This document shows positions 1-64,000 of a DNA stretch of 64,000 nucleotides, one piece after another. Location of the stretch: NCBI GenBank assembly GCA_005217565.1, contig SJCO01000002.1, positions 528,192-592,191 on the forward strand. The letters run 5' to 3'. The notes under the pieces are model-generated. The model made no database searches, was not told where the DNA came from, and saw nothing but the letters and a program-made list of their open reading frames with translations. How positions within the stretch are numbered: position 1 is the stretch's first letter; each line of letters starts with the position of its first letter. The position numbers and the translations under genes are program-made. Source of the stretch: Puteibacter caeruleilacunae. Its GTDB lineage: Bacteria > Bacteroidota > Bacteroidia > Bacteroidales > Prolixibacteraceae.

Positions 1-1079
1 GCATAGTTACCTGTGTTATAAGCAACGATATTTGAGATGGTAATATTTCTCATTTGTCCTTGTGGAGGAGTTGGAGCCTCTTTAATGTGCTTACGTGCAC
101 GATTTCCTAAGCGCAAATAAATTGCACAATCAGTACCTTCAATAGTCAGATTACTAACACTAACACCTTCCATGATACCTCCATCAACAATCTCTAACGA
201 AAGGCCTGTAATACCAATCCATGAACCAGCATGTTTATGCTCCGAACGAGATGGTTTAATGGTACAGTTAGAGATACTTAAGTTACGAAAACCTCCTGTT
301 GACTCAGTTCCACACTTAATCGCATTACAGAAACTACTCACCACACAATTGGTGATACTGATATCCTCACATGGTGCCATTCCTGTACTTTTCAAAGTAA
401 TAGCATCGTCACTTGAATCAAAATGACTATCGCTAATTACCACACGGCGACAACCATCAACGTCAACAGCATCGTTATTTCTATTAGAGTGGTTCCAAAC
501 AGTCTGATTGGTTAACAAAACATCTTCACAATCCAGGTAATGCTGATTCCAGATACCTGAATTTCTCAAGGTAACATCAGCTACTTTCACCTTCTTACAT
601 GAAATAAAAAGAATGTTTCTTGGGCGACCATCTTTATCTCCACCTGCACACTCAGGACGAGATTTATGATATTTCCCTTGTCCGTCGATAGTCCCAGAAC
701 CAGTAATGGCAATATTCTTTGCTCCTTCTGCATAGATCAACGAATACCAACCACCTATATCTTTCTGAGAACGATAAGCTGGACGTTTTTGACGTGGAAA
801 ATCATTAGGATCAACACTGGCAAAAATAGTAGCACCATGTTCCAGGTGAAGCTCTACATTATCCAACAATGTTATTGTTCCTGTTTTATAATTACCGGCG
901 GGTACAATTACGCGTCCTCCTCCATTGGCGTTACACGCAATAACTGCTTTATTAAAAGCTTCAGTACTTAATTTAGTGGTGTCATTCTTTGCACCATACT
1001 TTACAATGTTATATTCTGCGGCATTCATTGTCACCGCCAATAACATGAATAGTGAAAATAATACTTGACTAATTTTCAT
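1..1079 (-). CDS. GH28 (polygalacturonase-like) glycoside hydrolase, partial
   Basis: The frame opens at an ATG at 1079 and stays open to the window edge, so the C-terminus is missing; about 359 codons are visible. It begins with a Sec signal peptide (MKISQVLF, then a hydrophobic run ending near Ala-Ala). The early motif YNIVKYGAKND is the usual start of right-handed beta-helix GH28 enzymes. The conserved GH28 blocks appear in order: NSGIWNQHYLDC, then NRNNDAVDVDGC supplying acidic residues, then DSSDDAITLKS with the paired catalytic aspartates. The family would then have a G-H-G block; here the equivalent reads CNAIKCGTES without the histidine. GH28 enzymes hydrolyse galacturonide or related uronide linkages, and exo-acting forms are common in Bacteroidota glycan loci. 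It lies 38 bp downstream of a second GH28-like gene and is probably co-transcribed with it. Exact substrate unknown. Confidence 0.85.
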   Translation of the reverse strand, partial: MKISQVLFSLFMLLAVTMNAAEYNIVKYGAKNDTTKLSTEAFNKAVIACNANGGGRVIVPAGNYKTGTITLLDNVELHLEHGATIFASVDPNDFPRQKRPAYRSQKDIGGWYSLIYAEGAKNIAITGSGTIDGQGKYHKSRPECAGGDKDGRPRNILFISCKKVKVADVTLRNSGIWNQHYLDCEDVLLTNQTVWNHSNRNNDAVDVDGCRRVVISDSHFDSSDDAITLKSTGMAPCEDISITNCVVSSFCNAIKCGTESTGGFRNLSISNCTIKPSRSEHKHAGSWIGITGLSLEIVDGGIMEGVSVSNLTIEGTDCAIYLRLGNRARKHIKEAPTPPQGQMRNITISNIVAYNTGNY

Positions 1080-1117
1080 TTCTCTCAATTATTTATTTGT
1101 GGTTTTAATTTCTTAAT

Positions 1118-2686
1118 CTAGGTTCTTGAGCGAGGTTTCTCACCCGATTCATCAGAATAATCACCGTTAAACTTCTCTCCTTCAATTTGAACATTCTTGA
1201 AGTTGATCTGCGTCGCATTGATCACCTTCACTGGATTAGCTCGCTTTTTAGGATTTAATTCTTTGATGGTAACATTCTCTAAATGCACACCTTTGATAGG
1301 CAACTTCGACCATCCTAAAATTTCAACACCTCCATTTTCGGCATAGTCAACCTCCATATCCTTCACGTATATATTTCTGAAAAGAGGATAATGCGTACTT
1401 ACCGTGTCCTGTTTCGCATAACAAGGATTTAATACAACAGCCATACTCGCTTTGTGAAGCTTCATATTACGGACATATATATTTTCAACCATTCCCCCTC
1501 TCTTTGGAGAACTCTTGATAAACAAACCATACTTCACATCCTGCACTCCAACATTATCCACGGCATATACGTTACGTACACTTCCTGCCACTTCGCTACC
1601 AATACATATCGCATGATGACCTTTCATAATACAGTTACGGACAACAACATTTTCAGTTGCTCCAAACATTTTGTTACCATGTATAAAAGGCGAATTTATC
1701 TTCTCGATTTCTGTTCCGCTGATATCAATACCTTCACGACCTTCCTTATTGCGGCCAGACTTTATTGCTACATTATCATCGTGATTATTAAACACACAAC
1801 GTTCAATCAACACATTATGGGTACTTTCAGGATCAACACCATCACTATTTTCAGCTTGTACATTGAAGATTACATTACGTACTGTAACATTTTCAGAAAA
1901 CACCGGATGAACAGTCCAGAAAGGCGTGTTAAACAATTGCACACCATCGATCAAAATATTCTTACACAAATAAAACTCCAACAGATATGGGCGGTAGAAA
2001 TCTTTATTCACATCCACAAACTCCCTGTCTGTCAGTTTTACATCCTCATCACTTAGTCGGTGTAACACATATTTATGATCCAATTGAGGATCTTGTGTAG
2101 TAGACCAATGTTGCCATTTCTCACCATCACCATCAATAATAGGCATGGCACCTTTTCCTTCTCCTACAATAGCTACATTTTCAGCATTAAAAGCCCTTAT
2201 TAATGGAGAGAAACTCTTAATAGAAACACCTTCCCAACGCGTGATTACTCCCTTTCCATTATCCAGGTAGTTAACAGGATTAAAGGTAAACTGTATTTTA
2301 GTTCCATGAGCCAGCATCAATCGGATATTACTAGCCAGATTAATTGGGCCATCCATACGATAAACATCTGTACCCTTTACCCATTTCCTACTCCCCCAGG
2401 TATGTGGAAAATAGATGGTTCCTCCACCTTTAGCAGCCAACTCCTTAATGGCCTTATTCAAGACAGGCTGAAAATCTTTAGTTCCCTCGCTGTCTGGCTC
2501 AAATCCTGCATACTCAATCAAGTTAATTGTTCTATCCGGGAACGTGATTTCCGGGAGAGCATTAACAATTCGATCAATCTCTCCATCAATCTTTTGATCG
2601 ACGAAGCTAATATCATTTTTATTTGTTCTTTGACATGCTATCGCCATCAACAACAAAAACACCATTCCAATAAAATTTTTAATCAT
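1118..2686 (-). CDS. GH28-family lipoprotein
   Basis: A 522-residue protein starting with a lipoprotein signal peptide (hydrophobic stretch then MAIACQ, lipidated Cys about residue 18). It is therefore probably tethered to a membrane facing the periplasm or surface. A beta-helix start (IEYAGFEPDSEGTKDFQP) is followed by GH28 motifs: NTPFWTVHP, then ENSDGVDPES, then NHDDNVAIKSG with two adjacent aspartates, then GHHAICIGSE as the G-H block, then YGLFIKSS in place of the usual RIK. Nearly all expected catalytic positions are kept, so it is probably active, unlike a mere structural homologue. It differs strongly from the next GH28 gene, so the two are not a recent duplication. A strong terminator lies between it and the upstream GH92 gene, so the GH28 pair probably has its own promoter. 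Confidence 0.85.
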   Translation of the reverse strand: MIKNFIGMVFLLLMAIACQRTNKNDISFVDQKIDGEIDRIVNALPEITFPDRTINLIEYAGFEPDSEGTKDFQPVLNKAIKELAAKGGGTIYFPHTWGSRKWVKGTDVYRMDGPINLASNIRLMLAHGTKIQFTFNPVNYLDNGKGVITRWEGVSIKSFSPLIRAFNAENVAIVGEGKGAMPIIDGDGEKWQHWSTTQDPQLDHKYVLHRLSDEDVKLTDREFVDVNKDFYRPYLLEFYLCKNILIDGVQLFNTPFWTVHPVFSENVTVRNVIFNVQAENSDGVDPESTHNVLIERCVFNNHDDNVAIKSGRNKEGREGIDISGTEIEKINSPFIHGNKMFGATENVVVRNCIMKGHHAICIGSEVAGSVRNVYAVDNVGVQDVKYGLFIKSSPKRGGMVENIYVRNMKLHKASMAVVLNPCYAKQDTVSTHYPLFRNIYVKDMEVDYAENGGVEILGWSKLPIKGVHLENVTIKELNPKKRANPVKVINATQINFKNVQIEGEKFNGDYSDESGEKPRSRT

Positions 2687-2722
2687 CTCGCTCCTCCTAG
2701 TTATTAAATAGCATCAATTAAG

Positions 2723-2758
2723 TCAAAAAGTTTCTGCCCTTCTCTCAAGGGCAGAAAC
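2723..2758 (-). terminator. Strong intrinsic terminator after GH92 gene
   Basis: A perfect 12-bp stem (2730-2741 pairing with 2747-2758, GTTTCTGCCCTT arm) with a 5-base loop is followed, in the minus direction, by a T5 run (2725-2729 complement). It lies just below the GH92 stop at 2770 and separates the GH92/oxidoreductase/sulfatase unit from the GH28 pair. Confidence 0.8.
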
Positions 2759-2769
2759 ACCAAACCATA

Positions 2770-5085
2770 TTAATTACCTAACCCCCAACTTTTGTTGGGC
2801 TCAGTTCCTAATTCCAATTCCAGGGTACCTCCATTGGCGAAAGACTCATGAGAAAACTGGAAATTATTCCATGTCTTTCCATTCAACGTTGCCGATTGGA
2901 TATAAATATTTTCAGTTGTATTGTTTTTTGATCGAATAATGAATTCTTTTCCAGGATAATACTTGTTATTCAGCTTGATTTTCACCTCGTCAAATAAAGG
3001 AGTGGTAATATCATATTGAGAGTCAACCGAAGCACCCCCATCCATTTGAAACAGGCCAATACTCATCAGTACCCCTAATGCTCCCATCTGTCCTTGATCT
3101 TCATCTCCATTATAACCTCCATAAGGACTGGTTTCACTAAACGTAACCTCTTTCACCTCACGTACCCACTTTTGCGATAACCATGGAGCTCCAGTATGAT
3201 TGAACAAATGAGCCATCTGACAAGAAGGTTGATTTTCATAGTCTACCCAATTCTGCGCATGTTTACCATGGTCTGTAATAAACTTAGTAGGAGCAGCTTT
3301 GATGAAGCAATCATTAAGATAAGCTGTATACTTTTCTTTTCCGCCAAATAGATTAGCTAAACCATCAATATCATGAGGTACGTAATTGGTATAAATAGCC
3401 GAATTACTTTCACAGAAACCCAGGGTATTGAAACCATCACCAATAGGTTCAAAATTCTCAATCCAGCTTCCATCCTTCATCCTTGGATGAATGTATCTCG
3501 TTTCAGGATTCCAAAGCTTCTTATAATTCTGCGCACGTTCATTAAAAAACTGATAGTCTTTTCCTTTATTTAATGCCATTGCCAACTGAGCAAGACACCA
3601 ATCCTGATAAGCATATTCCATGGTCATCGAAGCACCATCCTTATGTCCACCAGGTCCTTTGATATATTCAGGCACATAACCTTGTTCCACATAGTAATTC
3701 ATACCACCACCCTGTGGATTATCTCGATGCTCGTAACCTGCACGGTCACGTATTCCGCCTACGAAAGCATTCTTATGTAATCCTTCATAGGCCTTAGCGA
3801 CATCATAATTTCTGATTCCCTTGTTGTAGGCTGTCGCAAAAAATGATACTGCAGGATCACCAATCATCACATAGGTATAATTACCTCCAGAAGGCCCCCT
3901 AGGGATTAATCCTCCATCATTATACATACCTACCATGCTGTTGCAAAACTCATCCATCATCTCAGGATAAACCATCGACCAAAGTACATTCAAGGTCCAG
4001 TGACTTCCCCACCAAGCATCGAAGTTATACTGATTATATTTTGGTTTTCCTGCTTCATCAAGTGCAACCTGACGAACAATAGGAGCATCACCAGTCATAT
4101 CGCAATACTTACCATCAACATCACTAACAATTCTACGTCCTAGCAATGAATGCCACAAATCAGTGTAAAACTTGGTTTGCTGCTTCTCTGTACCGCCTTT
4201 AACCTCAATTTTACTTAACCACTCGTTCCATTCATCATCAGAATCCTCAACCACCTGATCAAAGTCCCAGTGAGCCAATTCAGTCTCCAAATTCAATCTT
4301 GCTTGATCGATGTTAGTATATGATATTGCTACTTTCATCAATAGTGGTTCGTCACCCAAATCTTTAAACTGGACATAAGCCCCAGCATCTTTCCCTGCCA
4401 CTTCTTTTGCTGAAGCCAATAACTTACCATCTTTCCAGGTACCAAACTTCTCAATAGGCTGACTAAAGCGAGCAACAAAATATACGTAGGTAGGTTTTGG
4501 TCGGCGACCCGTTCTACCCATCAGACTAAAACCTGCGATCTCATTCTCACTTACATGAGTAATCATAGAAGAATCCATCTTTGAATGTGCAAGGTAGGCA
4601 CCAGTATCAAAGATTACATATCCCTTTTTACCTTTAGGATATTTATAGCGATGAAATCCCACACGAGTTGTAGAAGTTAACTCTGCTTCAATATTATAAT
4701 CATCCAGAACTACCCTATGGTATCCTGGCTTTGCAATTTCTGTTTCATGAGTGAATGCCGATTGATAAGCATCCATACCAAGGTGTCCTTTAAATTCGCC
4801 TACTGTAGGCAAAACAGGAATACCCGACATTTGCCAGGCGTGTACGTGAGAAAAACACCTCACCTTTAATGTGTCGTATAGGTAGCCAGATTTCCAGCTT
4901 CCTTTAGTTCTTGTATCGGGGCTAAGATTCACCATTCCAAATGGTCGACTAGCAGAGGAAAAAAAGAACCATCGGCATCTATGCGTGTCGGTAAATACGT
5001 TAACATGATCAGTCGGTCGAAATGTTGATTGGCAGCTAACTGCCAGCATAAATAGAATGCCTAATGCCCAAAAATTAAGTTTCAT
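2770..5085 (-). CDS. GH92 alpha-mannosidase-like lipoprotein
   Basis: This 771-residue protein has a lipoprotein signal (LMLAVSCQS, Cys about 18). It aligns from memory with GH92 calcium-dependent exo-alpha-mannosidases, which are usually 700-780 residues long. The beta-sandwich N-domain starts with VNVFTDTHRCRWFFFSSASRPFG. The FSHVHAWQMSG block corresponds to the family FSH-T-H-L-S-G signature. The (alpha/alpha)6 barrel carries ASMTMEYAYQDWCLA, whose Glu is the expected acid, and NGDEDQGQMGALGVL, matching the GNEDCGQMSAW signature; the Asp residues there are the expected base. GH92 enzymes trim alpha-mannosides, but several subgroups are uncharacterised, and this one departs from the consensus at the N-terminus. 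It shares an operon with the downstream oxidoreductase and sulfatase genes. Confidence 0.85.
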   Translation of the reverse strand: MKLNFWALGILFMLAVSCQSTFRPTDHVNVFTDTHRCRWFFFSSASRPFGMVNLSPDTRTKGSWKSGYLYDTLKVRCFSHVHAWQMSGIPVLPTVGEFKGHLGMDAYQSAFTHETEIAKPGYHRVVLDDYNIEAELTSTTRVGFHRYKYPKGKKGYVIFDTGAYLAHSKMDSSMITHVSENEIAGFSLMGRTGRRPKPTYVYFVARFSQPIEKFGTWKDGKLLASAKEVAGKDAGAYVQFKDLGDEPLLMKVAISYTNIDQARLNLETELAHWDFDQVVEDSDDEWNEWLSKIEVKGGTEKQQTKFYTDLWHSLLGRRIVSDVDGKYCDMTGDAPIVRQVALDEAGKPKYNQYNFDAWWGSHWTLNVLWSMVYPEMMDEFCNSMVGMYNDGGLIPRGPSGGNYTYVMIGDPAVSFFATAYNKGIRNYDVAKAYEGLHKNAFVGGIRDRAGYEHRDNPQGGGMNYYVEQGYVPEYIKGPGGHKDGASMTMEYAYQDWCLAQLAMALNKGKDYQFFNERAQNYKKLWNPETRYIHPRMKDGSWIENFEPIGDGFNTLGFCESNSAIYTNYVPHDIDGLANLFGGKEKYTAYLNDCFIKAAPTKFITDHGKHAQNWVDYENQPSCQMAHLFNHTGAPWLSQKWVREVKEVTFSETSPYGGYNGDEDQGQMGALGVLMSIGLFQMDGGASVDSQYDITTPLFDEVKIKLNNKYYPGKEFIIRSKNNTTENIYIQSATLNGKTWNNFQFSHESFANGGTLELELGTEPNKSWGLGN

Positions 5086-5146
5086 ACAATATATGGTTTG
5101 TGGTCTAAATATTATTCTGGTCTTACTTCATGGTTTAGTAGATTAT

Positions 5147-5177
5147 AGTCCCTGGATAACACACGAATCCAGGGACT
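5147..5177 (-). other. Intergenic stem-loop between oxidoreductase and GH92 genes
   Basis: An 11-bp perfect inverted repeat (5147-5157 with 5167-5177, AGTCCCTGGAT arm) lies in the 118-bp gap. It has no clear T-run on the minus strand, so it may be an mRNA processing or stabilising hairpin, or a weak terminator, rather than a full stop. Confidence 0.45.
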
Positions 5178-5203
5178 TTCTGATCTTCAGCTATCAGGTT
5201 ACA

Positions 5204-6607
5204 TTAGAGCCTTTTAGCTCTTGGTTGTAAATGGGTCAAAGTTCCAATTTGAATTGGTTTACCTGTCTCGATACTATTTCGAGCAGCCACACCAATCAAA
5301 ATCGACATAGCACCATCTCGGGTACCTGCCATATGTTTAAATTCATCCTTCTTCTCAGGATGTTTAAAGATCTGGTCATGCAAACGAACATCACCACCAC
5401 CGTGTCCTCCACGGCTATATGGTACACTCACAGTTTTTTGTTTATCCCACAATTTGTGAATAATGATTGGCTTAGTTTTCTCTTTAGCCTTACCACTCTG
5501 ATCCATTTCAGCAGCATGTAGTTCTTCCTGAGTAAGATTCTCAGAGTTCAAGTAAGGAACATCAAGGAATGCCTCCAAACGACCTTTAGTACCGTTGAAT
5601 GCAACTCTCCAACCTTCCCATGGAGAATAAGTTGTCAACATATAATTTACATACACATTGTTGGCATACTTAATATTCACATTCATTTTATCATAGATGT
5701 TGATCTCAGGACGGAATAAACAGCTATCACGGATGTAACCATCATGCTCCTCATTTTTCACATAGCGCTCATAGTCTCCTTTGTTACGAGTAATGTCCCA
5801 GTAGAACTTACAAGTTTTCTTTTCATCACAACTTCTACAGTTTACTCCCGATTTCTTTGGATTGCGACCATAGAACTCCAGATCTCCATAAGCGAAAACC
5901 TCTTTAGGCTCTGAATCTAACCACCAGTTTAACAAATCGAAGTGGTGAGTAGACTTATGCACCAATAAAGTACCACTATGCTCACGCTGACCATGCCAAC
6001 GACGGAAGTAAGAAGCACCATGACTGGTATTCAACATCCAGGTAAAATCAACCGACACAACATCACCGATATCACCACGATCCAACATCTCCTTTATCTT
6101 TGTATTATAAGGACTCCAGCGATAATTGAAACCAACAATCACCTTACGCTTATATTTACGCTCAGCATCCAGGATAGCCTGACACTTATCTTCATCTGTA
6201 GTCATTGGCTTTTCTGTCAATACATCAACACCGCTTTCCAATGCTTTAATGATATAAGTGTGGTGCGTAGCATCAGTTGTGGTTACCATGATCAAATCTG
6301 GTGTCTGCTCTTTAATCATATCCTCGAAAGTAGTGTATAAACCACACTTCTTACCTACACCTATATAATTGGCAGCATACTCTAATCGACCAGGATTATG
6401 ATCTACAAGACCTACAAATTCCAGAATATCGCTATAGCTATCAACCAGGCGCTTACCCCAAAATCCATTTCCACGAACACCTGTACCAACAAGTACCACC
6501 TTCAATTTGTTACCGCTCGCCTTAATGGCAGCCTTCACCGGACCTGCAACTGCCGCTCCTGCTGCAACTGCACCCACTGTTGTTAAAAATTTTCTTCTAC
6601 TTAGCAT
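5204..6607 (-). CDS. Gfo/Idh/MocA-family oxidoreductase, Tat-exported
   Basis: The frame is open from 6652, but that start would overlap the sulfatase gene. The ATG at 6607 instead begins MLSRRKFLTT, a classic twin-arginine signal, so I place the start there (467 residues). The N-terminal Rossmann fold has VVLVGTGVRGNG, and the family EKP motif is present as TEKPM (Glu132-Pro134). The C-terminal alpha/beta domain contains the conserved STHHFDLLNWW block with the catalytic-site histidine. Members are NAD(P)-dependent sugar dehydrogenases; some exported ones (GH109-type) cleave glycosides by an NAD-dependent oxidation mechanism. A cysteine trio (about residues 257, 260 and 266, CRSC..C) is an unusual addition that may bind metal. 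It sits between sulfatase and GH92, implying action on the same glycan in the periplasm. Confidence 0.85.
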   Translation of the reverse strand: MLSRRKFLTTVGAVAAGAAVAGPVKAAIKASGNKLKVVLVGTGVRGNGFWGKRLVDSYSDILEFVGLVDHNPGRLEYAANYIGVGKKCGLYTTFEDMIKEQTPDLIMVTTTDATHHTYIIKALESGVDVLTEKPMTTDEDKCQAILDAERKYKRKVIVGFNYRWSPYNTKIKEMLDRGDIGDVVSVDFTWMLNTSHGASYFRRWHGQREHSGTLLVHKSTHHFDLLNWWLDSEPKEVFAYGDLEFYGRNPKKSGVNCRSCDEKKTCKFYWDITRNKGDYERYVKNEEHDGYIRDSCLFRPEINIYDKMNVNIKYANNVYVNYMLTTYSPWEGWRVAFNGTKGRLEAFLDVPYLNSENLTQEELHAAEMDQSGKAKEKTKPIIIHKLWDKQKTVSVPYSRGGHGGGDVRLHDQIFKHPEKKDEFKHMAGTRDGAMSILIGVAARNSIETGKPIQIGTLTHLQPRAKRL

Positions 6608-6639
6608 TTCATTCAGTTTTATACAGTACTCTTTTATTC

Positions 6640-8226
6640 CTAATTCATCCAATCTGGCTTAGGGAAATACCTCATTTTACTATAACGAGGATAACTATCA
6701 AACAATTCTTTATCGGGCCCCACCACACGTGGATCTTTTGTTTTTTTCAATTGAGACATCAGTGCTTGCTTCATGCGCTTTAACACAACACTATATTCTG
6801 TTACATCAATCAGGTTATTCAAACAATAAGGATCGCGCTTGATATCATACAATTCAAACTCCCCTCTCTTCCCATATGACTTTTCAAATAACTCTGGATA
6901 TTTCCCTTTCTGTTCCACTAAGAACGATTTTGAAGGCGCTGCATCAACATCTGTAAACGCCCATTCACTGGTATGTTTCCCTTTTTCATCTACTCCATAT
7001 AAAGGATGACACTCCTCTCCACCTTTCTTGGTCAATCGCATAGGAGCTCCAGCAGGCCATCGTTCCGGACGCTGATTCCAAATCAATAAATATTGTTCAC
7101 TACGTATTGCACGTTGGGGATACCCCAGATTTTTATACCTCGAACAAGAATGTCGCTCGCGACCACTAAACACGTAATCTCGCTTTTTATCTATGCGCCC
7201 CTCTTTTTTAGACGCAAGTATATGAGCTATACTCTCTCCCGACATGGGAAGCATTTTCTGAGGCTTTATATTGCAGGCTTCAAATATTGTAGGAGCGATA
7301 TCTGCAAAGCTTACTACATCATCAACCTTCCGGTTACCGGGGTACTCTTTAGGGTAACGAATCGCTAACGGCACATGGACACCATATTCAAAACAGTTTG
7401 CCTTAGCCCTTGGAAACGCCATTCCGTTATCAGCAGTTATAATAACAATTGTATTGTCGAGCTCTCCTTCCGCTTCCATCAACTCAAGCATCTTTTGCAG
7501 ATGAGTATCAAACCACTCAATCTCCACAGCATAATCCAATAAATCCCCTTTGATAATATTCGTATTAGGAAGAAAATCAGGTACAACAACATCTTTTAAC
7601 TTCTTTCCCATCCGTTTCCATGATCCCTCTTCAAATACACGATGGGGTTCATGGCCACCAAACCAGAAAAAGAAAGGCTTCTGCTGATCCCTATTATTAA
7701 TGAAGCTTTTAAAATTCTCGTAGTAATTCTTATTACTAATTCCAGAAGCAGTTCTTTCATCTTTTGAATTCTTCCCATATAGAATAACATCGTTACTCTT
7801 TCCTGCAGCATCAAATTCACGATAAGGAGCTCCATACTTAAACGGTCCAACACCTTTTCCAGTTCTTCCGGTATCATAACCATTGGCAGCAAACTCATCT
7901 ACAATAGAGGCATATTTAGCAGGCCAATGCGAAGCATGCTGTCCCGCTTGTTCATTTTGCCAATGAAAACGACCAGTCACCAAGGTACTTCTTGATGGCG
8001 CACATCCAGGAGAACCTGCAATACAATTGGTAAAGCATATCCCTTCTTGCGCAACCTTATCAAAAGCAGGCGTATTAATAAAGGTACAACCATTAAAACT
8101 AGTATGAGCAAATGACTGATCATCACTTATCGCAATGAACACATTGGGTTGCTTCTTCACAGGCTCGTTAGCAACCACCGAGACACTACTTAATAGTAGT
8201 AAGCATGTAAGAGGTTTAATCTTCAT
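6640..8226 (-). CDS. S1-family formylglycine-dependent sulfatase
   Basis: A 528-residue protein with a Sec signal peptide (MKIKPLTCLLLLSSVSVVAN). The S1 arylsulfatase fold is recognised by the N-terminal metal site AISDDQSF and the sulfatase signature GCAPSRSTLVTGR. Cys75 of CAPSR is the residue converted to formylglycine. A second metal block, TADNGM, lies about residue 265. Because the signature uses Cys rather than Ser, maturation by an anaerobic radical-SAM enzyme or an FGE-type enzyme is needed; neither gene is in the window. The enzyme removes sulfate esters from a sulfated glycan in the periplasm. It is the first gene of the minus-strand unit running to GH92 and is divergent from a regulator gene, with the 204-bp gap holding the likely promoters. 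Confidence 0.9.
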   Translation of the reverse strand: MKIKPLTCLLLLSSVSVVANEPVKKQPNVFIAISDDQSFAHTSFNGCTFINTPAFDKVAQEGICFTNCIAGSPGCAPSRSTLVTGRFHWQNEQAGQHASHWPAKYASIVDEFAANGYDTGRTGKGVGPFKYGAPYREFDAAGKSNDVILYGKNSKDERTASGISNKNYYENFKSFINNRDQQKPFFFWFGGHEPHRVFEEGSWKRMGKKLKDVVVPDFLPNTNIIKGDLLDYAVEIEWFDTHLQKMLELMEAEGELDNTIVIITADNGMAFPRAKANCFEYGVHVPLAIRYPKEYPGNRKVDDVVSFADIAPTIFEACNIKPQKMLPMSGESIAHILASKKEGRIDKKRDYVFSGRERHSCSRYKNLGYPQRAIRSEQYLLIWNQRPERWPAGAPMRLTKKGGEECHPLYGVDEKGKHTSEWAFTDVDAAPSKSFLVEQKGKYPELFEKSYGKRGEFELYDIKRDPYCLNNLIDVTEYSVVLKRMKQALMSQLKKTKDPRVVGPDKELFDSYPRYSKMRYFPKPDWMN

Positions 8227-8290
8227 CTATTTTAGTATTTCAATTAGATTATAATTCACTTCTTATACTTTCCTTATCATACTGTTTCAA

Positions 8291-8309
8291 ACACGAACCT
8301 TTTTCGTGT
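8291..8309. promoter_or_regulatory. Inverted repeat between divergent sulfatase and regulator genes
   Basis: A perfect 7-bp inverted repeat (ACACGAA, 5-base spacer, TTCGTGT) lies in the 204-bp divergent region between sulfatase (start 8226) and the winged-helix regulator (start 8431). Its size and place fit an operator; binding by the adjacent regulator is inference. Confidence 0.35.
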
Positions 8310-8327
8310 ACGTTCCCGTTTTGATAT

Positions 8328-8357
8328 TTTGAAAGTATCGCGTAATTTGTATTTTTG
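8328..8357 (+). promoter_or_regulatory. Bacteroidota-type promoter candidate for the regulator gene
   Basis: TATTTTTG at 8350-8357 matches the Bacteroidota -7 consensus TAnnTTTG. A TTTG at 8328-8331 is a fitting -33 element, with an 18-bp spacing that is one base short of the usual range. It lies about 73 bp before the ATG at 8431. Confidence 0.4.
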
Positions 8358-8430
8358 AAAGAAATTCCTTTGAAGTTACGTAAAAAAGGGGTTAAATTTA
8401 CATTTTACAACACTGAATATCTGAACTTTA

Positions 8431-9618
8431 ATGCCAAAACAACAAACTATACAATTTTATCTCAAGAAACTCATAAAGAGTCCGATCTTTGCAAAGTCAG
8501 TAGTTAACAAAGAATTACTGAAATATTTAATTGATCAAACACTCAAGGAAGAGATTCCAAAAGAGTTTCAAATAGAGCACGATGTCTTTGGTAAAGATGC
8601 CAATTCTACCAAAGAAAAAAATGTAAGGATATATATCAGTAACTTACGCAAGAAATTAACGGAGTATTATAAGGAAGAAGGACTTCAGGATGAGATACGA
8701 TTTGAAATCCCAAAGGGAAGTTACGAGGTAATCTTTCATGTTGATCGTGTAGCCTTAGTAAAAACACAAATAAAGAAACAAAGTCTGGCAATCCTGGCAA
8801 TTAGTGTTCTTCTATTTGCTACATCAATTATACTTTTCTCCAGTAAAGACAGACCTAAAGCATCACGTCATTTCATATGGAAAGAGATTTATCATTCCGA
8901 TTTTCCAACAATGATTGTACTGGGAGATCATTATTTCTTTCGTTTAAGGAGCGTGATAGGTGGAATGGCAACTGTGCGATACAGTGGTATTAATTCAGAT
9001 GATGATTTACTCGAATTCATTGAACAGCATCCTGAAAATGAAAAGGATATTGCTCCAATGTCGCAGACCTATATCAATAAGCAAGCACCATTTGGACTAT
9101 ACAAAATTATGACACTTCTGGGAGGTGGACAGGCAGAAATAGATCTACGATATTCCAGTGAATTTAAATGGGAGGATGTAGAAAATCACAACCTCATCTT
9201 TATTGGCTCCTACAAAACGCAAAATCAATTAAGACAAGTACATGAGAAACTGGGAATTGATTATGAAATCAATCCAACGATCCTTCATTATCATGTAAAT
9301 GATTCTATTATTAATTTCGATGCCCGTTCAGATGATGGTATGTCAATTGAATATGCCAGTTTCACTAGGTTTGTTACCTCTGATGGTCGCAATGTTATTT
9401 CATTTATGTGCAACAGTGACGTTGGTAATATGGCCGTTTTGAAATACATGAGCAAGGAAGAAAACCTTAAAAGACTTGAAGACATGGCCGATGCGTTAAA
9501 TACTGATAATGTGAAGGGTGTTTTTGAAGTACGCGCACAACGTTATACTGAATTTGAAATCAACATTATACGTTTCGATACCATCACTGAAGACACTGAC
9601 AAGATCTGGCCCTACTAA
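8431..9618 (+). CDS. Membrane-anchored winged-helix-like regulator with exported sensor domain
   Basis: A 395-residue protein with three parts. Residues 1-105 resemble the winged-helix N-terminal domain found on some adenylate-cyclase/TPR regulators. They show a start with LLKYLIDQTL, the QIEHDVFGKDANS segment, the ARG/LRKKL helix (YISNLRKKLTEYY) and a wing strand (RFEIPKGSYEVIF). A single membrane helix follows at about 117-135 (LAILAISVLLFATSIILF). The remaining 255 residues would lie outside the cytoplasm and match no family I know. The topology resembles ToxR/CadC one-component regulators that bind DNA while sensing a periplasmic signal. It is the only regulator-like gene in the left half of the locus and diverges from the sulfatase operon, so control of that operon is likely but unproven. 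Confidence 0.6.
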   Translation: MPKQQTIQFYLKKLIKSPIFAKSVVNKELLKYLIDQTLKEEIPKEFQIEHDVFGKDANSTKEKNVRIYISNLRKKLTEYYKEEGLQDEIRFEIPKGSYEVIFHVDRVALVKTQIKKQSLAILAISVLLFATSIILFSSKDRPKASRHFIWKEIYHSDFPTMIVLGDHYFFRLRSVIGGMATVRYSGINSDDDLLEFIEQHPENEKDIAPMSQTYINKQAPFGLYKIMTLLGGGQAEIDLRYSSEFKWEDVENHNLIFIGSYKTQNQLRQVHEKLGIDYEINPTILHYHVNDSIINFDARSDDGMSIEYASFTRFVTSDGRNVISFMCNSDVGNMAVLKYMSKEENLKRLEDMADALNTDNVKGVFEVRAQRYTEFEINIIRFDTITEDTDKIWPY

Positions 9619-9694
9619 GGGCTAAGAACATGGAGCAAAGGGTTAAACCTCTTACTTCTATCTCCTTGTTGAATAAACAATCAAAAAAGAATAC

Positions 9695-9732
9695 AAAAAA
9701 TGCCATTGCGGAAATTCGCAATGGCATTTTAC
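9695..9732. terminator. Bidirectional terminator between convergent genes
   Basis: A 10-bp perfect stem (TGCCATTGCG at 9701-9710 with 9717-9726) is flanked by A6 on the left and T4 on the right, so it can terminate both the plus-strand regulator and the minus-strand GH2 gene. Confidence 0.85.
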
Positions 9733-9759
9733 ATTAGATTATTATCAGATAAAGGTGAT

Positions 9760-13554
<3,795 letters not shown>

Positions 13555-13777
13555 TTAGAACTTACGGTTAATACTATAATTATATGTCGATATCTGGTTA
13601 TGGTTTGTGATTACCAGACCTTCCTGCAAGAAGATCCTGAAACACAAATGAATTACAAAAGAACAATATTTTTTGTGGTTGTGCAAGATAGTTATGAGGG
13701 AATCACCCGATCATTAAAGTCATAATAACACTAGTCTCTGGTTTCAATTCGAACTTTAAATGATCTCCAAATACACA

Positions 13778-13806
13778 AAGAGCCCAGGTTCAAACCTGAG
13801 CTCTTC
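13778..13806 (-). terminator. Stem-loop terminator after the ricin/transglutaminase gene
   Basis: A long stem (AGAGCTCAGGT pairing with ACCTGGGCTCT, one mismatch) with a short loop lies about 40 bp below the stop of the minus-strand gene at 13845. It is followed by TTGTGTATTT, a modest T-rich tail. Confidence 0.6.
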
Positions 13807-13844
13807 GTATTTCACTCTTCGCTTTCGCTAAAAGATGATAATAA

Positions 13845-15215
13845 TTACAAACTATTCACACCAGGCTCTGTCCAGAATACTTCTGGATTATTTGTCCTGT
13901 AAGTGATATATCTACTCCCTTTTCGCCCCCTTTTACTCTCTGATTTCTCTGGTAATTCCTCATGGTGATTAACCGGTAATAAACTTACCATTTCAATCAC
14001 CTTTCCCTTGGCTATAGTCTCATTATCAAACCGGCTAATCACCGGACACTCCAAACAATACAGGTTCTTTGCCATATAGTCATAAAGATATTTCTCAACC
14101 ACTGTCTTTTTTTTATGATTCCAGTTGGCATAATCATTAATTTTTAAAGGTAAATCATTAATCAATCGCTGACGAACTTCTTCAATTCCAAGCAAATTAT
14201 CATGCTCATCCATCACATAAGCATCGAAAGAAGGATCTACCCATATCCATTTATTGAGAGAATCAATGAAAACCATATTGATAACATGACAATCCTGATC
14301 AATCTTTAACGGATCTTTAGGTAAACAGGTAACATACCTCGATTTAAAACCTAATGAGAGATAGCATTCATTCAATGCCATTGCCAAACCTCTGCAATTC
14401 AATCCCCGGGTACCTCCTTCACAGGCGTTAATCATATCAATTGCATTTCTTTTGGGAGGATTACCATGTTGTCCATCGTGCTTCACCTTATCGTGCAACC
14501 AATGCATCACGTTAAGCACTTTCTTTACATCATCTCCTGAACCCGCAATAGAATCAAGTTTAAATGTATTCTTCAACCTGATCAAATTCTCATTTGACGA
14601 TTCCTGGTATGAAAAACCAGGGGCATTAGTAGAGACTTTTTTATTATACTGATCTGCCTGTTTGAGGATATTTAAATACGATCCATAAACAATACTTGCA
14701 ATATTATTTCTACTATCTACCAGTCTCCAATTTTGTGTTTTAACATCTTTATTGCTGCGCAAGACCAATCTCTCACCCTTTTTTATTTCCTCAATATCAA
14801 GACATAACTCCGAAGCCTTATTAATGATCTTTACTACATCATTTTCTTTCTTCAATGTCCAATATTGATAAGAACTCTGATCATAACTCTGCTGAATCAC
14901 TGTTGAATCGGTCATATTTGCAGCCAACACTTGCTTACTATATGCTGATCGAATTACATATCCTTTCTTGTATCTTTCAAAATTCCAATGCTGATTGGGC
15001 TTGTTATTAATATTCCAGATTGAAATTTTTGCATTATTAATGGTTGTCCAGTCGGGCAAGTCAACCACCTTAGTTCCTCGAGTGGAAAAGATTATCGCAT
15101 TAGCAGGAATGTCAATTTCTTTCTTCTTTGAATCTGCACGTACCGAATATGAGAAACATCCCACCAGAATAAATAAAACTAAATTGATGATACTTGTTCT
15201 AATATTACAACTCAT
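13845..15215 (-). CDS. Ricin-type lectin/transglutaminase-like fusion protein
   Basis: A 456-residue protein with an N-terminal hydrophobic signal (about 8-27). Residues 40-168 form a ricin B-like beta-trefoil with the typical Q-x-W repeats: NQHWNFE, SYQYWTL and TQNWRLV. Residues 225-345 hold a transglutaminase-like fold with the papain-type triad: Cys274 in GLNCRGLA, His310 in DCHVIN and Asp327 in WVDPSFD. All three are kept, so catalysis is plausible: amide hydrolysis or cross-linking of protein or peptidoglycan. The lectin would anchor it to a glycan. The tail is basic (SKRGRKGSR). It lies 85 bp downstream of a TlpA-like gene in the same orientation. This pairing of domains is not part of standard glycan loci; function unknown. 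Confidence 0.75.
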   Translation of the reverse strand: MSCNIRTSIINLVLFILVGCFSYSVRADSKKKEIDIPANAIIFSTRGTKVVDLPDWTTINNAKISIWNINNKPNQHWNFERYKKGYVIRSAYSKQVLAANMTDSTVIQQSYDQSSYQYWTLKKENDVVKIINKASELCLDIEEIKKGERLVLRSNKDVKTQNWRLVDSRNNIASIVYGSYLNILKQADQYNKKVSTNAPGFSYQESSNENLIRLKNTFKLDSIAGSGDDVKKVLNVMHWLHDKVKHDGQHGNPPKRNAIDMINACEGGTRGLNCRGLAMALNECYLSLGFKSRYVTCLPKDPLKIDQDCHVINMVFIDSLNKWIWVDPSFDAYVMDEHDNLLGIEEVRQRLINDLPLKINDYANWNHKKKTVVEKYLYDYMAKNLYCLECPVISRFDNETIAKGKVIEMVSLLPVNHHEELPEKSESKRGRKGSRYITYRTNNPEVFWTEPGVNSL

Positions 15216-15243
15216 TGTATAACAGGTTTAGAATCAATAAAAG

Positions 15244-15278
15244 TTAAGGAGGTAAAGTATCCTCTTTCACCTCCTTAA
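15244..15278 (-). terminator. Stem-loop after the TlpA-like gene
   Basis: A 10-bp arm pair (TTAAGGAGGT at 15244-15253 with 15269-15278) lies just below the minus-strand stop at 15301 and is followed by ACTTTTATTG on the minus strand. It is a probable or partial terminator between the TlpA-like and ricin/transglutaminase genes. Confidence 0.55.
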
Positions 15279-15300
15279 TTCATAACTTAATAAATATTTA

Positions 15301-17463
15301 TTACTTCGCTTTCGCTAAAATACCATCTAAAAGGTGATCGAAGCTATGCATTGAAAAATCATCATCCAAAACCTTTCCTTCTTTGTCTATCACAACATAT
15401 CGTGGAATACCATTAAAATGGAAAAGTTGACGAAGGTAGTTATATTCATCCTTGGTTAATCGATAAGAATTCTTTAATCCCTGCTCCTCAACAAACTTAT
15501 TATATGCTCCCTTAGGAGATCCCCCTTCGTCTGTAATAAAAACAAAATCGAAATTTTCATTTCCTGCATATTTCTCTCTATTTGCCTTCATCCTTTTTAT
15601 TCCACCAACACAAGGACCGCAGGTAGTAGCCCAAAAATCGACAAATAATACCTTTCCTTTATATGGATCAATTATCTTTTTGAAGACATCTGCTGCATGC
15701 CCTTTGGGTAATTCATATGCCAAGGAAGCTTCTTCTGAGAAGACATTTTCATAAAGCTGACTACCAGTTTCTATTAAATAAGGATTGGTGATATTTCGCT
15801 GCAAATTAGACCACAATTCTTCAGACTGATCTTTGCCGTAAAACTTGAAACTAAAATTCAACGATCTGATCTTTGCAACCTGATAAACCAAATTCAGCTT
15901 ATCTCCTGTTAATTGCTGCATCACTGAGTCCTTTTTATTCCACTCTTCAACTGCTGTACACTTCTTGGTTGCCCCCCCTGATGATTTTATATATTTATCC
16001 CTGTATTTTGTAACATGTTCATTGTTCTGTTTTATCCATTCTTTCCAGGCATCTCTTTTCTCTGATATAAATTTATCCTCAGCATCAGTTTTTTCAGGTT
16101 TACTGAACAGTGGTAAAAGCTTTTTAAAATCGTCACTCAAAGGCACCTTCTCCTCCATCAAATACTCAAAGAACGATTTTTCAGGCTTCACAAATGTGTT
16201 TCTTCGAAGTCTACTCAACGGATTACAATACTCAAACCGATTCACAAAAGAACTGAAATTAGATGAAACAAGTAGACTAGCCTCATTCATCGGAATATCC
16301 TTCAAGAAATCATAGTAATCAGGACCAATTTTCCCTACAAGCTTTTTGGGATCTTTGCTTCTAAGAGCTCTGCTTCTGGCATTCACAAAATCGAACATTC
16401 TTGTTCCACAAGTCAAAATGATATTATTACGAAGAATCGTAGAAGCCTTCTCTGAAACTTCATGCTCTTGATTATATTCTGCCAATCGGCCTAATTGCTC
16501 TGCCTTGTAATTCGCAAATTCTGCTGTAAACTCCTCTGGACTCAACGTTTCTGCCTGCTTCTTATACTTTTTATAATCATAGTCTTGCACTTTAAACGCA
16601 AGCAACTCTTTGTTCGTTTGGCCCAAAGCTCCCTGATACTCAATATCCTTAAATCTATACCTGATATTACGTCTTCGATCAGCAATCAAGAACTCATCCC
16701 AATCCAGAATCATACTTAAAGTCTGGCCCGGTTCAAGATAGAAAGGAATCCAGTTTCTTTTAATAAAAAAGTGGGAGTAAATAGGATGAATCAACGGCAA
16801 ATCTGCTTCAAACCTACCATCCTCATGAATCGTTACTACAGTTGGATAATCATCACGTGTTAAATCATTTCCAAGATACACGATCCCTGTTGAGAATCCT
16901 AAACGCTTGTCATACCCTTTGATATACCCAACCAATCGGGCAGTATCATTCGAAAAGAAATCAGATGATTTCAAATCAATAGGTTGTTTCTTCCCTCCTT
17001 GCTCCAACTCATCCTTCAACCAGCTTGCAACCTCATCTGGCACAACATTCTTTTCACTTTGTTGGGTACCATCTAGCGCAACTCCAAGGATTAAATCAAC
17101 ATAGTCGATCTTCTCCACATGTTTATCAAGTGCAGGAAATTTCAACACAACAGTAGTATCGCCCGATGCAGGCATGTGCAGTTTCTTTTTAAACTCAGCC
17201 CCCTCAATTCCGGTTATTGTAAATTTATCTCCCGATTCCACATCACGGATGAACTCATCTCCATCGAAATTCACCCACCATCCCTTAATAAAAGAGACAT
17301 GCAAATGAATACGCGTTTCATCTTTGCCTAATTCAATTTTATCAATTTCGTAAAGTCCACTCTTTCTTACCTCGTAAGCAGGATTTGTTACTTCTTTTTT
17401 TCTGGCGTGTACACTTCCCAGAATTAATGTCATCACAAAAAGGGTTGTAATTAGTTTCTTCAT
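15301..17463 (-). CDS. TlpA/thioredoxin-like protein with large N-terminal region
   Basis: A 720-residue exported protein (signal peptide MKKLITTLFVMTLILGSVHA). The last 130 residues are a thioredoxin fold of the TlpA/AhpC-TSA type: VLFVDFWATTCGPC with the redox pair Cys615/Cys618, FNGIPRYVVID with the cis-proline, and KEGKVL. The first 570 residues are beta-rich then helical, as in Bacteroidota proteins carrying DUF4369-like N-domains, but I cannot place them firmly. Such proteins reduce or isomerise disulfides outside the cytoplasm. It is the first gene of a two-gene minus-strand unit with the ricin/transglutaminase fusion, whose catalytic Cys is a possible client. It is divergent from the metal cassette starting at 17782. 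Confidence 0.75.
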   Translation of the reverse strand: MKKLITTLFVMTLILGSVHARKKEVTNPAYEVRKSGLYEIDKIELGKDETRIHLHVSFIKGWWVNFDGDEFIRDVESGDKFTITGIEGAEFKKKLHMPASGDTTVVLKFPALDKHVEKIDYVDLILGVALDGTQQSEKNVVPDEVASWLKDELEQGGKKQPIDLKSSDFFSNDTARLVGYIKGYDKRLGFSTGIVYLGNDLTRDDYPTVVTIHEDGRFEADLPLIHPIYSHFFIKRNWIPFYLEPGQTLSMILDWDEFLIADRRRNIRYRFKDIEYQGALGQTNKELLAFKVQDYDYKKYKKQAETLSPEEFTAEFANYKAEQLGRLAEYNQEHEVSEKASTILRNNIILTCGTRMFDFVNARSRALRSKDPKKLVGKIGPDYYDFLKDIPMNEASLLVSSNFSSFVNRFEYCNPLSRLRRNTFVKPEKSFFEYLMEEKVPLSDDFKKLLPLFSKPEKTDAEDKFISEKRDAWKEWIKQNNEHVTKYRDKYIKSSGGATKKCTAVEEWNKKDSVMQQLTGDKLNLVYQVAKIRSLNFSFKFYGKDQSEELWSNLQRNITNPYLIETGSQLYENVFSEEASLAYELPKGHAADVFKKIIDPYKGKVLFVDFWATTCGPCVGGIKRMKANREKYAGNENFDFVFITDEGGSPKGAYNKFVEEQGLKNSYRLTKDEYNYLRQLFHFNGIPRYVVIDKEGKVLDDDFSMHSFDHLLDGILAKAK

Positions 17464-17781
17464 TGTTAATTTATTATTGGATTATTATAGTGCCACTACT
17501 CTGGTGATCAACTTTCATACTTCAGATGTAAAATAGAATAGGGTTGTTCAATATCGTAGTAGCATTGATTTTTAATCAGCTAGAGCAATTTACAAATATT
17601 TCCAATAACTCATCAGGAGATTAATTATTTTTAACAAAAATCTTTATTCTCATTCCATTAACCTTAATTAACCAAACTATAACAGTTTTTCTATCACTCT
17701 TTTTTAACTTTGTGGTGTCAAAGAACGTAAACAAGAGGGATTACACCTTTTTATGATACAAAAGATTTGTGAACAGAAGAC
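17464..17781. promoter_or_regulatory. Divergent intergenic region with a TAnnTTTG box
   Basis: This 318-bp gap separates the minus-strand TlpA-like gene from the plus-strand HYC_CC_PP gene. TAACTTTG at 17705-17712 fits the -7 box of a plus-strand promoter about 70 bp before the ATG at 17782. No convincing -33 element is visible. No metal-regulator dyad was identified. The rest is AT-rich with no ORF or RNA gene that I can support. Confidence 0.4.
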
Positions 17782-18231
17782 ATGAATAAGCTATTTAGAC
17801 ATATAACTGCTTTTATCTTACTGGTATTCTACCTGGTAGGATTTTGTGGTTTTAATCTAATAAAGCATCAATGTAACTCTTGTGATACCACTGAATTTCA
17901 TGTGGTATACGACATACCAACGCAGGTTGAAACGATAGCTTGCTGTAGCACTAGTACACACCACATTCATCAAGAATCAGAATCAACAGCATCACAAAAC
18001 CGTTGTTGTGATTTAGATTATTTCTATGCTAAAATTAATCCTCTAACGACATTTACTAAAGCAACAAAATTGGCACCACCAATGCCACTAACTCTTGACG
18101 TTGCCTGGCTTAGTCTTGTGAAGACTATTCCAACGAATGTAGTTCAGAACATCACGCAGTGGCAAACACCACCGCCCTTAATATCAACTCAATATAACAC
18201 AATAGATAAACTGTGTTGTTTTATCTGTTGA
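17782..18231 (+). CDS. HYC_CC_PP family small cysteine/histidine-rich protein
   Basis: A 149-residue protein with an N-terminal membrane-type segment (ITAFILLVFYLVGFCGF). Its pattern is that of the HYC_CC_PP family of Bacteroidota: a His-x-Cys near residue 29-31, CC at 54-55 followed by a histidine cluster (His60, 61, 63), CC at 75-76, PP at 99-100, and a final CC..C. These residues suggest binding of a soft metal such as copper in the periplasm. The family is known mainly from its position beside TonB receptors and HMA proteins, exactly as here. It is the first gene of a three-gene plus-strand cassette. Function beyond metal binding is inference. Confidence 0.75.
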   Translation: MNKLFRHITAFILLVFYLVGFCGFNLIKHQCNSCDTTEFHVVYDIPTQVETIACCSTSTHHIHQESESTASQNRCCDLDYFYAKINPLTTFTKATKLAPPMPLTLDVAWLSLVKTIPTNVVQNITQWQTPPPLISTQYNTIDKLCCFIC

Positions 18232-18434
18232 TTTCCAGATATTCTTTCAACCTGGACAATATCGACTGTACAGTAATCAATTGATTCATTGGATAATTAA
18301 TTGCTAATAATCTGTTAATCCATGGATAAACCTATTTTATCATGATTACTTCAATCGTCGATTCGTGTCCTCTCTTTTATTTAATTACACGATTATTAAC
18401 ACTCATTTTCGAAATGAGTCAGTACTTAAATGAC

Positions 18435-20663
18435 ATGATCAAGAATATATTTTTATGTATCCTTGCTTTCCTGCCATTACTATCTGCGGGAAAGAATATT
18501 GAAGGGAAGATTATAGAACGAAACAACAATAATGAGCTTATTCCGGTACCGGGAGCTGCGGTATTTTGGGACAACACCTCAGTAGGAACAATCTCTGATG
18601 AGGAGGGGAATTTCAAACTTCCTACGTCCGATGAAAGTTCTATATTAACTGTTCGCTTTGTAGGATATGAAACAAAACAAATTGAAATCAATCAAAACAA
18701 CACTGAAGATTTGGTTATAGAAATTTCGCCCAATATCGACTTGGACGAAATCATTGTGGCCGAGCGACAGAAAGGTACAATTATGGATAGGGTAAGCCCT
18801 GTACAATCGCAGAGTATCACAGGCGCTGAACTATGTAAAGCTGCCTGCTGCAATCTTTCAGAAAGCTTTGAAACCAATGCCTCCGTTGATGTATCCTATG
18901 CCGATGCCGCAACAGGAGCAAAATCAATTAAATTATTGGGATTAACCGGAAAATACATTGAAATGATGACTGAGAAGAATCCTAATTTCAAAGGATTAGC
19001 TTCAGTTTATGGGATGGTTTATGTACCCGGTCCCTGGATGGAATCAATACAGGTATCAAAAGGAGTAGGATCTGTTGTCAACGGTTACGAATCGATAACC
19101 GGACAAATCAACATTGAGTACCAAAAGCCCCAACGATCGCCCAAGTTCTACTTGAATACTTATATGAACAGTATGGGAATGGCTGAAGCAAACATGATAT
19201 CATCCGTAAAGTTCAGTCCTACGTTGTCAACATCAGTATTACTGCATGGTCAGGATAATAACAGAGAAATTGATCACAACAAAGATAATTTTCTTGATGA
19301 TCCTATGGTACAACAGTATAATCTGGTCAACCGTTGGTACTGGAAACCTAATAAAGACTGGATTACTCAGTTTGGGATTAAGATTATTGACGAAGAGCGT
19401 ATTGGTGGGCAAAAAGGGTACGACAAATCAAAGATCAATGATATCAACAATGCTTACCGCATTAACATTGATACCAAACGATTTGAAGGATTTGCCAAAA
19501 TCGGTTATATCTTACCAAACGATGACAATAAAAGCTTTGGATTGATTACCAATTTTGCCAATCACGAACAGCAGTCGTTTTATGGATTAAGAAACTATGA
19601 TGCAGATCAAACGTCATTCTATGCCAATCTACTCTTTCAATCTTATATTGGTTCACTGCAACATAAATACACAGCAGGAGTATCGTTTGTGTATGACGAT
19701 TTCAAAGATCAGTTATCAGGGATAAATCCAATAGGAACAAACAGAACGGAAAAGGTAACCGGAGCTTACATGGAATACTCATGGCTGCCTTCATCAAACA
19801 TTACCTTGCAAACAGGTCTAAGATATGATTACCATTCAATTTATGGATCATTTCTAACGCCTAGATTACATTTCCGTTATGAGATCAAGCCTGGATCAAC
19901 CATACGACTGGCAGCAGGACAAGGACGAAGAACATCAAATCCAATTGCTGAAAATAGTTTCTTACTGGCATCAAACAGAAGCTTCAACTTAGCCGACAAT
20001 CTTAAACAGGAGAAAGCCTGGAATTATGGTATTAGTTTCACACAGTATTTCACTCTATTTGGCAAAGACTTTACAGCGTCATCCGATTATTACCGTACAG
20101 AATTTACTGATCAGGTGATGGTTGATATTGATAGTGATCTACATGCCGTAAGTTTCTATAATTTAGCTGGCAGCTCATATGCTAACAACTATCAGGTAGA
20201 ACTGAAATTCGAGCCTATCAAGCGATTTGATGTTACGACGGCAATTCGTTTCTCTGATGTAAAAGCGCAAATCGGAGATCAATTCCGTAAGTTACCATAC
20301 GTAAATAAATACAAGGGATTAATTAACCTATCGTATGCAACCAACTTTAACAAGTGGCAATTTGATTTTACGACCCAGTTTAACGGGCCAATGCGCATTC
20401 CATCAACAGCGTCTAATCCAGAATTATATCAACGCAGAGATAAATCTCCTTCATATTCTGTGATGAATACCCAGATAACCAAACGATTCAGAATCTGGGA
20501 GATTTACGCAGGAGTAGAAAACCTTGGTAACTATATGCAGAAGAATCCGATTATTGCAGCAAAAGATCCTTTCGGAGATTACTTTGACGCTTCCATGATC
20601 TGGGGACCAATACAAGAACGAAAGTTCTATGTAGGCCTAAGATTCACATTAGACAGGGAGTAA
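18435..20663 (+). CDS. TonB-dependent receptor, probable metal (copper-type) transporter
   Basis: The frame is open from 18342, but the signal peptide begins at MIKNIFLCILAFLPLLSAG, so I choose the ATG at 18435 (742 residues). It has a carboxypeptidase-regulatory-like domain (about 25-105, VGTISDEEGNF, FVGYETKQIEI), then a plug with CKAACCNLSESFETN and SIKLLGLTGKYIEMM. A 22-strand barrel ends in RKFYVGLRFTLD with an aromatic-rich terminus. The cysteine-rich plug start (CKAACC) is typical, from memory, of receptors placed beside HMA and HYC_CC_PP genes and unlike SusC. It lacks an STN domain and has no SusD partner. Together with its neighbours it suggests uptake of a metal or metal chelate across the outer membrane; copper is the best guess. 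Confidence 0.85.
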   Translation: MIKNIFLCILAFLPLLSAGKNIEGKIIERNNNNELIPVPGAAVFWDNTSVGTISDEEGNFKLPTSDESSILTVRFVGYETKQIEINQNNTEDLVIEISPNIDLDEIIVAERQKGTIMDRVSPVQSQSITGAELCKAACCNLSESFETNASVDVSYADAATGAKSIKLLGLTGKYIEMMTEKNPNFKGLASVYGMVYVPGPWMESIQVSKGVGSVVNGYESITGQINIEYQKPQRSPKFYLNTYMNSMGMAEANMISSVKFSPTLSTSVLLHGQDNNREIDHNKDNFLDDPMVQQYNLVNRWYWKPNKDWITQFGIKIIDEERIGGQKGYDKSKINDINNAYRINIDTKRFEGFAKIGYILPNDDNKSFGLITNFANHEQQSFYGLRNYDADQTSFYANLLFQSYIGSLQHKYTAGVSFVYDDFKDQLSGINPIGTNRTEKVTGAYMEYSWLPSSNITLQTGLRYDYHSIYGSFLTPRLHFRYEIKPGSTIRLAAGQGRRTSNPIAENSFLLASNRSFNLADNLKQEKAWNYGISFTQYFTLFGKDFTASSDYYRTEFTDQVMVDIDSDLHAVSFYNLAGSSYANNYQVELKFEPIKRFDVTTAIRFSDVKAQIGDQFRKLPYVNKYKGLINLSYATNFNKWQFDFTTQFNGPMRIPSTASNPELYQRRDKSPSYSVMNTQITKRFRIWEIYAGVENLGNYMQKNPIIAAKDPFGDYFDASMIWGPIQERKFYVGLRFTLDRE

Positions 20664-20710
20664 AACAATTTCATAAATCTTATTAATCCATAAATTAAAA
20701 TCTAAAAAAT

Positions 20711-21031
20711 ATGAAAACCTTAATTCAAACAATGATTAAAATGACACTTATGGTGTCAATCCTTATTTTTGCGTCAAACACATTTGCTCAAGACACAAAA
20801 ACAAAAAAAGAAAATACAGTTGTTTTCAAAGTTGAAATGGACTGCCAGGGATGTGCTAAAAAGCTTGAGAAAAATTTACCTTTCGAGAAAGGAGTAAAAA
20901 ACTTAAAAGTAGATTTTCAGGATCAGAAGGTAACGATTGTCTACAAGACAAAATCTACCAATAAAGAGAATTTATTAAAAGCAATAAAAAAGATGCAATT
21001 TAAAGCAGAGGAAGTCAAGAAAAAGGCATAA
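20711..21031 (+). CDS. Exported HMA-domain metal-binding protein
   Basis: A 106-residue protein with a signal peptide (about 1-26, ending SNTFAQ). A single heavy-metal-associated fold follows: VVFKVEMDCQGCAKKLEK, where Cys45 and Cys48 form the MxCxxC-like site (here MDCQGC), then VKNLKVDFQDQKVTIVYK and a final helix. Such proteins carry Cu(I), or Zn/Cd/Hg, and pass it to partners. It lies 47 bp after the TonB receptor and is clearly in the same operon. The site is exposed to the periplasm, unlike the cytoplasmic chaperone CopZ, which suggests a relay from the receptor. Confidence 0.9.
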   Translation: MKTLIQTMIKMTLMVSILIFASNTFAQDTKTKKENTVVFKVEMDCQGCAKKLEKNLPFEKGVKNLKVDFQDQKVTIVYKTKSTNKENLLKAIKKMQFKAEEVKKKA

Positions 21032-21035
21032 TAAA

Positions 21036-21072
21036 TCATAACTGCGGGCTCCAATCCCGCAGTTATTTATCC
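21036..21072. terminator. Bidirectional terminator
   Basis: A stem of ATAACTGCGGG (21038-21048) pairing with 21056-21066 has a 7-base loop. T-rich sequence follows on the plus strand and AT-rich sequence on the minus strand. It lies between the convergent HMA gene and the minus-strand lipoprotein gene. Confidence 0.75.
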
Positions 21073-21074
21073 TT

Positions 21075-22796
21075 TTATTCAGCTATTTGTCGTACATATT
21101 TTTTGGCCACATCCAGGTCTTTCTTCCAATCATACTGTCCAACAGGATATTCAACGGAGTAAGTTTCATACTGCCCACTGATCTTCTCCAAATCAACCAA
21201 TGCTTTGTTCAGAATACCTCTCACCACATCGTGCTCTTCAGCCTTATCCATATTGGAAAGAATCCGATTGGAATAGTAAATCTCTGCAGCACACTTAAAC
21301 AATTTTGCGCTCAACATAGTGCGATAAAATGTCTGATACAAATCTTCATATCTATCTATATTCTCAATATATGGTTTTGCTTGTTCAATCTCTTTTAAAG
21401 CAAGAACACTTTGCTTAACAGCATACTTCTTCTCCTTAATGATATAGTTTAGATATTTTACATTCATCAAGTCCTTATTGTCAAGCCAACCATGCTCAAA
21501 AACCTCTTTTAATTCCTGCTTGTTAGCTCCTGACAATTGCTTATGCTCAATCGGAGCCAAATGATTCACAATATCGGTCCAGTAATGCAAATCACGGTTT
21601 ACATCATGCCCCACATACACATTAGGTCTATCCATCCATCGACCTGATACATGACGTGTATACACCGATCGATAATGGAAATCCAACCTTGAATGATATG
21701 TGGAATTGATTCCCAGAGTATAATATACCGACTGAATAATATCCGATGCACGTTGAAATGGCTTTTTTAGAAACGGTACAGCTTCTACTCCATACTGTTC
21801 ACTTATAAAGCGCTTAACCACCTGATCAGTACTAACACTCTTTTCCATTACCAACTGGTGCAAAGCAAACAGGTTTACCCCCGAAGGACGATCTAAAATT
21901 AAGGTATTACCGTAACGCGAAGTTCTAATACAAAAACCTTTTACATTAGGTAGCTCCCTGTACTTCTTCCAGCGTTTCATGTGCACTTCAGGAACAATTG
22001 TGGCCACCACTGACTGGCCACTAAATTCATGGGTACAGTCAAATTCGATAATCACATCTTGTTTAATATCCTTAATCCACCACGAAGTTGGGTGTGTGAT
22101 AAAAAAGTCATGCGGTACCTCCTTACACATTACACTCACCTTCTCATTCTTAATCCTCTTCAAGCTACCCAAAACTGTTTTCAATTCCTCTCGTTCATAG
22201 ATAAAAGTACGAACAATCAATTTCTTCTTGTATTCATTAATTACCACATCAGCAACAATATCAACCAAGGCTGCCAACTTTTCCTCTTTCGTTTTCCATT
22301 TCTTTGAATACTGTTCTTCAATGCGTGCCCCTGTCTCAATGAATGTAAGTACAATACCGTCGATATCAGGCACACGATCAATCATTGATCGATAATCAGC
22401 CTTAAACCACTCCCAAAACGCAGGATTATCCAGATCAATCTTCCCATCCTTTTTTCGTCTAAACTTTGATGGATAATAGTTGAGTTTATACAAAGCATGA
22501 TCCCACACATACACCTCATCAATTCCCTTTTCATGGGCACGTAGTGTGATATCATTAACCATTTTTTGTTCTTTCTCTTTCTTTACCTGTCTAAGGTCGT
22601 GTACAATCTGATGTGATATTTGCAAGTGATTCACTCCATACTCAGGAGCTTTTTCAAGCAAACGCTCCATATCGGCTTTGTCCTCACTAAGAATATTCCA
22701 CCCCTGAACTGCAACTTTCTCATCAACCCGTGAACACGCCACCTCTACTGCGGCAAATAATATTAGTAATAAATAAGACTTGTAGTTTTGAAACAT
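21075..22796 (-). CDS. Lipoprotein of unknown family, TIM-barrel-like putative glycosidase
   Basis: I do not recognise this 573-residue protein. It has a lipoprotein signal (LFAAVEVACSR, Cys21). The first 330 residues alternate short hydrophobic strands with helices as in a TIM barrel: VQGWNIL, VNHLQISH, EVYVWDH, GIVLTFIETG, LIVRTFIY, VSVMCKEV, VIIEFDCTHE, GFCIRTSRYGNT. Acidic residues at strand ends (Glu of FIETG, Asp/Glu of FDCTHE) would suit a retaining glycosidase such as the GH67/GH115 alpha-glucuronidase group, but no family signature is clear. The C-terminal 240 residues are helical. It is flanked by GH2 genes on the same strand, so a glycan-processing role is likely. A new or unclassified glycoside hydrolase family is possible. 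Confidence 0.5.
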   Translation of the reverse strand: MFQNYKSYLLLILFAAVEVACSRVDEKVAVQGWNILSEDKADMERLLEKAPEYGVNHLQISHQIVHDLRQVKKEKEQKMVNDITLRAHEKGIDEVYVWDHALYKLNYYPSKFRRKKDGKIDLDNPAFWEWFKADYRSMIDRVPDIDGIVLTFIETGARIEEQYSKKWKTKEEKLAALVDIVADVVINEYKKKLIVRTFIYEREELKTVLGSLKRIKNEKVSVMCKEVPHDFFITHPTSWWIKDIKQDVIIEFDCTHEFSGQSVVATIVPEVHMKRWKKYRELPNVKGFCIRTSRYGNTLILDRPSGVNLFALHQLVMEKSVSTDQVVKRFISEQYGVEAVPFLKKPFQRASDIIQSVYYTLGINSTYHSRLDFHYRSVYTRHVSGRWMDRPNVYVGHDVNRDLHYWTDIVNHLAPIEHKQLSGANKQELKEVFEHGWLDNKDLMNVKYLNYIIKEKKYAVKQSVLALKEIEQAKPYIENIDRYEDLYQTFYRTMLSAKLFKCAAEIYYSNRILSNMDKAEEHDVVRGILNKALVDLEKISGQYETYSVEYPVGQYDWKKDLDVAKKYVRQIAE

Positions 22797-22934
22797 AGAT
22801 ATTTGGTGTTATAAACATTACTAGAGTGAAGTTATCTCTAACGGCTTTAACAACACCATAAAATCCAAACATTCGGGTAAAAAAGAGGTAAAACATTAGT
22901 TTTACATTTCTGTTATAGTGGAGGTTAAAGGACA

Positions 22935-22975
22935 AAAGTAAGAGAGGACGCTCGCAATGCAAACGCCCTCTCTCG
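22935..22975 (-). terminator. Stem-loop after the second GH2 gene
   Basis: GAGAGGACG (22942-22950) pairs with 22964-22972 with one mismatch. On the minus strand it is followed by TTACTTTTGTCC. It lies about 90 bp below the GH2 stop at 23063 and before the next gene's start at 22796. Confidence 0.5.
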
Positions 22976-23062
22976 ATTGTTCTAACCATTAATAAAAAAC
23001 TAACAATATCTTCTATCAGCACTTGCTCCAAATGGAGCTTTGGCTTCATTTATTTCCAACAC

Positions 23063-26000
23063 CTAATTTCTGATGGGAAGAAATCGGAAAACAAACGATT
23101 TGTCCTCTGGCTTTACTTCATGTTCAGGGAGGCGCGCTGGACGTGGATGCGATGCAACTCCTGCATGCTCACTATCAATCGTTAACACTACCCTATCAGA
23201 TAATGGTAAATCTTTTTCATGTGTCGTTGTCTCCAATTCATATTCGGTATATGGAATAGCCGTAAATTCAATGAATGAAGAAGGCTGTTCTCCCACCTTC
23301 TTCGATTGCGGCAAGAATGCTGCTTCATTGTTCACAACTCGTCCCACCATTACACCAGTTGTATGGTCTTCAATACGCATCCAGCGTACATCGCAACGGT
23401 TTCCATTGGCCTGAGCTGGAATATAACTTGTGTATAATTCTGAAACCTCAGCCTGGTATTCCCCCACTTGTGCACTGGATGCTCTATCTCGGTAATTCTC
23501 ATGTGGTCCATTTCCATACCAGCTTACCTGATGAAACTGCTCCTTTAAGTGCGTAGTAAGACCAATACGTGGTAAGCCTTTTATTTTCTTCATCTCCTCT
23601 GAAGGATAAAAGTTTACGCCAATACACATACTTCCATCAGGGAAGAAAGAATATCGGTATGCAGCAACAGCAATTGACTTTCGGGCAACACAGTAATCAA
23701 GCGTCACGTCGAAGACTACCTTATGCTTTTCTTCAGTGATCAGTTTCACACTTTTTACCTTCTGCTCCAAAAACTCTGGATCATCCAATCCTAGACGTTT
23801 CCACTGGTAATGGTATTTCGACTGTAAATCTCCCCAGTTGGAATTGTCAGCATCAGTGGTTGCTCTCCAAAGATTTAAAACGGGCCCTTGGGTGCGATCG
23901 ATCATCTCGACCTCATGATTACGCCAAGAGATCAAGCGCCCAATCTGTGTGTTGTATTTATAGACATTTCCCCCGGCAATAACCTCATACGACTTATCAC
24001 CTTTATGCAAAACCACTTCTCCGTCAACAGGCAAAGCAGGCATTCCCTGATTACCTTGCTGCAATTCGATTTGATCCCAGGCATATACCACCTCTTCATC
24101 ATATTGAGCTTTCTGATCGACAAACTCAAAAAGAAGTTGTACATCATCATTAGGATAATAATGCTTATTAATCATGTTAGGAGAAATATTATAGGTCGTC
24201 TCTTCGCCAGCCTTTACTTCCATTGTCGGAAGGTTATCAGTGGCAATAGTATGTCCATTTATCATCAAACTCCAACGACCATCGAATTCATTCAACGATC
24301 GGAAAGAATGACGGTTCATTATAGTAAATCTTCCTTTCTTTAAGTCTTTGACTTTTACTTTGATATCCTGGAATGCCTTAGATACCTCTAACAACTTGGC
24401 ATTTTCTTCCATATCAGTGTTGATAATTCCATCAAAGCCATCATTACCTGTTGGCGCAATACCTGCATCTTCTCCCCAGTCGTAATATTTCGTTCCTTTT
24501 TTATCATACATCGTCCAACCTTGGTCTTTCCAATCCCATATAAATCCACCTGTCAAGTTTTTATACTGCGGATCACGAATAGTTTCCCAAAGTGCTACAA
24601 ACTGGCCCATTTCATTACCTGCTGCATGCATATATTCCTTCATGATGATTGGCTTGTGATGTCTTTTACTACCTGATTTTACTCCTTCAGGACCACTATA
24701 TGCACCAGGCTGAATCTTCAAATGATCACCCTTAGGATCTCCATCACAGTAGATCAATCTGGATGGATCTCTTTTTTCGGCCCACTCATACATGGCATCG
24801 GTATGAGGTCCCATATAGAATTCATTTCCAAGTGACCATAGTATCACTGACGGATAGTTTTTATCGCGCTCAACCATACGAACCATACGCGATAAATGAG
24901 CATTGGCAAAACCTTCTTCTTTCTCGGCATGTGTTACCCAATGTGTTTCCATTGCTGCCTCATCCATCACATAAATACCAATTTCATCGGCCAACTCATA
25001 CAGGTAGTCATCATTAGGGTAGTGACATGTACGAATAGAGTTGATGTGATAACGCTTCATCATCTCTAAATCTTCGCGCATTACCTCCTTGGTAATGGCA
25101 CGTCCCATATCCGGATGCCATTCATGACGATTCACACCTTTCATATAGATCTTACGACCATTCAGGCACAACTGCTCGTCAATTACCTCAATAGTGCGGA
25201 AACCGGTGTTGATTGTAGTTGCTTCAAGCTGCTGATTTCCTGCCTTCAGTTCTATAACCGAAAGATAAAGATTGGGAGTCTCGGCCGACCATGGCATTAT
25301 ATCTTTAATGTGATGTGAGAAACTCACCTTTTGTTCCTTATGCGCTGTAACTACAGGAACTTTTACATCTTCCTCAACCACAACCTCATGAGTAATTTTA
25401 TCAAGCAGTTGCACGTTAAGCATTAAATTGTTTTGACGTTTTTTACCGCTATTGTGAATGGTTATCTCTCCACTCCAATCTCCATCTTTATAGTCATTGA
25501 TGGTTGGCGCATTGATTTGAATATCGCGAATATAGGTATCTGGGCGATGCTGTATAGTCACCTCACGAAAAATTCCCGACAGTCGCCATGTATCAAAGTT
25601 CTCTATTTTCTGAATATCAGCCACTCGATATACTGCAACGGCCAACAAGTTCTCCCCTTCCTGCAGGTAGTCTGTTAAATCGAACTCTGACGGTAAATAA
25701 GCTCCTTCGGCATAGCCTACTTCTTTTCCATTTACATATACATGATAGGCTGTCTTTACTCCAGCAAAACGAATAAATACTCGTCCGTTTTTCTTCCAAT
25801 TTTCAGCAATGGTAAACGACTTTCGATAGAGACCAACCTCATCTGGTTCAACATCCAATGTAGCATTTGAGTAAGCAGGGAAACCATGTCCATAACGCTG
25901 CCAGTTAGAAGGAACTGGTAATTGACTCCATTGTGACGCGTTATATTCAGCGGAATAAAAATCAGCAGGGATATTCTCTTTTCCAAGAATCATCTTGAAA

Positions 26001-26203
26001 GTCCAGTCTCCATTGAGAGAGATTTCGCGTTGTGAGCATCCACCCTGAATTGCAGATTCAATATTCTGATAAGGTCTAAATGCTGCCCTAGATGCCTCGG
26101 TATTGACATCAGTTACGGCAGGATCATCATACGGTGCTTTTTGTCCGCACGTTGTTCCCGCCAACAGGAACAGACAAAACATTGTGATAAATAACTTTTG
26201 CAT
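23063..26203 (-). CDS. GH2 beta-galactosidase-like enzyme
   Basis: A 1046-residue exported enzyme close to LacZ in length. Domains: signal peptide (1-20), sugar-binding jelly roll (about 60-220, VPSNWQRYGHG), Ig-like domain, TIM barrel (about 340-640), second Ig-like region, and beta-galactosidase small-chain domain (about 770-1040). Catalytic residues seen: acid/base Glu461 in WSLGNEF and nucleophile Glu523 in IMKEYMHAAGN; the supporting NRHEWHPD, RTCHYPND and DEAAMETH blocks are intact. The nucleophile context (KEYMHA rather than CEYAHA) and the FYMGPH region differ from the first GH2 gene in this window, suggesting a different linkage or aglycone. It has no C-terminal binding domain. It probably acts on galactoside ends of the same glycan. 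Confidence 0.92.
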   Translation of the reverse strand: MQKLFITMFCLFLLAGTTCGQKAPYDDPAVTDVNTEASRAAFRPYQNIESAIQGGCSQREISLNGDWTFKMILGKENIPADFYSAEYNASQWSQLPVPSNWQRYGHGFPAYSNATLDVEPDEVGLYRKSFTIAENWKKNGRVFIRFAGVKTAYHVYVNGKEVGYAEGAYLPSEFDLTDYLQEGENLLAVAVYRVADIQKIENFDTWRLSGIFREVTIQHRPDTYIRDIQINAPTINDYKDGDWSGEITIHNSGKKRQNNLMLNVQLLDKITHEVVVEEDVKVPVVTAHKEQKVSFSHHIKDIMPWSAETPNLYLSVIELKAGNQQLEATTINTGFRTIEVIDEQLCLNGRKIYMKGVNRHEWHPDMGRAITKEVMREDLEMMKRYHINSIRTCHYPNDDYLYELADEIGIYVMDEAAMETHWVTHAEKEEGFANAHLSRMVRMVERDKNYPSVILWSLGNEFYMGPHTDAMYEWAEKRDPSRLIYCDGDPKGDHLKIQPGAYSGPEGVKSGSKRHHKPIIMKEYMHAAGNEMGQFVALWETIRDPQYKNLTGGFIWDWKDQGWTMYDKKGTKYYDWGEDAGIAPTGNDGFDGIINTDMEENAKLLEVSKAFQDIKVKVKDLKKGRFTIMNRHSFRSLNEFDGRWSLMINGHTIATDNLPTMEVKAGEETTYNISPNMINKHYYPNDDVQLLFEFVDQKAQYDEEVVYAWDQIELQQGNQGMPALPVDGEVVLHKGDKSYEVIAGGNVYKYNTQIGRLISWRNHEVEMIDRTQGPVLNLWRATTDADNSNWGDLQSKYHYQWKRLGLDDPEFLEQKVKSVKLITEEKHKVVFDVTLDYCVARKSIAVAAYRYSFFPDGSMCIGVNFYPSEEMKKIKGLPRIGLTTHLKEQFHQVSWYGNGPHENYRDRASSAQVGEYQAEVSELYTSYIPAQANGNRCDVRWMRIEDHTTGVMVGRVVNNEAAFLPQSKKVGEQPSSFIEFTAIPYTEYELETTTHEKDLPLSDRVVLTIDSEHAGVASHPRPARLPEHEVKPEDKSFVFRFLPIRN

Positions 26204-26344
26204 CGGTATTATTTCATGATTAATAAATTCGGACAGCTAAACTAGTTCCAATCATGAAATTGTTTATGCAATCATGTTGCAGATACTATAACAATGGATG
26301 CATCTGCTATACATGTGCCATTTGATGCGACATTAGTAGTAGTT

Positions 26345-26370
26345 CCCCTCAGCAACAGAAACTGAGGGAA
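26345..26370. other. Stem-loop between CotH and GH2 genes
   Basis: CCCTCAG (26346-26352) pairs with CTGAGGG (26362-26368) within the 176-bp gap. The T-run lies on the plus side, so termination of the minus-strand CotH operon is uncertain. Confidence 0.35.
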
Positions 26371-26379
26371 ACTGTATTT

Positions 26380-29300
26380 TTAATTTCCACAGACTAATTT
26401 CCCGGAAAAGATTTCTCCTTTTTCAGTATATATTTTGTAATAATAAACACCTTTACTCCATTGTTGAGTATGCAAGTCAATCTTGTTTTTAATCCCTTCA
26501 AAGGCCGAAACTTCCTGATTCCAAATGCGTCGACCATAGGCATCAAAAATGTTCAGATAAGCTTTTGCTGATTCCTGAACCTTAAACTCAATTGTTGTGG
26601 AATGTACAAATGGATTAGGATAAACCGAGCTTACACCGGTTATTCCTGATTGAGCAATTGGATCATCAATTCCCGTAACAGGTCCACTGTTATCAATCGA
26701 GAAGAGAGCATTGTTTAGCGCACTAAAAACATTACCATCAATTGCCCGGGCAGTAATCATTACATCATTTTCAATATTGATTGCTTCACTAAAAAGACTG
26801 GCAGTAGAGGCAATCTGTATCTCTGCAGAAGTGGAATAGTCGGCCTCTAAATCTACATTCACAAGGAAATCGCTGCTTTTCAAACTCACATTAATTCCAT
26901 GTATAGCCAGCACATTTTCACCATTCTTCAGTTCTGTAATATAAGGTGTCAGATCGTACCCTACCTTTTCCCCTGCTTCCCTCGATGCTACAGCTAAAGA
27001 GTTGTAATTGGCATCACCTTCAATATTCACACGCTTCACTTCATTGCCATTCAAGTAGGCAATAAATGCATCATCAAACGACAGGTACATTATCAATCTT
27101 TTGATATCCTTGACTGCATCATTATCCATTGTAAATTTCGAGCGAATTAAACAGCTACTACTTGTATCGTACATTGAGCTCACATCTATGTCAATCAATT
27201 CCTCATAGCCAGTACCTTTTTCATAGCCAACACTACCAGTCCCCTTTTGCCAACCTGAATCACTAAAACCAACGGTCGCCCAACCATCGGGAAGTGAACT
27301 TGTTGGAAGCGATACAGATTTTATAGTCTGATCGTCGACAAGCATTACTTTATTCTTTACCGGAGGAATAATAACAAGCGGATCGGTACCATCCGTCGTG
27401 TAATAAATATCACCATCAGAGGCAGATATTGAGAGTTGATCGTCTTTCTGCACCGGTCCTCCATGTTGATGCATATCATTTATATAGAAATCGGGAGCAT
27501 CAACATCAGGATAAAAGCCTGCCGACTTAAATTGCTCAATTACAGTTGCTGTTCGATATGGGATCACATTCCTAATATAATCGTTTTTGGCTGCGTTCCA
27601 CGAATCTGGCGTCTGATATCCCCATCTGGCACACTCTGCAATTATTGAATATTTTACCTCATCACACCTTCTCTCAAGGCGACTCTTTAATTGATCGGGG
27701 GTCATAGCACCATCATAGAAAAAATGTTTCTGGATCTGATCTGCAAGTATTTTTCTATAACGAGGATCTCCCTCTTCCAACAACATACTAAAGATACTCC
27801 CCGGACCATCAGCATTTCGCTTACCAGGTTGATCCATTCCTGTGCGATTTCCCGCATTACGCAAATAACCATCAGCATCATTCAACAGAAACTTAAAACC
27901 ACTCCCCTTTGCTGTCGGTCCTACGCAGCGATATTCATCTTCAGAGTTACCAAACATGAACATCAGCATAAAATCCACATAGTGTTTTACATCAAGATAG
28001 TCCTTAATTGCACTGTAATTATTCCTCAACGATTTAACATGCTCCCATGCCGATCCATCACCATCATATGGACTCCCGGGATCAGCCCATCCGCCTATGT
28101 TTTTATTACCACTAATAGCTTCGTAATCCTCTTTTTCTCCCCCCAAATATTGTGCTAACATATCGGCATTCCAACGTTCTCTTAAATGATATTGCCCCCA
28201 ATAAACACCATTAAAATATAAATGCACAAAACGTCCATGAGCATTTAAATTTCCCATATCAAGCATTGTATCATCAGTAAATCGATTCGACATGTAAAAT
28301 CCACGCTGATTCATGTCGTGTGATCCAGCCCGTAGTTCTAACTGATCAAATTTACTAACAGCTGAAATACCATGATCATGCCCTTCAAACAAAGGATACT
28401 CTAACCGCGACGCACCATACCTACTTCTAAAATATAATCGAAAATTCTGTTTCGCAAATGGACCTGCCCATTCGCCTCCATAGTAACGAATTCCCGCATT
28501 TTCCTGAAATCCGGCCTCTTCTCCTGAGACAATATATTCAATTGATGCAGGCATATCATCAGTCTTATTAATCGTATTAGGTTGAATGACAATAGAGACT
28601 GTTGGGATATCTGTTAGCGATTGCTTCATCAATGGAGCGTACCTCGAGTCTTCAGTAATGTTTTTATTCATCACGTCTGAATCTATCACATCCTCAAGGA
28701 AGAGGTAAGTCTGCGTATCAACATTGGTCGCCTTATGATCATCTTTGAAAGCAGCAGCCCTCACAACTGTTGTTCTATTGATTAATAATGATACGTGCGG
28801 CGTTTCATCTGCACTAGCCGCTTCAGCTCGGAATCCATTCTCTAGTGTTGGCTCACTACTATCTAAGGTATAAATTAGTGTTGCTCCTTTTGTGTCACTA
28901 CTAATAACCAGATCAAAAGGATTTTCGAAAAATCCTCTATCAACGTTAAACTTAGTGTCCTTAACAACCCCATCAACTCCTTCTTGATTAGGCATCTCTG
29001 GTGTCGGAAACTCGAAGTAAGCCTTGGTTGCCAGAGTCGTAACTTTTACTGCATCCAATACAGGGATCAATAAAAATGAAGGATCATTGCTATCAATGTT
29101 TAATCCTTGAATAGCCAACGTATTGGTGCCTTCATTCAGCAAAGAGACAGGAATTGTAAATTGCTCCCATTCCTCTGCTGTATGAGTCTCGATTGCCGTA
29201 GAATTGAAAGTCAAAGTCTCAATCGCTGCATTACTCGTTGCTATTTGCTGTCCGTTTATCCAGACTACAAAACCATCATCACTTTTGACACTTAAACGTA

Positions 29301-30504
29301 ACATATTAAAATCTGCATTCTTAGCAACTTCAAAAGGATATCTGACATATACCGATGAATTTATTCCCTTCATCTCATCCTGAATATTGGTGTTGATAAG
29401 CGCATTATAGCTTTTATAACCAAAAACCTCAACCTCCGCAAAAGTCAGGTATTCTGCAGCCCCACTCACTAATGTTTTGCTGATCCTAATTTTCGAACCA
29501 TCAACTGTCTGTGATAACGAAATTAAATCGAGTGTTAATGTCTTGCCTGGCGACACAGGTGTCTGACCTTCATTGAATTGGTTTAATACTTCTGAAGTAT
29601 AGACTACCTCATCGGCCTTATTCTTTATCTCAATAGTAATGTTGTACAATCGCTCCTGGCAACATCCCGCACGATTGTGCATTACAATTTTCTCAATTCT
29701 ATAACTCTCTTCTAAATCGACCTCCCACCACGGAGTATTATCTCCATCAGCTGTATGTGTGAAATTATTGGAGATGCCATCAGTTGCAAAAGATGCAGGG
29801 AAAGCGCCCCATTCAGACGACTGTGTTGCTTGCTTCTGAAGAGCAACATTTTCTAGCTCTATACCTCCTTGCCGCTGATCAAAACCTATTGCACTCGTAA
29901 CCTGACTCCATGCAGAGTCATCAAAAGCCGCCCCTCCTGTCCAGTCATAGTTTATCTGTTCTGCTATTTCTGCTGTAGGAACAATCATTTTACCGACACT
30001 TTCACTAGCTACAAGTGATGTGACCTGTGTTTGTTGTTCTATCCCATAACTTAAGTCGGTATATTGTTGTTTGTAATTGGGACGATACTCATCAACTATC
30101 GTAGTGCCATCATTATTTACCAAAGCCAAATATTCACCTGAACTACTCAACTTAAAATTTGTATGCAACTCCTCTCCAGCGATTCGTCGATCTTTTCCTG
30201 AGGCAAAGAGCAATAGGTAATCACCTGGATTAATACTAACCTTTGGAAATCTCCACTTCGCCAACATTGTTGAATCGTCGGTTAAACACCAGTTTTCAAG
30301 ATCAACAAGATCTGCTGTCGGATTATACAATTCAATCCAATCGGAAGAGTTTCCATCAACGTCAACTATAATTTTACTGTTAGCAGCTGAAAACTCACTA
30401 ATTATTACATTTGACAAATCCTGAGCACATATATTCACTGAGCTGACTCCCACAAAAGTGACAACACAAATAATGCGAAACAAACTACTACTAACTATGT
30501 TCAT
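26380..30504 (-). CDS. CotH-kinase multidomain protein with lamin-tail, F5/8C and type IX sorting domain
   Basis: A 1374-residue secreted protein. In order: signal peptide (to about Ala27); lamin-tail domain (about 30-145, IISEFSAANS, DWIELYNP, NWCLTDD); F5/8C-like discoidin domain (about 215-362, NVALQKQATQSS, PWWEVDLEE); a beta-sandwich (370-490); a chitobiase-type domain (about 525-605); the CotH kinase domain (about 632-1000) with KQNFRLYFRSRYG, YFNGVYWGQYHLRERWN and the metal-site-like FLLNDADGYL; a second chitobiase-type stretch; and a C-terminal type A Por/T9SS sorting domain (YPNPF...STTIEF, GVYYYKIY). CotH proteins are atypical protein kinases that work outside the cytoplasm. The sorting domain predicts export through the outer membrane by T9SS and attachment to the surface. 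It is the last gene of a six-gene operon with a polyphosphate polymerase. Confidence 0.85.
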   Translation of the reverse strand: MNIVSSSLFRIICVVTFVGVSSVNICAQDLSNVIISEFSAANSKIIVDVDGNSSDWIELYNPTADLVDLENWCLTDDSTMLAKWRFPKVSINPGDYLLLFASGKDRRIAGEELHTNFKLSSSGEYLALVNNDGTTIVDEYRPNYKQQYTDLSYGIEQQTQVTSLVASESVGKMIVPTAEIAEQINYDWTGGAAFDDSAWSQVTSAIGFDQRQGGIELENVALQKQATQSSEWGAFPASFATDGISNNFTHTADGDNTPWWEVDLEESYRIEKIVMHNRAGCCQERLYNITIEIKNKADEVVYTSEVLNQFNEGQTPVSPGKTLTLDLISLSQTVDGSKIRISKTLVSGAAEYLTFAEVEVFGYKSYNALINTNIQDEMKGINSSVYVRYPFEVAKNADFNMLRLSVKSDDGFVVWINGQQIATSNAAIETLTFNSTAIETHTAEEWEQFTIPVSLLNEGTNTLAIQGLNIDSNDPSFLLIPVLDAVKVTTLATKAYFEFPTPEMPNQEGVDGVVKDTKFNVDRGFFENPFDLVISSDTKGATLIYTLDSSEPTLENGFRAEAASADETPHVSLLINRTTVVRAAAFKDDHKATNVDTQTYLFLEDVIDSDVMNKNITEDSRYAPLMKQSLTDIPTVSIVIQPNTINKTDDMPASIEYIVSGEEAGFQENAGIRYYGGEWAGPFAKQNFRLYFRSRYGASRLEYPLFEGHDHGISAVSKFDQLELRAGSHDMNQRGFYMSNRFTDDTMLDMGNLNAHGRFVHLYFNGVYWGQYHLRERWNADMLAQYLGGEKEDYEAISGNKNIGGWADPGSPYDGDGSAWEHVKSLRNNYSAIKDYLDVKHYVDFMLMFMFGNSEDEYRCVGPTAKGSGFKFLLNDADGYLRNAGNRTGMDQPGKRNADGPGSIFSMLLEEGDPRYRKILADQIQKHFFYDGAMTPDQLKSRLERRCDEVKYSIIAECARWGYQTPDSWNAAKNDYIRNVIPYRTATVIEQFKSAGFYPDVDAPDFYINDMHQHGGPVQKDDQLSISASDGDIYYTTDGTDPLVIIPPVKNKVMLVDDQTIKSVSLPTSSLPDGWATVGFSDSGWQKGTGSVGYEKGTGYEELIDIDVSSMYDTSSSCLIRSKFTMDNDAVKDIKRLIMYLSFDDAFIAYLNGNEVKRVNIEGDANYNSLAVASREAGEKVGYDLTPYITELKNGENVLAIHGINVSLKSSDFLVNVDLEADYSTSAEIQIASTASLFSEAINIENDVMITARAIDGNVFSALNNALFSIDNSGPVTGIDDPIAQSGITGVSSVYPNPFVHSTTIEFKVQESAKAYLNIFDAYGRRIWNQEVSAFEGIKNKIDLHTQQWSKGVYYYKIYTEKGEIFSGKLVCGN

Positions 30505-30555
30505 CTGTTTAAATTTTTATGATTTCGGTTAAGACAACGATATATTTCGCATTGC

Positions 30556-31257
30556 TTACAATGAATATTTAAATACAATTGTTAATATCTGCGAATCCAA
30601 GTCGGGTTTTACTAGTTCATTCTCATACATGTATGACATCGACAAGCGAATCTTCTTTGTCATATTATAATGCGTACCTAGTGCTAGTCGATATTGACTA
30701 AATACAGCTCCTTTATCATAGTTCAAATGAGAAAAGATCTCTCCTCCAACAAAAGGACTAAGTGGAAATCCGAATAACTGATGTTCAACCTCTAATGAAT
30801 TCCTGTTGATCAACTTATTCTTATTCCCCAGAAAAGAATTATTCAATTGCCAGTACCCATACTGTAGTCCTGACTTTACAGCAACACTATAGCGCTTAGC
30901 CAATGTACCTTTATACCTAGCTGAAAGGTTTACTCGGTGGCCAAATTCTCTCTGATGCTTCGGATCATCTTTTACGATAAAGCGATACCCCACACCAAAT
31001 CGAATATGTTTCCATGGTTTATATTGAAGACTAGGTTCTACCAATATCCGATCAAATTGAGCAAAGTTATGACTCAACCGATACTGAAACTCCAGGATTC
31101 CTTCCAATCGTTTCGCTAAATCGCTCTCAACCTTAATACCCGTACGCAACTTTGTATCAATGCCTTCACTCCGGCCAACTGATGAAATAAAAAGCAATAC
31201 ACCAATACAAACAATGATTTTAAGATACTTAATCATCATACTCATCTTGATTACCAT
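30556..31257 (-). CDS. DUF2490-like outer-membrane beta-barrel protein
   Basis: A 233-residue protein with a signal peptide (YLKIIVCIGVLLFISSVGRS) and alternating amphipathic strands ending in a C-terminal aromatic-rich strand (LTIVFKYSL), which fits a small outer-membrane barrel. The pattern KLRTGIKVESDLAKRLEGILEFQYRL and PWKHIRFGVGYRF is typical of DUF2490. The start at 31257 overlaps the preceding gene by 29 bp; ATGs at 31239 and 31236 would also keep the signal peptide. Being translationally close to DUF4956 and 51 bp before CotH, it may give the cassette an outer-membrane component. Function unknown. Confidence 0.7.
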   Translation of the reverse strand: MVIKMSMMIKYLKIIVCIGVLLFISSVGRSEGIDTKLRTGIKVESDLAKRLEGILEFQYRLSHNFAQFDRILVEPSLQYKPWKHIRFGVGYRFIVKDDPKHQREFGHRVNLSARYKGTLAKRYSVAVKSGLQYGYWQLNNSFLGNKNKLINRNSLEVEHQLFGFPLSPFVGGEIFSHLNYDKGAVFSQYRLALGTHYNMTKKIRLSMSYMYENELVKPDLDSQILTIVFKYSL

Positions 31258-31888
31258 AAGCGATATCGGCTTGATTTACAATTCCATTATTTTGATAGTA
31301 GTAGATATTGATCCTGGCAGAATCTCTCAGGAAATCGATCTTACCGATCTCCACACGATTGATTTTAATTCCTGTGCGTTCTTCAAGGTCTTTTATCAAC
31401 TCCTCATGACGCTGCGGTTTTATTAATTCAATTTTTTCATATTCAATTACCTTTCGTGATTCATGCTTTAACAAAAGGAGTCGTTCCAATGCAAAAGTTA
31501 CAGCTATCAACGCCAGATTAGTAAACAGTAACTCAGCATAGCTGACTTTTCTGTTTGCCAGCGCATTGATTACGGAAACACCAATAACCAGAAAAAGATA
31601 GGTCATCTCTTTAATAGGTATTTGCCTTGTACGGTATCGTATGATCCCAAAAATGGCAAATAAGCCCAGAGCAAATCCCAATTCCAACTTTACATTTTCC
31701 AATAAGAAACACAGCAAGAAAATAACTGTGGATATCAATATATAAGTAAAGAAATAGTCTTTTCGATGTGATGATTTATAATAGAGATATTTTACAATCG
31801 TCACAATCACCAATAGGTTAAAACCAAAGCGGAACAACAGTTCCCAAAAGTCTTCAAAGTCGATGAGTTCTATTTCGAAAAAAGCCAT
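31229..31888 (-). CDS. DUF4956 integral membrane protein
   Basis: A 219-residue protein with four or five membrane helices in residues 10-140 (FRFGFNLLVIVTIVKYLYY, FFTYILISTVIFLLCFLL, GFALGLFAIFGIIRYRT, YLFLVIGVSVINALA and a last helix near 125-140). The helices are followed by a soluble C-terminal domain of about 75 residues. The block GFALGLFAIFGIIRYRTRQIPIKEM is the family hallmark as I remember it. DUF4956 proteins commonly sit beside VTC-type polyphosphate polymerases and CotH proteins. A role as the inner-membrane partner of the polymerase, like the membrane part of yeast VTC, is inference. It begins 10 bp after the VTC gene. Confidence 0.85.
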   Translation of the reverse strand: MAFFEIELIDFEDFWELLFRFGFNLLVIVTIVKYLYYKSSHRKDYFFTYILISTVIFLLCFLLENVKLELGFALGLFAIFGIIRYRTRQIPIKEMTYLFLVIGVSVINALANRKVSYAELLFTNLALIAVTFALERLLLLKHESRKVIEYEKIELIKPQRHEELIKDLEERTGIKINRVEIGKIDFLRDSARINIYYYQNNGIVNQADIAYGNQDEYDD

Positions 31889-31898
31889 AGTGTATTGA

Positions 31899-32669
31899 TT
31901 AGTTTAGTTTATTCATAATATTCAAAAATCGGGGCTTAAATCGGTTGCTTTTTACGGGGCTTTCAAGGAGGATCAATCCCATACAGTACTTGCTAAATCC
32001 CATAGGATGTATTTGCAATGCTCTTAAAGCATCAACAAAATCGTAACTTTTGGTGCGCAAGTCTCTTTTCAGTTCAACAATACAAACCTGATTGAATTCA
32101 CGTGTCGATTCACGCTGCACATCTGTTACAGATATATTGTAATCAATCGTAACACGCTCTGGTATCTTCTTATGCACCAATGTAATTCTGATAAAATTAT
32201 TCTTCAATGTAGGATGCAAATCATCGGCAATACCAGGAATTTTACGCTCTAGTAGCGTTCTACAAGGTGCTGTAAGTGAATATTCTTCTTTGGTATATCG
32301 CACACGCTCTTTGATTGTCTCGTCTTTATTTGTTTTTTGCTTAATTTCAAAAAACGTAAGGTTATTGTTGAGATAACGTCTAAAGCGTACTTTATATCGA
32401 TCTCTTATTCCACGCTGATGCTGCTGAAAGAACTCATAATTCTGCGTATCGAAATAACAAGATTCATAATCGTGAATTAATCGATTATTGATATCAACCA
32501 CGTTATAATTAGGAGCAATTACATCCAGCAACTGAGGAAGTAAGCTGATATTAAACACAAACTTAGTGTCCACCCGTCGCATTAAACGCGCTTCGGAAAT
32601 TTCACTTAAGGGTATAACATCTAGTCGACAAACAGCTTTCTGAATACTATTTAGCAAACTGAAATTCAT
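31899..32669 (-). CDS. VTC-domain polyphosphate polymerase-like protein
   Basis: A 256-residue soluble protein that is essentially one VTC tunnel domain. The nucleotide- and phosphate-binding basic residues of the family appear in order: Lys36 in RRVDTKF, Arg95/Arg97 in YKVRFRRY, Glu108/Lys110 in FFEIKQK, Arg172 in ERVTIDY, Glu199/Lys201 in VELKRD, and Lys227 in FSKYCMG. This completeness suggests an active enzyme. In yeast Vtc4 the same fold makes polyphosphate from ATP and pushes it across a membrane. Here it has no membrane helix or SPX domain of its own; the adjacent DUF4956 protein may provide the membrane part. Its start overlaps the MORN-like gene by 23 bp, indicating coupled translation. 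Confidence 0.85.
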   Translation of the reverse strand: MNFSLLNSIQKAVCRLDVIPLSEISEARLMRRVDTKFVFNISLLPQLLDVIAPNYNVVDINNRLIHDYESCYFDTQNYEFFQQHQRGIRDRYKVRFRRYLNNNLTFFEIKQKTNKDETIKERVRYTKEEYSLTAPCRTLLERKIPGIADDLHPTLKNNFIRITLVHKKIPERVTIDYNISVTDVQRESTREFNQVCIVELKRDLRTKSYDFVDALRALQIHPMGFSKYCMGLILLESPVKSNRFKPRFLNIMNKLN

Positions 32670-33060
32670 ACCGCTTCAATTTGTATTTCCGGTTCTTATT
32701 GTCGTAATAGCTTTTCTCTACTAGCAAACCATTGCTATACTTGTATTCGATCCTTTTAACAACATCTCCCCGATAGTTCAACTCTTGCTCTTCAACCAGT
32801 TTTCCAGCTTCGTTGAAAGCAAACTTTTTCCAACCTTTCACCCGTCCCTTTTCATCGAACTTTTTTTCCTCTATCAGTTCACCATTTTCATCGAAGTATT
32901 CTTCCTTCTCAAGTAATAGCTCCTTTTCGCCCTGAACAATATCCTGCTCATACGATTTTACCAACTTTATTTTGTGTTCCTTGATTACTCGTTTACTCTG
33001 ACAATATGCATTACCACAACCAAGAATAACCAGCACAATTACAACTACTAAATTTCTCAT
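32647..33060 (-). CDS. Small exported MORN-like repeat protein
   Basis: A 137-residue protein with a signal peptide (MRNLVVVIVLVILGCGNAYC, possibly lipidated at Cys15 or Cys20). Short tandem repeats follow, of the form EEYFDENGELIEEKKF, EKGRVKGWKKF and EAGKLVEEQEL, as in MORN/toxin-antitoxin-type YwqK repeats. The repeats form a beta-meander and usually mediate binding, not catalysis. It overlaps the preceding lipoprotein gene by 4 bp (ATGA) and the following VTC gene by 23 bp, so the three are translated together. Function unknown; it may be a periplasmic adaptor in the VTC/CotH system. Confidence 0.7.
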   Translation of the reverse strand: MRNLVVVIVLVILGCGNAYCQSKRVIKEHKIKLVKSYEQDIVQGEKELLLEKEEYFDENGELIEEKKFDEKGRVKGWKKFAFNEAGKLVEEQELNYRGDVVKRIEYKYSNGLLVEKSYYDNKNRKYKLKRYEFQFAK

Positions 33061-33812
33061 AGCTTTTCAATATTAATTTCATCCAGTTCTACATCTTGAT
33101 TTTCTTCTGTAACTGTGATCTGCTTCTCAACGACTACATCCTGCGTTCCTCCTTTTACATCCTCGGAATACACATAGATCTTATAATCTCCTTTTATAAG
33201 ATTTGTGAAGGCAAATGTTCCATCATGGTTTGTGCGGATTCTTTCATCATACTGTTTGTGGTTAGCATACACAAGATATACTTCCTGCTCCTGCGCTGGA
33301 GTAACATCTTTCACAATCAAGTTAGGCCATGCTGATGAATTTCGATAATTGGTAACCATAACTCTACCGTGAATACTTGCAGCACCATCGTCATAATCGA
33401 GAAGTTTAATAACCTCGAGTTCTCCAAGATCAACTGTCTCATGACCGCTAAGCTTAATCTCCATCGTTTTTTCATGGGTCACTTTTGCACCTTTTTCTAT
33501 ACCTTCAGAATAATAGTATAGAGTGTAAGTACCTGGCCAGAGGTGATTAAACTCAAAGTCACCATAAAAACTGCTACTTGTCTTTTCTCCAACTGACGTT
33601 TCGTCTCCGAACAAGAGAAACACATCTTCGTCTTTTGCAATCGTTTCTCTTTGCAAAACACTCATGTCATCGTTATAGGCTTTCTCAATGAGACGTCCTT
33701 TTATACTGCATCTTCCTCCTACACCTTCATCGGGTGTACAACTTGAGCAAATAATAAGACACAATGCTATTAATTCAATTCTGAATTTGTGATATGAATA
33801 CACCAATTCCAT
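33057..33812 (-). CDS. Lipoprotein with two Ig-like/carboxypeptidase-regulatory-type repeats
   Basis: A 251-residue protein with a lipoprotein signal (LCLIICSSCTPD; Cys25 lipidated). Two similar beta-sandwich repeats follow, each ending in a GDFEFNHLWPGTYTLYYYSE or GTFAFTNLIKGDYKIYVYSE type hairpin, as in carboxypeptidase-regulatory or SdrB-like domains. The repeats are about 110 residues each. A possible earlier Met choice is limited; the ATG at 33812 gives a plausible n-region. It opens the six-gene cassette and is preceded by a 394-bp gap that should hold the promoter. It may be a surface or periplasmic scaffold. No enzyme motif seen. Confidence 0.65.
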   Translation of the reverse strand: MELVYSYHKFRIELIALCLIICSSCTPDEGVGGRCSIKGRLIEKAYNDDMSVLQRETIAKDEDVFLLFGDETSVGEKTSSSFYGDFEFNHLWPGTYTLYYYSEGIEKGAKVTHEKTMEIKLSGHETVDLGELEVIKLLDYDDGAASIHGRVMVTNYRNSSAWPNLIVKDVTPAQEQEVYLVYANHKQYDERIRTNHDGTFAFTNLIKGDYKIYVYSEDVKGGTQDVVVEKQITVTEENQDVELDEINIEKL

Positions 33813-34045
33813 AGGTTATAATATTAAGTTAGTTTATCAGGGAGAATGAAGGCACACACCTCTCTGCGTTAGTCTGTTCAGCTTACTATACACAAATATA
33901 ACAAGCTATATGAGAATAAGAAACATCCCACATAATAATCTGATAATCAACATAAGTGATTCCAAATACGAAACAAACAAGAAGAAATATGCAAACGATG
34001 TTCAAATAGCCATTTCATTAAGAATCAAGCTATTTTTTCAGTAGA

Positions 34046-34109
34046 CCATAAATCATGGAGTAATCGGTCAATGCAATAATTATTTCACAACCGACACTCC
34101 AGATTATGG
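34046..34109. repeat. Long imperfect inverted repeat
   Basis: Arms of about 20-23 bases (34046-34068 and 34090-34109) share CCATAA, TGGAGT and TCGGT in the same order on opposite strands with small bulges, around a 21-base AT-rich loop. It could be a decayed miniature element or an RNA structure. Confidence 0.4.
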
Positions 34110-34133
34110 TTGATTGAAGTATACAAAATTATT

Positions 34134-34171
34134 AATCCAGGAAAGAAACATTAAAGAATCAATCCTGGATT
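34134..34171 (-). terminator. Stem-loop after the DUF4998 lipoprotein gene
   Basis: A 9-bp perfect stem with a 20-base loop lies 36 bp below the stop at 34207; on the minus strand it is followed by AATAATTTTG. It likely closes the SusC/D operon. Confidence 0.5.
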
Positions 34172-34206
34172 CTAACAGACAAATAATATAAGAATATCCT
34201 CAGAAG

Positions 34207-34914
34207 CTATTCTTCTACTACTTCAGGAAAACTATGAGACTCTGGTTTTGACTCAAATGAATCAAGCGCGTCCTCTGTTGGTTTACTAACCGTTACAATA
34301 GAAATAGCACCTCCTGACTTAAAATCAGTAATTGTTGTTTCAGTTTCCTCAGCCAAAACTTCTATCGCTTGCAACTGATCAGCACTATCCTCATAAGTAA
34401 CAATTGTTTTAACGACACCTTCTTCTGCTGCAGCCCAAACAATTACAGCATCTCCTTCAACGAGTGAAATACTAGTAATTCTTCTGTTATACAAGGCTCC
34501 GGCATATTTATCTCCATAAATATGACCAGTATGTTCATACGTCATCGATGAATGACCGTGATTATCCATCAAGGTAATCTCAAATGCATAACTACCTTCG
34601 TCAATATTTAATTCATAAGTCAAAGTATCAATCCCCTCCTTAGTTCTGCTAACATCAAACTCATACTTCTCAACTCCAGCTCCCCAGATAATCTCTCCTT
34701 TTGAGATTTTCGGATCGGCTGAGATTACTACATTAAATTTGATTCTATTGTTTCCAGGATTGGTAAAAACTTCAATTGGTTTTCCAACATAAATATCTTC
34801 ACCATTCGTTATAAATTCTTCATGTGTTTCATCCAGATCAGAACAAGCACACCATGCTACTGCTCCAATCAATAAAACAAAGACCTTATTGTATATTATT
34901 CTTGAAATCTTCAT
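34207..34914 (-). CDS. DUF4998-type surface lipoprotein
   Basis: A 235-residue lipoprotein (signal then AWCACSDLDETH; Cys24 likely lipidated). The SDLDETHEEFITNGEDIYVGKP start and the IKFNVVISADPKISKGEIIW stretch are typical of DUF4998 proteins that follow SusD in Bacteroidota glycan operons, in the position of SusE/SusF. These usually sit on the cell surface and bind glycan or stabilise the SusCD complex. The predicted fold is two Ig-like beta-sandwiches. It lies 76 bp after the DUF4959/DUF5000 gene and is the last gene of the SusC/D operon. Confidence 0.8.
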   Translation of the reverse strand: MKISRIIYNKVFVLLIGAVAWCACSDLDETHEEFITNGEDIYVGKPIEVFTNPGNNRIKFNVVISADPKISKGEIIWGAGVEKYEFDVSRTKEGIDTLTYELNIDEGSYAFEITLMDNHGHSSMTYEHTGHIYGDKYAGALYNRRITSISLVEGDAVIVWAAAEEGVVKTIVTYEDSADQLQAIEVLAEETETTITDFKSGGAISIVTVSKPTEDALDSFESKPESHSFPEVVEE

Positions 34915-34990
34915 TGTTAAAGGTTTTATTCTTTAATAACTATTTGAAGTAAAATGAAGTCCATTTGCTCAATGGACCTCAAATCCAATA

Positions 34991-36199
34991 TTACTCTTCC
35001 ATTACTTGTCCCCAGAAATCAACTTCCATCATATGCATGAATGTTGTTCCTGACCAACTTTCAAGGTTTACAAAACGGATATAGCGAACAGGCTCTGCTT
35101 GTAATGGGAATGAGAATTCTTCTCCATTAGAAGCTGTCTCTTTATCTGTATTTGAAACTTGTCCTGTAGGAAGTCCTGAAGGTTTAACAACTTCTCCATT
35201 CTTTATCAATTTAGTCCAACCATCAAAGGTTCCTGAAGAATTTAATTCGCTTGCTCCCCACACTTCAAAATATCGAGGATTACCATGATAATAAATCCAT
35301 GAATCTTGACGTTGCCAAAACTTGAAACGACTCAATTTAGCCGTCACCCCTAGATCAATGGTTAAAATATGAGGATACAAATCATCATATTCAGGAAGAG
35401 GATCATCATCCTTCCACCCCTGAGGAGTATGATATCCGGTTCCTCCGATATTATTATCAAATAAGTGAGCAGGGGTCCATCCCCAAGCATCTGGTGCATC
35501 ATGAGGCAAGCGCAATGCTGACATTTTAGTCTTGTCAAGATTCTCCTCAAACAAAGGTTCCAATGTAACCTTAACAGTATCCGAGAAATTATCCCAACGA
35601 TCCCTTAATAACACAACAAACTCACGTGGATCGGTAGTGTAACCTCTAAGAGCAAGATCGTCTTCCAATAGATTGGTATACCTTACATCAGCCTGTGATA
35701 GATTTCCTAATGTGTCTTCGGTCATAGCAATAACTGCCACTTCTGCTTCCGTATCATTTTCCCAATAAAAGTGAGCGCCTCCAAAATCAGGAATAATACG
35801 CATTGTCTGAGAAATAGTTCTCACAGGTGGTTCTAATGGATTTATGGTAACTTTTACTGGCTCTGACATATTTTCACCACGATCTACCGCATAAAGAGAA
35901 ATATCATAAGGATTTGTATCACCAAAACCTTCGATAGAAAGCTTATTCTTATATAGAGTGGATTTTGTACTAGCTTGTTTCCCATTACTCAGGGTATACT
36001 CTGCCAATACATATAACAGGTCATTATCCGAAGGTAATGTGTAAGTTAAATTTGCCCCTCCAGGAATATTTTCTACCTGCACATTGGAAACGGCTCCCGG
36101 ATTTGTCGTATCTGTCAATAGCGGATTTCTGCCATCTTCCTCACATCCAGCAAAGAATAATGACAATAATATAATCGGTATTAATTTTAGTCTTTTCAT
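34991..36199 (-). CDS. DUF4959/DUF5000-type surface glycan-binding lipoprotein
   Basis: The frame is open from 36247, but that would overlap SusD; the lipoprotein signal MKRLKLIPIILLSLFFAGCEED begins at the ATG at 36199, so I start there (402 residues; Cys19 lipidated). N-terminal DUF4959-type Ig domain (GAVSNVQVENIPGGANLTYTLP), a middle DUF5126-like domain, and a C-terminal DUF5000/F5-8C-like discoidin domain (HLFDNNIGGTGYHT, ILTIDLGVTAKLSRFKFWQR, RYIRFVNLESW). Such proteins hold glycan at the cell surface beside SusD. It is directly downstream of SusD in the same operon. Confidence 0.85.
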   Translation of the reverse strand: MKRLKLIPIILLSLFFAGCEEDGRNPLLTDTTNPGAVSNVQVENIPGGANLTYTLPSDNDLLYVLAEYTLSNGKQASTKSTLYKNKLSIEGFGDTNPYDISLYAVDRGENMSEPVKVTINPLEPPVRTISQTMRIIPDFGGAHFYWENDTEAEVAVIAMTEDTLGNLSQADVRYTNLLEDDLALRGYTTDPREFVVLLRDRWDNFSDTVKVTLEPLFEENLDKTKMSALRLPHDAPDAWGWTPAHLFDNNIGGTGYHTPQGWKDDDPLPEYDDLYPHILTIDLGVTAKLSRFKFWQRQDSWIYYHGNPRYFEVWGASELNSSGTFDGWTKLIKNGEVVKPSGLPTGQVSNTDKETASNGEEFSFPLQAEPVRYIRFVNLESWSGTTFMHMMEVDFWGQVMEE

Positions 36200-36224
36200 G
36201 TCATAAAATTTAAGGTTACCACAA

Positions 36225-38120
36225 CTACCATCCTGGGTTCTGATCAAGAGCAGGATTCACAATCAGATCTCTTTCACTAATTGGCCACAAATAATCGCGT
36301 TGCTTGAATTCTAGCTCATCGATCTTCTTGATTCGATAATACGCTTCTGCATCTTTCTGTTCTGTATCCCAACCTCGGATATCATTGTTCATATAATCCG
36401 ATGCCTCTAACCAACGACGAAGATCCCAGAAACGTTGCCCCTCGAATGCCAACTCAATTAATCGCTCTTGATGAATGATCTTTCTCATACCATCTTTAGT
36501 GGTTGCTTCAGCTGGATTCTTTGCATAATTTGTCCAGGATGTCTTAACCCCCTCTAATCCTGCTCTATCACGAACCTTATCAATCCACTCATAACTAGCT
36601 TCAGGACCATCAACTTCATTTAAAGTCTCGGCATACAATAGATAAAGATCAGACAAACGGAACACTGGCCATGGATACACTTCTCTTGTATAATTCGATC
36701 CGAGTACATCATCCTCATGTACAAGTTTTTTAGGCCAATATCCTGTAACACTATACTGGTAGGTATTTATACGAGCTGCAGTCTGTCCCTTTTTGGCTTT
36801 TACTACCCAAGGATCTTTATTCCCTTTTTTATCATTAAAACGACCATGACCATACATGATGTTTCCATCAAAGGCCAAAGAAGCATAAAAACGAGCTTCA
36901 CGGTTAAAGTGTAGATTTACCGTAGTATATCCCGGCTTCACATAAAAGGCATGATCTTCAGGTGCCTGTCCTAACTCATATCTACTTGAATAATCATACG
37001 TTTTATCCGACTCGATAGGAACACCATTGTTAGAGTAAAATAGCTCTGCCATTCTCAACGTTGGGGACCAATATGAATTTACACGTTCTACGACCTCAGC
37101 TTTAACTGAAGGATCTAGTCGAGGTAAAGAAGCATTTTGCAACCAACCAGAACGACTCAAGGATGATCCCCATATTACCTCTTCATTCCATTTTTCTGAC
37201 ACCGCACCTCTAATACTCATCTTCAAAATTGTGGTATCAGACAAGTTGTAAAGAGCAGAACCTGGATATTGGAAAAGACTATGTCCTCCAGCGTGTGCCA
37301 AATCAATTGCAACCTTACAAGCCTCTTTAGCCTTCACCCATTTCTCTGCATCGAAAGTTGAGTTGATATATTCTGCGCCATCATCTGTTACAAAACCAGG
37401 ATAATTTGAATTTCCATTGAACAAAGGACTTGCCGCAGTTACCAGTACTCGTGCTTTTACTGCCGCCGCAATTGGTTGAGTAATACGACCTAATTCATCA
37501 GCCTTATTCTGAATTACCGGAGGTAGGTTTGGCATCGCTTCATCCAACAAAGCAACAATATGATTCACCACCTCATCAACAGTTTCACGAGGTAAACGCA
37601 CCGCATCCACAGTACTACTAACATCAACATTCTCATCAACAATAGGTACAGGACCATACATTCTTAATAACCAAAAATGGTAATAGGCCTGAAGAAATTT
37701 CACCTCTGAAATCCAACGATCTCTTTCGTAAGGTTCCAAGTCCTTTGGCGAATCAATATTTTCCAGGAAAATATTACAATCACGCAAAGCAATAAACATC
37801 TTATAACTAGCCCAATAGTTCAGCAAAGGATTAACGATTCCCTGATTTCCTTTGGCAATTTTTAATCCTGCCCAGTTCTTTCCTGCCACATCATTTGCCC
37901 AACATTCATCTCCTGCACAAATACCAGGATTACTCAATGAGGCATGTTGGGGCATATAGCTATATAATGTAAATAGATACTTCTCTGCATTTGCCCTACT
38001 GTTAAAAGCAATATCGATAGTTGCAATATCATCTGGAACAACATCCAGATATTCGTTACACGACTGACTCCCAAAGAGAACCACGATAACAGTTAAAATA
38101 TGTAGTATTCTTTTTCTCAT
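36225..38120 (-). CDS. SusD/RagB-family surface glycan-binding lipoprotein
   Basis: A 631-residue lipoprotein (VVLFGSQSCNEYLDVVPDD; Cys21 lipidated, followed by the family-typical YLD-x-x-P). The all-helical TPR-like SusD fold is shown by AEKYLFTLYSYMP, EVKFLQAYYHFWLLRMYGPVPIV, and the C-terminal RLIELAFEGQRFWDLRRW block followed by YLWPISERDLIVNPALDQNPGW. SusD caps the SusC barrel and delivers oligosaccharides into it. It begins 10 bp after the SusC stop. Large size for SusD is still within range. Specificity cannot be read from sequence. Confidence 0.95.
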   Translation of the reverse strand: MRKRILHILTVIVVLFGSQSCNEYLDVVPDDIATIDIAFNSRANAEKYLFTLYSYMPQHASLSNPGICAGDECWANDVAGKNWAGLKIAKGNQGIVNPLLNYWASYKMFIALRDCNIFLENIDSPKDLEPYERDRWISEVKFLQAYYHFWLLRMYGPVPIVDENVDVSSTVDAVRLPRETVDEVVNHIVALLDEAMPNLPPVIQNKADELGRITQPIAAAVKARVLVTAASPLFNGNSNYPGFVTDDGAEYINSTFDAEKWVKAKEACKVAIDLAHAGGHSLFQYPGSALYNLSDTTILKMSIRGAVSEKWNEEVIWGSSLSRSGWLQNASLPRLDPSVKAEVVERVNSYWSPTLRMAELFYSNNGVPIESDKTYDYSSRYELGQAPEDHAFYVKPGYTTVNLHFNREARFYASLAFDGNIMYGHGRFNDKKGNKDPWVVKAKKGQTAARINTYQYSVTGYWPKKLVHEDDVLGSNYTREVYPWPVFRLSDLYLLYAETLNEVDGPEASYEWIDKVRDRAGLEGVKTSWTNYAKNPAEATTKDGMRKIIHQERLIELAFEGQRFWDLRRWLEASDYMNNDIRGWDTEQKDAEAYYRIKKIDELEFKQRDYLWPISERDLIVNPALDQNPGW

Positions 38121-38130
38121 GATCCTTTAA

Positions 38131-41100
38131 TTAAAATGATACTTGTACTCCTAAATTAATTACGCGCTGCAACGGGTAATTCATACCTTTTCCCTTCAAC
38201 TCTGGATCCCACAGTTTGAATTTACTAAAATGGAATAAGTTGGTTCCACTCAAGTAAAAACGTAGTTGTTCCATTCCCAAACGGTTGTTTGAAGTATTAT
38301 TTTTCAACACATCATATCCCAATTCTAACTGCTTTAATCTCAAGAAGGCACCATTGCGTAACCACCAGGTACTTTGTTGTACATTATTTTGAACAACATC
38401 AGTCGACAAGCGTGGCCATAATGCATAACTGTCTCTATTATCTTCTGACCAATGACTATCAGCAAACTCCTGTAGTATGGCATTTTCCCCAATTAACTTT
38501 GGTCCTGTAAAAGGAGACATCTTGTCTGCTTCAATAAAGAAGGATACTCTACCCAATCCCTGAAAGAATGCAGATAAATCAAATCGCTTATACCCTACGG
38601 AGAAACCAAAACCATAGTTAATCTCAGGAACTTTTGGTTTTCCAATAGGCACGATATCCAATTCAGAGATAATTCCATCTCCGTTAACATCTTTGTACTT
38701 AATATCTCCCCCCATCACTTGCTCATCAGCAAATTCCTGACTTGGCGAATTATCAACATCATCCTGGTCAATGAATAATCGCTCTGCAATGTATCCATAA
38801 TTCTGAGGAATTGGATTACCAACCTTGGTCTTCCATGGTGCACCGAACGATGCATAATCAGGTTCCTCATAGACCTCAAAATTACTGGTTGCATAAGTAA
38901 AGTTAGCGCGTGCTGACAACCAGAAATCATTGCTAAAATATTTGTTTGCATCGATTGAGATATCAATACCTTTTGATGATGCCTCGCCAAGGTTAGATCT
39001 GACACTTGCTTGTAATCCCATTTGTACAGGTATCGATGACCTTGTCTGCAAAATATTTGTTCTCTTTTCTGTAAACAAATCAGCTAATACATGTACTGCG
39101 CTGTTAAACATGTTTAACTCGACTCCGAAGTTAAATTTGGTTGCTTCTTCCCAGGTAATATCAAAGTTTTCATAACGAGAAATAGAAACACCTGACTTAC
39201 CGTACCCATAGTTGGTACCAAATTGAGCCCCTCGATTAGGATCTTTCAAATTAACTTCTGACAGATAAAAGAATCTATCCTTTCGACTATCTCCAATATT
39301 ATCACTACCAACCACTCCGTAAGATGCTCTAAACTTCAAGTGATTGATAACTTTTGACTTCCAAAACTTTTCATTCGATACCAACCATCCTGCTCCGATC
39401 GATGGAAAAAATCCAAAGCGACTATTCTTAGCAAAACGTTCAGAACCGTTATAACCAAAGTTAAATTCCGCAAAATAACGATCATCGTAACTATAAGTAA
39501 AACGACCAGATAAACCAACATTTCTACTAGGCAATGATAACTGAAGTGAATTTGCATTTCCATCAAGGTATTGACGTCCAATACCTACCAACAGACCACT
39601 AACACCATGCTTCTCATTGAATGTGCGATCGTAATTCAAAGCCACTTCTCCATATCGTACTGTGTTAATTTTCTTTTTATCCATGTCTGGATGAAACTGA
39701 AGAAACTCCGTTCCCGTCTGTTCGTTCAATAATTCCAATCCATATACATCAGTCGCCTTATTATAGTACCCAATGCGATAATAGAATGGATTGTATGAAC
39801 GACTCAATTGAAAATATGAGGTCCTATTATTGTTTCCTAAGAATCTAAATTTCAAGCCCTCTGTTATAAATCCCAGGTCTTGTTTTACTTCAACCTGAAT
39901 CAAATTCAATGAATTACTTGAATCTTTATATCCCCTTACCAACTCAGCATAAGGATTAATAAATCGTCCTCCTTCATCGTTACCAAAAAGAATATGGTTA
40001 GTATGCATATTTGCAGCATCTGGTTGATAATATGCAGGGAAACGAACTGGATTCGCTTTCATGATCATATTGTACACATCAGTACCTCCATGCAATGGTC
40101 CAGTGTAATCATCAAGGGTAGAGTGTAATCGAAGAATTACATCTGTCGTTTTGGTTAGACTCACATCAATATTGGATCTCAACAAGAAACGTTGAAGGTT
40201 AATATTGTTGTTAAAGTTATTACGTTTATCTACTTTCAATACACCATTGTCTTTAGTATATGATGCAGCTACGTAGTAACGAGCAACTTTACCTCCACCT
40301 CGAATATTAAAGTTAAAACGCTGGTTAGAAGTATGGTCTTTTAGTAATAGTTTTTGCCAATCAGTTACAGGATAAACATTTGGATTTCCTCCTGCTAACG
40401 TATTGTCAATTTTAGTTTGGGAATAAGGAAGAATTCCTAGCGGGTCTCTTGTTCGCACTGCCTCATTATGAAGCTTAAGATAGGTAATAGGATCTGCAAT
40501 ATTCAAGTTTTCAGTCGCACCACTGAATGAGTTTTCAAAACGCGCCGATACCTTAACGCGTCCTTCCTGACCAGATTTAGTAGTTACATAGATAACACCG
40601 TTTGCACCACGTGCACCATAAATTGCAGTTGATGTTGCATCCTTTAGAATTGAGAAACTTTCAATATCATCAGGATTCAATCGAGCCAAATCATCGGTAC
40701 TTAACTCAACACCATCAATCAAGATAAGTGGACTGGCTTTTAGGTTAAATGAGGTTACTCCTCGAATAAAGAACTGAGCGTTATCCTGACCAGGCTCTCC
40801 ACTTGTTTGGTAAGAGATAACTCCTGCTACACGACCCGATAACGCAGTTGTGAGGTTGCTTGAAGGGACCTTTAATTCTCCTGGTTTTACTGTACTCATG
40901 GATCCCACAATTGTTTTCTTTTTCTGTGTTCCAAAGCCAACAACCATGATCTCATCTACCTCTTCGGACTTACTGGAAAGTACAACATCTATTTTTTTGT
41001 TGTTACCAACATCAACAATTTTACTTTCCATACCAATGAAGGTAACCACTAATTTGTCTCCAGGAGATGCCTCAATAGCGTACTTACCATCAACATCTGT

Positions 41101-41583
41101 TACAACTCCTTTGGTTGTACCAACAATGGTAATCGTTGCTCCAGGTAACGGTTCTCCACTGTCATCGGTAACCTTACCTTTCACAAACTTATCCTGATTG
41201 CCTGCATTCTCATTTGCACGCACCTTTGGTGATTCACGTATTACCACCGTTTGGTTCACCACATTGTAATCGTACCCTTGTGGTACAACATACTTATCAA
41301 GAAAGTCTTCGATTCTGATCTTTTTCTTTCTAACGCTCAATTTCTCGGCCTTCTCAAAAAGGTCGGAGCGATAGATGAAGGAGAAGTCTGCCTGATCTTC
41401 GAACAACTGTAAAATCTCCTCTACACTCGCATTTTTTACATCTACAGATAACCTTGTATTTTGTGAATAAATACTCGCATTTACCTGAAAGACAGCGATC
41501 AACATAAATAGCGCCAGAAATTTCATACGCAATAAAAAGTCACTGCTTCGCCCAAAAGGCAAAACACTTGGTTTTTTTTTCAT
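38131..41583 (-). CDS. SusC/RagA-family TonB-linked receptor with STN domain
   Basis: A 1150-residue outer-membrane transporter. After a long signal region (hydrophobic part MKFLALFMLIAVFQVNA) comes an STN secretin/TonB N-domain (about 40-110, TRLSVDVKNASVEEILQLF). A carboxypeptidase-regulatory-like domain follows (about 134-205, GKVTDDSGEPLPGATITI). Then a plug with MVVGFGTQKKKTIVGSMSTV, IRGV, LILIDGVE and SILKDATSTAIYGARGANGVI, and a 22-strand barrel ending GVQVSF. The STN domain marks it as a signal-transducing receptor that can control the FecR/sigma pair encoded immediately upstream. It and SusD import oligosaccharides in a TonB-driven manner. Confidence 0.95.
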   Translation of the reverse strand: MKKKPSVLPFGRSSDFLLRMKFLALFMLIAVFQVNASIYSQNTRLSVDVKNASVEEILQLFEDQADFSFIYRSDLFEKAEKLSVRKKKIRIEDFLDKYVVPQGYDYNVVNQTVVIRESPKVRANENAGNQDKFVKGKVTDDSGEPLPGATITIVGTTKGVVTDVDGKYAIEASPGDKLVVTFIGMESKIVDVGNNKKIDVVLSSKSEEVDEIMVVGFGTQKKKTIVGSMSTVKPGELKVPSSNLTTALSGRVAGVISYQTSGEPGQDNAQFFIRGVTSFNLKASPLILIDGVELSTDDLARLNPDDIESFSILKDATSTAIYGARGANGVIYVTTKSGQEGRVKVSARFENSFSGATENLNIADPITYLKLHNEAVRTRDPLGILPYSQTKIDNTLAGGNPNVYPVTDWQKLLLKDHTSNQRFNFNIRGGGKVARYYVAASYTKDNGVLKVDKRNNFNNNINLQRFLLRSNIDVSLTKTTDVILRLHSTLDDYTGPLHGGTDVYNMIMKANPVRFPAYYQPDAANMHTNHILFGNDEGGRFINPYAELVRGYKDSSNSLNLIQVEVKQDLGFITEGLKFRFLGNNNRTSYFQLSRSYNPFYYRIGYYNKATDVYGLELLNEQTGTEFLQFHPDMDKKKINTVRYGEVALNYDRTFNEKHGVSGLLVGIGRQYLDGNANSLQLSLPSRNVGLSGRFTYSYDDRYFAEFNFGYNGSERFAKNSRFGFFPSIGAGWLVSNEKFWKSKVINHLKFRASYGVVGSDNIGDSRKDRFFYLSEVNLKDPNRGAQFGTNYGYGKSGVSISRYENFDITWEEATKFNFGVELNMFNSAVHVLADLFTEKRTNILQTRSSIPVQMGLQASVRSNLGEASSKGIDISIDANKYFSNDFWLSARANFTYATSNFEVYEEPDYASFGAPWKTKVGNPIPQNYGYIAERLFIDQDDVDNSPSQEFADEQVMGGDIKYKDVNGDGIISELDIVPIGKPKVPEINYGFGFSVGYKRFDLSAFFQGLGRVSFFIEADKMSPFTGPKLIGENAILQEFADSHWSEDNRDSYALWPRLSTDVVQNNVQQSTWWLRNGAFLRLKQLELGYDVLKNNTSNNRLGMEQLRFYLSGTNLFHFSKFKLWDPELKGKGMNYPLQRVINLGVQVSF

Positions 41584-41670
41584 AATTTTGTACTTAGTTG
41601 TTAATAGTTCGTATTAATAGCAATTACTTTAGGCGTTGAATGGTGCGAACATTCTTCGCCTATTTTTTTC

Positions 41671-42822
41671 TCATCGAATAGTTACGTTTTTTCCATTTAT
41701 TTCAAATTTTACTTCGTTAGTAGTTTCTATGATTGTTAGGATATCTTCAAACTTATCTTTACGACGAAGGTTGCCTTTAAATTTCACTTTTCTCGACCTA
41801 CTATTCGCAAATGTTACATGAACATCGTACCAACGCGCCAGCGTATACATCATATCTTCCAGAGATTTATTCCTGAAAATATATTTACCATCTTTCCAGG
41901 AGATATATTCAGCAACATTAACAGTTTTTACGTCAGTTTTATCATTTTGCTTGTCATAAACACATTGCATCCCTGGTTCTAATCGATGATGTAATAAATC
42001 GATTGCCGAAACAACATCGACTTTCCCTTCAACCAGTGTTGTGTAGTTTACATTCTCGTCGGGATAGGCATTGATATTAAAACTGGTTCCCAATACCTGT
42101 ATCGTTTGCTTATCAGTCTTTACGTGAAAAGGTTTACTTGCATTATGTGCCACTTCAAAATAAGCTTCCCCTATAAGTTCAACGGTCCGATGATCTTTAT
42201 CAAAGATGACAGGATAACGCAATACCGATTCGGAATTCAGCCATACTTTTGTGCTATCTGAAAGTACAAGGAAGAATTCACCTCCACGAGGCACTTTAAG
42301 CGTGTTGATCTTTGTTTGCTTTTTCTTTCTCAATTTAAATTTCGGGGATTGAGATTTATAAGCCAACTCCTTCCCGGTTTTTACGATTACTGCATCTTTC
42401 TCTTTAAATACATTCTTATGAGATGCATCCAGGTCATATTTTGAACCATCAGATAAAATAAGCGTTGCTTTAGTTCTTCCTGGTTCAATAAGCGTAACCT
42501 GTTGAACAGGAGCCAATGAATCGTAATATAATTTTGCACCGCCAACCAATACAATTACTCCAATAAATATGGCAGCAACATTAATAATTTTTCTAATCCT
42601 AGGGTATATAAATATCTTCTTGGCAACTTTCTTCCTGCTTCCTTCAATATCAATCAACTGCTCAACTTTTGATCCCTCACGCTTATACTGTTGAGCACGC
42701 TCAAAGTAGTCCTTGCGCCTGGCATCTTCATCCAACCAATCATTAAGCTTACCTTCCTCTTCAACTCCTAATCGCTGATTAAGTTTTCGCCAAATAATGC
42801 TAAAGTCTATATTCTTTTTCAT
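41671..42822 (-). CDS. FecR-family anti-sigma regulator
   Basis: A 383-residue inner-membrane protein. Cytoplasmic part at residues 1-75, one membrane helix at about 78-98 (INVAAIFIGVIVLVGGAKLYY), a FecR domain (about 110-260, TLILSDGSKYDL, VPRGGEFFLVLSDSTKVWLNSES, GEAYFEVAHNASKPFHVKT) and a C-terminal DUF4974 domain (about 310-383, YIFRNKSLEDMMYTLARWYDVHVTF). In SusC/FecR/ECF systems the periplasmic DUF4974 part meets the STN domain of the receptor, and the cytoplasmic part holds the sigma factor. It lies between the sigma and SusC genes, in the usual order. Confidence 0.93.
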   Translation of the reverse strand: MKKNIDFSIIWRKLNQRLGVEEEGKLNDWLDEDARRKDYFERAQQYKREGSKVEQLIDIEGSRKKVAKKIFIYPRIRKIINVAAIFIGVIVLVGGAKLYYDSLAPVQQVTLIEPGRTKATLILSDGSKYDLDASHKNVFKEKDAVIVKTGKELAYKSQSPKFKLRKKKQTKINTLKVPRGGEFFLVLSDSTKVWLNSESVLRYPVIFDKDHRTVELIGEAYFEVAHNASKPFHVKTDKQTIQVLGTSFNINAYPDENVNYTTLVEGKVDVVSAIDLLHHRLEPGMQCVYDKQNDKTDVKTVNVAEYISWKDGKYIFRNKSLEDMMYTLARWYDVHVTFANSRSRKVKFKGNLRRKDKFEDILTIIETTNEVKFEINGKNVTIR

Positions 42823-42892
42823 CTAAGTTTTCGATTCTTACGCACACACGACACATGAGAATTGAAAAGGTTGACAAAATTTTGATTTTTTT

Positions 42893-43459
42893 TTAAAGAA
42901 AAGTTAAAAGAAAGTTACAACTCGTAGATTTAAGTAGCGCATCCCGGAGCTGCTTACGAGCCCTAAACAACTGAGTCTTAACAGTTCCATCAGAAACTTC
43001 CAGTTCTTGTGAAATTTCTTTCATTAATTTTCCCTCAAGGTATCTTTTTCTGAAAATTTCTTGCATTTGCTCGGGTAATTCCTCTATAGCATCATGAATT
43101 TGAGCAATTATCTTTGGATCATTAGCTACTGTTTCTTCTTCAGAAATATGAAACATCGACTCCAAATACAGAACCAAATGTTTATCCTGAATCTTTAAAT
43201 CTCGAAGATGGTTCAGACATAAATTTTGTACACATTTAAAGAAATAAGATTTTAAAGATGTATCAATTCTTAATGATTCAACATTAGACCAGAAGTTCAC
43301 AAAAAACGATTGTACAATATCTTCACTAGTGGGAACATCGAAAATATACCCTTCTGCGAAAGTTACCAATACAGGGTAATATTGTCGAAACATCATATCA
43401 AAGACTTCACGGTTTTTCCGCTTAATCTCATTCAATAATATTCTTTCTTCGATATTCAT
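42893..43459 (-). CDS. ECF (extracytoplasmic function) RNA polymerase sigma factor
   Basis: The frame is open from 43498, but MNIEERILLNEIKRKN at the ATG at 43459 is the typical start for Bacteroidota ECF sigma factors, giving 188 residues. Region 2 is seen in REVFDMMFRQYYPVLVTFAEGYI...SEDIVQSFFVNFW, and region 4 in LPEQMQEIFRKRYLEGKLMKEISQELEVSDGTVKTQLFRARKQL, with the helix-turn-helix over EISQELEVSDGTVKTQLFRA. It should drive transcription of the SusC operon once released by FecR. A 284-bp gap after the GH2 gene holds its promoter; no convincing TAnnTTTG box was found there. Confidence 0.93.
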   Translation of the reverse strand: MNIEERILLNEIKRKNREVFDMMFRQYYPVLVTFAEGYIFDVPTSEDIVQSFFVNFWSNVESLRIDTSLKSYFFKCVQNLCLNHLRDLKIQDKHLVLYLESMFHISEEETVANDPKIIAQIHDAIEELPEQMQEIFRKRYLEGKLMKEISQELEVSDGTVKTQLFRARKQLRDALLKSTSCNFLLTFL

Positions 43460-43702
43460 GTAATTAATAATCAATAAAGTATACACTTCATTGAGCAAAG
43501 AAGTTTAGTTTAGCCTTCACAAAACTAACAAGGTAAGTGGAAATAAAAAATCTCCTACAACATGATTTGGTTAGAGGTGCAATTTATTCCAAATCCGAAA
43601 CAAGAGAAGGAAATAGCAGGAAAGATAGATTTACGGTCTTCAAGAAATGTTTTCGGCCTTTAACAAAGAAATGACAAGTAGAATAAAACTTCTTTATCAG
43701 GA

Positions 43703-43728
43703 TAACCTCGGGAAAAATCCCGAGGCTA
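43703..43728 (-). terminator. Stem-loop after the third GH2 gene
   Basis: CCTCGGGA (43706-43713) pairs perfectly with 43718-43725 around a 4-base A-rich loop just below the GH2 stop at 43744. The tail on the minus strand (TTATCCTG) is only weakly T-rich, so it may be partial. Confidence 0.5.
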
Positions 43729-43743
43729 TGATATACAAAAATA

Positions 43744-46161
43744 TTATTTTGAACTCAACTTAATCTTAGCTGTCTTTAGTCCTTTACCTTTTACTTCTAG
43801 CTGAATTTCTCCGGCTTTTTCGTTTGATTGAACTAACACAACCAGCTTACCACTGAAAGCCTTCATTGTAGGCATATGAAACATCTCTAATGAAGTAGCA
43901 TCACCATTACACGCTGCTCGATATGTACCTTGTCCTATTACTTTAAAGCTCAACTGATGGCTAGCTTCTGGGCACAAGTTACCATCCTTATCAACCACTG
44001 AAACCGTAACAAATGACAGATCCTTACCATTGGCATCTAATTCACTTCTATCAGTTGTTAATTCAAGATGATGTGGCTTACCTGCCGTATGAATAGATTT
44101 TTCTGCAACAGGCTTCCCCTCCTTATCGTATGCTACAACCTTTACTGTACCGGGCTCATATTTAACATCCATCCACATCAAACGATAACGATGCTGTTTT
44201 GATTGATAACTTTTCTTTTGAATACCTTGACTTTTTCCATTTATGAATAACTCGGCACTATCGTAGTTGGTATACGCAAACACCGGAGTAACCTCTCCTT
44301 CCCGGCCTTTCCAGTTCCAATGAGGGAGAATATGCAGTGTTTCATCGGTGGAATTCCAGCGACTGCGATACAGATAATATCTATCTTTTGGTAAACCAGC
44401 CAGATCACAAATACCAAAATAAGAACTTCGTGATGGCCAGTAACGATCATATGGAGTAGGTTCTCCTAAATAATCAAAACCTGTCCACACGAACTCTCCA
44501 ATTACCCAAGGCTTGTCATCCTGCAATACAAAGTCCTCATCTGGTACATTCGACCAACTGCAAGCCTCCAGGTCGTATGAAGAGCACTGATAATCATCGT
44601 AGGTCTTCATTTTAGCCTCTTTTACAGGGAATTTATATATTCCCCTCGAACTGACTGTGGATGCGGTCTCAGAGCCTAAAATAAAGCCCTGCGGGAATTT
44701 CTCTTGTGCTTCCTCATATAAATGAACACGATAATTCAATCCAGGGATATCCAATATGGCACCAAAACCACTTGCCATCGTTGCCTTAACCTGATCCATA
44801 CCCACAGTTACAGGTCGTGTTGGATCCTCACGGTGGAACAAATCCTGTAACCATCTGGCGCGTTTAACACCAATGCTGCCCCATTGATCTGGCACCTCGT
44901 TACCTGCACTCCACATAACGATACATGGATGATTTCGTGTAGCACGTACCAAATTAACAACATCTTTTTCTGCCCACTCATTAAAGAATCGGTTATAGCC
45001 ATTCTTCACTTTTGCTTTTGCCCACTCATCGAAACTTTCAGCTAAGAATAGGATTCCCATCTCATCGCACAATTCAAGTTGTTCATGCGAAGGCATATTA
45101 TGAGCCGAACGCACGGCATTGCACCCCATATCCTTTAAAATGGTTAACTGACGTCGTAATGCAGCCGTATTTACTGCTGCTCCAATAGGTCCCAAATCAT
45201 GATGAAGACATACTCCTTTGAACTTGGTTACTTCTCCATTTAGCAGGAATCCTTTTCCTGCAATATATTCAACTTTGCGGATACCAAATGTTACGTTTTT
45301 TGTATCCTTCAACTGATTACCTTGATACAATTTACACTCAGCGGTATATAGGTACGGATGCTCTGGACTCCACAGTTTCGGTTTTGTAACGGCAATATTT
45401 TGCTCCATCTCATCGCCATAACGCACCTCGCTACTTTGTGTTGAACACACTTCCCCTTCTGCGTCTTTGATCACTGTTTCTAAACGCAAGTCGTCCCCGT
45501 CAACTGATGTTTTGATATTTACTTTAGCTTGCACTGCATCAATGTAAGGTGTAGTGATAAATGTTCCCCACTGCTTAAATGACACCTCATCTTTAACAAC
45601 CAATCGCACTTTTCGATATAGACCAGCGCCAGGATACCATCGAGATGATAAGCCATGGTTCTCAAGTCGCACAGCCAATGTGTTAGTTCCTTTGTTTAAA
45701 TACTTTGAGATATCGAAATAAAAGTAGCTGTAACCATACTTCCATTCTCCCACCTTCTGTCCGTTCACATAAACCTGAGCTTCACTCATGGCTCCATCGA
45801 AAATCAATAAGGCCTTCTTTCCTTTCTTAAACTCTGGCGCCTCAAAGGTTTTTCGATACCAGCCAACACCAATATATGGTAATGCCCCAGTACGACCTGT
45901 TTTTTCAGTCGCTACTTTCTCGCCATTCTGCACAATGGCAACAGTCTGTTTATCGACCTCTTTATCAAAAGGACCATAAATTGCCCAATCGTGAGGAACG
46001 GTTACAGTTTCCCAGTTTTGATCATTAAAATCGACCTTCATTGCTCCTGATTGATCTCCTTTAATAAATCGCCAATCTTTTTCAAGTAATACTTCGGCTC
46101 GCTGTCCTGACGCAATCAAGGTCCACAGCATAGCCATCCCAATTAAGATGGTAAGTTTCAT
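43744..46161 (-). CDS. GH2 beta-galactosidase-like enzyme with DUF4982 and Ig-like domains
   Basis: An 805-residue exported enzyme (signal peptide to about Gly19). Domains: jelly roll (25-190, VPHDWAIYGPF, GWYRKTFE), Ig-like domain (200-300), TIM barrel (300-590), a DUF4982/GH2_C5-type domain (about 605-690, WNWKGREGEVTPVFAYTNYDSAELFINGKS) and a bacterial Ig-like domain (about 690-805). Acid/base is Glu422 in SAGNEVPDQWG; the nucleophile is probably Glu498 in LGSETAS; GEFVWTGFDYLGEPTPY at 555-571 lines the active site. This subtype differs from the two longer GH2 enzymes in the window and often acts as an exo-beta-galactosidase in Bacteroidota loci; beta-glucuronidase activity cannot be excluded. 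It precedes the sigma/SusC operon. Confidence 0.9.
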   Translation of the reverse strand: MKLTILIGMAMLWTLIASGQRAEVLLEKDWRFIKGDQSGAMKVDFNDQNWETVTVPHDWAIYGPFDKEVDKQTVAIVQNGEKVATEKTGRTGALPYIGVGWYRKTFEAPEFKKGKKALLIFDGAMSEAQVYVNGQKVGEWKYGYSYFYFDISKYLNKGTNTLAVRLENHGLSSRWYPGAGLYRKVRLVVKDEVSFKQWGTFITTPYIDAVQAKVNIKTSVDGDDLRLETVIKDAEGEVCSTQSSEVRYGDEMEQNIAVTKPKLWSPEHPYLYTAECKLYQGNQLKDTKNVTFGIRKVEYIAGKGFLLNGEVTKFKGVCLHHDLGPIGAAVNTAALRRQLTILKDMGCNAVRSAHNMPSHEQLELCDEMGILFLAESFDEWAKAKVKNGYNRFFNEWAEKDVVNLVRATRNHPCIVMWSAGNEVPDQWGSIGVKRARWLQDLFHREDPTRPVTVGMDQVKATMASGFGAILDIPGLNYRVHLYEEAQEKFPQGFILGSETASTVSSRGIYKFPVKEAKMKTYDDYQCSSYDLEACSWSNVPDEDFVLQDDKPWVIGEFVWTGFDYLGEPTPYDRYWPSRSSYFGICDLAGLPKDRYYLYRSRWNSTDETLHILPHWNWKGREGEVTPVFAYTNYDSAELFINGKSQGIQKKSYQSKQHRYRLMWMDVKYEPGTVKVVAYDKEGKPVAEKSIHTAGKPHHLELTTDRSELDANGKDLSFVTVSVVDKDGNLCPEASHQLSFKVIGQGTYRAACNGDATSLEMFHMPTMKAFSGKLVVLVQSNEKAGEIQLEVKGKGLKTAKIKLSSK

Positions 46162-46515
46162 TGTAATTTGTTTGAAATGGTTAATCTAAATAATGCACCG
46201 TGAAGATAAGGAAAAAAGCTTCGCCGGAAAAAGGATGAACGGAAAGGATTGGAGAAATTCGAAAGGCAGAAGACATAAAAGAACAGGATATAAAGGCATA
46301 GGGCAAAGGGCATAGAGCATAGGGCATAGAGCATAGGGCAAAGAGCATGGGGCATGGGGCAAGACAATGCAAGGTGCGGTCCGTAGGGATGTTAATACAG
46401 ATGGCACATGGAGCAAACCAAACAATCTTCCTTTTTGTTGCTATCATAATAGATACACGCTGTCAGGTCTGACGACACTAACAGGTGTAATGTTAATCTA
46501 ATAATCGTCAAGAGG
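46162..46515. other. Intergenic region with tandem heptamer repeat
   Basis: A 354-bp gap between divergent genes (GH2 on minus, adenosyltransferase on plus). It contains the heptamer array at 46294-46363, followed by GCAAGGTGCGGTCCGTAGGG (46369-46388), which resembles a fragment of a GC-rich dispersed repeat. The last 70 bp should carry the promoter of the adenosyltransferase gene. No cobalamin riboswitch-like sequence was recognised. Reading frames here on the minus strand only translate the repeat. Confidence 0.6.
46294..46363. repeat. Tandem 7-bp repeat (GRGCATA type)
   Basis: Ten contiguous units of seven bases: AGGCATA, GGGCAAA, GGGCATA, GAGCATA, GGGCATA, GAGCATA, GGGCAAA, GAGCATG, GGGCATG, GGGCAAG. 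Unit variation is confined mostly to positions 2, 6 and 7. The array is degenerate, so copy number is probably old or slowly changing. Confidence 0.9.
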
Positions 46516-47067
46516 ATGAAAGTATATACAAAAACTGGAGATGATGGGACAACAGGACTCATTGGAGGTACCAGGGTAAAAAAATATCACGACAGGCTAG
46601 AGGCATATGGTACTGTCGATGAACTAAACTCCTGGATAGGATTAATTCGATCACAGGAGATTGGTAACGATCATATCGATACATTAATTAAAATCCAGGA
46701 GCTTCTTTTTGTCATCGGAGGCAATCTTGCCACTGATTATGAAAAATCGAATATGAAAGAATATCTACCATGTACAAATGAGGATATTCAATACCTTGAA
46801 AAGGAGATGGACAGGATGAATGAATCATTGCCTGAAATGCGTGCTTTTGTGCTACCTGGCGGGAATAATGTCGTCTCGTTTTGTCATATTGCCCGAACCA
46901 TTTGTAGGAGGACAGAGAGGCTTACGATAAAGTTAAGCGAAGAGCTTCTGGTTGACCTAAATGTGATAAAATATCTAAATAGACTATCAGATTATCTATT
47001 TGTATTATCAAGAAGGCTCACTCACGATCAAAATGTAAAAGAAATCCCTTGGATTTTGAAAAAATAA
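46516..47067 (+). CDS. PduO-type ATP:cob(I)alamin adenosyltransferase
   Basis: A 183-residue cytoplasmic enzyme that transfers the adenosyl group of ATP to cob(I)alamin to make coenzyme B12. The N-terminal KVYTKTGDDGTTGLIGGTRVKK is the family ATP-binding signature. LEAYGTVDELNSWIGL, PGGNNVVSFCHIARTICRRTER and YLNRLSDYLFVLSRRL are the conserved helices of the trimeric five-helix bundle, and the Arg of CRRTER and the Asp/Asn of YLNRLSD are the expected active-site positions. Length matches the family. It stands alone on the plus strand, 89 bp before the DUF2795 gene. Confidence 0.93.
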   Translation: MKVYTKTGDDGTTGLIGGTRVKKYHDRLEAYGTVDELNSWIGLIRSQEIGNDHIDTLIKIQELLFVIGGNLATDYEKSNMKEYLPCTNEDIQYLEKEMDRMNESLPEMRAFVLPGGNNVVSFCHIARTICRRTERLTIKLSEELLVDLNVIKYLNRLSDYLFVLSRRLTHDQNVKEIPWILKK

Positions 47068-47155
47068 TTTTTTAATTCGCGGAAAGAAGTTGAATATATT
47101 TTTACTATATTCATCGCGCTCTAGAAATCAAGTTTAACGTATGAACTTTTGAGTT

Positions 47156-47377
47156 ATGTATTGGACATTAGAATTAGCCTCAAAATTAGAAGACGCTCCA
47201 TGGCCAGCATCGAAAGATGAATTAATCGATTTTGCCATCAGATCAGGAGCACCGCTTGAAGTTATTGAGAACTTACAAGAAATTGAAGATGAAGGAGAAA
47301 TCTATGAAAGTATCGAAGATATTTGGCCGGATTATCCAAGTAAAGATGACTTCTTTTTTAACGAAGACGAATACTAA
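47156..47377 (+). CDS. DUF2795 small acidic protein
   Basis: A 73-residue, strongly acidic protein. MYWTLELASKLEDAPWPASKDELIDFAIRSGAP and ENLQEIEDEGEIYESIEDIWPDYPSKDDFFF are the highly conserved Bacteroidota form of DUF2795, in which almost the whole sequence is fixed. Function is unknown in this lineage. It probably stands alone between two terminator-flanked genes, with 89 bp upstream and a strong terminator just downstream. Despite its small size the conservation makes it a confident gene. Confidence 0.9.
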   Translation: MYWTLELASKLEDAPWPASKDELIDFAIRSGAPLEVIENLQEIEDEGEIYESIEDIWPDYPSKDDFFFNEDEY

Positions 47378-47392
47378 AGCGAAATTAAATAA

Positions 47393-47428
47393 AGAAAAAG
47401 CAGGATGTTAATCATCCTGCTTTTTTTG
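47393..47428. terminator. Strong bidirectional terminator
   Basis: AAAAAGCAGGATG pairs with CATCCTGCTTTTTTT around a short loop (stem 47398-47407 with 47412-47421). The A-run and T-run serve both strands. It ends the DUF2795 gene and overlaps the last codons of the convergent OstA-like gene. Confidence 0.9.
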
Positions 47429-48973
47429 TATCTCCTCGTTCCTTAATGGAAAAATATCATTTTTATCTTTGGGTCGTAATGGATCATACCATACAAATCC
47501 ACTTAAACGAGATTCCTCCTCACCCAAATGTTCAACCGGTACCATCCTTGCATCAGGTTTCTCCAGGAATGCAATCTCTGAGATCTTATTCTCCTTTAAG
47601 CGAATAATAATATTACTGCACTCCACAGTATTTAGTCCTACATAATCAGTACTTTCCTCATCTTCTTTAATAAAGTAAGCAGCCTGACCATTTCCTTTTA
47701 CATCAACCTTGCTTAGTTTCTTATTGTAGATGTAACCAGTCATGTTTCGACCTTTGATCTGATTATACTTTACCGAATCTTCCATCGCGATGATGAAAGC
47801 TTCATTTGTAATATAAACTTCACTGGTAGTTGCATTCTTTCTTCTCATCTCAATTTGTTCTCCAGTCATCTGATTTCCTTCACCCCACAAAATTGGTTCA
47901 TGAAACATTTGTACTGTAGAATCATTGGTAAGATATGCTAATGAATCACACTTACCTTGTAGATCAGTTCTAAAAAAACGCACATTATGGTAGGCTCTGA
48001 TAATCCTTTCATCTGGAATAGTATCAGGTAACGCTCTTAAAGTATCTGCATGTAAAAATAATGTATCGGCCTCTGACACCTGTCTGAATATTGCAGAATC
48101 GGTAACCAAGGCTGTCTGTGCGATATCATTATATATCGCCTTATTTCCCGTAATAATCATGTGATTATCGAAGTCTTCCAGGAAAACATTACCAAAAGCT
48201 CTTCCTTCTCCTGTTTCCTTAGTATAAATAATGGTATCTCCACGCAACACGTGCTTTTCCTGCTTTAGCTCTGCAGCCTTCTTTAACTTTGCAATGTTGG
48301 TTTCGGTATCATACCATCCATCCTCAGCATAAAGTGTACCATCCTCGGTTACAATAGTGGTAGGTCCAAGAATAAATACTCTTCCGGTTACTGTATTGTA
48401 CTTTAATGTATCAGAATAAAGCGTAAAATCTTCATTTACCAACTTTACATCATGACTAAATACGAAGAGATTTTCATTGGCATAGTACTGACCAATATCA
48501 CTGGTTAATGTATTAGCTGAATCAACCAAGGTACCTCCATAGTTGTAATAGCCAATACTTTTTTCCATATCGAAATCAAGAGAATCGGTGGTTAAAGTAA
48601 CTTTCTTATCAACCAACTTTACATTTCGTCTCGCTTTAGCAAGTTGATTCTGTCCTAAATATTTCACAAGTGTACAATACATATGTAGTGTATCACCCTG
48701 ATTAAAATGTACTTTATTAAATCCATGGAATCGATCATTTTCCGATTGAAAGTGTGCACTATCACAATACATATTAACACCTTCATGCAAAAAATGAACG
48801 TCACCAAGCAGTCGATCTGTCTTTTTATCTTTTGATGGTTTATAGTGATTCGCATTCTCAATGTGAATCTCCTTTTTCTCCTGACAGTAACCAGTCTGTG
48901 AGGCCATCAGAATAACTAAACCAATAAAAACTACCGACTTAAAAAATCGAGTGTATAAATTAAAAACTCGCAT
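47408..48973 (-). CDS. OstA-like outer-membrane biogenesis protein
   Basis: A 521-residue exported protein (signal peptide KSVVFIGLVILMASQTGYC). Repeated beta-jelly-roll strands of the OstA/LptA type start at HIENANHYKPSKDKKTDRLLGDVHFLHEGVNMYCDSAHF. Further repeats contain patterns such as TLYSDTLKYNTVTGRVFILGPTTI and LYAEDGWYDTETN. This family in Bacteroidota is thought to act in lipopolysaccharide transport in the periplasm, in place of or beside LptA. It lies 11 bp downstream of the MoxR gene, and the cluster with two SurA-like proteins points to envelope assembly. Confidence 0.85.
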   Translation of the reverse strand: MRVFNLYTRFFKSVVFIGLVILMASQTGYCQEKKEIHIENANHYKPSKDKKTDRLLGDVHFLHEGVNMYCDSAHFQSENDRFHGFNKVHFNQGDTLHMYCTLVKYLGQNQLAKARRNVKLVDKKVTLTTDSLDFDMEKSIGYYNYGGTLVDSANTLTSDIGQYYANENLFVFSHDVKLVNEDFTLYSDTLKYNTVTGRVFILGPTTIVTEDGTLYAEDGWYDTETNIAKLKKAAELKQEKHVLRGDTIIYTKETGEGRAFGNVFLEDFDNHMIITGNKAIYNDIAQTALVTDSAIFRQVSEADTLFLHADTLRALPDTIPDERIIRAYHNVRFFRTDLQGKCDSLAYLTNDSTVQMFHEPILWGEGNQMTGEQIEMRRKNATTSEVYITNEAFIIAMEDSVKYNQIKGRNMTGYIYNKKLSKVDVKGNGQAAYFIKEDEESTDYVGLNTVECSNIIIRLKENKISEIAFLEKPDARMVPVEHLGEEESRLSGFVWYDPLRPKDKNDIFPLRNEEIQKKQDD

Positions 48974-48984
48974 ATATTACTTAA

Positions 48985-49947
48985 TTATAGAAGCTTTTCA
49001 ATGATCTCTTCAACAGTTATACCTTCAGCTTCAGCTTTATAATTCTTTATAATTCGATGTCTTAAAATAATCTCTGAAACAGCTTTCACATCCTCAATAT
49101 CTGGTGTATATTTTCCATTTAACACCGCATGAGTCTTAGCAGCCAATACAAGGTTTTGCGATGCCCTTGGACCTGCTCCCCATTTCAAATATTTATTCGC
49201 AATCTCAGAGGCTTCCTTAGTTCCCGGTCTTGTGCTGGTAACCAGTTTAACTGCATACTTTAATACATTATCGTTAACTGGTATTCTTCGTATAAGCTTC
49301 TGATAATACAGGATTTCATCACCATCAATTACATTACGGATTCGATGTTCTTCGTCACCTGTAGTCTTCTTTACAATATACAATTCATCCTCTGGAGATG
49401 GATAATCCAACCATATTGAAAACATGAAGCGGTCGAGTTGAGCCTCTGGCAACGGATACGTTCCTTCTTGCTCAATCGGGTTCTGGGTTGCTAACACAAA
49501 GAATGGTTTATCAAGATCATAACGTACCCCAGCCGATGTAACCGAACGTTCTTGCATTGCCTCAAGCAAAGCGGCTTGAGTTTTAGGAGGTGTACGGTTA
49601 ATCTCATCTGCCAAAATAACATTCGCAAACAATGGCCCTTTAATAAACTGAAACTGTCGCTCCTTATTCAGGATTTCCATACCTATAATATCTGACGGCA
49701 TCAAATCAGGAGTAAACTGTATTCGCTTATACTTTAAGCCAAGTACCTCGGCAATGGTATTTACTAAAAGTGTTTTTGCCAAACCTGGAACACCAACCAA
49801 TAAACAGTGCCCCTGACTAAACAACGAGATCAGGACCTGGTTTACAACCTGATCCTGACCGTATATAACTTTCTTGATTTCTTCTGTTAACAATTGATGT
49901 TTCTGTTTCAATCCATCAATTGCTTCCGCATCATTTTTATAATTCAT
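48985..49947 (-). CDS. MoxR-family AAA+ ATPase
   Basis: A 320-residue cytoplasmic ATPase. Walker A is GVPGLAKTLLV (about residues 58-68), Walker B is VILADEINR (about 110-118), sensor 1 is FVLATQNPIEQEG, and the MoxR-specific DRFMFSIWLDYP and GAGPRASQNLVLAAK blocks are present. MoxR proteins act as chaperones for metal or cofactor insertion and often pair with VWA/DUF58 proteins; no such partner is beside it here. It is located between SurA-like and OstA-like genes on the same strand, 30 bp after the first. Full length for the family. Confidence 0.93.
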   Translation of the reverse strand: MNYKNDAEAIDGLKQKHQLLTEEIKKVIYGQDQVVNQVLISLFSQGHCLLVGVPGLAKTLLVNTIAEVLGLKYKRIQFTPDLMPSDIIGMEILNKERQFQFIKGPLFANVILADEINRTPPKTQAALLEAMQERSVTSAGVRYDLDKPFFVLATQNPIEQEGTYPLPEAQLDRFMFSIWLDYPSPEDELYIVKKTTGDEEHRIRNVIDGDEILYYQKLIRRIPVNDNVLKYAVKLVTSTRPGTKEASEIANKYLKWGAGPRASQNLVLAAKTHAVLNGKYTPDIEDVKAVSEIILRHRIIKNYKAEAEGITVEEIIEKLL

Positions 49948-49977
49948 AGATTAGATTTGCTGATCTATTCGACCAAA

Positions 49978-51342
49978 TTATTTGATCCAGTTGTCGAATT
50001 TAAACGTACAGTTCTGGAACGATTCGTCTATACTAATATAGGTCTTTGACTGTTCTTCAGCAATCCACTTATTCATGGCTTCTTCCCTCTTCTTGTTCAG
50101 GAACATATCGCTTACCCGCTTATAATCTTCTTTCAAGTTTGCTTTATGCGCTTCAATTCGCTTCACCAATTTTACAATCTTCACTACCTTACGACCTTTA
50201 TCATCGATCGACTCGAAAGGTTGTGACATCTCTCCTACCTTCATTTTTGAAAGCACCTTACTCTCTGTTCCCTCTAAAGCATCTAATTGGAATTTCGATT
50301 CAAGACTGTTTGGATTGATCACCAATCCACCATTGTTTCTTGAGTTCTTGTCATGAGAATATCTTCGTGCTGCGTCTTCAAATGAAATTTTATCCTCATT
50401 AATAGCAACGCCTAATGAATCTAAAGCAGTATGAGCTTTTGTTAACTCCTCTGGATCAACTTTTGGTTTCATTAAGATATGGCGTGTACGAATTTTTTCT
50501 CCTTTACGGTCCAGTGTTTGAATGATATGATATCCAAATTCACTCTTCACAACATTTGAAATACGATCACCTTTCAAGTTAAATGCAGCTGCAGCATAAG
50601 CAGGATCTAACTCTGCTCGTCCTGAATAGTTAGGCAATTCACCTCCGTTACGTGCTGATGGTCCTTCGGAATATAATACCGCCATCGACGCAAAGCTATC
50701 ACCATCCTCAATTCTTTTCTTTAACTCACGAAGACGAGTTTTCACCCTAAGGTCCTCTTCATCTGTAACACGTGGAATCAAAGATACCTGAGCAAACTCA
50801 ATTTGAGTTCTAACTGTTGGTTTCTCGTCTTCTTTTAAATTTCTATAGAAGTATCTCACTTCTGAAGGAGTAACAGCAACATCGGTAACAATCTTCTGTT
50901 GCATCTGTTGAGTCAAAATCTGATTAGTGATCATAGTCTCCATGTCAGCCTTGATGTTCACGATAGATTTGTTGAAATATTTTTCCAACTCTGCAACACT
51001 GTTAAAATTGCTCATGAATCGTTGCATCTGGTCATCTAATGACCTGTTCACCTGACTAGGAGTAGCCTCAATGGTTGTATCATTTTGTGCCTGAGCCAAC
51101 AATAACTTTTCAACAAGCAAATCTTCAAGAATCTCACACTTGGCATCACCGGAGGTAGTATACCCCTGAGCCTGACGCTGTTGATATACTGTCTCTATAT
51201 CCGATTTAAGAATGACATTATTTCCAACTATTGCTACAATTTGATCAATTACATTCCCCTGTGCTACCGCTACTGCCTGCACACTAATGCTTAAAATGAA
51301 AATCAGTAAAATACTTCGCAATTGTTTTGGCATCTTCTTCAT
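49978..51342 (-). CDS. SurA-like periplasmic peptidyl-prolyl isomerase
   Basis: The frame extends to 51408, but the signal peptide MKKMPKQLRSILLIFILSISVQAVAVAQ starts at the ATG at 51342, one base after the previous gene's stop, so I use that (454 residues). A SurA N-terminal domain (VDQIVAIVGNNVILKSDIE, residues 30-165) is followed by two parvulin domains: one at about 170-265 (EIQFAQVSLIP, YSEGPSARNGGELPNYSG, FGYHIIQTLDRKG) and one at about 270-380 (RHILMKP, YSHDKNSRNNGGLVINP). It folds outer-membrane proteins. Confidence 0.9.
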   Translation of the reverse strand: MKKMPKQLRSILLIFILSISVQAVAVAQGNVIDQIVAIVGNNVILKSDIETVYQQRQAQGYTTSGDAKCEILEDLLVEKLLLAQAQNDTTIEATPSQVNRSLDDQMQRFMSNFNSVAELEKYFNKSIVNIKADMETMITNQILTQQMQQKIVTDVAVTPSEVRYFYRNLKEDEKPTVRTQIEFAQVSLIPRVTDEEDLRVKTRLRELKKRIEDGDSFASMAVLYSEGPSARNGGELPNYSGRAELDPAYAAAAFNLKGDRISNVVKSEFGYHIIQTLDRKGEKIRTRHILMKPKVDPEELTKAHTALDSLGVAINEDKISFEDAARRYSHDKNSRNNGGLVINPNSLESKFQLDALEGTESKVLSKMKVGEMSQPFESIDDKGRKVVKIVKLVKRIEAHKANLKEDYKRVSDMFLNKKREEAMNKWIAEEQSKTYISIDESFQNCTFKFDNWIK

Positions 51343-51343
51343 T

Positions 51344-52195
51344 CTATTTATGATTAAATATTTTGATAACTCGATTTTTAAGACCATCCTGATATACTTC
51401 TTCTTCAAGATTCTTTAAAAAAGTCAATTTTCGTTTGTTCAAAATTAAGTTTTTGATCTTATCTACCATAAATTCCTGTGGAGAAATATCACCTTTCATT
51501 CGATAATCAACCACAAAAAGCAGGTAATAATACTCATTATCAGAACTTTCAATAAACTTATTCTTTTTCAAAAACTGTCTCTCATTTTCAATTTCCATTG
51601 GAATTCTTTTCATTACCTCCTCAAAATACACCCATTGATGATTAAAATAATCAAACCTTTTGGCATATTGATGAGCATATCCTTCCAATGCTGATAATCC
51701 ATCTTCACCGTCTGAACACCATTTTTTGAGTTGCTCCTGATTGGCAACCTCAACCGGAACTTTCACATAAACAGCCTTAACAATGTTACCATTGAGGACG
51801 AAATTCTGTTGATAATCTTTGTAGTAATTCTCAATCTCTTCCACGGAAACCACTGTATCCATTTTTTCCTGTAACAATGCATTTTTATAACGATACAAAG
51901 TCAATGAAATACGATAATCTTCAATCTCCTGGGAAAAATCACGCTGTTCGCTTGATAGGTTATCCTCTGCTTTTCTCATGAGCATGCGACTAACAATCCA
52001 CTTCTTGACATAGTCTTCGGCATAAAGGGTACTATCATTTGTAGATAAATGCGCTGGAATATTCTTCGCCAGATCCTCCTGATACAGAACCTCATCGCCC
52101 ACTCTAACAATAGCTGCTCCTCGCGAATCATCATCCCTCTGGCAAGCTACAAAGCATACGATACTAATTATGATATATAATAATTGGTGCTTCAC
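51344..52195 (-). CDS. SurA-N-like lipoprotein foldase
   Basis: A 283-residue lipoprotein (IISIVCFVACQRDDD; Cys18 lipidated). The SurA/PrsA-like N-domain is seen in AIVRVGDEVLYQEDLAKNIP and a helical body typical of SurA/trigger-factor-like chaperones. No parvulin motif is visible in the middle, so it lacks an obvious isomerase. It stops one base before the start of the SurA-like gene and is probably translated with it. Together they look like a two-subunit chaperone for outer-membrane or exported proteins. Confidence 0.75.
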   Translation of the reverse strand: MKHQLLYIIISIVCFVACQRDDDSRGAAIVRVGDEVLYQEDLAKNIPAHLSTNDSTLYAEDYVKKWIVSRMLMRKAEDNLSSEQRDFSQEIEDYRISLTLYRYKNALLQEKMDTVVSVEEIENYYKDYQQNFVLNGNIVKAVYVKVPVEVANQEQLKKWCSDGEDGLSALEGYAHQYAKRFDYFNHQWVYFEEVMKRIPMEIENERQFLKKNKFIESSDNEYYYLLFVVDYRMKGDISPQEFMVDKIKNLILNKRKLTFLKNLEEEVYQDGLKNRVIKIFNHK

Positions 52196-52355
52196 TCCTT
52201 CCTCTCTTTTATGAAAGCATACTTACATTATGCGTCAAAGATAATAATCAACACATTAATTCAAGCTACTTCATACAACTCAACCAACACTTTTAACATA
52301 TCTTCACGCTTTTATCCCAAGTCGTTAAAAGATATTTATAGGGCAAAAGCAAAAA

Positions 52356-53825
52356 CTAGCGACTATAATTAGGAGCCTCTCTCGTAATCGTCACATCATG
52401 TGGATGACTCTCAGTGATCCCAGAAGCAGAAATTCGAACAAACTTCGACTGTTGTAATCGTTCTATCGTTTCTGCGCCACAATATCCCATCCCTGCTCTT
52501 AATCCACCTGTTAATTGATACAATACCTCTTCCAAAGTACCTTTGTAAGGAACTCTTGCTGTAATCCCTTCGGGAACTAACTTCTTCATATCATCTTCCA
52601 TCTCCTGAAAATATCGATCCTTCGATCCTGCTTGCATGGCCTCAACCGATCCCATACCACGATACGATTTAAACTTACGCCCCTGGTAAATGATTGTTTC
52701 TCCTGGCGACTCTTCAACACCTGCAAATAGTGATCCCGCCATTACTGCATGAGCACCAGCAGCTATTGCTTTGACAATGTCTCCTGAATAGCGCAATCCA
52801 CCATCAGCAATAACCGGCACATCAGATCCCCGTATAGCTTTCACAACATTATAAATAGCTGACAATTGAGGAACGCCAACACCTGCAATCACTCTTGTTG
52901 TACAGATAGATCCAGGACCTATACCAACCTTCACTGCATCTGCTCCTGCTAACACCATATCTGTTGCTGCCTCTTTTGTTGCAATATTTCCTGCAACAAC
53001 ATCTGTACTAGGATACTTACTCTTCGTTCGTCTTAATAGCTCCAACACTCCCTTAGTATGCCCATGTGCTGTATCAATAACAATAGCATCAACCTGCGCA
53101 CTCACCAATTCATCAATACGATCCATTGTGTCGCTAGCCACACCAACTGCCGCCGCAACCCGTAACCTACCCTTTTCGTCTTTACAAGCTCTAGGTTTAT
53201 CCTTCGCTTTTGAGATATCCTTATAAGTAACCAAGCCTATAAGTTGACCATCTTTATCCACCACTGGTAACTTCTCTATTTTATGCTGCTGAAGAATCTC
53301 TGAGGCTTTTTCAAGATCTGTTGTATCAGATGTTGTTATAATATTCTCTGAAGTCATCACATCTGTAATCGGCTTCATCATATCTTCTTCGAAACGTAAA
53401 TCCCTGTTCGTAACAATTCCTACCAGGTAATTTCCACCATTAACAACTGGAATTCCTCCAATTCGATATTGCTTCATCAAGGCAAGAGCATCTCCTACTT
53501 TCTTTTCACGTCCTATGGTTATAGGATCGTAAATCATACCATTTTCAGCCCGTTTCACACAATAAACCTGCTTGGCCTGTTCTTCAACACTCATATTCTT
53601 GTGAATCACTCCAATCCCACCTTCCCTTGCTATCGCGATGGCTAGTTTTGATTCAGTAACCGTGTCCATAGCAGCCGATACTATTGGCGTATTCAATTTG
53701 ATTGACCGACTGAATGACGAGGCTAAGTTGACATTGCGGGGAAGGATTTCGGAATAGGAAGGAACCAACAATACATCATCGAATGTTAATCCTTCTGCTA
53801 CTATTTTATCTGAGAGAAAAGACAT
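52356..53825 (-). CDS. guaB: Inosine-5'-monophosphate dehydrogenase
   Basis: A 489-residue cytoplasmic enzyme converting IMP to XMP with NAD, the first step to GMP. The barrel begins [17 protein letters not shown]; two CBS domains occupy about 95-205; the catalytic loop is [11 protein letters not shown] with Cys308 as nucleophile. The flap and product site include [24 protein letters not shown] and [13 protein letters not shown]. All family landmarks are intact and length is typical. It is a single-gene unit, divergent from the RecQ-family gene across a 204-bp gap. Purine-responsive control is not visible. Confidence 0.97.
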
Positions 53826-54029
53826 AACAATGGTTTTAATGATTTACAGATCAATAAATTTACGAAAAATGTTGTGATTAAAAACAATCTTTTTCGGCAC
53901 TCTCCCGATCAATTATTCAACTTCCCGATAACATGCAGTACAAACTAAAACCAAGAAATAATTCATACCTTTACAGCGTTACTTTACATGCAAGCTGCGG
54001 AACAATCAGGTCGCTTTTTATTTTTATAG

Positions 54030-55934
54030 ATGGGTAAATTTGAAGAAATACTAACCAAACATTGGGGATATCCTGAATTCAGGGACCTTCAAAAAGAGAT
54101 AATTGAATCAGTAGCGGAAGGAAAAGATACACTAGGATTAATGCCTACTGGCGGAGGTAAATCAATTACTTTTCAGGTGTATTCATTATCCACCGAAGGA
54201 ATCTGTCTGGTTGTTACTCCGCTAATTGCCCTAATGAAAGACCAGGTTGAAAATCTTAATAGCAGGGGAATCAGGGCTCTTGCAATTCACTCAGGCATGA
54301 CAGCCCACGAGATAAAAATTACCCTTGACAATGCAGTATGGGGGAATTACAAATTCCTGTATATTTCGCCAGAGAGGATTGGTACGAAACGATTTCTTGA
54401 ACGGGTAGAGCAAATGAATGTAAATCTAATCACTGTTGATGAATCGCATTGCATCTCTCAATGGGGTTATGATTTCAGACCATCCTATCTAAGGATTGCA
54501 CAATTGCGTGAAATTCTACCCAAAGTACCAGTGCTTGCACTTACTGCCACCGCCACACCAAAAGTGGTTGATGATATCCAAAAGCGACTGAATTTTTCAG
54601 AAAACAATGTACTTCAGAAAAGCTTCGTGCGTGACAACCTGAACTATCTTGTGCGCTATGAAGAAGACAAGCATGGATATATGCTTAGAACAATTGCCAA
54701 AACCAAGGGAACCGGAATTGTGTATGTTCGAAGCAGAAAACGCACCAAAGAGATTGCCCAGCTATTGAAAGAAAACAATATATCAGCGGATTTCTACCAC
54801 GCAGGATTAAGTAACTTTAACAGAAGTCGCAAACAGAATAACTGGAAAAGTGGAAAAACCCGGGTAATTGTCGCAACTAATGCGTTTGGCATGGGTATCG
54901 ATAAGGCAGATGTGCGTTTTGTAATTCACGTTGATCTACCTGATTCTCTAGAAGCTTATTTCCAGGAAGCAGGGCGTGCTGGACGCGATGAAAAAAAAGC
55001 TGCAGCAGTGCTTCTATACAATAAGGCGGACCGAACAAAGCTCACAAAAAATATTCGCGATAAATTCCCAGGACAAGATATCATTAAACGCGTATACAAC
55101 GCTTTAGGTAATTATCTGCAGATTGCCATAGGATTTGGAAAGAACCAAACATTCGACTTTAATCTGGCTGATTTCTGCAGCAGCTATAACTTTGCCATCA
55201 CAACAGCTTATAACAGTCTTAAAATACTTGAGCGGGCAGGTTTTCTTGAGCTGACTGATGAACTGGATAATCCTGGTCGTATACATTTTATTGTTCGTCG
55301 CGATGAGCTATATAAATTTCAGGTAGCCAACGAATCGTTCGACACATTCATCAAACTGTTATTGCGATCATATACTGGTGTTTTTACTCAATATGTTCCC
55401 ATAGACTGGGATTTACTGGCCTCGCGAGCCAACACCAACATAGATACTATTAAAGAGTATTTGAAGCAGTTAGCTTCTCATAAAATCATACATTACATCC
55501 CTAAAAAGAAAACGCCATTTATTATTCTTACAAAAGAACGCTTAGAGGAAAAACAGGTTCGGATTCCCAATGAGCACTACGAGGCAAGAAAGCAAGCCTA
55601 TGAAAAGCAGGTAGAGGCAGTGCTTCGTTATGCTGAATCAACAGATCGTTGTAGAAGTGAAATGTTGATTGAATATTTTGGAGAAACAGAAACCACTCCA
55701 TGTGGAACTTGTGACGTCTGTCTTAACAAAAAGAAGGTCCCCTTAAACACTGACGACTTTAAACGTTATAGTGAAAAAATAGAAAGCATTGTAAAAAATG
55801 AGCCATGCTCTCTTGAGGATCTTGTGGTACAATTAGAAGGAGATACTGATCAAATTCTGGATATCGTGAGATGGCATATCGATAACGATAAATTGCAATA
55901 TAGGGTAGATAACCTGTTGGAATGGAAAAAATAA
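54030..55934 (+). CDS. RecQ-family ATP-dependent DNA helicase
   Basis: A 634-residue superfamily 2 helicase. Walker A is LMPTGGGKS (Lys44), the DExH box reads DESHCISQWGYDFRPSY, motif III is LALTATATP, motif V is VIVATNAFGMGIDKADVRFVIH and motif VI is QEAGRAGRDE. A zinc-binding Cys set (CRSEML...PCGTCDVC, about residues 550-575) and a winged-helix domain follow. No HRDC domain is visible at the C-terminus, so it is the shorter form seen in Bacteroidota rather than a classical RecQ. It unwinds DNA in recombination and repair. Promoter and start are in the 204-bp gap shared with guaB. Confidence 0.92.
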   Translation: MGKFEEILTKHWGYPEFRDLQKEIIESVAEGKDTLGLMPTGGGKSITFQVYSLSTEGICLVVTPLIALMKDQVENLNSRGIRALAIHSGMTAHEIKITLDNAVWGNYKFLYISPERIGTKRFLERVEQMNVNLITVDESHCISQWGYDFRPSYLRIAQLREILPKVPVLALTATATPKVVDDIQKRLNFSENNVLQKSFVRDNLNYLVRYEEDKHGYMLRTIAKTKGTGIVYVRSRKRTKEIAQLLKENNISADFYHAGLSNFNRSRKQNNWKSGKTRVIVATNAFGMGIDKADVRFVIHVDLPDSLEAYFQEAGRAGRDEKKAAAVLLYNKADRTKLTKNIRDKFPGQDIIKRVYNALGNYLQIAIGFGKNQTFDFNLADFCSSYNFAITTAYNSLKILERAGFLELTDELDNPGRIHFIVRRDELYKFQVANESFDTFIKLLLRSYTGVFTQYVPIDWDLLASRANTNIDTIKEYLKQLASHKIIHYIPKKKTPFIILTKERLEEKQVRIPNEHYEARKQAYEKQVEAVLRYAESTDRCRSEMLIEYFGETETTPCGTCDVCLNKKKVPLNTDDFKRYSEKIESIVKNEPCSLEDLVVQLEGDTDQILDIVRWHIDNDKLQYRVDNLLEWKK

Positions 55935-55962
55935 CCAGACACTCGACTTGCAAAGTGTCTGG
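55935..55962. other. Stem-loop after the RecQ-family gene
   Basis: CCAGACACT (55935-55943) pairs perfectly with 55954-55962 (AGTGTCTGG), directly after the stop. No T-run follows, so it may be a weak terminator or 3-prime stabilising structure. Confidence 0.5.
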
Positions 55963-56187
55963 TCCCCAATTAAATTGCTGTTTTGCTCAAATGCCTTATA
56001 ATGTCTAAATGTTGAATAAGCAAGTCTGTTGTTTTCCCAAATACAAGTTATGACATTCTTTTTAAATAGCATGGATAAAAAGCTCTATAGATATGCCTTT
56101 TGGGTATTTTTACTCTTCGATCAAGAGCCTACTCTTTTTTAAATGGGTAATATCCGCCCCCTATAAAATGAAACCTTTACAAAACAA

Positions 56188-56751
56188 CTATTCGGATAGT
56201 ATTATCGCTTCAAAAATATATAAATCTAATTCATTCCACGACTCCCAATCCAGACCAGCTTTGTTCCTTGCACAATAACCAAGCATCTCCTCAACACTCC
56301 AATTATTATTTGTAGCTACCTGAGGTAAAAACACTCCTGATCGACCAAGTCCTGTCATATAAATACCATGACGACCTATCTCAATCTCGGAAATATCATC
56401 TATGGCTTGCAGAGGGGTAAGTATAGAAAGTTCAATGCGGGTTTTGGGGATGTCTTTGGGCTTTAGATTCTCAAAACGGCTATCATGTAAAGCTGCGGAA
56501 CGGGTCATCCTGACCACCAGCTCATATAGCGATAAATCTTCTCGCAAGGTACCAATACACCCTTTTAATTTCTTCCCTTTATAGATAGAGACGAAAATCC
56601 CGAAGTATAGATTCCGCAAACGTTCCTCTTCATCTAGAGATAATACTCCTTCATAATCACCCAAAGAAAAAGCATCCTCCAAGACTTTTCTTGCAAGTCT
56701 TAGAACGGATGCTTTATCCTCAAGTGTTAATATGCTAAATTCTTTTTTCAA
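56188..56751 (-). CDS. AMMECR1-domain (AmmeMemoRadiSam system A) protein
   Basis: A 187-residue protein that is one AMMECR1 domain. The hallmark LKGCIGTLR (LRGCIG in the family) is present, as are SAALHDSRFENL, RIELSILTPLQAID, GRHGIYMTGLGRSGVFLPQVA and WSVEEMLGYCARNKAGL. Bacterial AMMECR1 genes often accompany Memo and radical-SAM genes as an AmmeMemoRadiSam set of unknown modification; neither partner is adjacent here. It starts 4 bp after the aminopeptidase stop and is in one operon with it. Function unknown. Confidence 0.88.
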   Translation of the reverse strand: MKKEFSILTLEDKASVLRLARKVLEDAFSLGDYEGVLSLDEEERLRNLYFGIFVSIYKGKKLKGCIGTLREDLSLYELVVRMTRSAALHDSRFENLKPKDIPKTRIELSILTPLQAIDDISEIEIGRHGIYMTGLGRSGVFLPQVATNNNWSVEEMLGYCARNKAGLDWESWNELDLYIFEAIILSE

Positions 56752-56755
56752 TAAC

Positions 56756-58144
56756 TTATGAATTCATTACTGCTTCCACTTCTTCTGGAGTGATAGGTAC
56801 ACGCTCAGCAATAATCTCACCGCCATCAGCTGTTACCAGAATATCATCTTCTAATCGGATTCCTCCAAAGTCGCGATATTCATTCACCTTATCAAAGTTA
56901 ATAAATTCGTGATTAATTTTCTCGCTTTGCCACTTATCAATCAATGCTGGGATGAAATAAACTCCAGGTTCATTGGTTATAACAAATCCTTCCTGCAAAC
57001 GACGACCTAATCGAAGGTAAGCAGTTCCAAACTGGTCAACCGGACGTACCTCATCATCATATCCAACGTATATCTGTCCAAGGTCTTCCATGTCATGTAC
57101 GTCCAATCCCATCATATGACCTAATCCATGAGGGAAGAACATCGCATGTGCCCCATTCTTAACAGCCTCATCAACATCTCCTTTCATTAATCCAAGATCC
57201 TTAAGACCTGATGCGATCACTTTTGCAGCTTCAAGATGTACACTCAGGTAAGTTACACCAGGCTTCACCAATGAAGTTGCTTTATTATTGGCAGCCAATA
57301 CAATTTCATAAATCTCACGCTGCTTTTGGGTAAATTTTCCACCCACAGGAACAGTTCTAGTAAAATCAGATGCATAACGCATCGTAGTTTCTGCTCCCGC
57401 ATCTGTTAACATTAACTTACCTTCTTCCAAAACATTAGAATGATCATGATTGTGCAAAGTCTCACCATTCTGAGATAGAATTATAGGAAACGATGCCATT
57501 CCTCCTCCTGCAAGAGAAATACCTTCAATTGTTCCGGCAATCTTCTGTTCCCAAACACCAGGTTGAGCCATTTTCATTGCTGTAACGTGCATTTGATATC
57601 CTGTGCGACAAGCCTTTTCAATTTCCACAAGCTCACAAGGCTCTTTAATAGAACGCAATGCAATTACTGCATGTACCAATTCCATCGATACATAGTCGCG
57701 TTGTTTAGAAGGATGAATACCTGTTAACTGCTCCAATAACAATTTGTTCTCAGCGCGATAAGGAGGGAGGAAATGTACCTTGCGACCTTGCTTTATTGCT
57801 GCATCAACCATATCAAAAAGTTTGGCAAAGGCGTCGGTTTTTTCAACACCTACTTTTGCTGCACGCTCAGCTAAACCAACCTGTGGTCCCATCCAGATGA
57901 TATCCTCAATATCAACATCATCACCCAACAGATAATCTTCGCCAGCATCAACATCGATTACTCCAGCCAACCTTTGCTGATCTAATCCAAAGAAATATAA
58001 GAATGAGCTATCCTGACGAAAATGATAAGTATTATCAGCATAATTCATTGGAGCATCAACATTACCTAAAATAAGAATAAGTCCACTATTTACTTTTGAA
58101 CGTAGACGTTCGCGGCGATTCACATAAATCTGTTTATCAAACAT
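56756..58144 (-). CDS. pepP: Xaa-Pro aminopeptidase (M24B)
   Basis: A 462-residue cytoplasmic enzyme removing N-terminal residues before proline. An N-terminal creatinase-like domain (about 1-170) is followed by the pita-bread M24 domain. Metal ligands are seen in order: Asp in LMLTDAGAETTMRY and Asp in ASDFTRTVP, His in HGLGHMMGLDVHD, Glu in VITNEPGVYFIP, and Glu in GGIRLEDDILVT. All are intact and the order is right for aminopeptidase P. It forms a two-gene unit with the AMMECR1 gene, divergent from the cytidylate-kinase-like gene. Confidence 0.92.
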   Translation of the reverse strand: MFDKQIYVNRRERLRSKVNSGLILILGNVDAPMNYADNTYHFRQDSSFLYFFGLDQQRLAGVIDVDAGEDYLLGDDVDIEDIIWMGPQVGLAERAAKVGVEKTDAFAKLFDMVDAAIKQGRKVHFLPPYRAENKLLLEQLTGIHPSKQRDYVSMELVHAVIALRSIKEPCELVEIEKACRTGYQMHVTAMKMAQPGVWEQKIAGTIEGISLAGGGMASFPIILSQNGETLHNHDHSNVLEEGKLMLTDAGAETTMRYASDFTRTVPVGGKFTQKQREIYEIVLAANNKATSLVKPGVTYLSVHLEAAKVIASGLKDLGLMKGDVDEAVKNGAHAMFFPHGLGHMMGLDVHDMEDLGQIYVGYDDEVRPVDQFGTAYLRLGRRLQEGFVITNEPGVYFIPALIDKWQSEKINHEFINFDKVNEYRDFGGIRLEDDILVTADGGEIIAERVPITPEEVEAVMNS

Positions 58145-58267
58145 ATCGTAATATTTTAATTATATTCTGAAGTACGCCGAAATATATAAATTTTATCCGT
58201 CTAATTTCCTGATATTTTGCATAAATGCATCAATAAAGGTTGAAACACTCTTTCAAGTTCGGGCGTA

Positions 58268-58290
58268 GACTAAAATAGAAATCTTTAGTC
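58268..58290. promoter_or_regulatory. Inverted repeat before the cytidylate-kinase-like gene
   Basis: A perfect 7-bp inverted repeat (GACTAAA ... TTTAGTC) with a 9-base spacer ends 17 bp before the ATG at 58308. It may be an operator or leader hairpin. Could be chance. Confidence 0.3.
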
Positions 58291-58307
58291 AACATACTAT
58301 TAATGTA

Positions 58308-59009
58308 ATGAAAAGCACACTGCAAGCATATCTGAACAAGCGAATGGGAATTGCTGAGAAAAGAGCGATTAAATCGCCTAGCATTCCAGGACCTGTACTC
58401 ACAATTTCAAGAGAACCAGGATGTCCTGGTATGAAAATAGCCAATGCCTTACAGGAAATCCTTATCGAAAAAGAACACAAAGATTGGAAAGTGATCAGTA
58501 AAGAAATCCTCACAGAATCTTCAAAAGAACTTGATATTCACACCGATAAGGTAAATAAAATTTTCAACATTCAAGAACGAACCGTCTTTGATGAGATTCT
58601 TGCAGCTTTCTCAACTAAGAAGTTTAAAAACGAGCGGGTTATCAAAAAAACTGTCACAGAAGTGATTCGTACTTTTTCGGAAAACGGTCATTGCATTATT
58701 GTCGGACGAGCTGGACACATCATCGCTTCCGACATCAAAAAATCTCTTCATGTTAGGCTTTATGCTCCACTAGAATGGCGTGTTAGCAGAATCATGAAAT
58801 CGCGCAACCTTTCTAGCGATGATGCAAGAAAGTACATCATCGAAACAGAGAAACAGCGCATGAACTTTAGAACTGTAATCAAAGGATCAAGAACAAGCAA
58901 AGGTGACTTTGACCTAATCATAAATTGCGCAAAGCTTAAACCTAAGGATATAGCTAAATTAATTGCTGCCTGTATGGAAGCAACAGATTTACTGGTCGAA
59001 CATATTTAA
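58308..59009 (+). CDS. Cytidylate kinase-like family protein
   Basis: A 233-residue protein of the cytidylate-kinase-2 family. After an N-terminal extension it has LTISREPGCPGMKIANAL as the nucleotide-binding region, in which the Walker-like GxxGxGKS is altered to GCPGMKI. GHCIIVGRAGHIIASD and VRLYAPLEWRVSRIMKSRNLS follow, with a lid-type arginine block. It lacks a clear GKS/T, so kinase activity is uncertain; such proteins are annotated from structural likeness to CMP kinase. It stands between convergent and divergent genes: its 3-prime end overlaps the Ung-like gene by 21 bp on the opposite strand. Confidence 0.8.
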   Translation: MKSTLQAYLNKRMGIAEKRAIKSPSIPGPVLTISREPGCPGMKIANALQEILIEKEHKDWKVISKEILTESSKELDIHTDKVNKIFNIQERTVFDEILAAFSTKKFKNERVIKKTVTEVIRTFSENGHCIIVGRAGHIIASDIKKSLHVRLYAPLEWRVSRIMKSRNLSSDDARKYIIETEKQRMNFRTVIKGSRTSKGDFDLIINCAKLKPKDIAKLIAACMEATDLLVEHI

Positions 59010-59783
59010 CATTCCCTTCTCCTGCTTCACCCCATAATCGAAGGACCGACCATATCCGGTCCAGTCGACCTGTGCTTTTAAGTCGCCAAATGGATTAACT
59101 TTTCCATAAAGAAAATCAAGTTCACGATCAGGGCGATCATAGCACATCATTGGATGGAATGTTCGATAGGCATTATTTAAGGTAAGCCCTTCCGTTACCT
59201 TCCATGCATTATTCCCCCATAGAATCCAATTCAAGTCCGGTCTTCTTTGGTTAATATATTCTAAGAGGAACCTGGTAAATTCAGTCCAATAGTTTGTATG
59301 ACTGTTAGGCTGACCAATCTCACAGGTAAAGGCGGTATTTAACAACAGTACTCCTTCTTTTTCCCAATGCTTAAACAATTGCTGTGGCGGCAAGATCGGA
59401 AAATCAGATATCATTCGACCTTTTATATCATTATACTTTTGTATTTCATCCTTGTAAGTACGAAACAACAAACGAACAATATTCTTTAATGAGATATTTT
59501 TAAACTTATCATTCCACGAATTAAGTGTTCCTACCTCAAATGCACGCCCTGTAGCCACACCTTCCTGCGGATAAGGATCCTGTCCCAGGATAATAGCTTT
59601 TGCATCATCTAAAGATTGAGTCATAAAGCGCAATACATTTGCTGCCTGAGGGGTATAATTACTTTCTGTAGTGCTTCCCTCAACCTTTTCAATTAATTCC
59701 AGAATCTCTGGTGATAAAAAATCTTCCCAACTCTTATGAATGGGCTCTGATAAATTGCTTAAGAATATACTCTCCTGAATCAT
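58989..59783 (-). CDS. Divergent uracil-DNA glycosylase-family protein
   Basis: A 264-residue protein of the uracil-DNA glycosylase superfamily. The catalytic block reads ILGQDPYPQEGVATGRAF, keeping the water-activating Asp and stacking Tyr of family 1 (GQDPYH), but with Pro in place of His. LLLNTAFTC corresponds to the LLLN block, WILWGNNAWK to the family strand, and FHPMMCYDRPD replaces the usual HPSPLS while keeping the His. Family 1 enzymes are about 220 residues; this is longer at the N-terminus. It probably removes uracil or another damaged base, but the two changed motifs mean specificity is uncertain. It converges with the cytidylate-kinase-like gene. Confidence 0.7.
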   Translation of the reverse strand: MIQESIFLSNLSEPIHKSWEDFLSPEILELIEKVEGSTTESNYTPQAANVLRFMTQSLDDAKAIILGQDPYPQEGVATGRAFEVGTLNSWNDKFKNISLKNIVRLLFRTYKDEIQKYNDIKGRMISDFPILPPQQLFKHWEKEGVLLLNTAFTCEIGQPNSHTNYWTEFTRFLLEYINQRRPDLNWILWGNNAWKVTEGLTLNNAYRTFHPMMCYDRPDRELDFLYGKVNPFGDLKAQVDWTGYGRSFDYGVKQEKGMLNMFDQ

Positions 59784-59877
59784 ACCCGCGAAAATATCAT
59801 TTTTTACAATGAATTGTATAAATCAGTGCGTTTTTTAGCCCAAGAAGAAACTTTTAGTTTTAGCAACAACTATCTAA

Positions 59878-61977
59878 TCATACAGTCTCCTTTACACAAC
59901 ATGGAAGGGTAAAGAAAAACTCAGTTCCCTTATCTATTTCAGATTCCAACCAGATCTTTCCTCCCAGGAGTTCTATTATGCCCTGACTTATGGAAAGACC
60001 TAAGCCTGCTCCGTCCGATTCTCTGGTCATAGTATCTTCTCCTCTATTGAAGCGTTCGAAGATTAAATCCATTTTCTTTGGAGGAATACCTATACCTGAA
60101 TCTTTTACAAAGAATAGGAATTCAGTTTCAGAATAATATTTAAATCCTACTTCAATGAAACCCGTAGGAGTAAACTTAAATGCATTATTCACAAGGTTAA
60201 TTAATACCTGTTTCAATCTTACCGGATCGGTATACGACACAATACCTTTAACATCAGGATTTACAACTAGCGAGAATCGCACCTTTTTCTCTACAACACT
60301 CGGATGCCCTGAGAATGTATTGAATACATCACTCAACACATCATACACCACACAGTCCTCAGACTTGATCTTCATTTGTCCGGATTCTATTTGTGAAATA
60401 TCTAAAATATCGCCAATAATCTTGAGCAAATGATCACTATTTTCAGTAATCACCCTTGCATAATTCCTTCTAAGATCATCATTAATACCTTCTTCACTAA
60501 TGAGCTCTGAAAATCCGAGAATTCCATTTAATGGTGTTCTAATTTCATGCGACATGTTAGCGAGAAAAAGTGTTTTGAGATGATCAGCACGCTCTGCCCT
60601 CAACTTGGCATTCATAAGCTCCTCTTCCCGGTCAACATGAACCGAAATATCCTGAATTATACCCAGTGCCCGAGGTTCTAAATCATTCTCTTCTTTCAAA
60701 AAGGTTCCTTTCAGGGTTATTGGAACATATTCACCATGAGCATCCAACACCCTACATTCCACCACATATTCTTCACCAGACTTGGTGGCAGTATCAACAC
60801 TAGACTTATATTTTGGGAGATCTTCAGAATGAATTAATTGCTCCCACTGTGGCTCATTAATTCTGTTCATCTCTGCACTTGAGAATCCCAATACATTTTG
60901 ATAATCGCCCGACCACATGATATTCCCGGTTATTATATCCTTCTCAAAAACAATAAATCCATTTTTCTCAACGACCACGCGAAGCTTTCGTTCATTTTCT
61001 TCTAATGATTTCTCTGCAATTATTCGATCTTGTAATTCCCTATTTAGATGGTTCGTCTTTATGTCAATCCTACGTTGAAGAGTACGACTCCAAATCATCG
61101 ACAGTAATCCTCCCAACGATAAGAGTAGCAGAAATCCTAATATCACCATCCAAAACTCTTTTCGTTGCCATAGTTTATATGGCCTTAAATGCACCCACTT
61201 CTGTTTAATTCGTCTTAATTCGGCTGGAGATATCTGAGCTAACGATTTATCAAGTATAGACTGTAAAATAGGGAGATCTTTCCGGCACCCAAATGCAAGT
61301 CGATATTCATAATCAAGCTGTCCTGCTACATACAAATTAGAGATCCCTGTTGCTTCCAGATGATAAGATATCGTAGCTAAATCTCCCACCATCACATCGG
61401 CCTGATTAAAGGCAAGTTTTTGCATTCCAATATAGTCTTCTACCACAAGATCAAGCTTAATCTCTGGATAGTAATTCCGAAAATAATCATGTATGGCGTA
61501 GTTCTCAGCCATCGTAACAGTGCGCTCTGCAAGGTCGTCAATGGTCAACCGCCCCGATTCCTGTCCGTTCAACAAAATGACAGTTGGAGACCTAAAATAC
61601 GGACGAGTAAAATTCAGGTAACGCGACCGTTGGGGTGTTTTTGTAATGGAGCAAACCATATCAACCTCCCCCTTACGTCCCATATTTAAGCTTTCGGTCA
61701 AATCTGTGGTGGGCACATTAACGAATTTTACATTCAGCTTGTGTTCTATTATTTTCAGAATATCTGTAGTTACACCTTTATAAACACCATCTTTATCCAC
61801 GAAATTAACAGGAGGATATAAAGGATCCTGCGCAATACGAATAGTATTCCGATGCCCCTGCACCCACTCTTGTTCTTCCTTTGTTAGATAATCAAGTTTT
61901 TCAGCCTTTACTGAAGCGACCATGATAAAACAAGACAAAAACATCAAACATCTGACTAAAAACATTTTGACATACAT
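59878..61977 (-). CDS. Sensor histidine kinase with periplasmic solute-binding domain and PAS domain
   Basis: The frame opens at 62016; the ATG at 61977 gives the cleaner signal peptide MYVKMFLVRCLMFLSCFIMVASVKA, so I use it (699 residues; numbers below are from that start). A periplasmic SBP_bac_3 domain (about 35-265, LYPPVNFVDKDGVYKGVTTDILK) is followed by a membrane helix (about 275-297), a PAS domain (about 335-450), HisKA with His477 in ANMSHEIRTPLNGILGF, and HATPase with NLVNNAFKFTPTG, DSGIGIPPKKMD and GAGLGLSIS. It would sense a small ligand such as an amino acid and phosphorylate a response regulator. No receiver domain or regulator gene lies in the window, so the partner is elsewhere. 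Confidence 0.88.
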   Translation of the reverse strand: MYVKMFLVRCLMFLSCFIMVASVKAEKLDYLTKEEQEWVQGHRNTIRIAQDPLYPPVNFVDKDGVYKGVTTDILKIIEHKLNVKFVNVPTTDLTESLNMGRKGEVDMVCSITKTPQRSRYLNFTRPYFRSPTVILLNGQESGRLTIDDLAERTVTMAENYAIHDYFRNYYPEIKLDLVVEDYIGMQKLAFNQADVMVGDLATISYHLEATGISNLYVAGQLDYEYRLAFGCRKDLPILQSILDKSLAQISPAELRRIKQKWVHLRPYKLWQRKEFWMVILGFLLLLSLGGLLSMIWSRTLQRRIDIKTNHLNRELQDRIIAEKSLEENERKLRVVVEKNGFIVFEKDIITGNIMWSGDYQNVLGFSSAEMNRINEPQWEQLIHSEDLPKYKSSVDTATKSGEEYVVECRVLDAHGEYVPITLKGTFLKEENDLEPRALGIIQDISVHVDREEELMNAKLRAERADHLKTLFLANMSHEIRTPLNGILGFSELISEEGINDDLRRNYARVITENSDHLLKIIGDILDISQIESGQMKIKSEDCVVYDVLSDVFNTFSGHPSVVEKKVRFSLVVNPDVKGIVSYTDPVRLKQVLINLVNNAFKFTPTGFIEVGFKYYSETEFLFFVKDSGIGIPPKKMDLIFERFNRGEDTMTRESDGAGLGLSISQGIIELLGGKIWLESEIDKGTEFFFTLPCCVKETV

Positions 61978-62183
61978 TTTATAATCCCCTTTGCTGATTT
62001 CTCGTTTGAATTGCATAATTTTCGCTCGCTACCGATCTCCTGAATTCAATGATTCCTCACACTGAAATCCTCAATGCAATAATTTCCTTCAATTTATTAA
62101 AAAATCAATATAATCTCAACACCAAACTTGAGATATTCTGATTTTAACGTGGTTGACAATTATATTTGCTAAAAATATTGACC

Positions 62184-62678
62184 ATGATTGACATTTTAGC
62201 AGCCACTACTGAAGACATACAGATCATTACAGATATCTACAATCAGGCCATTAGAGATACTGTAGCCACTTTTGATACGGATGAAAAATCCATAACCGAT
62301 CGAACTGATTGGTTTAATCAGCACGATGATACATTTAAGATATTGGTTGCAAAAAAAGATAATCAGGTTATTGGTTGGGCTTCCCTTTCAAAATGGTCAG
62401 CCAGAAGTGCTTATGATAAAACTGCTGAAATTTCGGTTTATATTGACGAACATCAACAAGGATTAGGTGCAGGCAAACTTTTAATGAAGAAAATAGTAGA
62501 ACACGCCTACACCACTGATCTTCACACAATTATTTCTCGTATCGCTGGCGACAATGACATTAGTGTTCATCTGCATAAGAAATATGGTTTTACAATTATC
62601 GGCACGATGAAGGAAGTAGGATATAAGTTTAACCAATTTATCGATGTTCATATCATGCAATTAATGCTAAAAGAGTAA
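62184..62678 (+). CDS. GNAT-family N-acetyltransferase
   Basis: The frame begins at 62166, but the ATG at 62184 starts MIDILAATTEDIQIITDIYNQAI, matching the usual beginning of this family; I choose it (164 residues). DTVATFDT and IGWASLSKWSARSAYDKTAEISVYI are like phosphinothricin-type acetyltransferases. The acetyl-CoA binding stretch is QQGLGAGKLLM and HLHKKYGFTIIGTMKEVG is the family C-terminal block. It acetylates an amine, possibly an amino-acid analogue or antibiotic. Single gene, 206 bp from the histidine kinase start on the opposite strand. Confidence 0.85.
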   Translation: MIDILAATTEDIQIITDIYNQAIRDTVATFDTDEKSITDRTDWFNQHDDTFKILVAKKDNQVIGWASLSKWSARSAYDKTAEISVYIDEHQQGLGAGKLLMKKIVEHAYTTDLHTIISRIAGDNDISVHLHKKYGFTIIGTMKEVGYKFNQFIDVHIMQLMLKE

Positions 62679-62767
62679 TATACGATAGGAACTCATTTTG
62701 AAAGTTTAATCCTATTCTGATTAAAGATGCAGGACAACTCGCCACACATCGACTAAGCATATTTTTT

Positions 62768-62804
62768 TAGAAAAAGAAAAGAGGGCCAGAAGTAGTGGGC
62801 CCTC
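62768..62804 (-). terminator. Minus-strand intrinsic terminator of an unknown transcript
   Basis: GAGGGCC (62781-62787) pairs with GGCCCTC (62798-62804). On the minus strand the stem is followed by TTTTCTTTTTCT, so it ends a leftward transcript. No minus-strand gene of normal size lies upstream. Confidence 0.55.
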
Positions 62805-62900
62805 CGTAAACCTGAATCGCGGTTTAACTACGAAATCTTAAAAGCAACATTTTACTGATCTGCAACAAAGGGAGTGTGTTACCTCGTTATAATGATTTTT
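62768..62900 (-). ncRNA. Candidate small RNA ending at the 62768-62804 terminator
   Basis: On the minus strand, about 100 bases before the terminator contain a second hairpin (taaacc/ggttta arms at 62807-62812 and 62821-62826) and no ORF. The size and terminator would suit a small RNA, possibly of 6S type, but I cannot assign a family and no promoter box was found. The 5-prime end is a guess. Confidence 0.25.
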
Positions 62901-62918
62901 GCATTTTTTGTTACGCAT

Positions 62919-62984
62919 TGTTGATAAATCACTAGTTATCAACAGCAACTTTCTAAAATCACACTCAAAAAACAGTTATTAACA
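62919..62984. other. Cluster of three DnaA-box-like nonamers
   Basis: TGTTGATAA (62919-62927) and TTATCAACA (62936-62944) are exact inverted copies 8 bp apart; TTATTAACA (62976-62984) is one base different. They differ by one base from the TTATCCACA consensus. The same pair could also form a hairpin or bind another dimeric protein. An origin role is not established. Confidence 0.3.
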
Positions 62985-63278
62985 ATCGGAATTAACCACT
63001 TTCACCAGCTTGATTCTATCATAGTCGGTTATTTACCTTCATATTCTCAGATAATATTTTTAGACTAAACCAATACTAAGAACCACCAAGCCCCCACCTT
63101 GCCACCTTCCCACCTCAGCACTTTTTATTATTTCTTTGGTATTTCTCTAAGCAAACTTTAACTAAATTTTATCCAGGATAAAAGGAAGATAGAATTTACC
63201 TAAAGTTTAAGTAAAGAATACATAAAGAATAAGGAGGGTGTTTCCCTCATGCTTTCATACTGAAAAGTGATTAAAACC

Positions 63279-63305
63279 GCACACCAGGCTGGTGTGCTTT
63301 TCATT
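63279..63305 (+). terminator. Plus-strand intrinsic terminator
   Basis: GCACACCAG and CTGGTGTGC form a perfect stem (63279-63297) followed by TTTTCATTTT. No annotated gene ends nearby on the plus strand; GNAT ends 600 bp earlier. It may end a small RNA or a premature leader transcript. Confidence 0.65.
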
Positions 63306-63437
63306 TTCGACTTGAGTTAACACCAAAACCAAGTAAATTAAGACCTGTCATTAAATTCCTATTTAAAAGCATGACATTAGTCTTTTAATATTTAGAGATT
63401 ATTTCATAGATTTGTCACAAACGAAAAACAATTTGTT

Positions 63438-63530
63438 ATGCACGATTTTTACTACATATCAGCGCGCGTTGACAAATTATTCCTGAACATCAAAAACAGG
63501 GATCATTATCATTTTTCTGCAATCTTGTAG
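63438..63530 (+). CDS. Possible 30-residue leader peptide before tryptophanase
   Basis: A short ORF (MHDFYYISARVDKLF..., ending FSAIL) lies 185 bp before the tnaA start. It has no tryptophan and no TnaC-like W-x11-P spacing, so it is not a classical TnaC. Position is the only support; it may be chance. Confidence 0.15.
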   Translation: MHDFYYISARVDKLFLNIKNRDHYHFSAIL

Positions 63531-63649
63531 ATGACATTGAATCAGTCATCTTAATAAATCTATTACAAAACAGAGTGTTATCACGGCACTGTATGTACAT
63601 CAAGCATGTACCAACTATGCTGTAATATTACGTATTCGACATCTCATAC

Positions 63650-63669
63650 CCTGGTGGTATACCTCCAGG
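63650..63669. promoter_or_regulatory. 20-bp dyad upstream of tryptophanase
   Basis: A palindrome with arms CCTGG and CCAGG around GGTATACC, imperfect at only one symmetric pair, lies 46 bp before the tnaA start. Outer arms ACATC (63639-63643) and GATGT (63676-63680) extend it as an RNA hairpin. It fits an operator or a leader attenuation structure. Confidence 0.4.
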
Positions 63670-63715
63670 ATTATCGATGTGTTGTACAATCTAATAATCA
63701 ATAAATCATTTAAGA

Positions 63716-64000
63716 TGCATTTACCATTTGCAGAAAACTATAGAATTAAGATGGTTGAACCCATCAGGAAAAGTACGCGTGAAGAAAGAAAGAGATGGAT
63801 TAGAGAAGCTCGTTATAACCTTTTTAACTTAAGAAGTGATCAGGTGTTTGTTGACCTGTTGACCGACAGTGGAACTGGAGCAATGAGCGATCAACAATGG
63901 GCTGCAGTTATGACTGGAGATGAAAGCTATGCTGGATCTTCATCGTATTTCAATCTGCAAGATTCAATAAAAAGAATCTTAGGATTTGATCATTTCCTGC
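63716..64000 (+). CDS. tnaA: Tryptophanase (tryptophan indole-lyase), partial
   Basis: The first 95 codons are present; the gene runs off the right edge. [20 protein letters not shown], then [22 protein letters not shown], then [14 protein letters not shown] are the conserved N-terminus of the beta-eliminating lyase family. It strongly resembles tryptophanase of Bacteroidales as I remember it. Tyrosine phenol-lyase is the close alternative, since the PLP lysine and the substrate-distinguishing residues lie beyond the edge. The enzyme splits tryptophan into indole, pyruvate and ammonia. The start ATG is firm because the upstream frame has stops. Confidence 0.9.

Follow-up and report, generated by a model that had tools for sequence, protein, structure and literature searches.

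Why should a predicted polyphosphate polymerase be encoded in one operon with an inner-membrane protein, an outer-membrane barrel and a surface protein of a kinase family? We addressed this question for a locus of Puteibacter caeruleilacunae within the window, which is the whole 64,000-nucleotide stretch of DNA that was analysed. An earlier note had described six same-strand genes, and the ORF list contains all of them at those positions on the minus strand, with overlaps of 4, 23 and 29 bp and gaps of 10 and 51 bp. In order, they encode a lipoprotein, LipoA (33057..33812), with two transthyretin/CarboxypepD-like stretches; a MORN-like small protein of 137 aa with a signal-like N terminus (32647..33060); a predicted VTC-domain (triphosphate tunnel) polyphosphate polymerase matched by Pfam, without a signal peptide by eye (31899..32669); a DUF4956 protein, assigned to the inner membrane by Pfam and predicted helices (31229..31888); a DUF2490 outer-membrane β-barrel with a NanC/KdgM-like predicted fold (30556..31257); and a CotH-kinase-family surface protein of 1374 aa, recognised by its Pfam domains and T9SS tail (26380..30504). 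Our preferred reading, to which we give a probability of roughly 45%, is that the operon encodes a trans-envelope route for a phosphate polymer, in which polyphosphate would be synthesised in the cytosol and exported via both membranes, with CotH acting at the surface. The identity of the polymer, the direction of transport and the coupling are what we infer from the observed linkage, domains and residues and from the predicted folds.

The operon lies between SusC/SusD genes (SusC-like, 38131-41583; SusD, 36225-38120) and a GH2 gene (23063-26203), all on its own strand, so that a SusC/SusD pair and a glycan enzyme are adjacent. Upstream of the lipoprotein gene, 394 bp of intergenic DNA (33813..34206, minus strand) lie between the operon and its neighbours towards SusC/SusD, and a separate promoter in this stretch is possible; a σ70 promoter scan gave 33 hits versus 32.0 in shuffled sequences, that is, no excess. 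No glycan-enzyme catalytic domain was matched by Pfam in the six genes, in line with the previous view that the operon is not itself a glycan enzyme set. Correct as this view is for the operon itself, its glycan surroundings could still be relevant, because the same CotH subtype is found beside polysaccharide-degradation genes in Marinoscillum. The shared strand and the position between SusC/SusD and GH2 would suit a chance grouping or a mere part of a polysaccharide utilisation locus. We give this explanation practically no credence, since the linkage is conserved in many loci with differing flanks, and the counts given below reject a chance grouping.

The linkage was counted in two samples. 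The named loci (L046-L125) were found with a DUF4956 pattern, so that frequencies among them hold for proteins closely related to the DUF4956 of the window rather than for the whole family. Among these loci, the best 80 of at least 524 confirmed relatives, VTC was within 3 kb of DUF4956 in 71/80, DUF2490 in 56/80, a LipoA relative in 32/80, a MORN-like relative in 23/80 and CotH in 20/80. After dereplication at 80% identity, the VTC-DUF4956 pair was kept in 55 of 60 named loci from the same best 80 of at least 524; the input was 79 loci, with L048 left out after its DUF4956 had been missed in ORF calling. L110 and L111 are apparently one locus in two assemblies. In the second sample, 80 Bacteroidota genomes, VTC adjoined DUF4956 in 23 of 24 VTC matches, and the 24th was a fragment at a contig end. 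The pairing also occurs in Deinococcus, alphaproteobacteria and Streptomyces (the region of L133, from Nonomuraea, was unreadable by ORF calling and is uncounted). A search of plasmids with the DUF4956 of the window gave 11 records, and a search of plasmids with the C18-type DUF4956 gave no match; the plasmid loci L131, L134 and L137 were read from the record annotation because ORF calling missed genes. The recurrence of VTC, DUF4956 and CotH as neighbours, which the earlier note had stated, was found in Bacteroidota as well as outside the phylum. The link to CotH is looser. All four CotH genes of the Puteibacter genome are within 3 kb of DUF4956, whereas only 7 of 115 CotH matches outside that genome are linked among the 80 genomes. 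CotH was absent within 3 kb in 60/80 named loci (again the best 80 of at least 524; the flank was shorter than 3 kb in 25 of the 60). In the 80 genomes, 24 of 34 DUF4956 matches had no CotH within 10 kb. The evenly drawn set 1 consists of 33 loci from these 80 genomes, including the three other clusters of Puteibacter, excluding the window and without L045, which has no DUF4956. Here DUF2490 was found within 3 kb in five loci, CotH in six, LipoA in one and the MORN-like protein in none. The additional partners seen in the window are rarer in evenly drawn genomes, which counts against a strict version of the export reading.

The VTC domain of the window protein is matched by Pfam at E 8e-24 (84.9 bits), and a VTC profile matches yeast Vtc4 at 5e-16; the profile was needed, as a single-sequence search of the PDB returned noise alone. 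The tunnel residues previously listed as intact are indeed present and align with catalytic positions of Vtc4: Lys36, Arg95, Glu108, Glu199, Lys201 and Lys227 correspond to K200, R264, E279, E426, K428 and K458. Among 30 bacterial VTCs, Lys36 is conserved in at least 90% and the other five are invariant. In total, twelve Vtc4 residues were mapped, and the window protein has every one of them (K200, R264, R266, E279, K281, R361, R373, D377, E426, K428, S457 and K458). From these residues we infer that the window VTC makes polyphosphate from ATP. Alternatively, the triphosphate tunnel of VTC could form a different product. It might, for instance, place phosphate onto a carrier of lipid or glycan type, which DUF4956 would flip outward, and phospho-glycans or phospho-proteins would then result through CotH. 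Such an activity would fit the glycan-degradation genes around the window operon, around a related operon on Puteibacter contig C47 and in Marinoscillum, together with an O-antigen-ligase-like gene in L038. We regard it as very unlikely, because the twelve kept residues include R264, R266 and E426: a yeast complex altered at all three (R264A/R266A/E426N) is described as catalytically impaired in the available text of PMC9911596.

In the export reading, VTC on the cytosolic side would pass the growing polyanion to DUF4956, as yeast Vtc4 does to the VTC membrane channel. This handover is suggested by the near-obligate linkage and by the pairing of DUF4956 with HlyD- and OEP-type proteins, found in 20/33 and 7/33 set-1 loci, respectively. 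The DUF4956 domain (PF16316) is matched at E 1e-55 (188 bits), and its model (pLDDT 84.6) predicts five helices, with a ferredoxin-like domain at the C terminus. An RxR motif, R84-x-R86 in the window, is identical in 113/113 DUF4956 sequences. PDB searches returned no match at E ≤ 0.001 by sequence and no relative by fold (best Z 5.2), and none of the VTC transmembrane chains was matched in these searches; MscS-like fold matches at Z 4-5 were at noise level and were set aside. We also considered DUF4956 as the sole inner-membrane candidate in VTC-less HlyD/OEP clusters, but this argument is weakened because those clusters also have a DUF6580 and a BrkB-type membrane protein nearby.

The DUF2490 protein (Pfam E 4e-21; no other porin family matched in Pfam at E ≤ 0.001) may carry the polyanion through the outer membrane. 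Its model (pLDDT 91.5) has 11 strands by DSSP, and its best fold matches are NanC (Z 16.2, r.m.s.d. 3.1, 175 aligned residues) and KdgM (Z 16.1, r.m.s.d. 2.4, 157 aligned), with autotransporter barrels tying with NanC within 1 Z. NanC and KdgM are porins with a role in acidic-oligosaccharide passage, as their entry titles in part indicate. In 50 sequences, seven lumen-side positions carry a basic residue in 92% or more; acidic residues also face the lumen and outnumber the basic ones in 4/11 strands. We examined the arginine ladder as polyphosphate-specific evidence and rejected it: five of the six arginine positions compared are family-wide, and only R92 and a change from Glu to Gln at position 132 discriminate. 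R92 is present in 50/50 linked DUF2490s versus 1/25 others, and position 132 is Gln in 45/50 linked proteins versus Glu in 24/25 others (of 27 loci entered, two gave no match and 25 were compared). R92 is typical of DUF4956- or CotH-linked DUF2490s. Position 154, outside this comparison, is also basic in 92%. The two comparison-set proteins that are basic at 92 (L160, from genome G045, and L162) were both retained in the set; L160 also has Gln at 132, and the VTC-DUF4956 pair of G045 lies on another contig. L171, another DUF2490 of the Puteibacter genome, is a partial exception with R92 but Glu at 132. Three CotH-neighbouring DUF2490s on other contigs of G041 and G064 all have R92. For the two small members, we suppose that the lipoprotein and the MORN-like protein would serve as periplasmic or envelope adaptors. 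The MORN match of the latter (MORN_2, 13.6 bits) is under the cut-off of 29.6 bits, so "MORN-like" is merely a label, yet by the counts given above the protein is a recurring member of the operon.

Phytase-like proteins adjoin DUF4956-VTC in three alphaproteobacteria, in one case with an annotated inorganic phosphate transporter, a phytase-like propeller protein occurs in the Bacteroidota locus L033 and has relatives in L025 and L026, and L021 has a metallophosphoesterase neighbour. We count these genes as independent partners in favour of the export reading, but they would also suit an extracytoplasmic phosphate store. In that case, VTC-DUF4956 would deposit polyphosphate in the periplasm, which corresponds topologically to the yeast vacuole, for later hydrolysis and re-import, and CotH would have joined later in some lineages. 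For the window we judge such a store unlikely: the operon has no phosphatase or phosphate transporter, and its additional components suggest a role at the outer membrane and the surface. In Pseudoalteromonas, the neighbour is an OprO/P-type porin (Porin_O_P).

The last gene would encode the surface effector, a T9SS-secreted CotH with a fucolectin-like domain that, as a member of a kinase family, may act on surface proteins or glycans. The CotH domain is matched at E 3e-14 (53.6 bits; cut-off 23.8) alongside Lamin tail, F5/8 type C (fucolectin-like) and CHB_HEX domains. The T9SS route proposed previously agrees with the C-terminal Por_Secre_tail signal (PF18962, E 5.5e-10, 39.8 bits; TIGR04183, 39.1 bits), which predicts such secretion. 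A profile of ten CotHs including that of the window matches 5jd9 at E 4e-39, whereas the window domain alone reached 10.8% probability against a small-CotH profile. MAFFT misplaces the active-site loops when the domain is aligned with small CotHs; the profile-profile alignment is better, yet not residue-safe. In this alignment, which is uncertain at these sites, the LRE glutamate and the acidic DAD pair are seen, the lysine of the KGNSS motif is replaced by Tyr and the N-D loop is altered.

Exported polyphosphate might itself be the extracellular phosphodonor of the surface CotH kinase, with VTC-DUF4956-DUF2490, or in relatives HlyD/OEP-type proteins, as a two-membrane secretion machine. Phosphorylation outside the cell would then run without ATP, but we consider this extension quite unlikely. 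DUF4956-DUF2490-CotH operons without VTC occur in Marinoscillum (L047), in a Cyclobacteriaceae MAG (L107) and on Puteibacter contig C47. VTC had no match in the genome of Marinoscillum (M. furvescens), where PPK1 is present, and neither VTC nor PPK1 was matched in the MAG; PPK1 is also present elsewhere in the Puteibacter genome. Carboxylicivirga marina has three VTC matches. VTC can therefore not be the only donor, which weakens the earlier proposal. The wider envelope-export proposal keeps the support of the linkage, the tunnel residues, the DUF2490 barrel and the HlyD-, OEP- and OprO/P-type partners.

These VTC-less, otherwise colinear operons, together with DUF2490-CotH clusters apart from VTC-DUF4956 (two in G041, with LipoA, and one in G064), also speak for a module of surface phosphorylation or regulation. 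There, CotH would use an ordinary donor to phosphorylate proteins or glycans of the envelope, and the module would tune a surface polysaccharide, in analogy to streptococcal pel accessory genes. DUF4956 would regulate phosphate or ATP in the manner of MgtC, VTC would be no more than a sink for phosphate in the cytosol, and the CotH target would be carried by DUF2490 and the lipoprotein. In Gram-positive pel operons, CotH, polyphosphate polymerase and DUF4956 (and DUF4832) genes recur as accessory genes (PMC7112168, available text), with SIR_1592-1594 as the corresponding genes of S. intermedius (PMC12345266). According to the available text of the latter, deletions of CotH and of the DUF4956-like gene alter the amount of Pel and aggregation, with no such effect reported there for the polymerase gene, and the transmembrane part of the DUF4956-like protein is likened to MgtC. 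These deletion effects favour the regulatory module and count against the export reading. The same text, from 2025, reports no such synteny beyond the Pel locus. Contrary to that statement, the VTC-DUF4956-CotH trio does occur here, without a PelG match. PelG, one marker of pel, had no match in the Puteibacter genome, was not over the cut-off in any of the 10 CotH-linked genomes tested, and matched 4 of the 80 genomes, one of them over the cut-off. A regulatory module is possible, although on the whole unlikely: besides the unmatched PelG in Puteibacter, it leaves unexplained the near-obligate pairing of VTC with DUF4956 in several phyla, often without CotH, and the HlyD/OEP-type, OprO/P-type, phytase-like and phosphate-transporter neighbours. 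We retain the export reading. If it is true, bacteria would have a secretion route for polyphosphate, and no description of a bacterial polyphosphate exporter was found in the literature searched. If polyphosphate were also the donor, the locus would show where extracellular CotH-family kinases can get phosphate. It offers concrete candidates for each membrane and single residues, R84/R86 of DUF4956 and R92 of DUF2490, and it broadens VTC-DUF4956-CotH from an accessory of pel into a more general module of the envelope.

Comparison with known systems places the locus among its relatives. Like the yeast VTC complex (Vtc1/Vtc3/Vtc4), it has a tunnel polymerase with shared catalytic residues and a predicted feed of polyphosphate to a membrane partner; unlike it, the window VTC is a lone tunnel domain of 256 residues in which no SPX or transmembrane domain was matched, and the destination would be the periplasm or surface instead of the vacuole. 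The DUF2490 model shares with NanC/KdgM porins the barrel fold (Z about 16) and predicted basic lumen-side residues. The CotH belongs to the family of the B. cereus/B. subtilis-type proteins (PDB 5jd9/5jda) but is large, multidomain and at the surface, with a divergent kinase domain in which the KGNSS lysine is replaced. In C. perfringens NELoc-2, VTC genes, CotH and a polysaccharide-synthase-like gene stand together (PMC2879425, available text), and DUF4956 may be what is annotated there as "tubulin/FtsZ" beside VTC; this locus differs in being Gram-positive, pathogenicity-associated and duplicated for VTC. The Gram-positive pel accessory genes share three adjacent families and a secreted CotH, and in S. 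intermedius the membrane protein encoded in the middle combines transmembrane helices with a cytosolic domain at its C terminus (PMC12345266). In this it resembles DUF4956, with which we tentatively equate SIR_1592, although the available text does not use that name. The operon would represent the diderm version of this module, to which an outer-membrane barrel, a lipoprotein and a MORN-like protein are added and in which CotH is of the T9SS or lipoprotein type.

Reading of the open reading frames in the window (handle G000:C2:528192-592191), which comes from an 8.0-Mb draft genome of 220 contigs, confirmed all coordinates, overlaps and gaps that the earlier note had claimed for the six minus-strand genes at 26380-33812. 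The CotH, DUF2490, DUF4956 and VTC products match their Pfam families well above the cut-off, LipoA, the lipoprotein, contains two transthyretin-like stretches (Pfam), and the MORN match of the MORN-like protein falls under the Pfam cut-off. The CotH protein of 1374 residues is a mosaic of a Lamin tail, an F5/8 type C domain, CHB_HEX stretches, the CotH domain and a T9SS tail, and the nearest relatives of its F5/8 type C domain are FBP32 and fucolectin-related chains (3cqo, 2j22). By eye, the N-termini of the LipoA, MORN-like, DUF2490 and CotH products have signal-like or lipobox stretches and VTC has no signal peptide; the gene products therefore appear to run from the cytosol through the inner membrane, envelope and outer membrane to the surface.

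The claim that the VTC, DUF4956 and CotH families are conserved as neighbours held in the counts from 80 Bacteroidota genomes, in the named loci and on plasmids. The 80 genomes contain 34 DUF4956 matches (28 genomes), 119 CotH matches (34 genomes) and 24 VTC matches (18 genomes). DUF4956 adjoins 23 of the 24 VTC matches on the same contig, and the 24th is a contig-end fragment, with the remainder of the profile opening another contig of the same genome. Eleven of the 34 DUF4956 matches have no VTC neighbour, and ten have a CotH within 10 kb, four in this genome and six of 30 elsewhere. Of the 115 CotH matches in the other genomes, just seven are linked to DUF4956 at that distance, hence most CotHs act elsewhere. 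Among 14 control genomes, VTC and DUF4956 both match in the same three, and CotH is present in two of these. Within 3 kb of DUF4956 in the 33 loci drawn from the 80 genomes, which exclude the window, we found VTC 22 times, DUF2490 five times, CotH six times (nine at 10 kb), LipoA once and the MORN-like protein never, so the complete window-type arrangement is uncommon in an evenly drawn sample.

Named genomes were scanned with the DUF4956 alignment, and the best 80 of 524 relatives were kept as loci, so that their frequencies describe close relatives. Within 3 kb of DUF4956, these 80 loci contain VTC in 71, DUF2490 in 56, LipoA in 32, MORN-like in 23 and CotH in 20 cases (39, 30, 17, 13 and 15, respectively, in the 44 loci flanked by 6 kb or more on each side; 55, 41, 25, 20 and 17 in the 60 remaining after 80% dereplication). 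In the 79 loci compared for orientation, VTC, DUF2490, LipoA and MORN-like genes at this distance are always co-directional with DUF4956, and CotH is so in 15 of 20 cases. All six families are present in six of the 80 (L049, L051, L057, L090, L110 and L111), where CotH is first or convergent. Marinoscillum furvescens (L047) has the exact gene order of the window except that VTC is absent, and its CotH of 1370 residues has the same main domains. Large MscS-type mechanosensitive channel genes lie near two CotH-bearing loci (L049, 13770-16232; L092, 1383-3911). One record titled Euryarchaeota (L064) is arranged like loci titled Flavobacteriales; its title or binning may be wrong. Eight of 11 matches in plasmid records were examined, of which Nonomuraea was left uncounted. 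Beyond Bacteroidota, a Deinococcus taeanensis plasmid carries CotH-VTC-DUF4956, a second Deinococcus plasmid VTC-DUF4956, and records from Nitratireductor, Shinella, Aminobacter and Streptomyces DUF4956-VTC; in Pseudoalteromonas, DUF4956 was found with no VTC within the stretch fetched.

This genome has three VTC, four DUF4956 and four CotH matches in four clusters including the window, with all four CotHs within 3 kb of a DUF4956. Cluster C3 (L012, 3000-12700) encodes a regulator pair, VTC, DUF4956, DUF2490, a lipoprotein CotH, a ferric-reductase-like membrane protein and a fumarate-reductase-like flavoprotein (Pfam). The regulator pair reads by eye as LytTR-type; a Pfam-confirmed LytTR-type pair adjoins CotH in L113. 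Clustering found relatives of the ferric-reductase-like protein and flavoprotein at a DUF4956-CotH locus of another genome (L036, genome G062). Cluster C18 comprises CotH, DUF4956 and VTC. Cluster C47 (L014) has CotH, DUF4956 and DUF2490 without VTC, adjoining a GH29-like gene and SusC/SusD-like genes (labels by eye). Sigma/FecR-like genes lie near C47, as do proteins that look by eye like the DUF4998 and DUF4959/DUF5000 types found in the window locus.

A profile built from 30 bacterial VTCs recovered yeast Vtc4 (5e-16), and twelve Vtc4 residues could be mapped, with R264, R266 and E426 (full-length-chain numbering) corresponding to R95, R97 and E199 in the window. Joint changes of these three in Vtc4 impaired the complex catalytically, according to the available text of PMC9911596. 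The mapped catalytic residues thus make polyphosphate polymerase activity of the window VTC likely. PPK1 is also present in this genome, so VTC would be a second polyphosphate route. Three alphaproteobacteria have phytase-like proteins after DUF4956-VTC, one of them with an annotated inorganic phosphate transporter as well; a phytase-like/SdiA-type propeller protein adjoins three Bacteroidota loci (domain scan on the L033 protein only), and a metallophosphoesterase adjoins a VTC-less DUF4956 (L021). Each of these neighbours independently points to phosphate polymer chemistry beyond the inner membrane.

DUF4956 is predicted to have five helices and a C-terminal ferredoxin-like domain, and all 113 sequences compared share R84 and R86. 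Two clusters of HlyD-type proteins are represented no more than 3 kb from DUF4956, one in 11 and the other in 9 of the 33 evenly drawn loci (20 distinct loci), and OEP-type proteins are so placed in seven; the OEP match is under the cut-off for the c9 type and well above it at L036. A DUF4956-HlyD-OEP-SDR cluster, near-identical in six genomes (L039-L044, one family, f22) and with no VTC or CotH nearby, is a possible stand-alone exporter. Since the close neighbours of these f22 genes include DUF6580 and a BrkB-type membrane protein, DUF4956 is one candidate inner-membrane part and not the sole one. In Pseudoalteromonas, a Porin_O_P gene (phosphate-selective porin O and P family) starts 1 bp after DUF4956.

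DUF2490 takes the place of the outer-membrane partner in the lineage of the window, and its model (pLDDT 91.5) best matches the folds of NanC (Z 16.2) and KdgM (Z 16.1), with autotransporter barrels less than 1 Z away. At the lumen-side positions 60, 92, 108, 128, 152, 154 and 190, at least 92% of sequences have a basic residue (n = 50; 154 is Ser in the window), and acidic residues likewise line the lumen. Another 25 DUF2490s of the 80 genomes keep five of six compared positions, but most lack R92 and have Glu replacing Gln at 132, so the linked lumens are about two positive charges richer. L171, the other DUF2490 of this genome, is a partial exception. Three DUF2490s near CotH and apart from VTC-DUF4956 (genomes G041 and G064), two of them beside LipoA, have R92, combined with Gln or Ser at position 132, which links CotH-LipoA-DUF2490 with VTC-DUF4956 even when the two sets are non-adjacent. 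R92 together with loss of Glu132 marks DUF2490s tied to DUF4956 or CotH (window, 30556-31257) and may serve as a sequence signature. The idea of phosphate polymer export is strengthened by the addition of this outer-membrane candidate.

Several observations weigh against the export model. At least three otherwise similar operons do without VTC (C47 of this genome, Marinoscillum L047 and the Cyclobacteriaceae MAG L107); a search of the L107 genome for PPK1 was likewise without a match. Streptococcus intermedius mutants that lack the DUF4956-like and CotH genes differed in the amount of Pel and in aggregation, and no such change is reported for the polymerase gene in the available text of PMC12345266, so DUF4956 and CotH may act jointly without polyphosphate. 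The CotH domain of the window is divergent, and it may or may not be an active kinase. At L047 (1366-19689), two tandem T9SS alginate-lyase-like proteins (CBM6, F5/8C) are encoded ahead of the operon with the window-subtype CotH, and an unannotated protein and a sulfatase come after it; in the window, the surroundings of the operon include SusC/SusD, GH2, GH92, GH28 and sulfatase genes. The position of this CotH subtype beside polysaccharide-degradation genes in both suggests a role on polysaccharide-binding surfaces. Within the glycan locus of the window, one protein (13845-15215) joins ricin-type lectin and transglutaminase-like domains.

Cellulosomes are also reported to include CotH-like proteins, whose role there is unclear (PMC12484212, in part). 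A literature search, thin on subscription journals, found no description of a diderm version or of a bacterial polyphosphate exporter. Profile searches found no PelG match in this genome, and none of ten CotH-linked genomes (the Deinococcus genome not being among those searched) reached the cut-off, with one weak match. In streptococci and clostridia, CotH, polyphosphate polymerase, DUF4956 and DUF4832 genes adjoin pel, and a related set is described in bifidobacteria (PMC7112168, in part); NELoc-2 of Clostridium perfringens includes VTC and CotH genes (PMC2879425, in part). Contrary to the statement in the available text of PMC12345266 that no such three-gene synteny was found beyond the Pel locus, it is present in Bacteroidota and on a Deinococcus plasmid.
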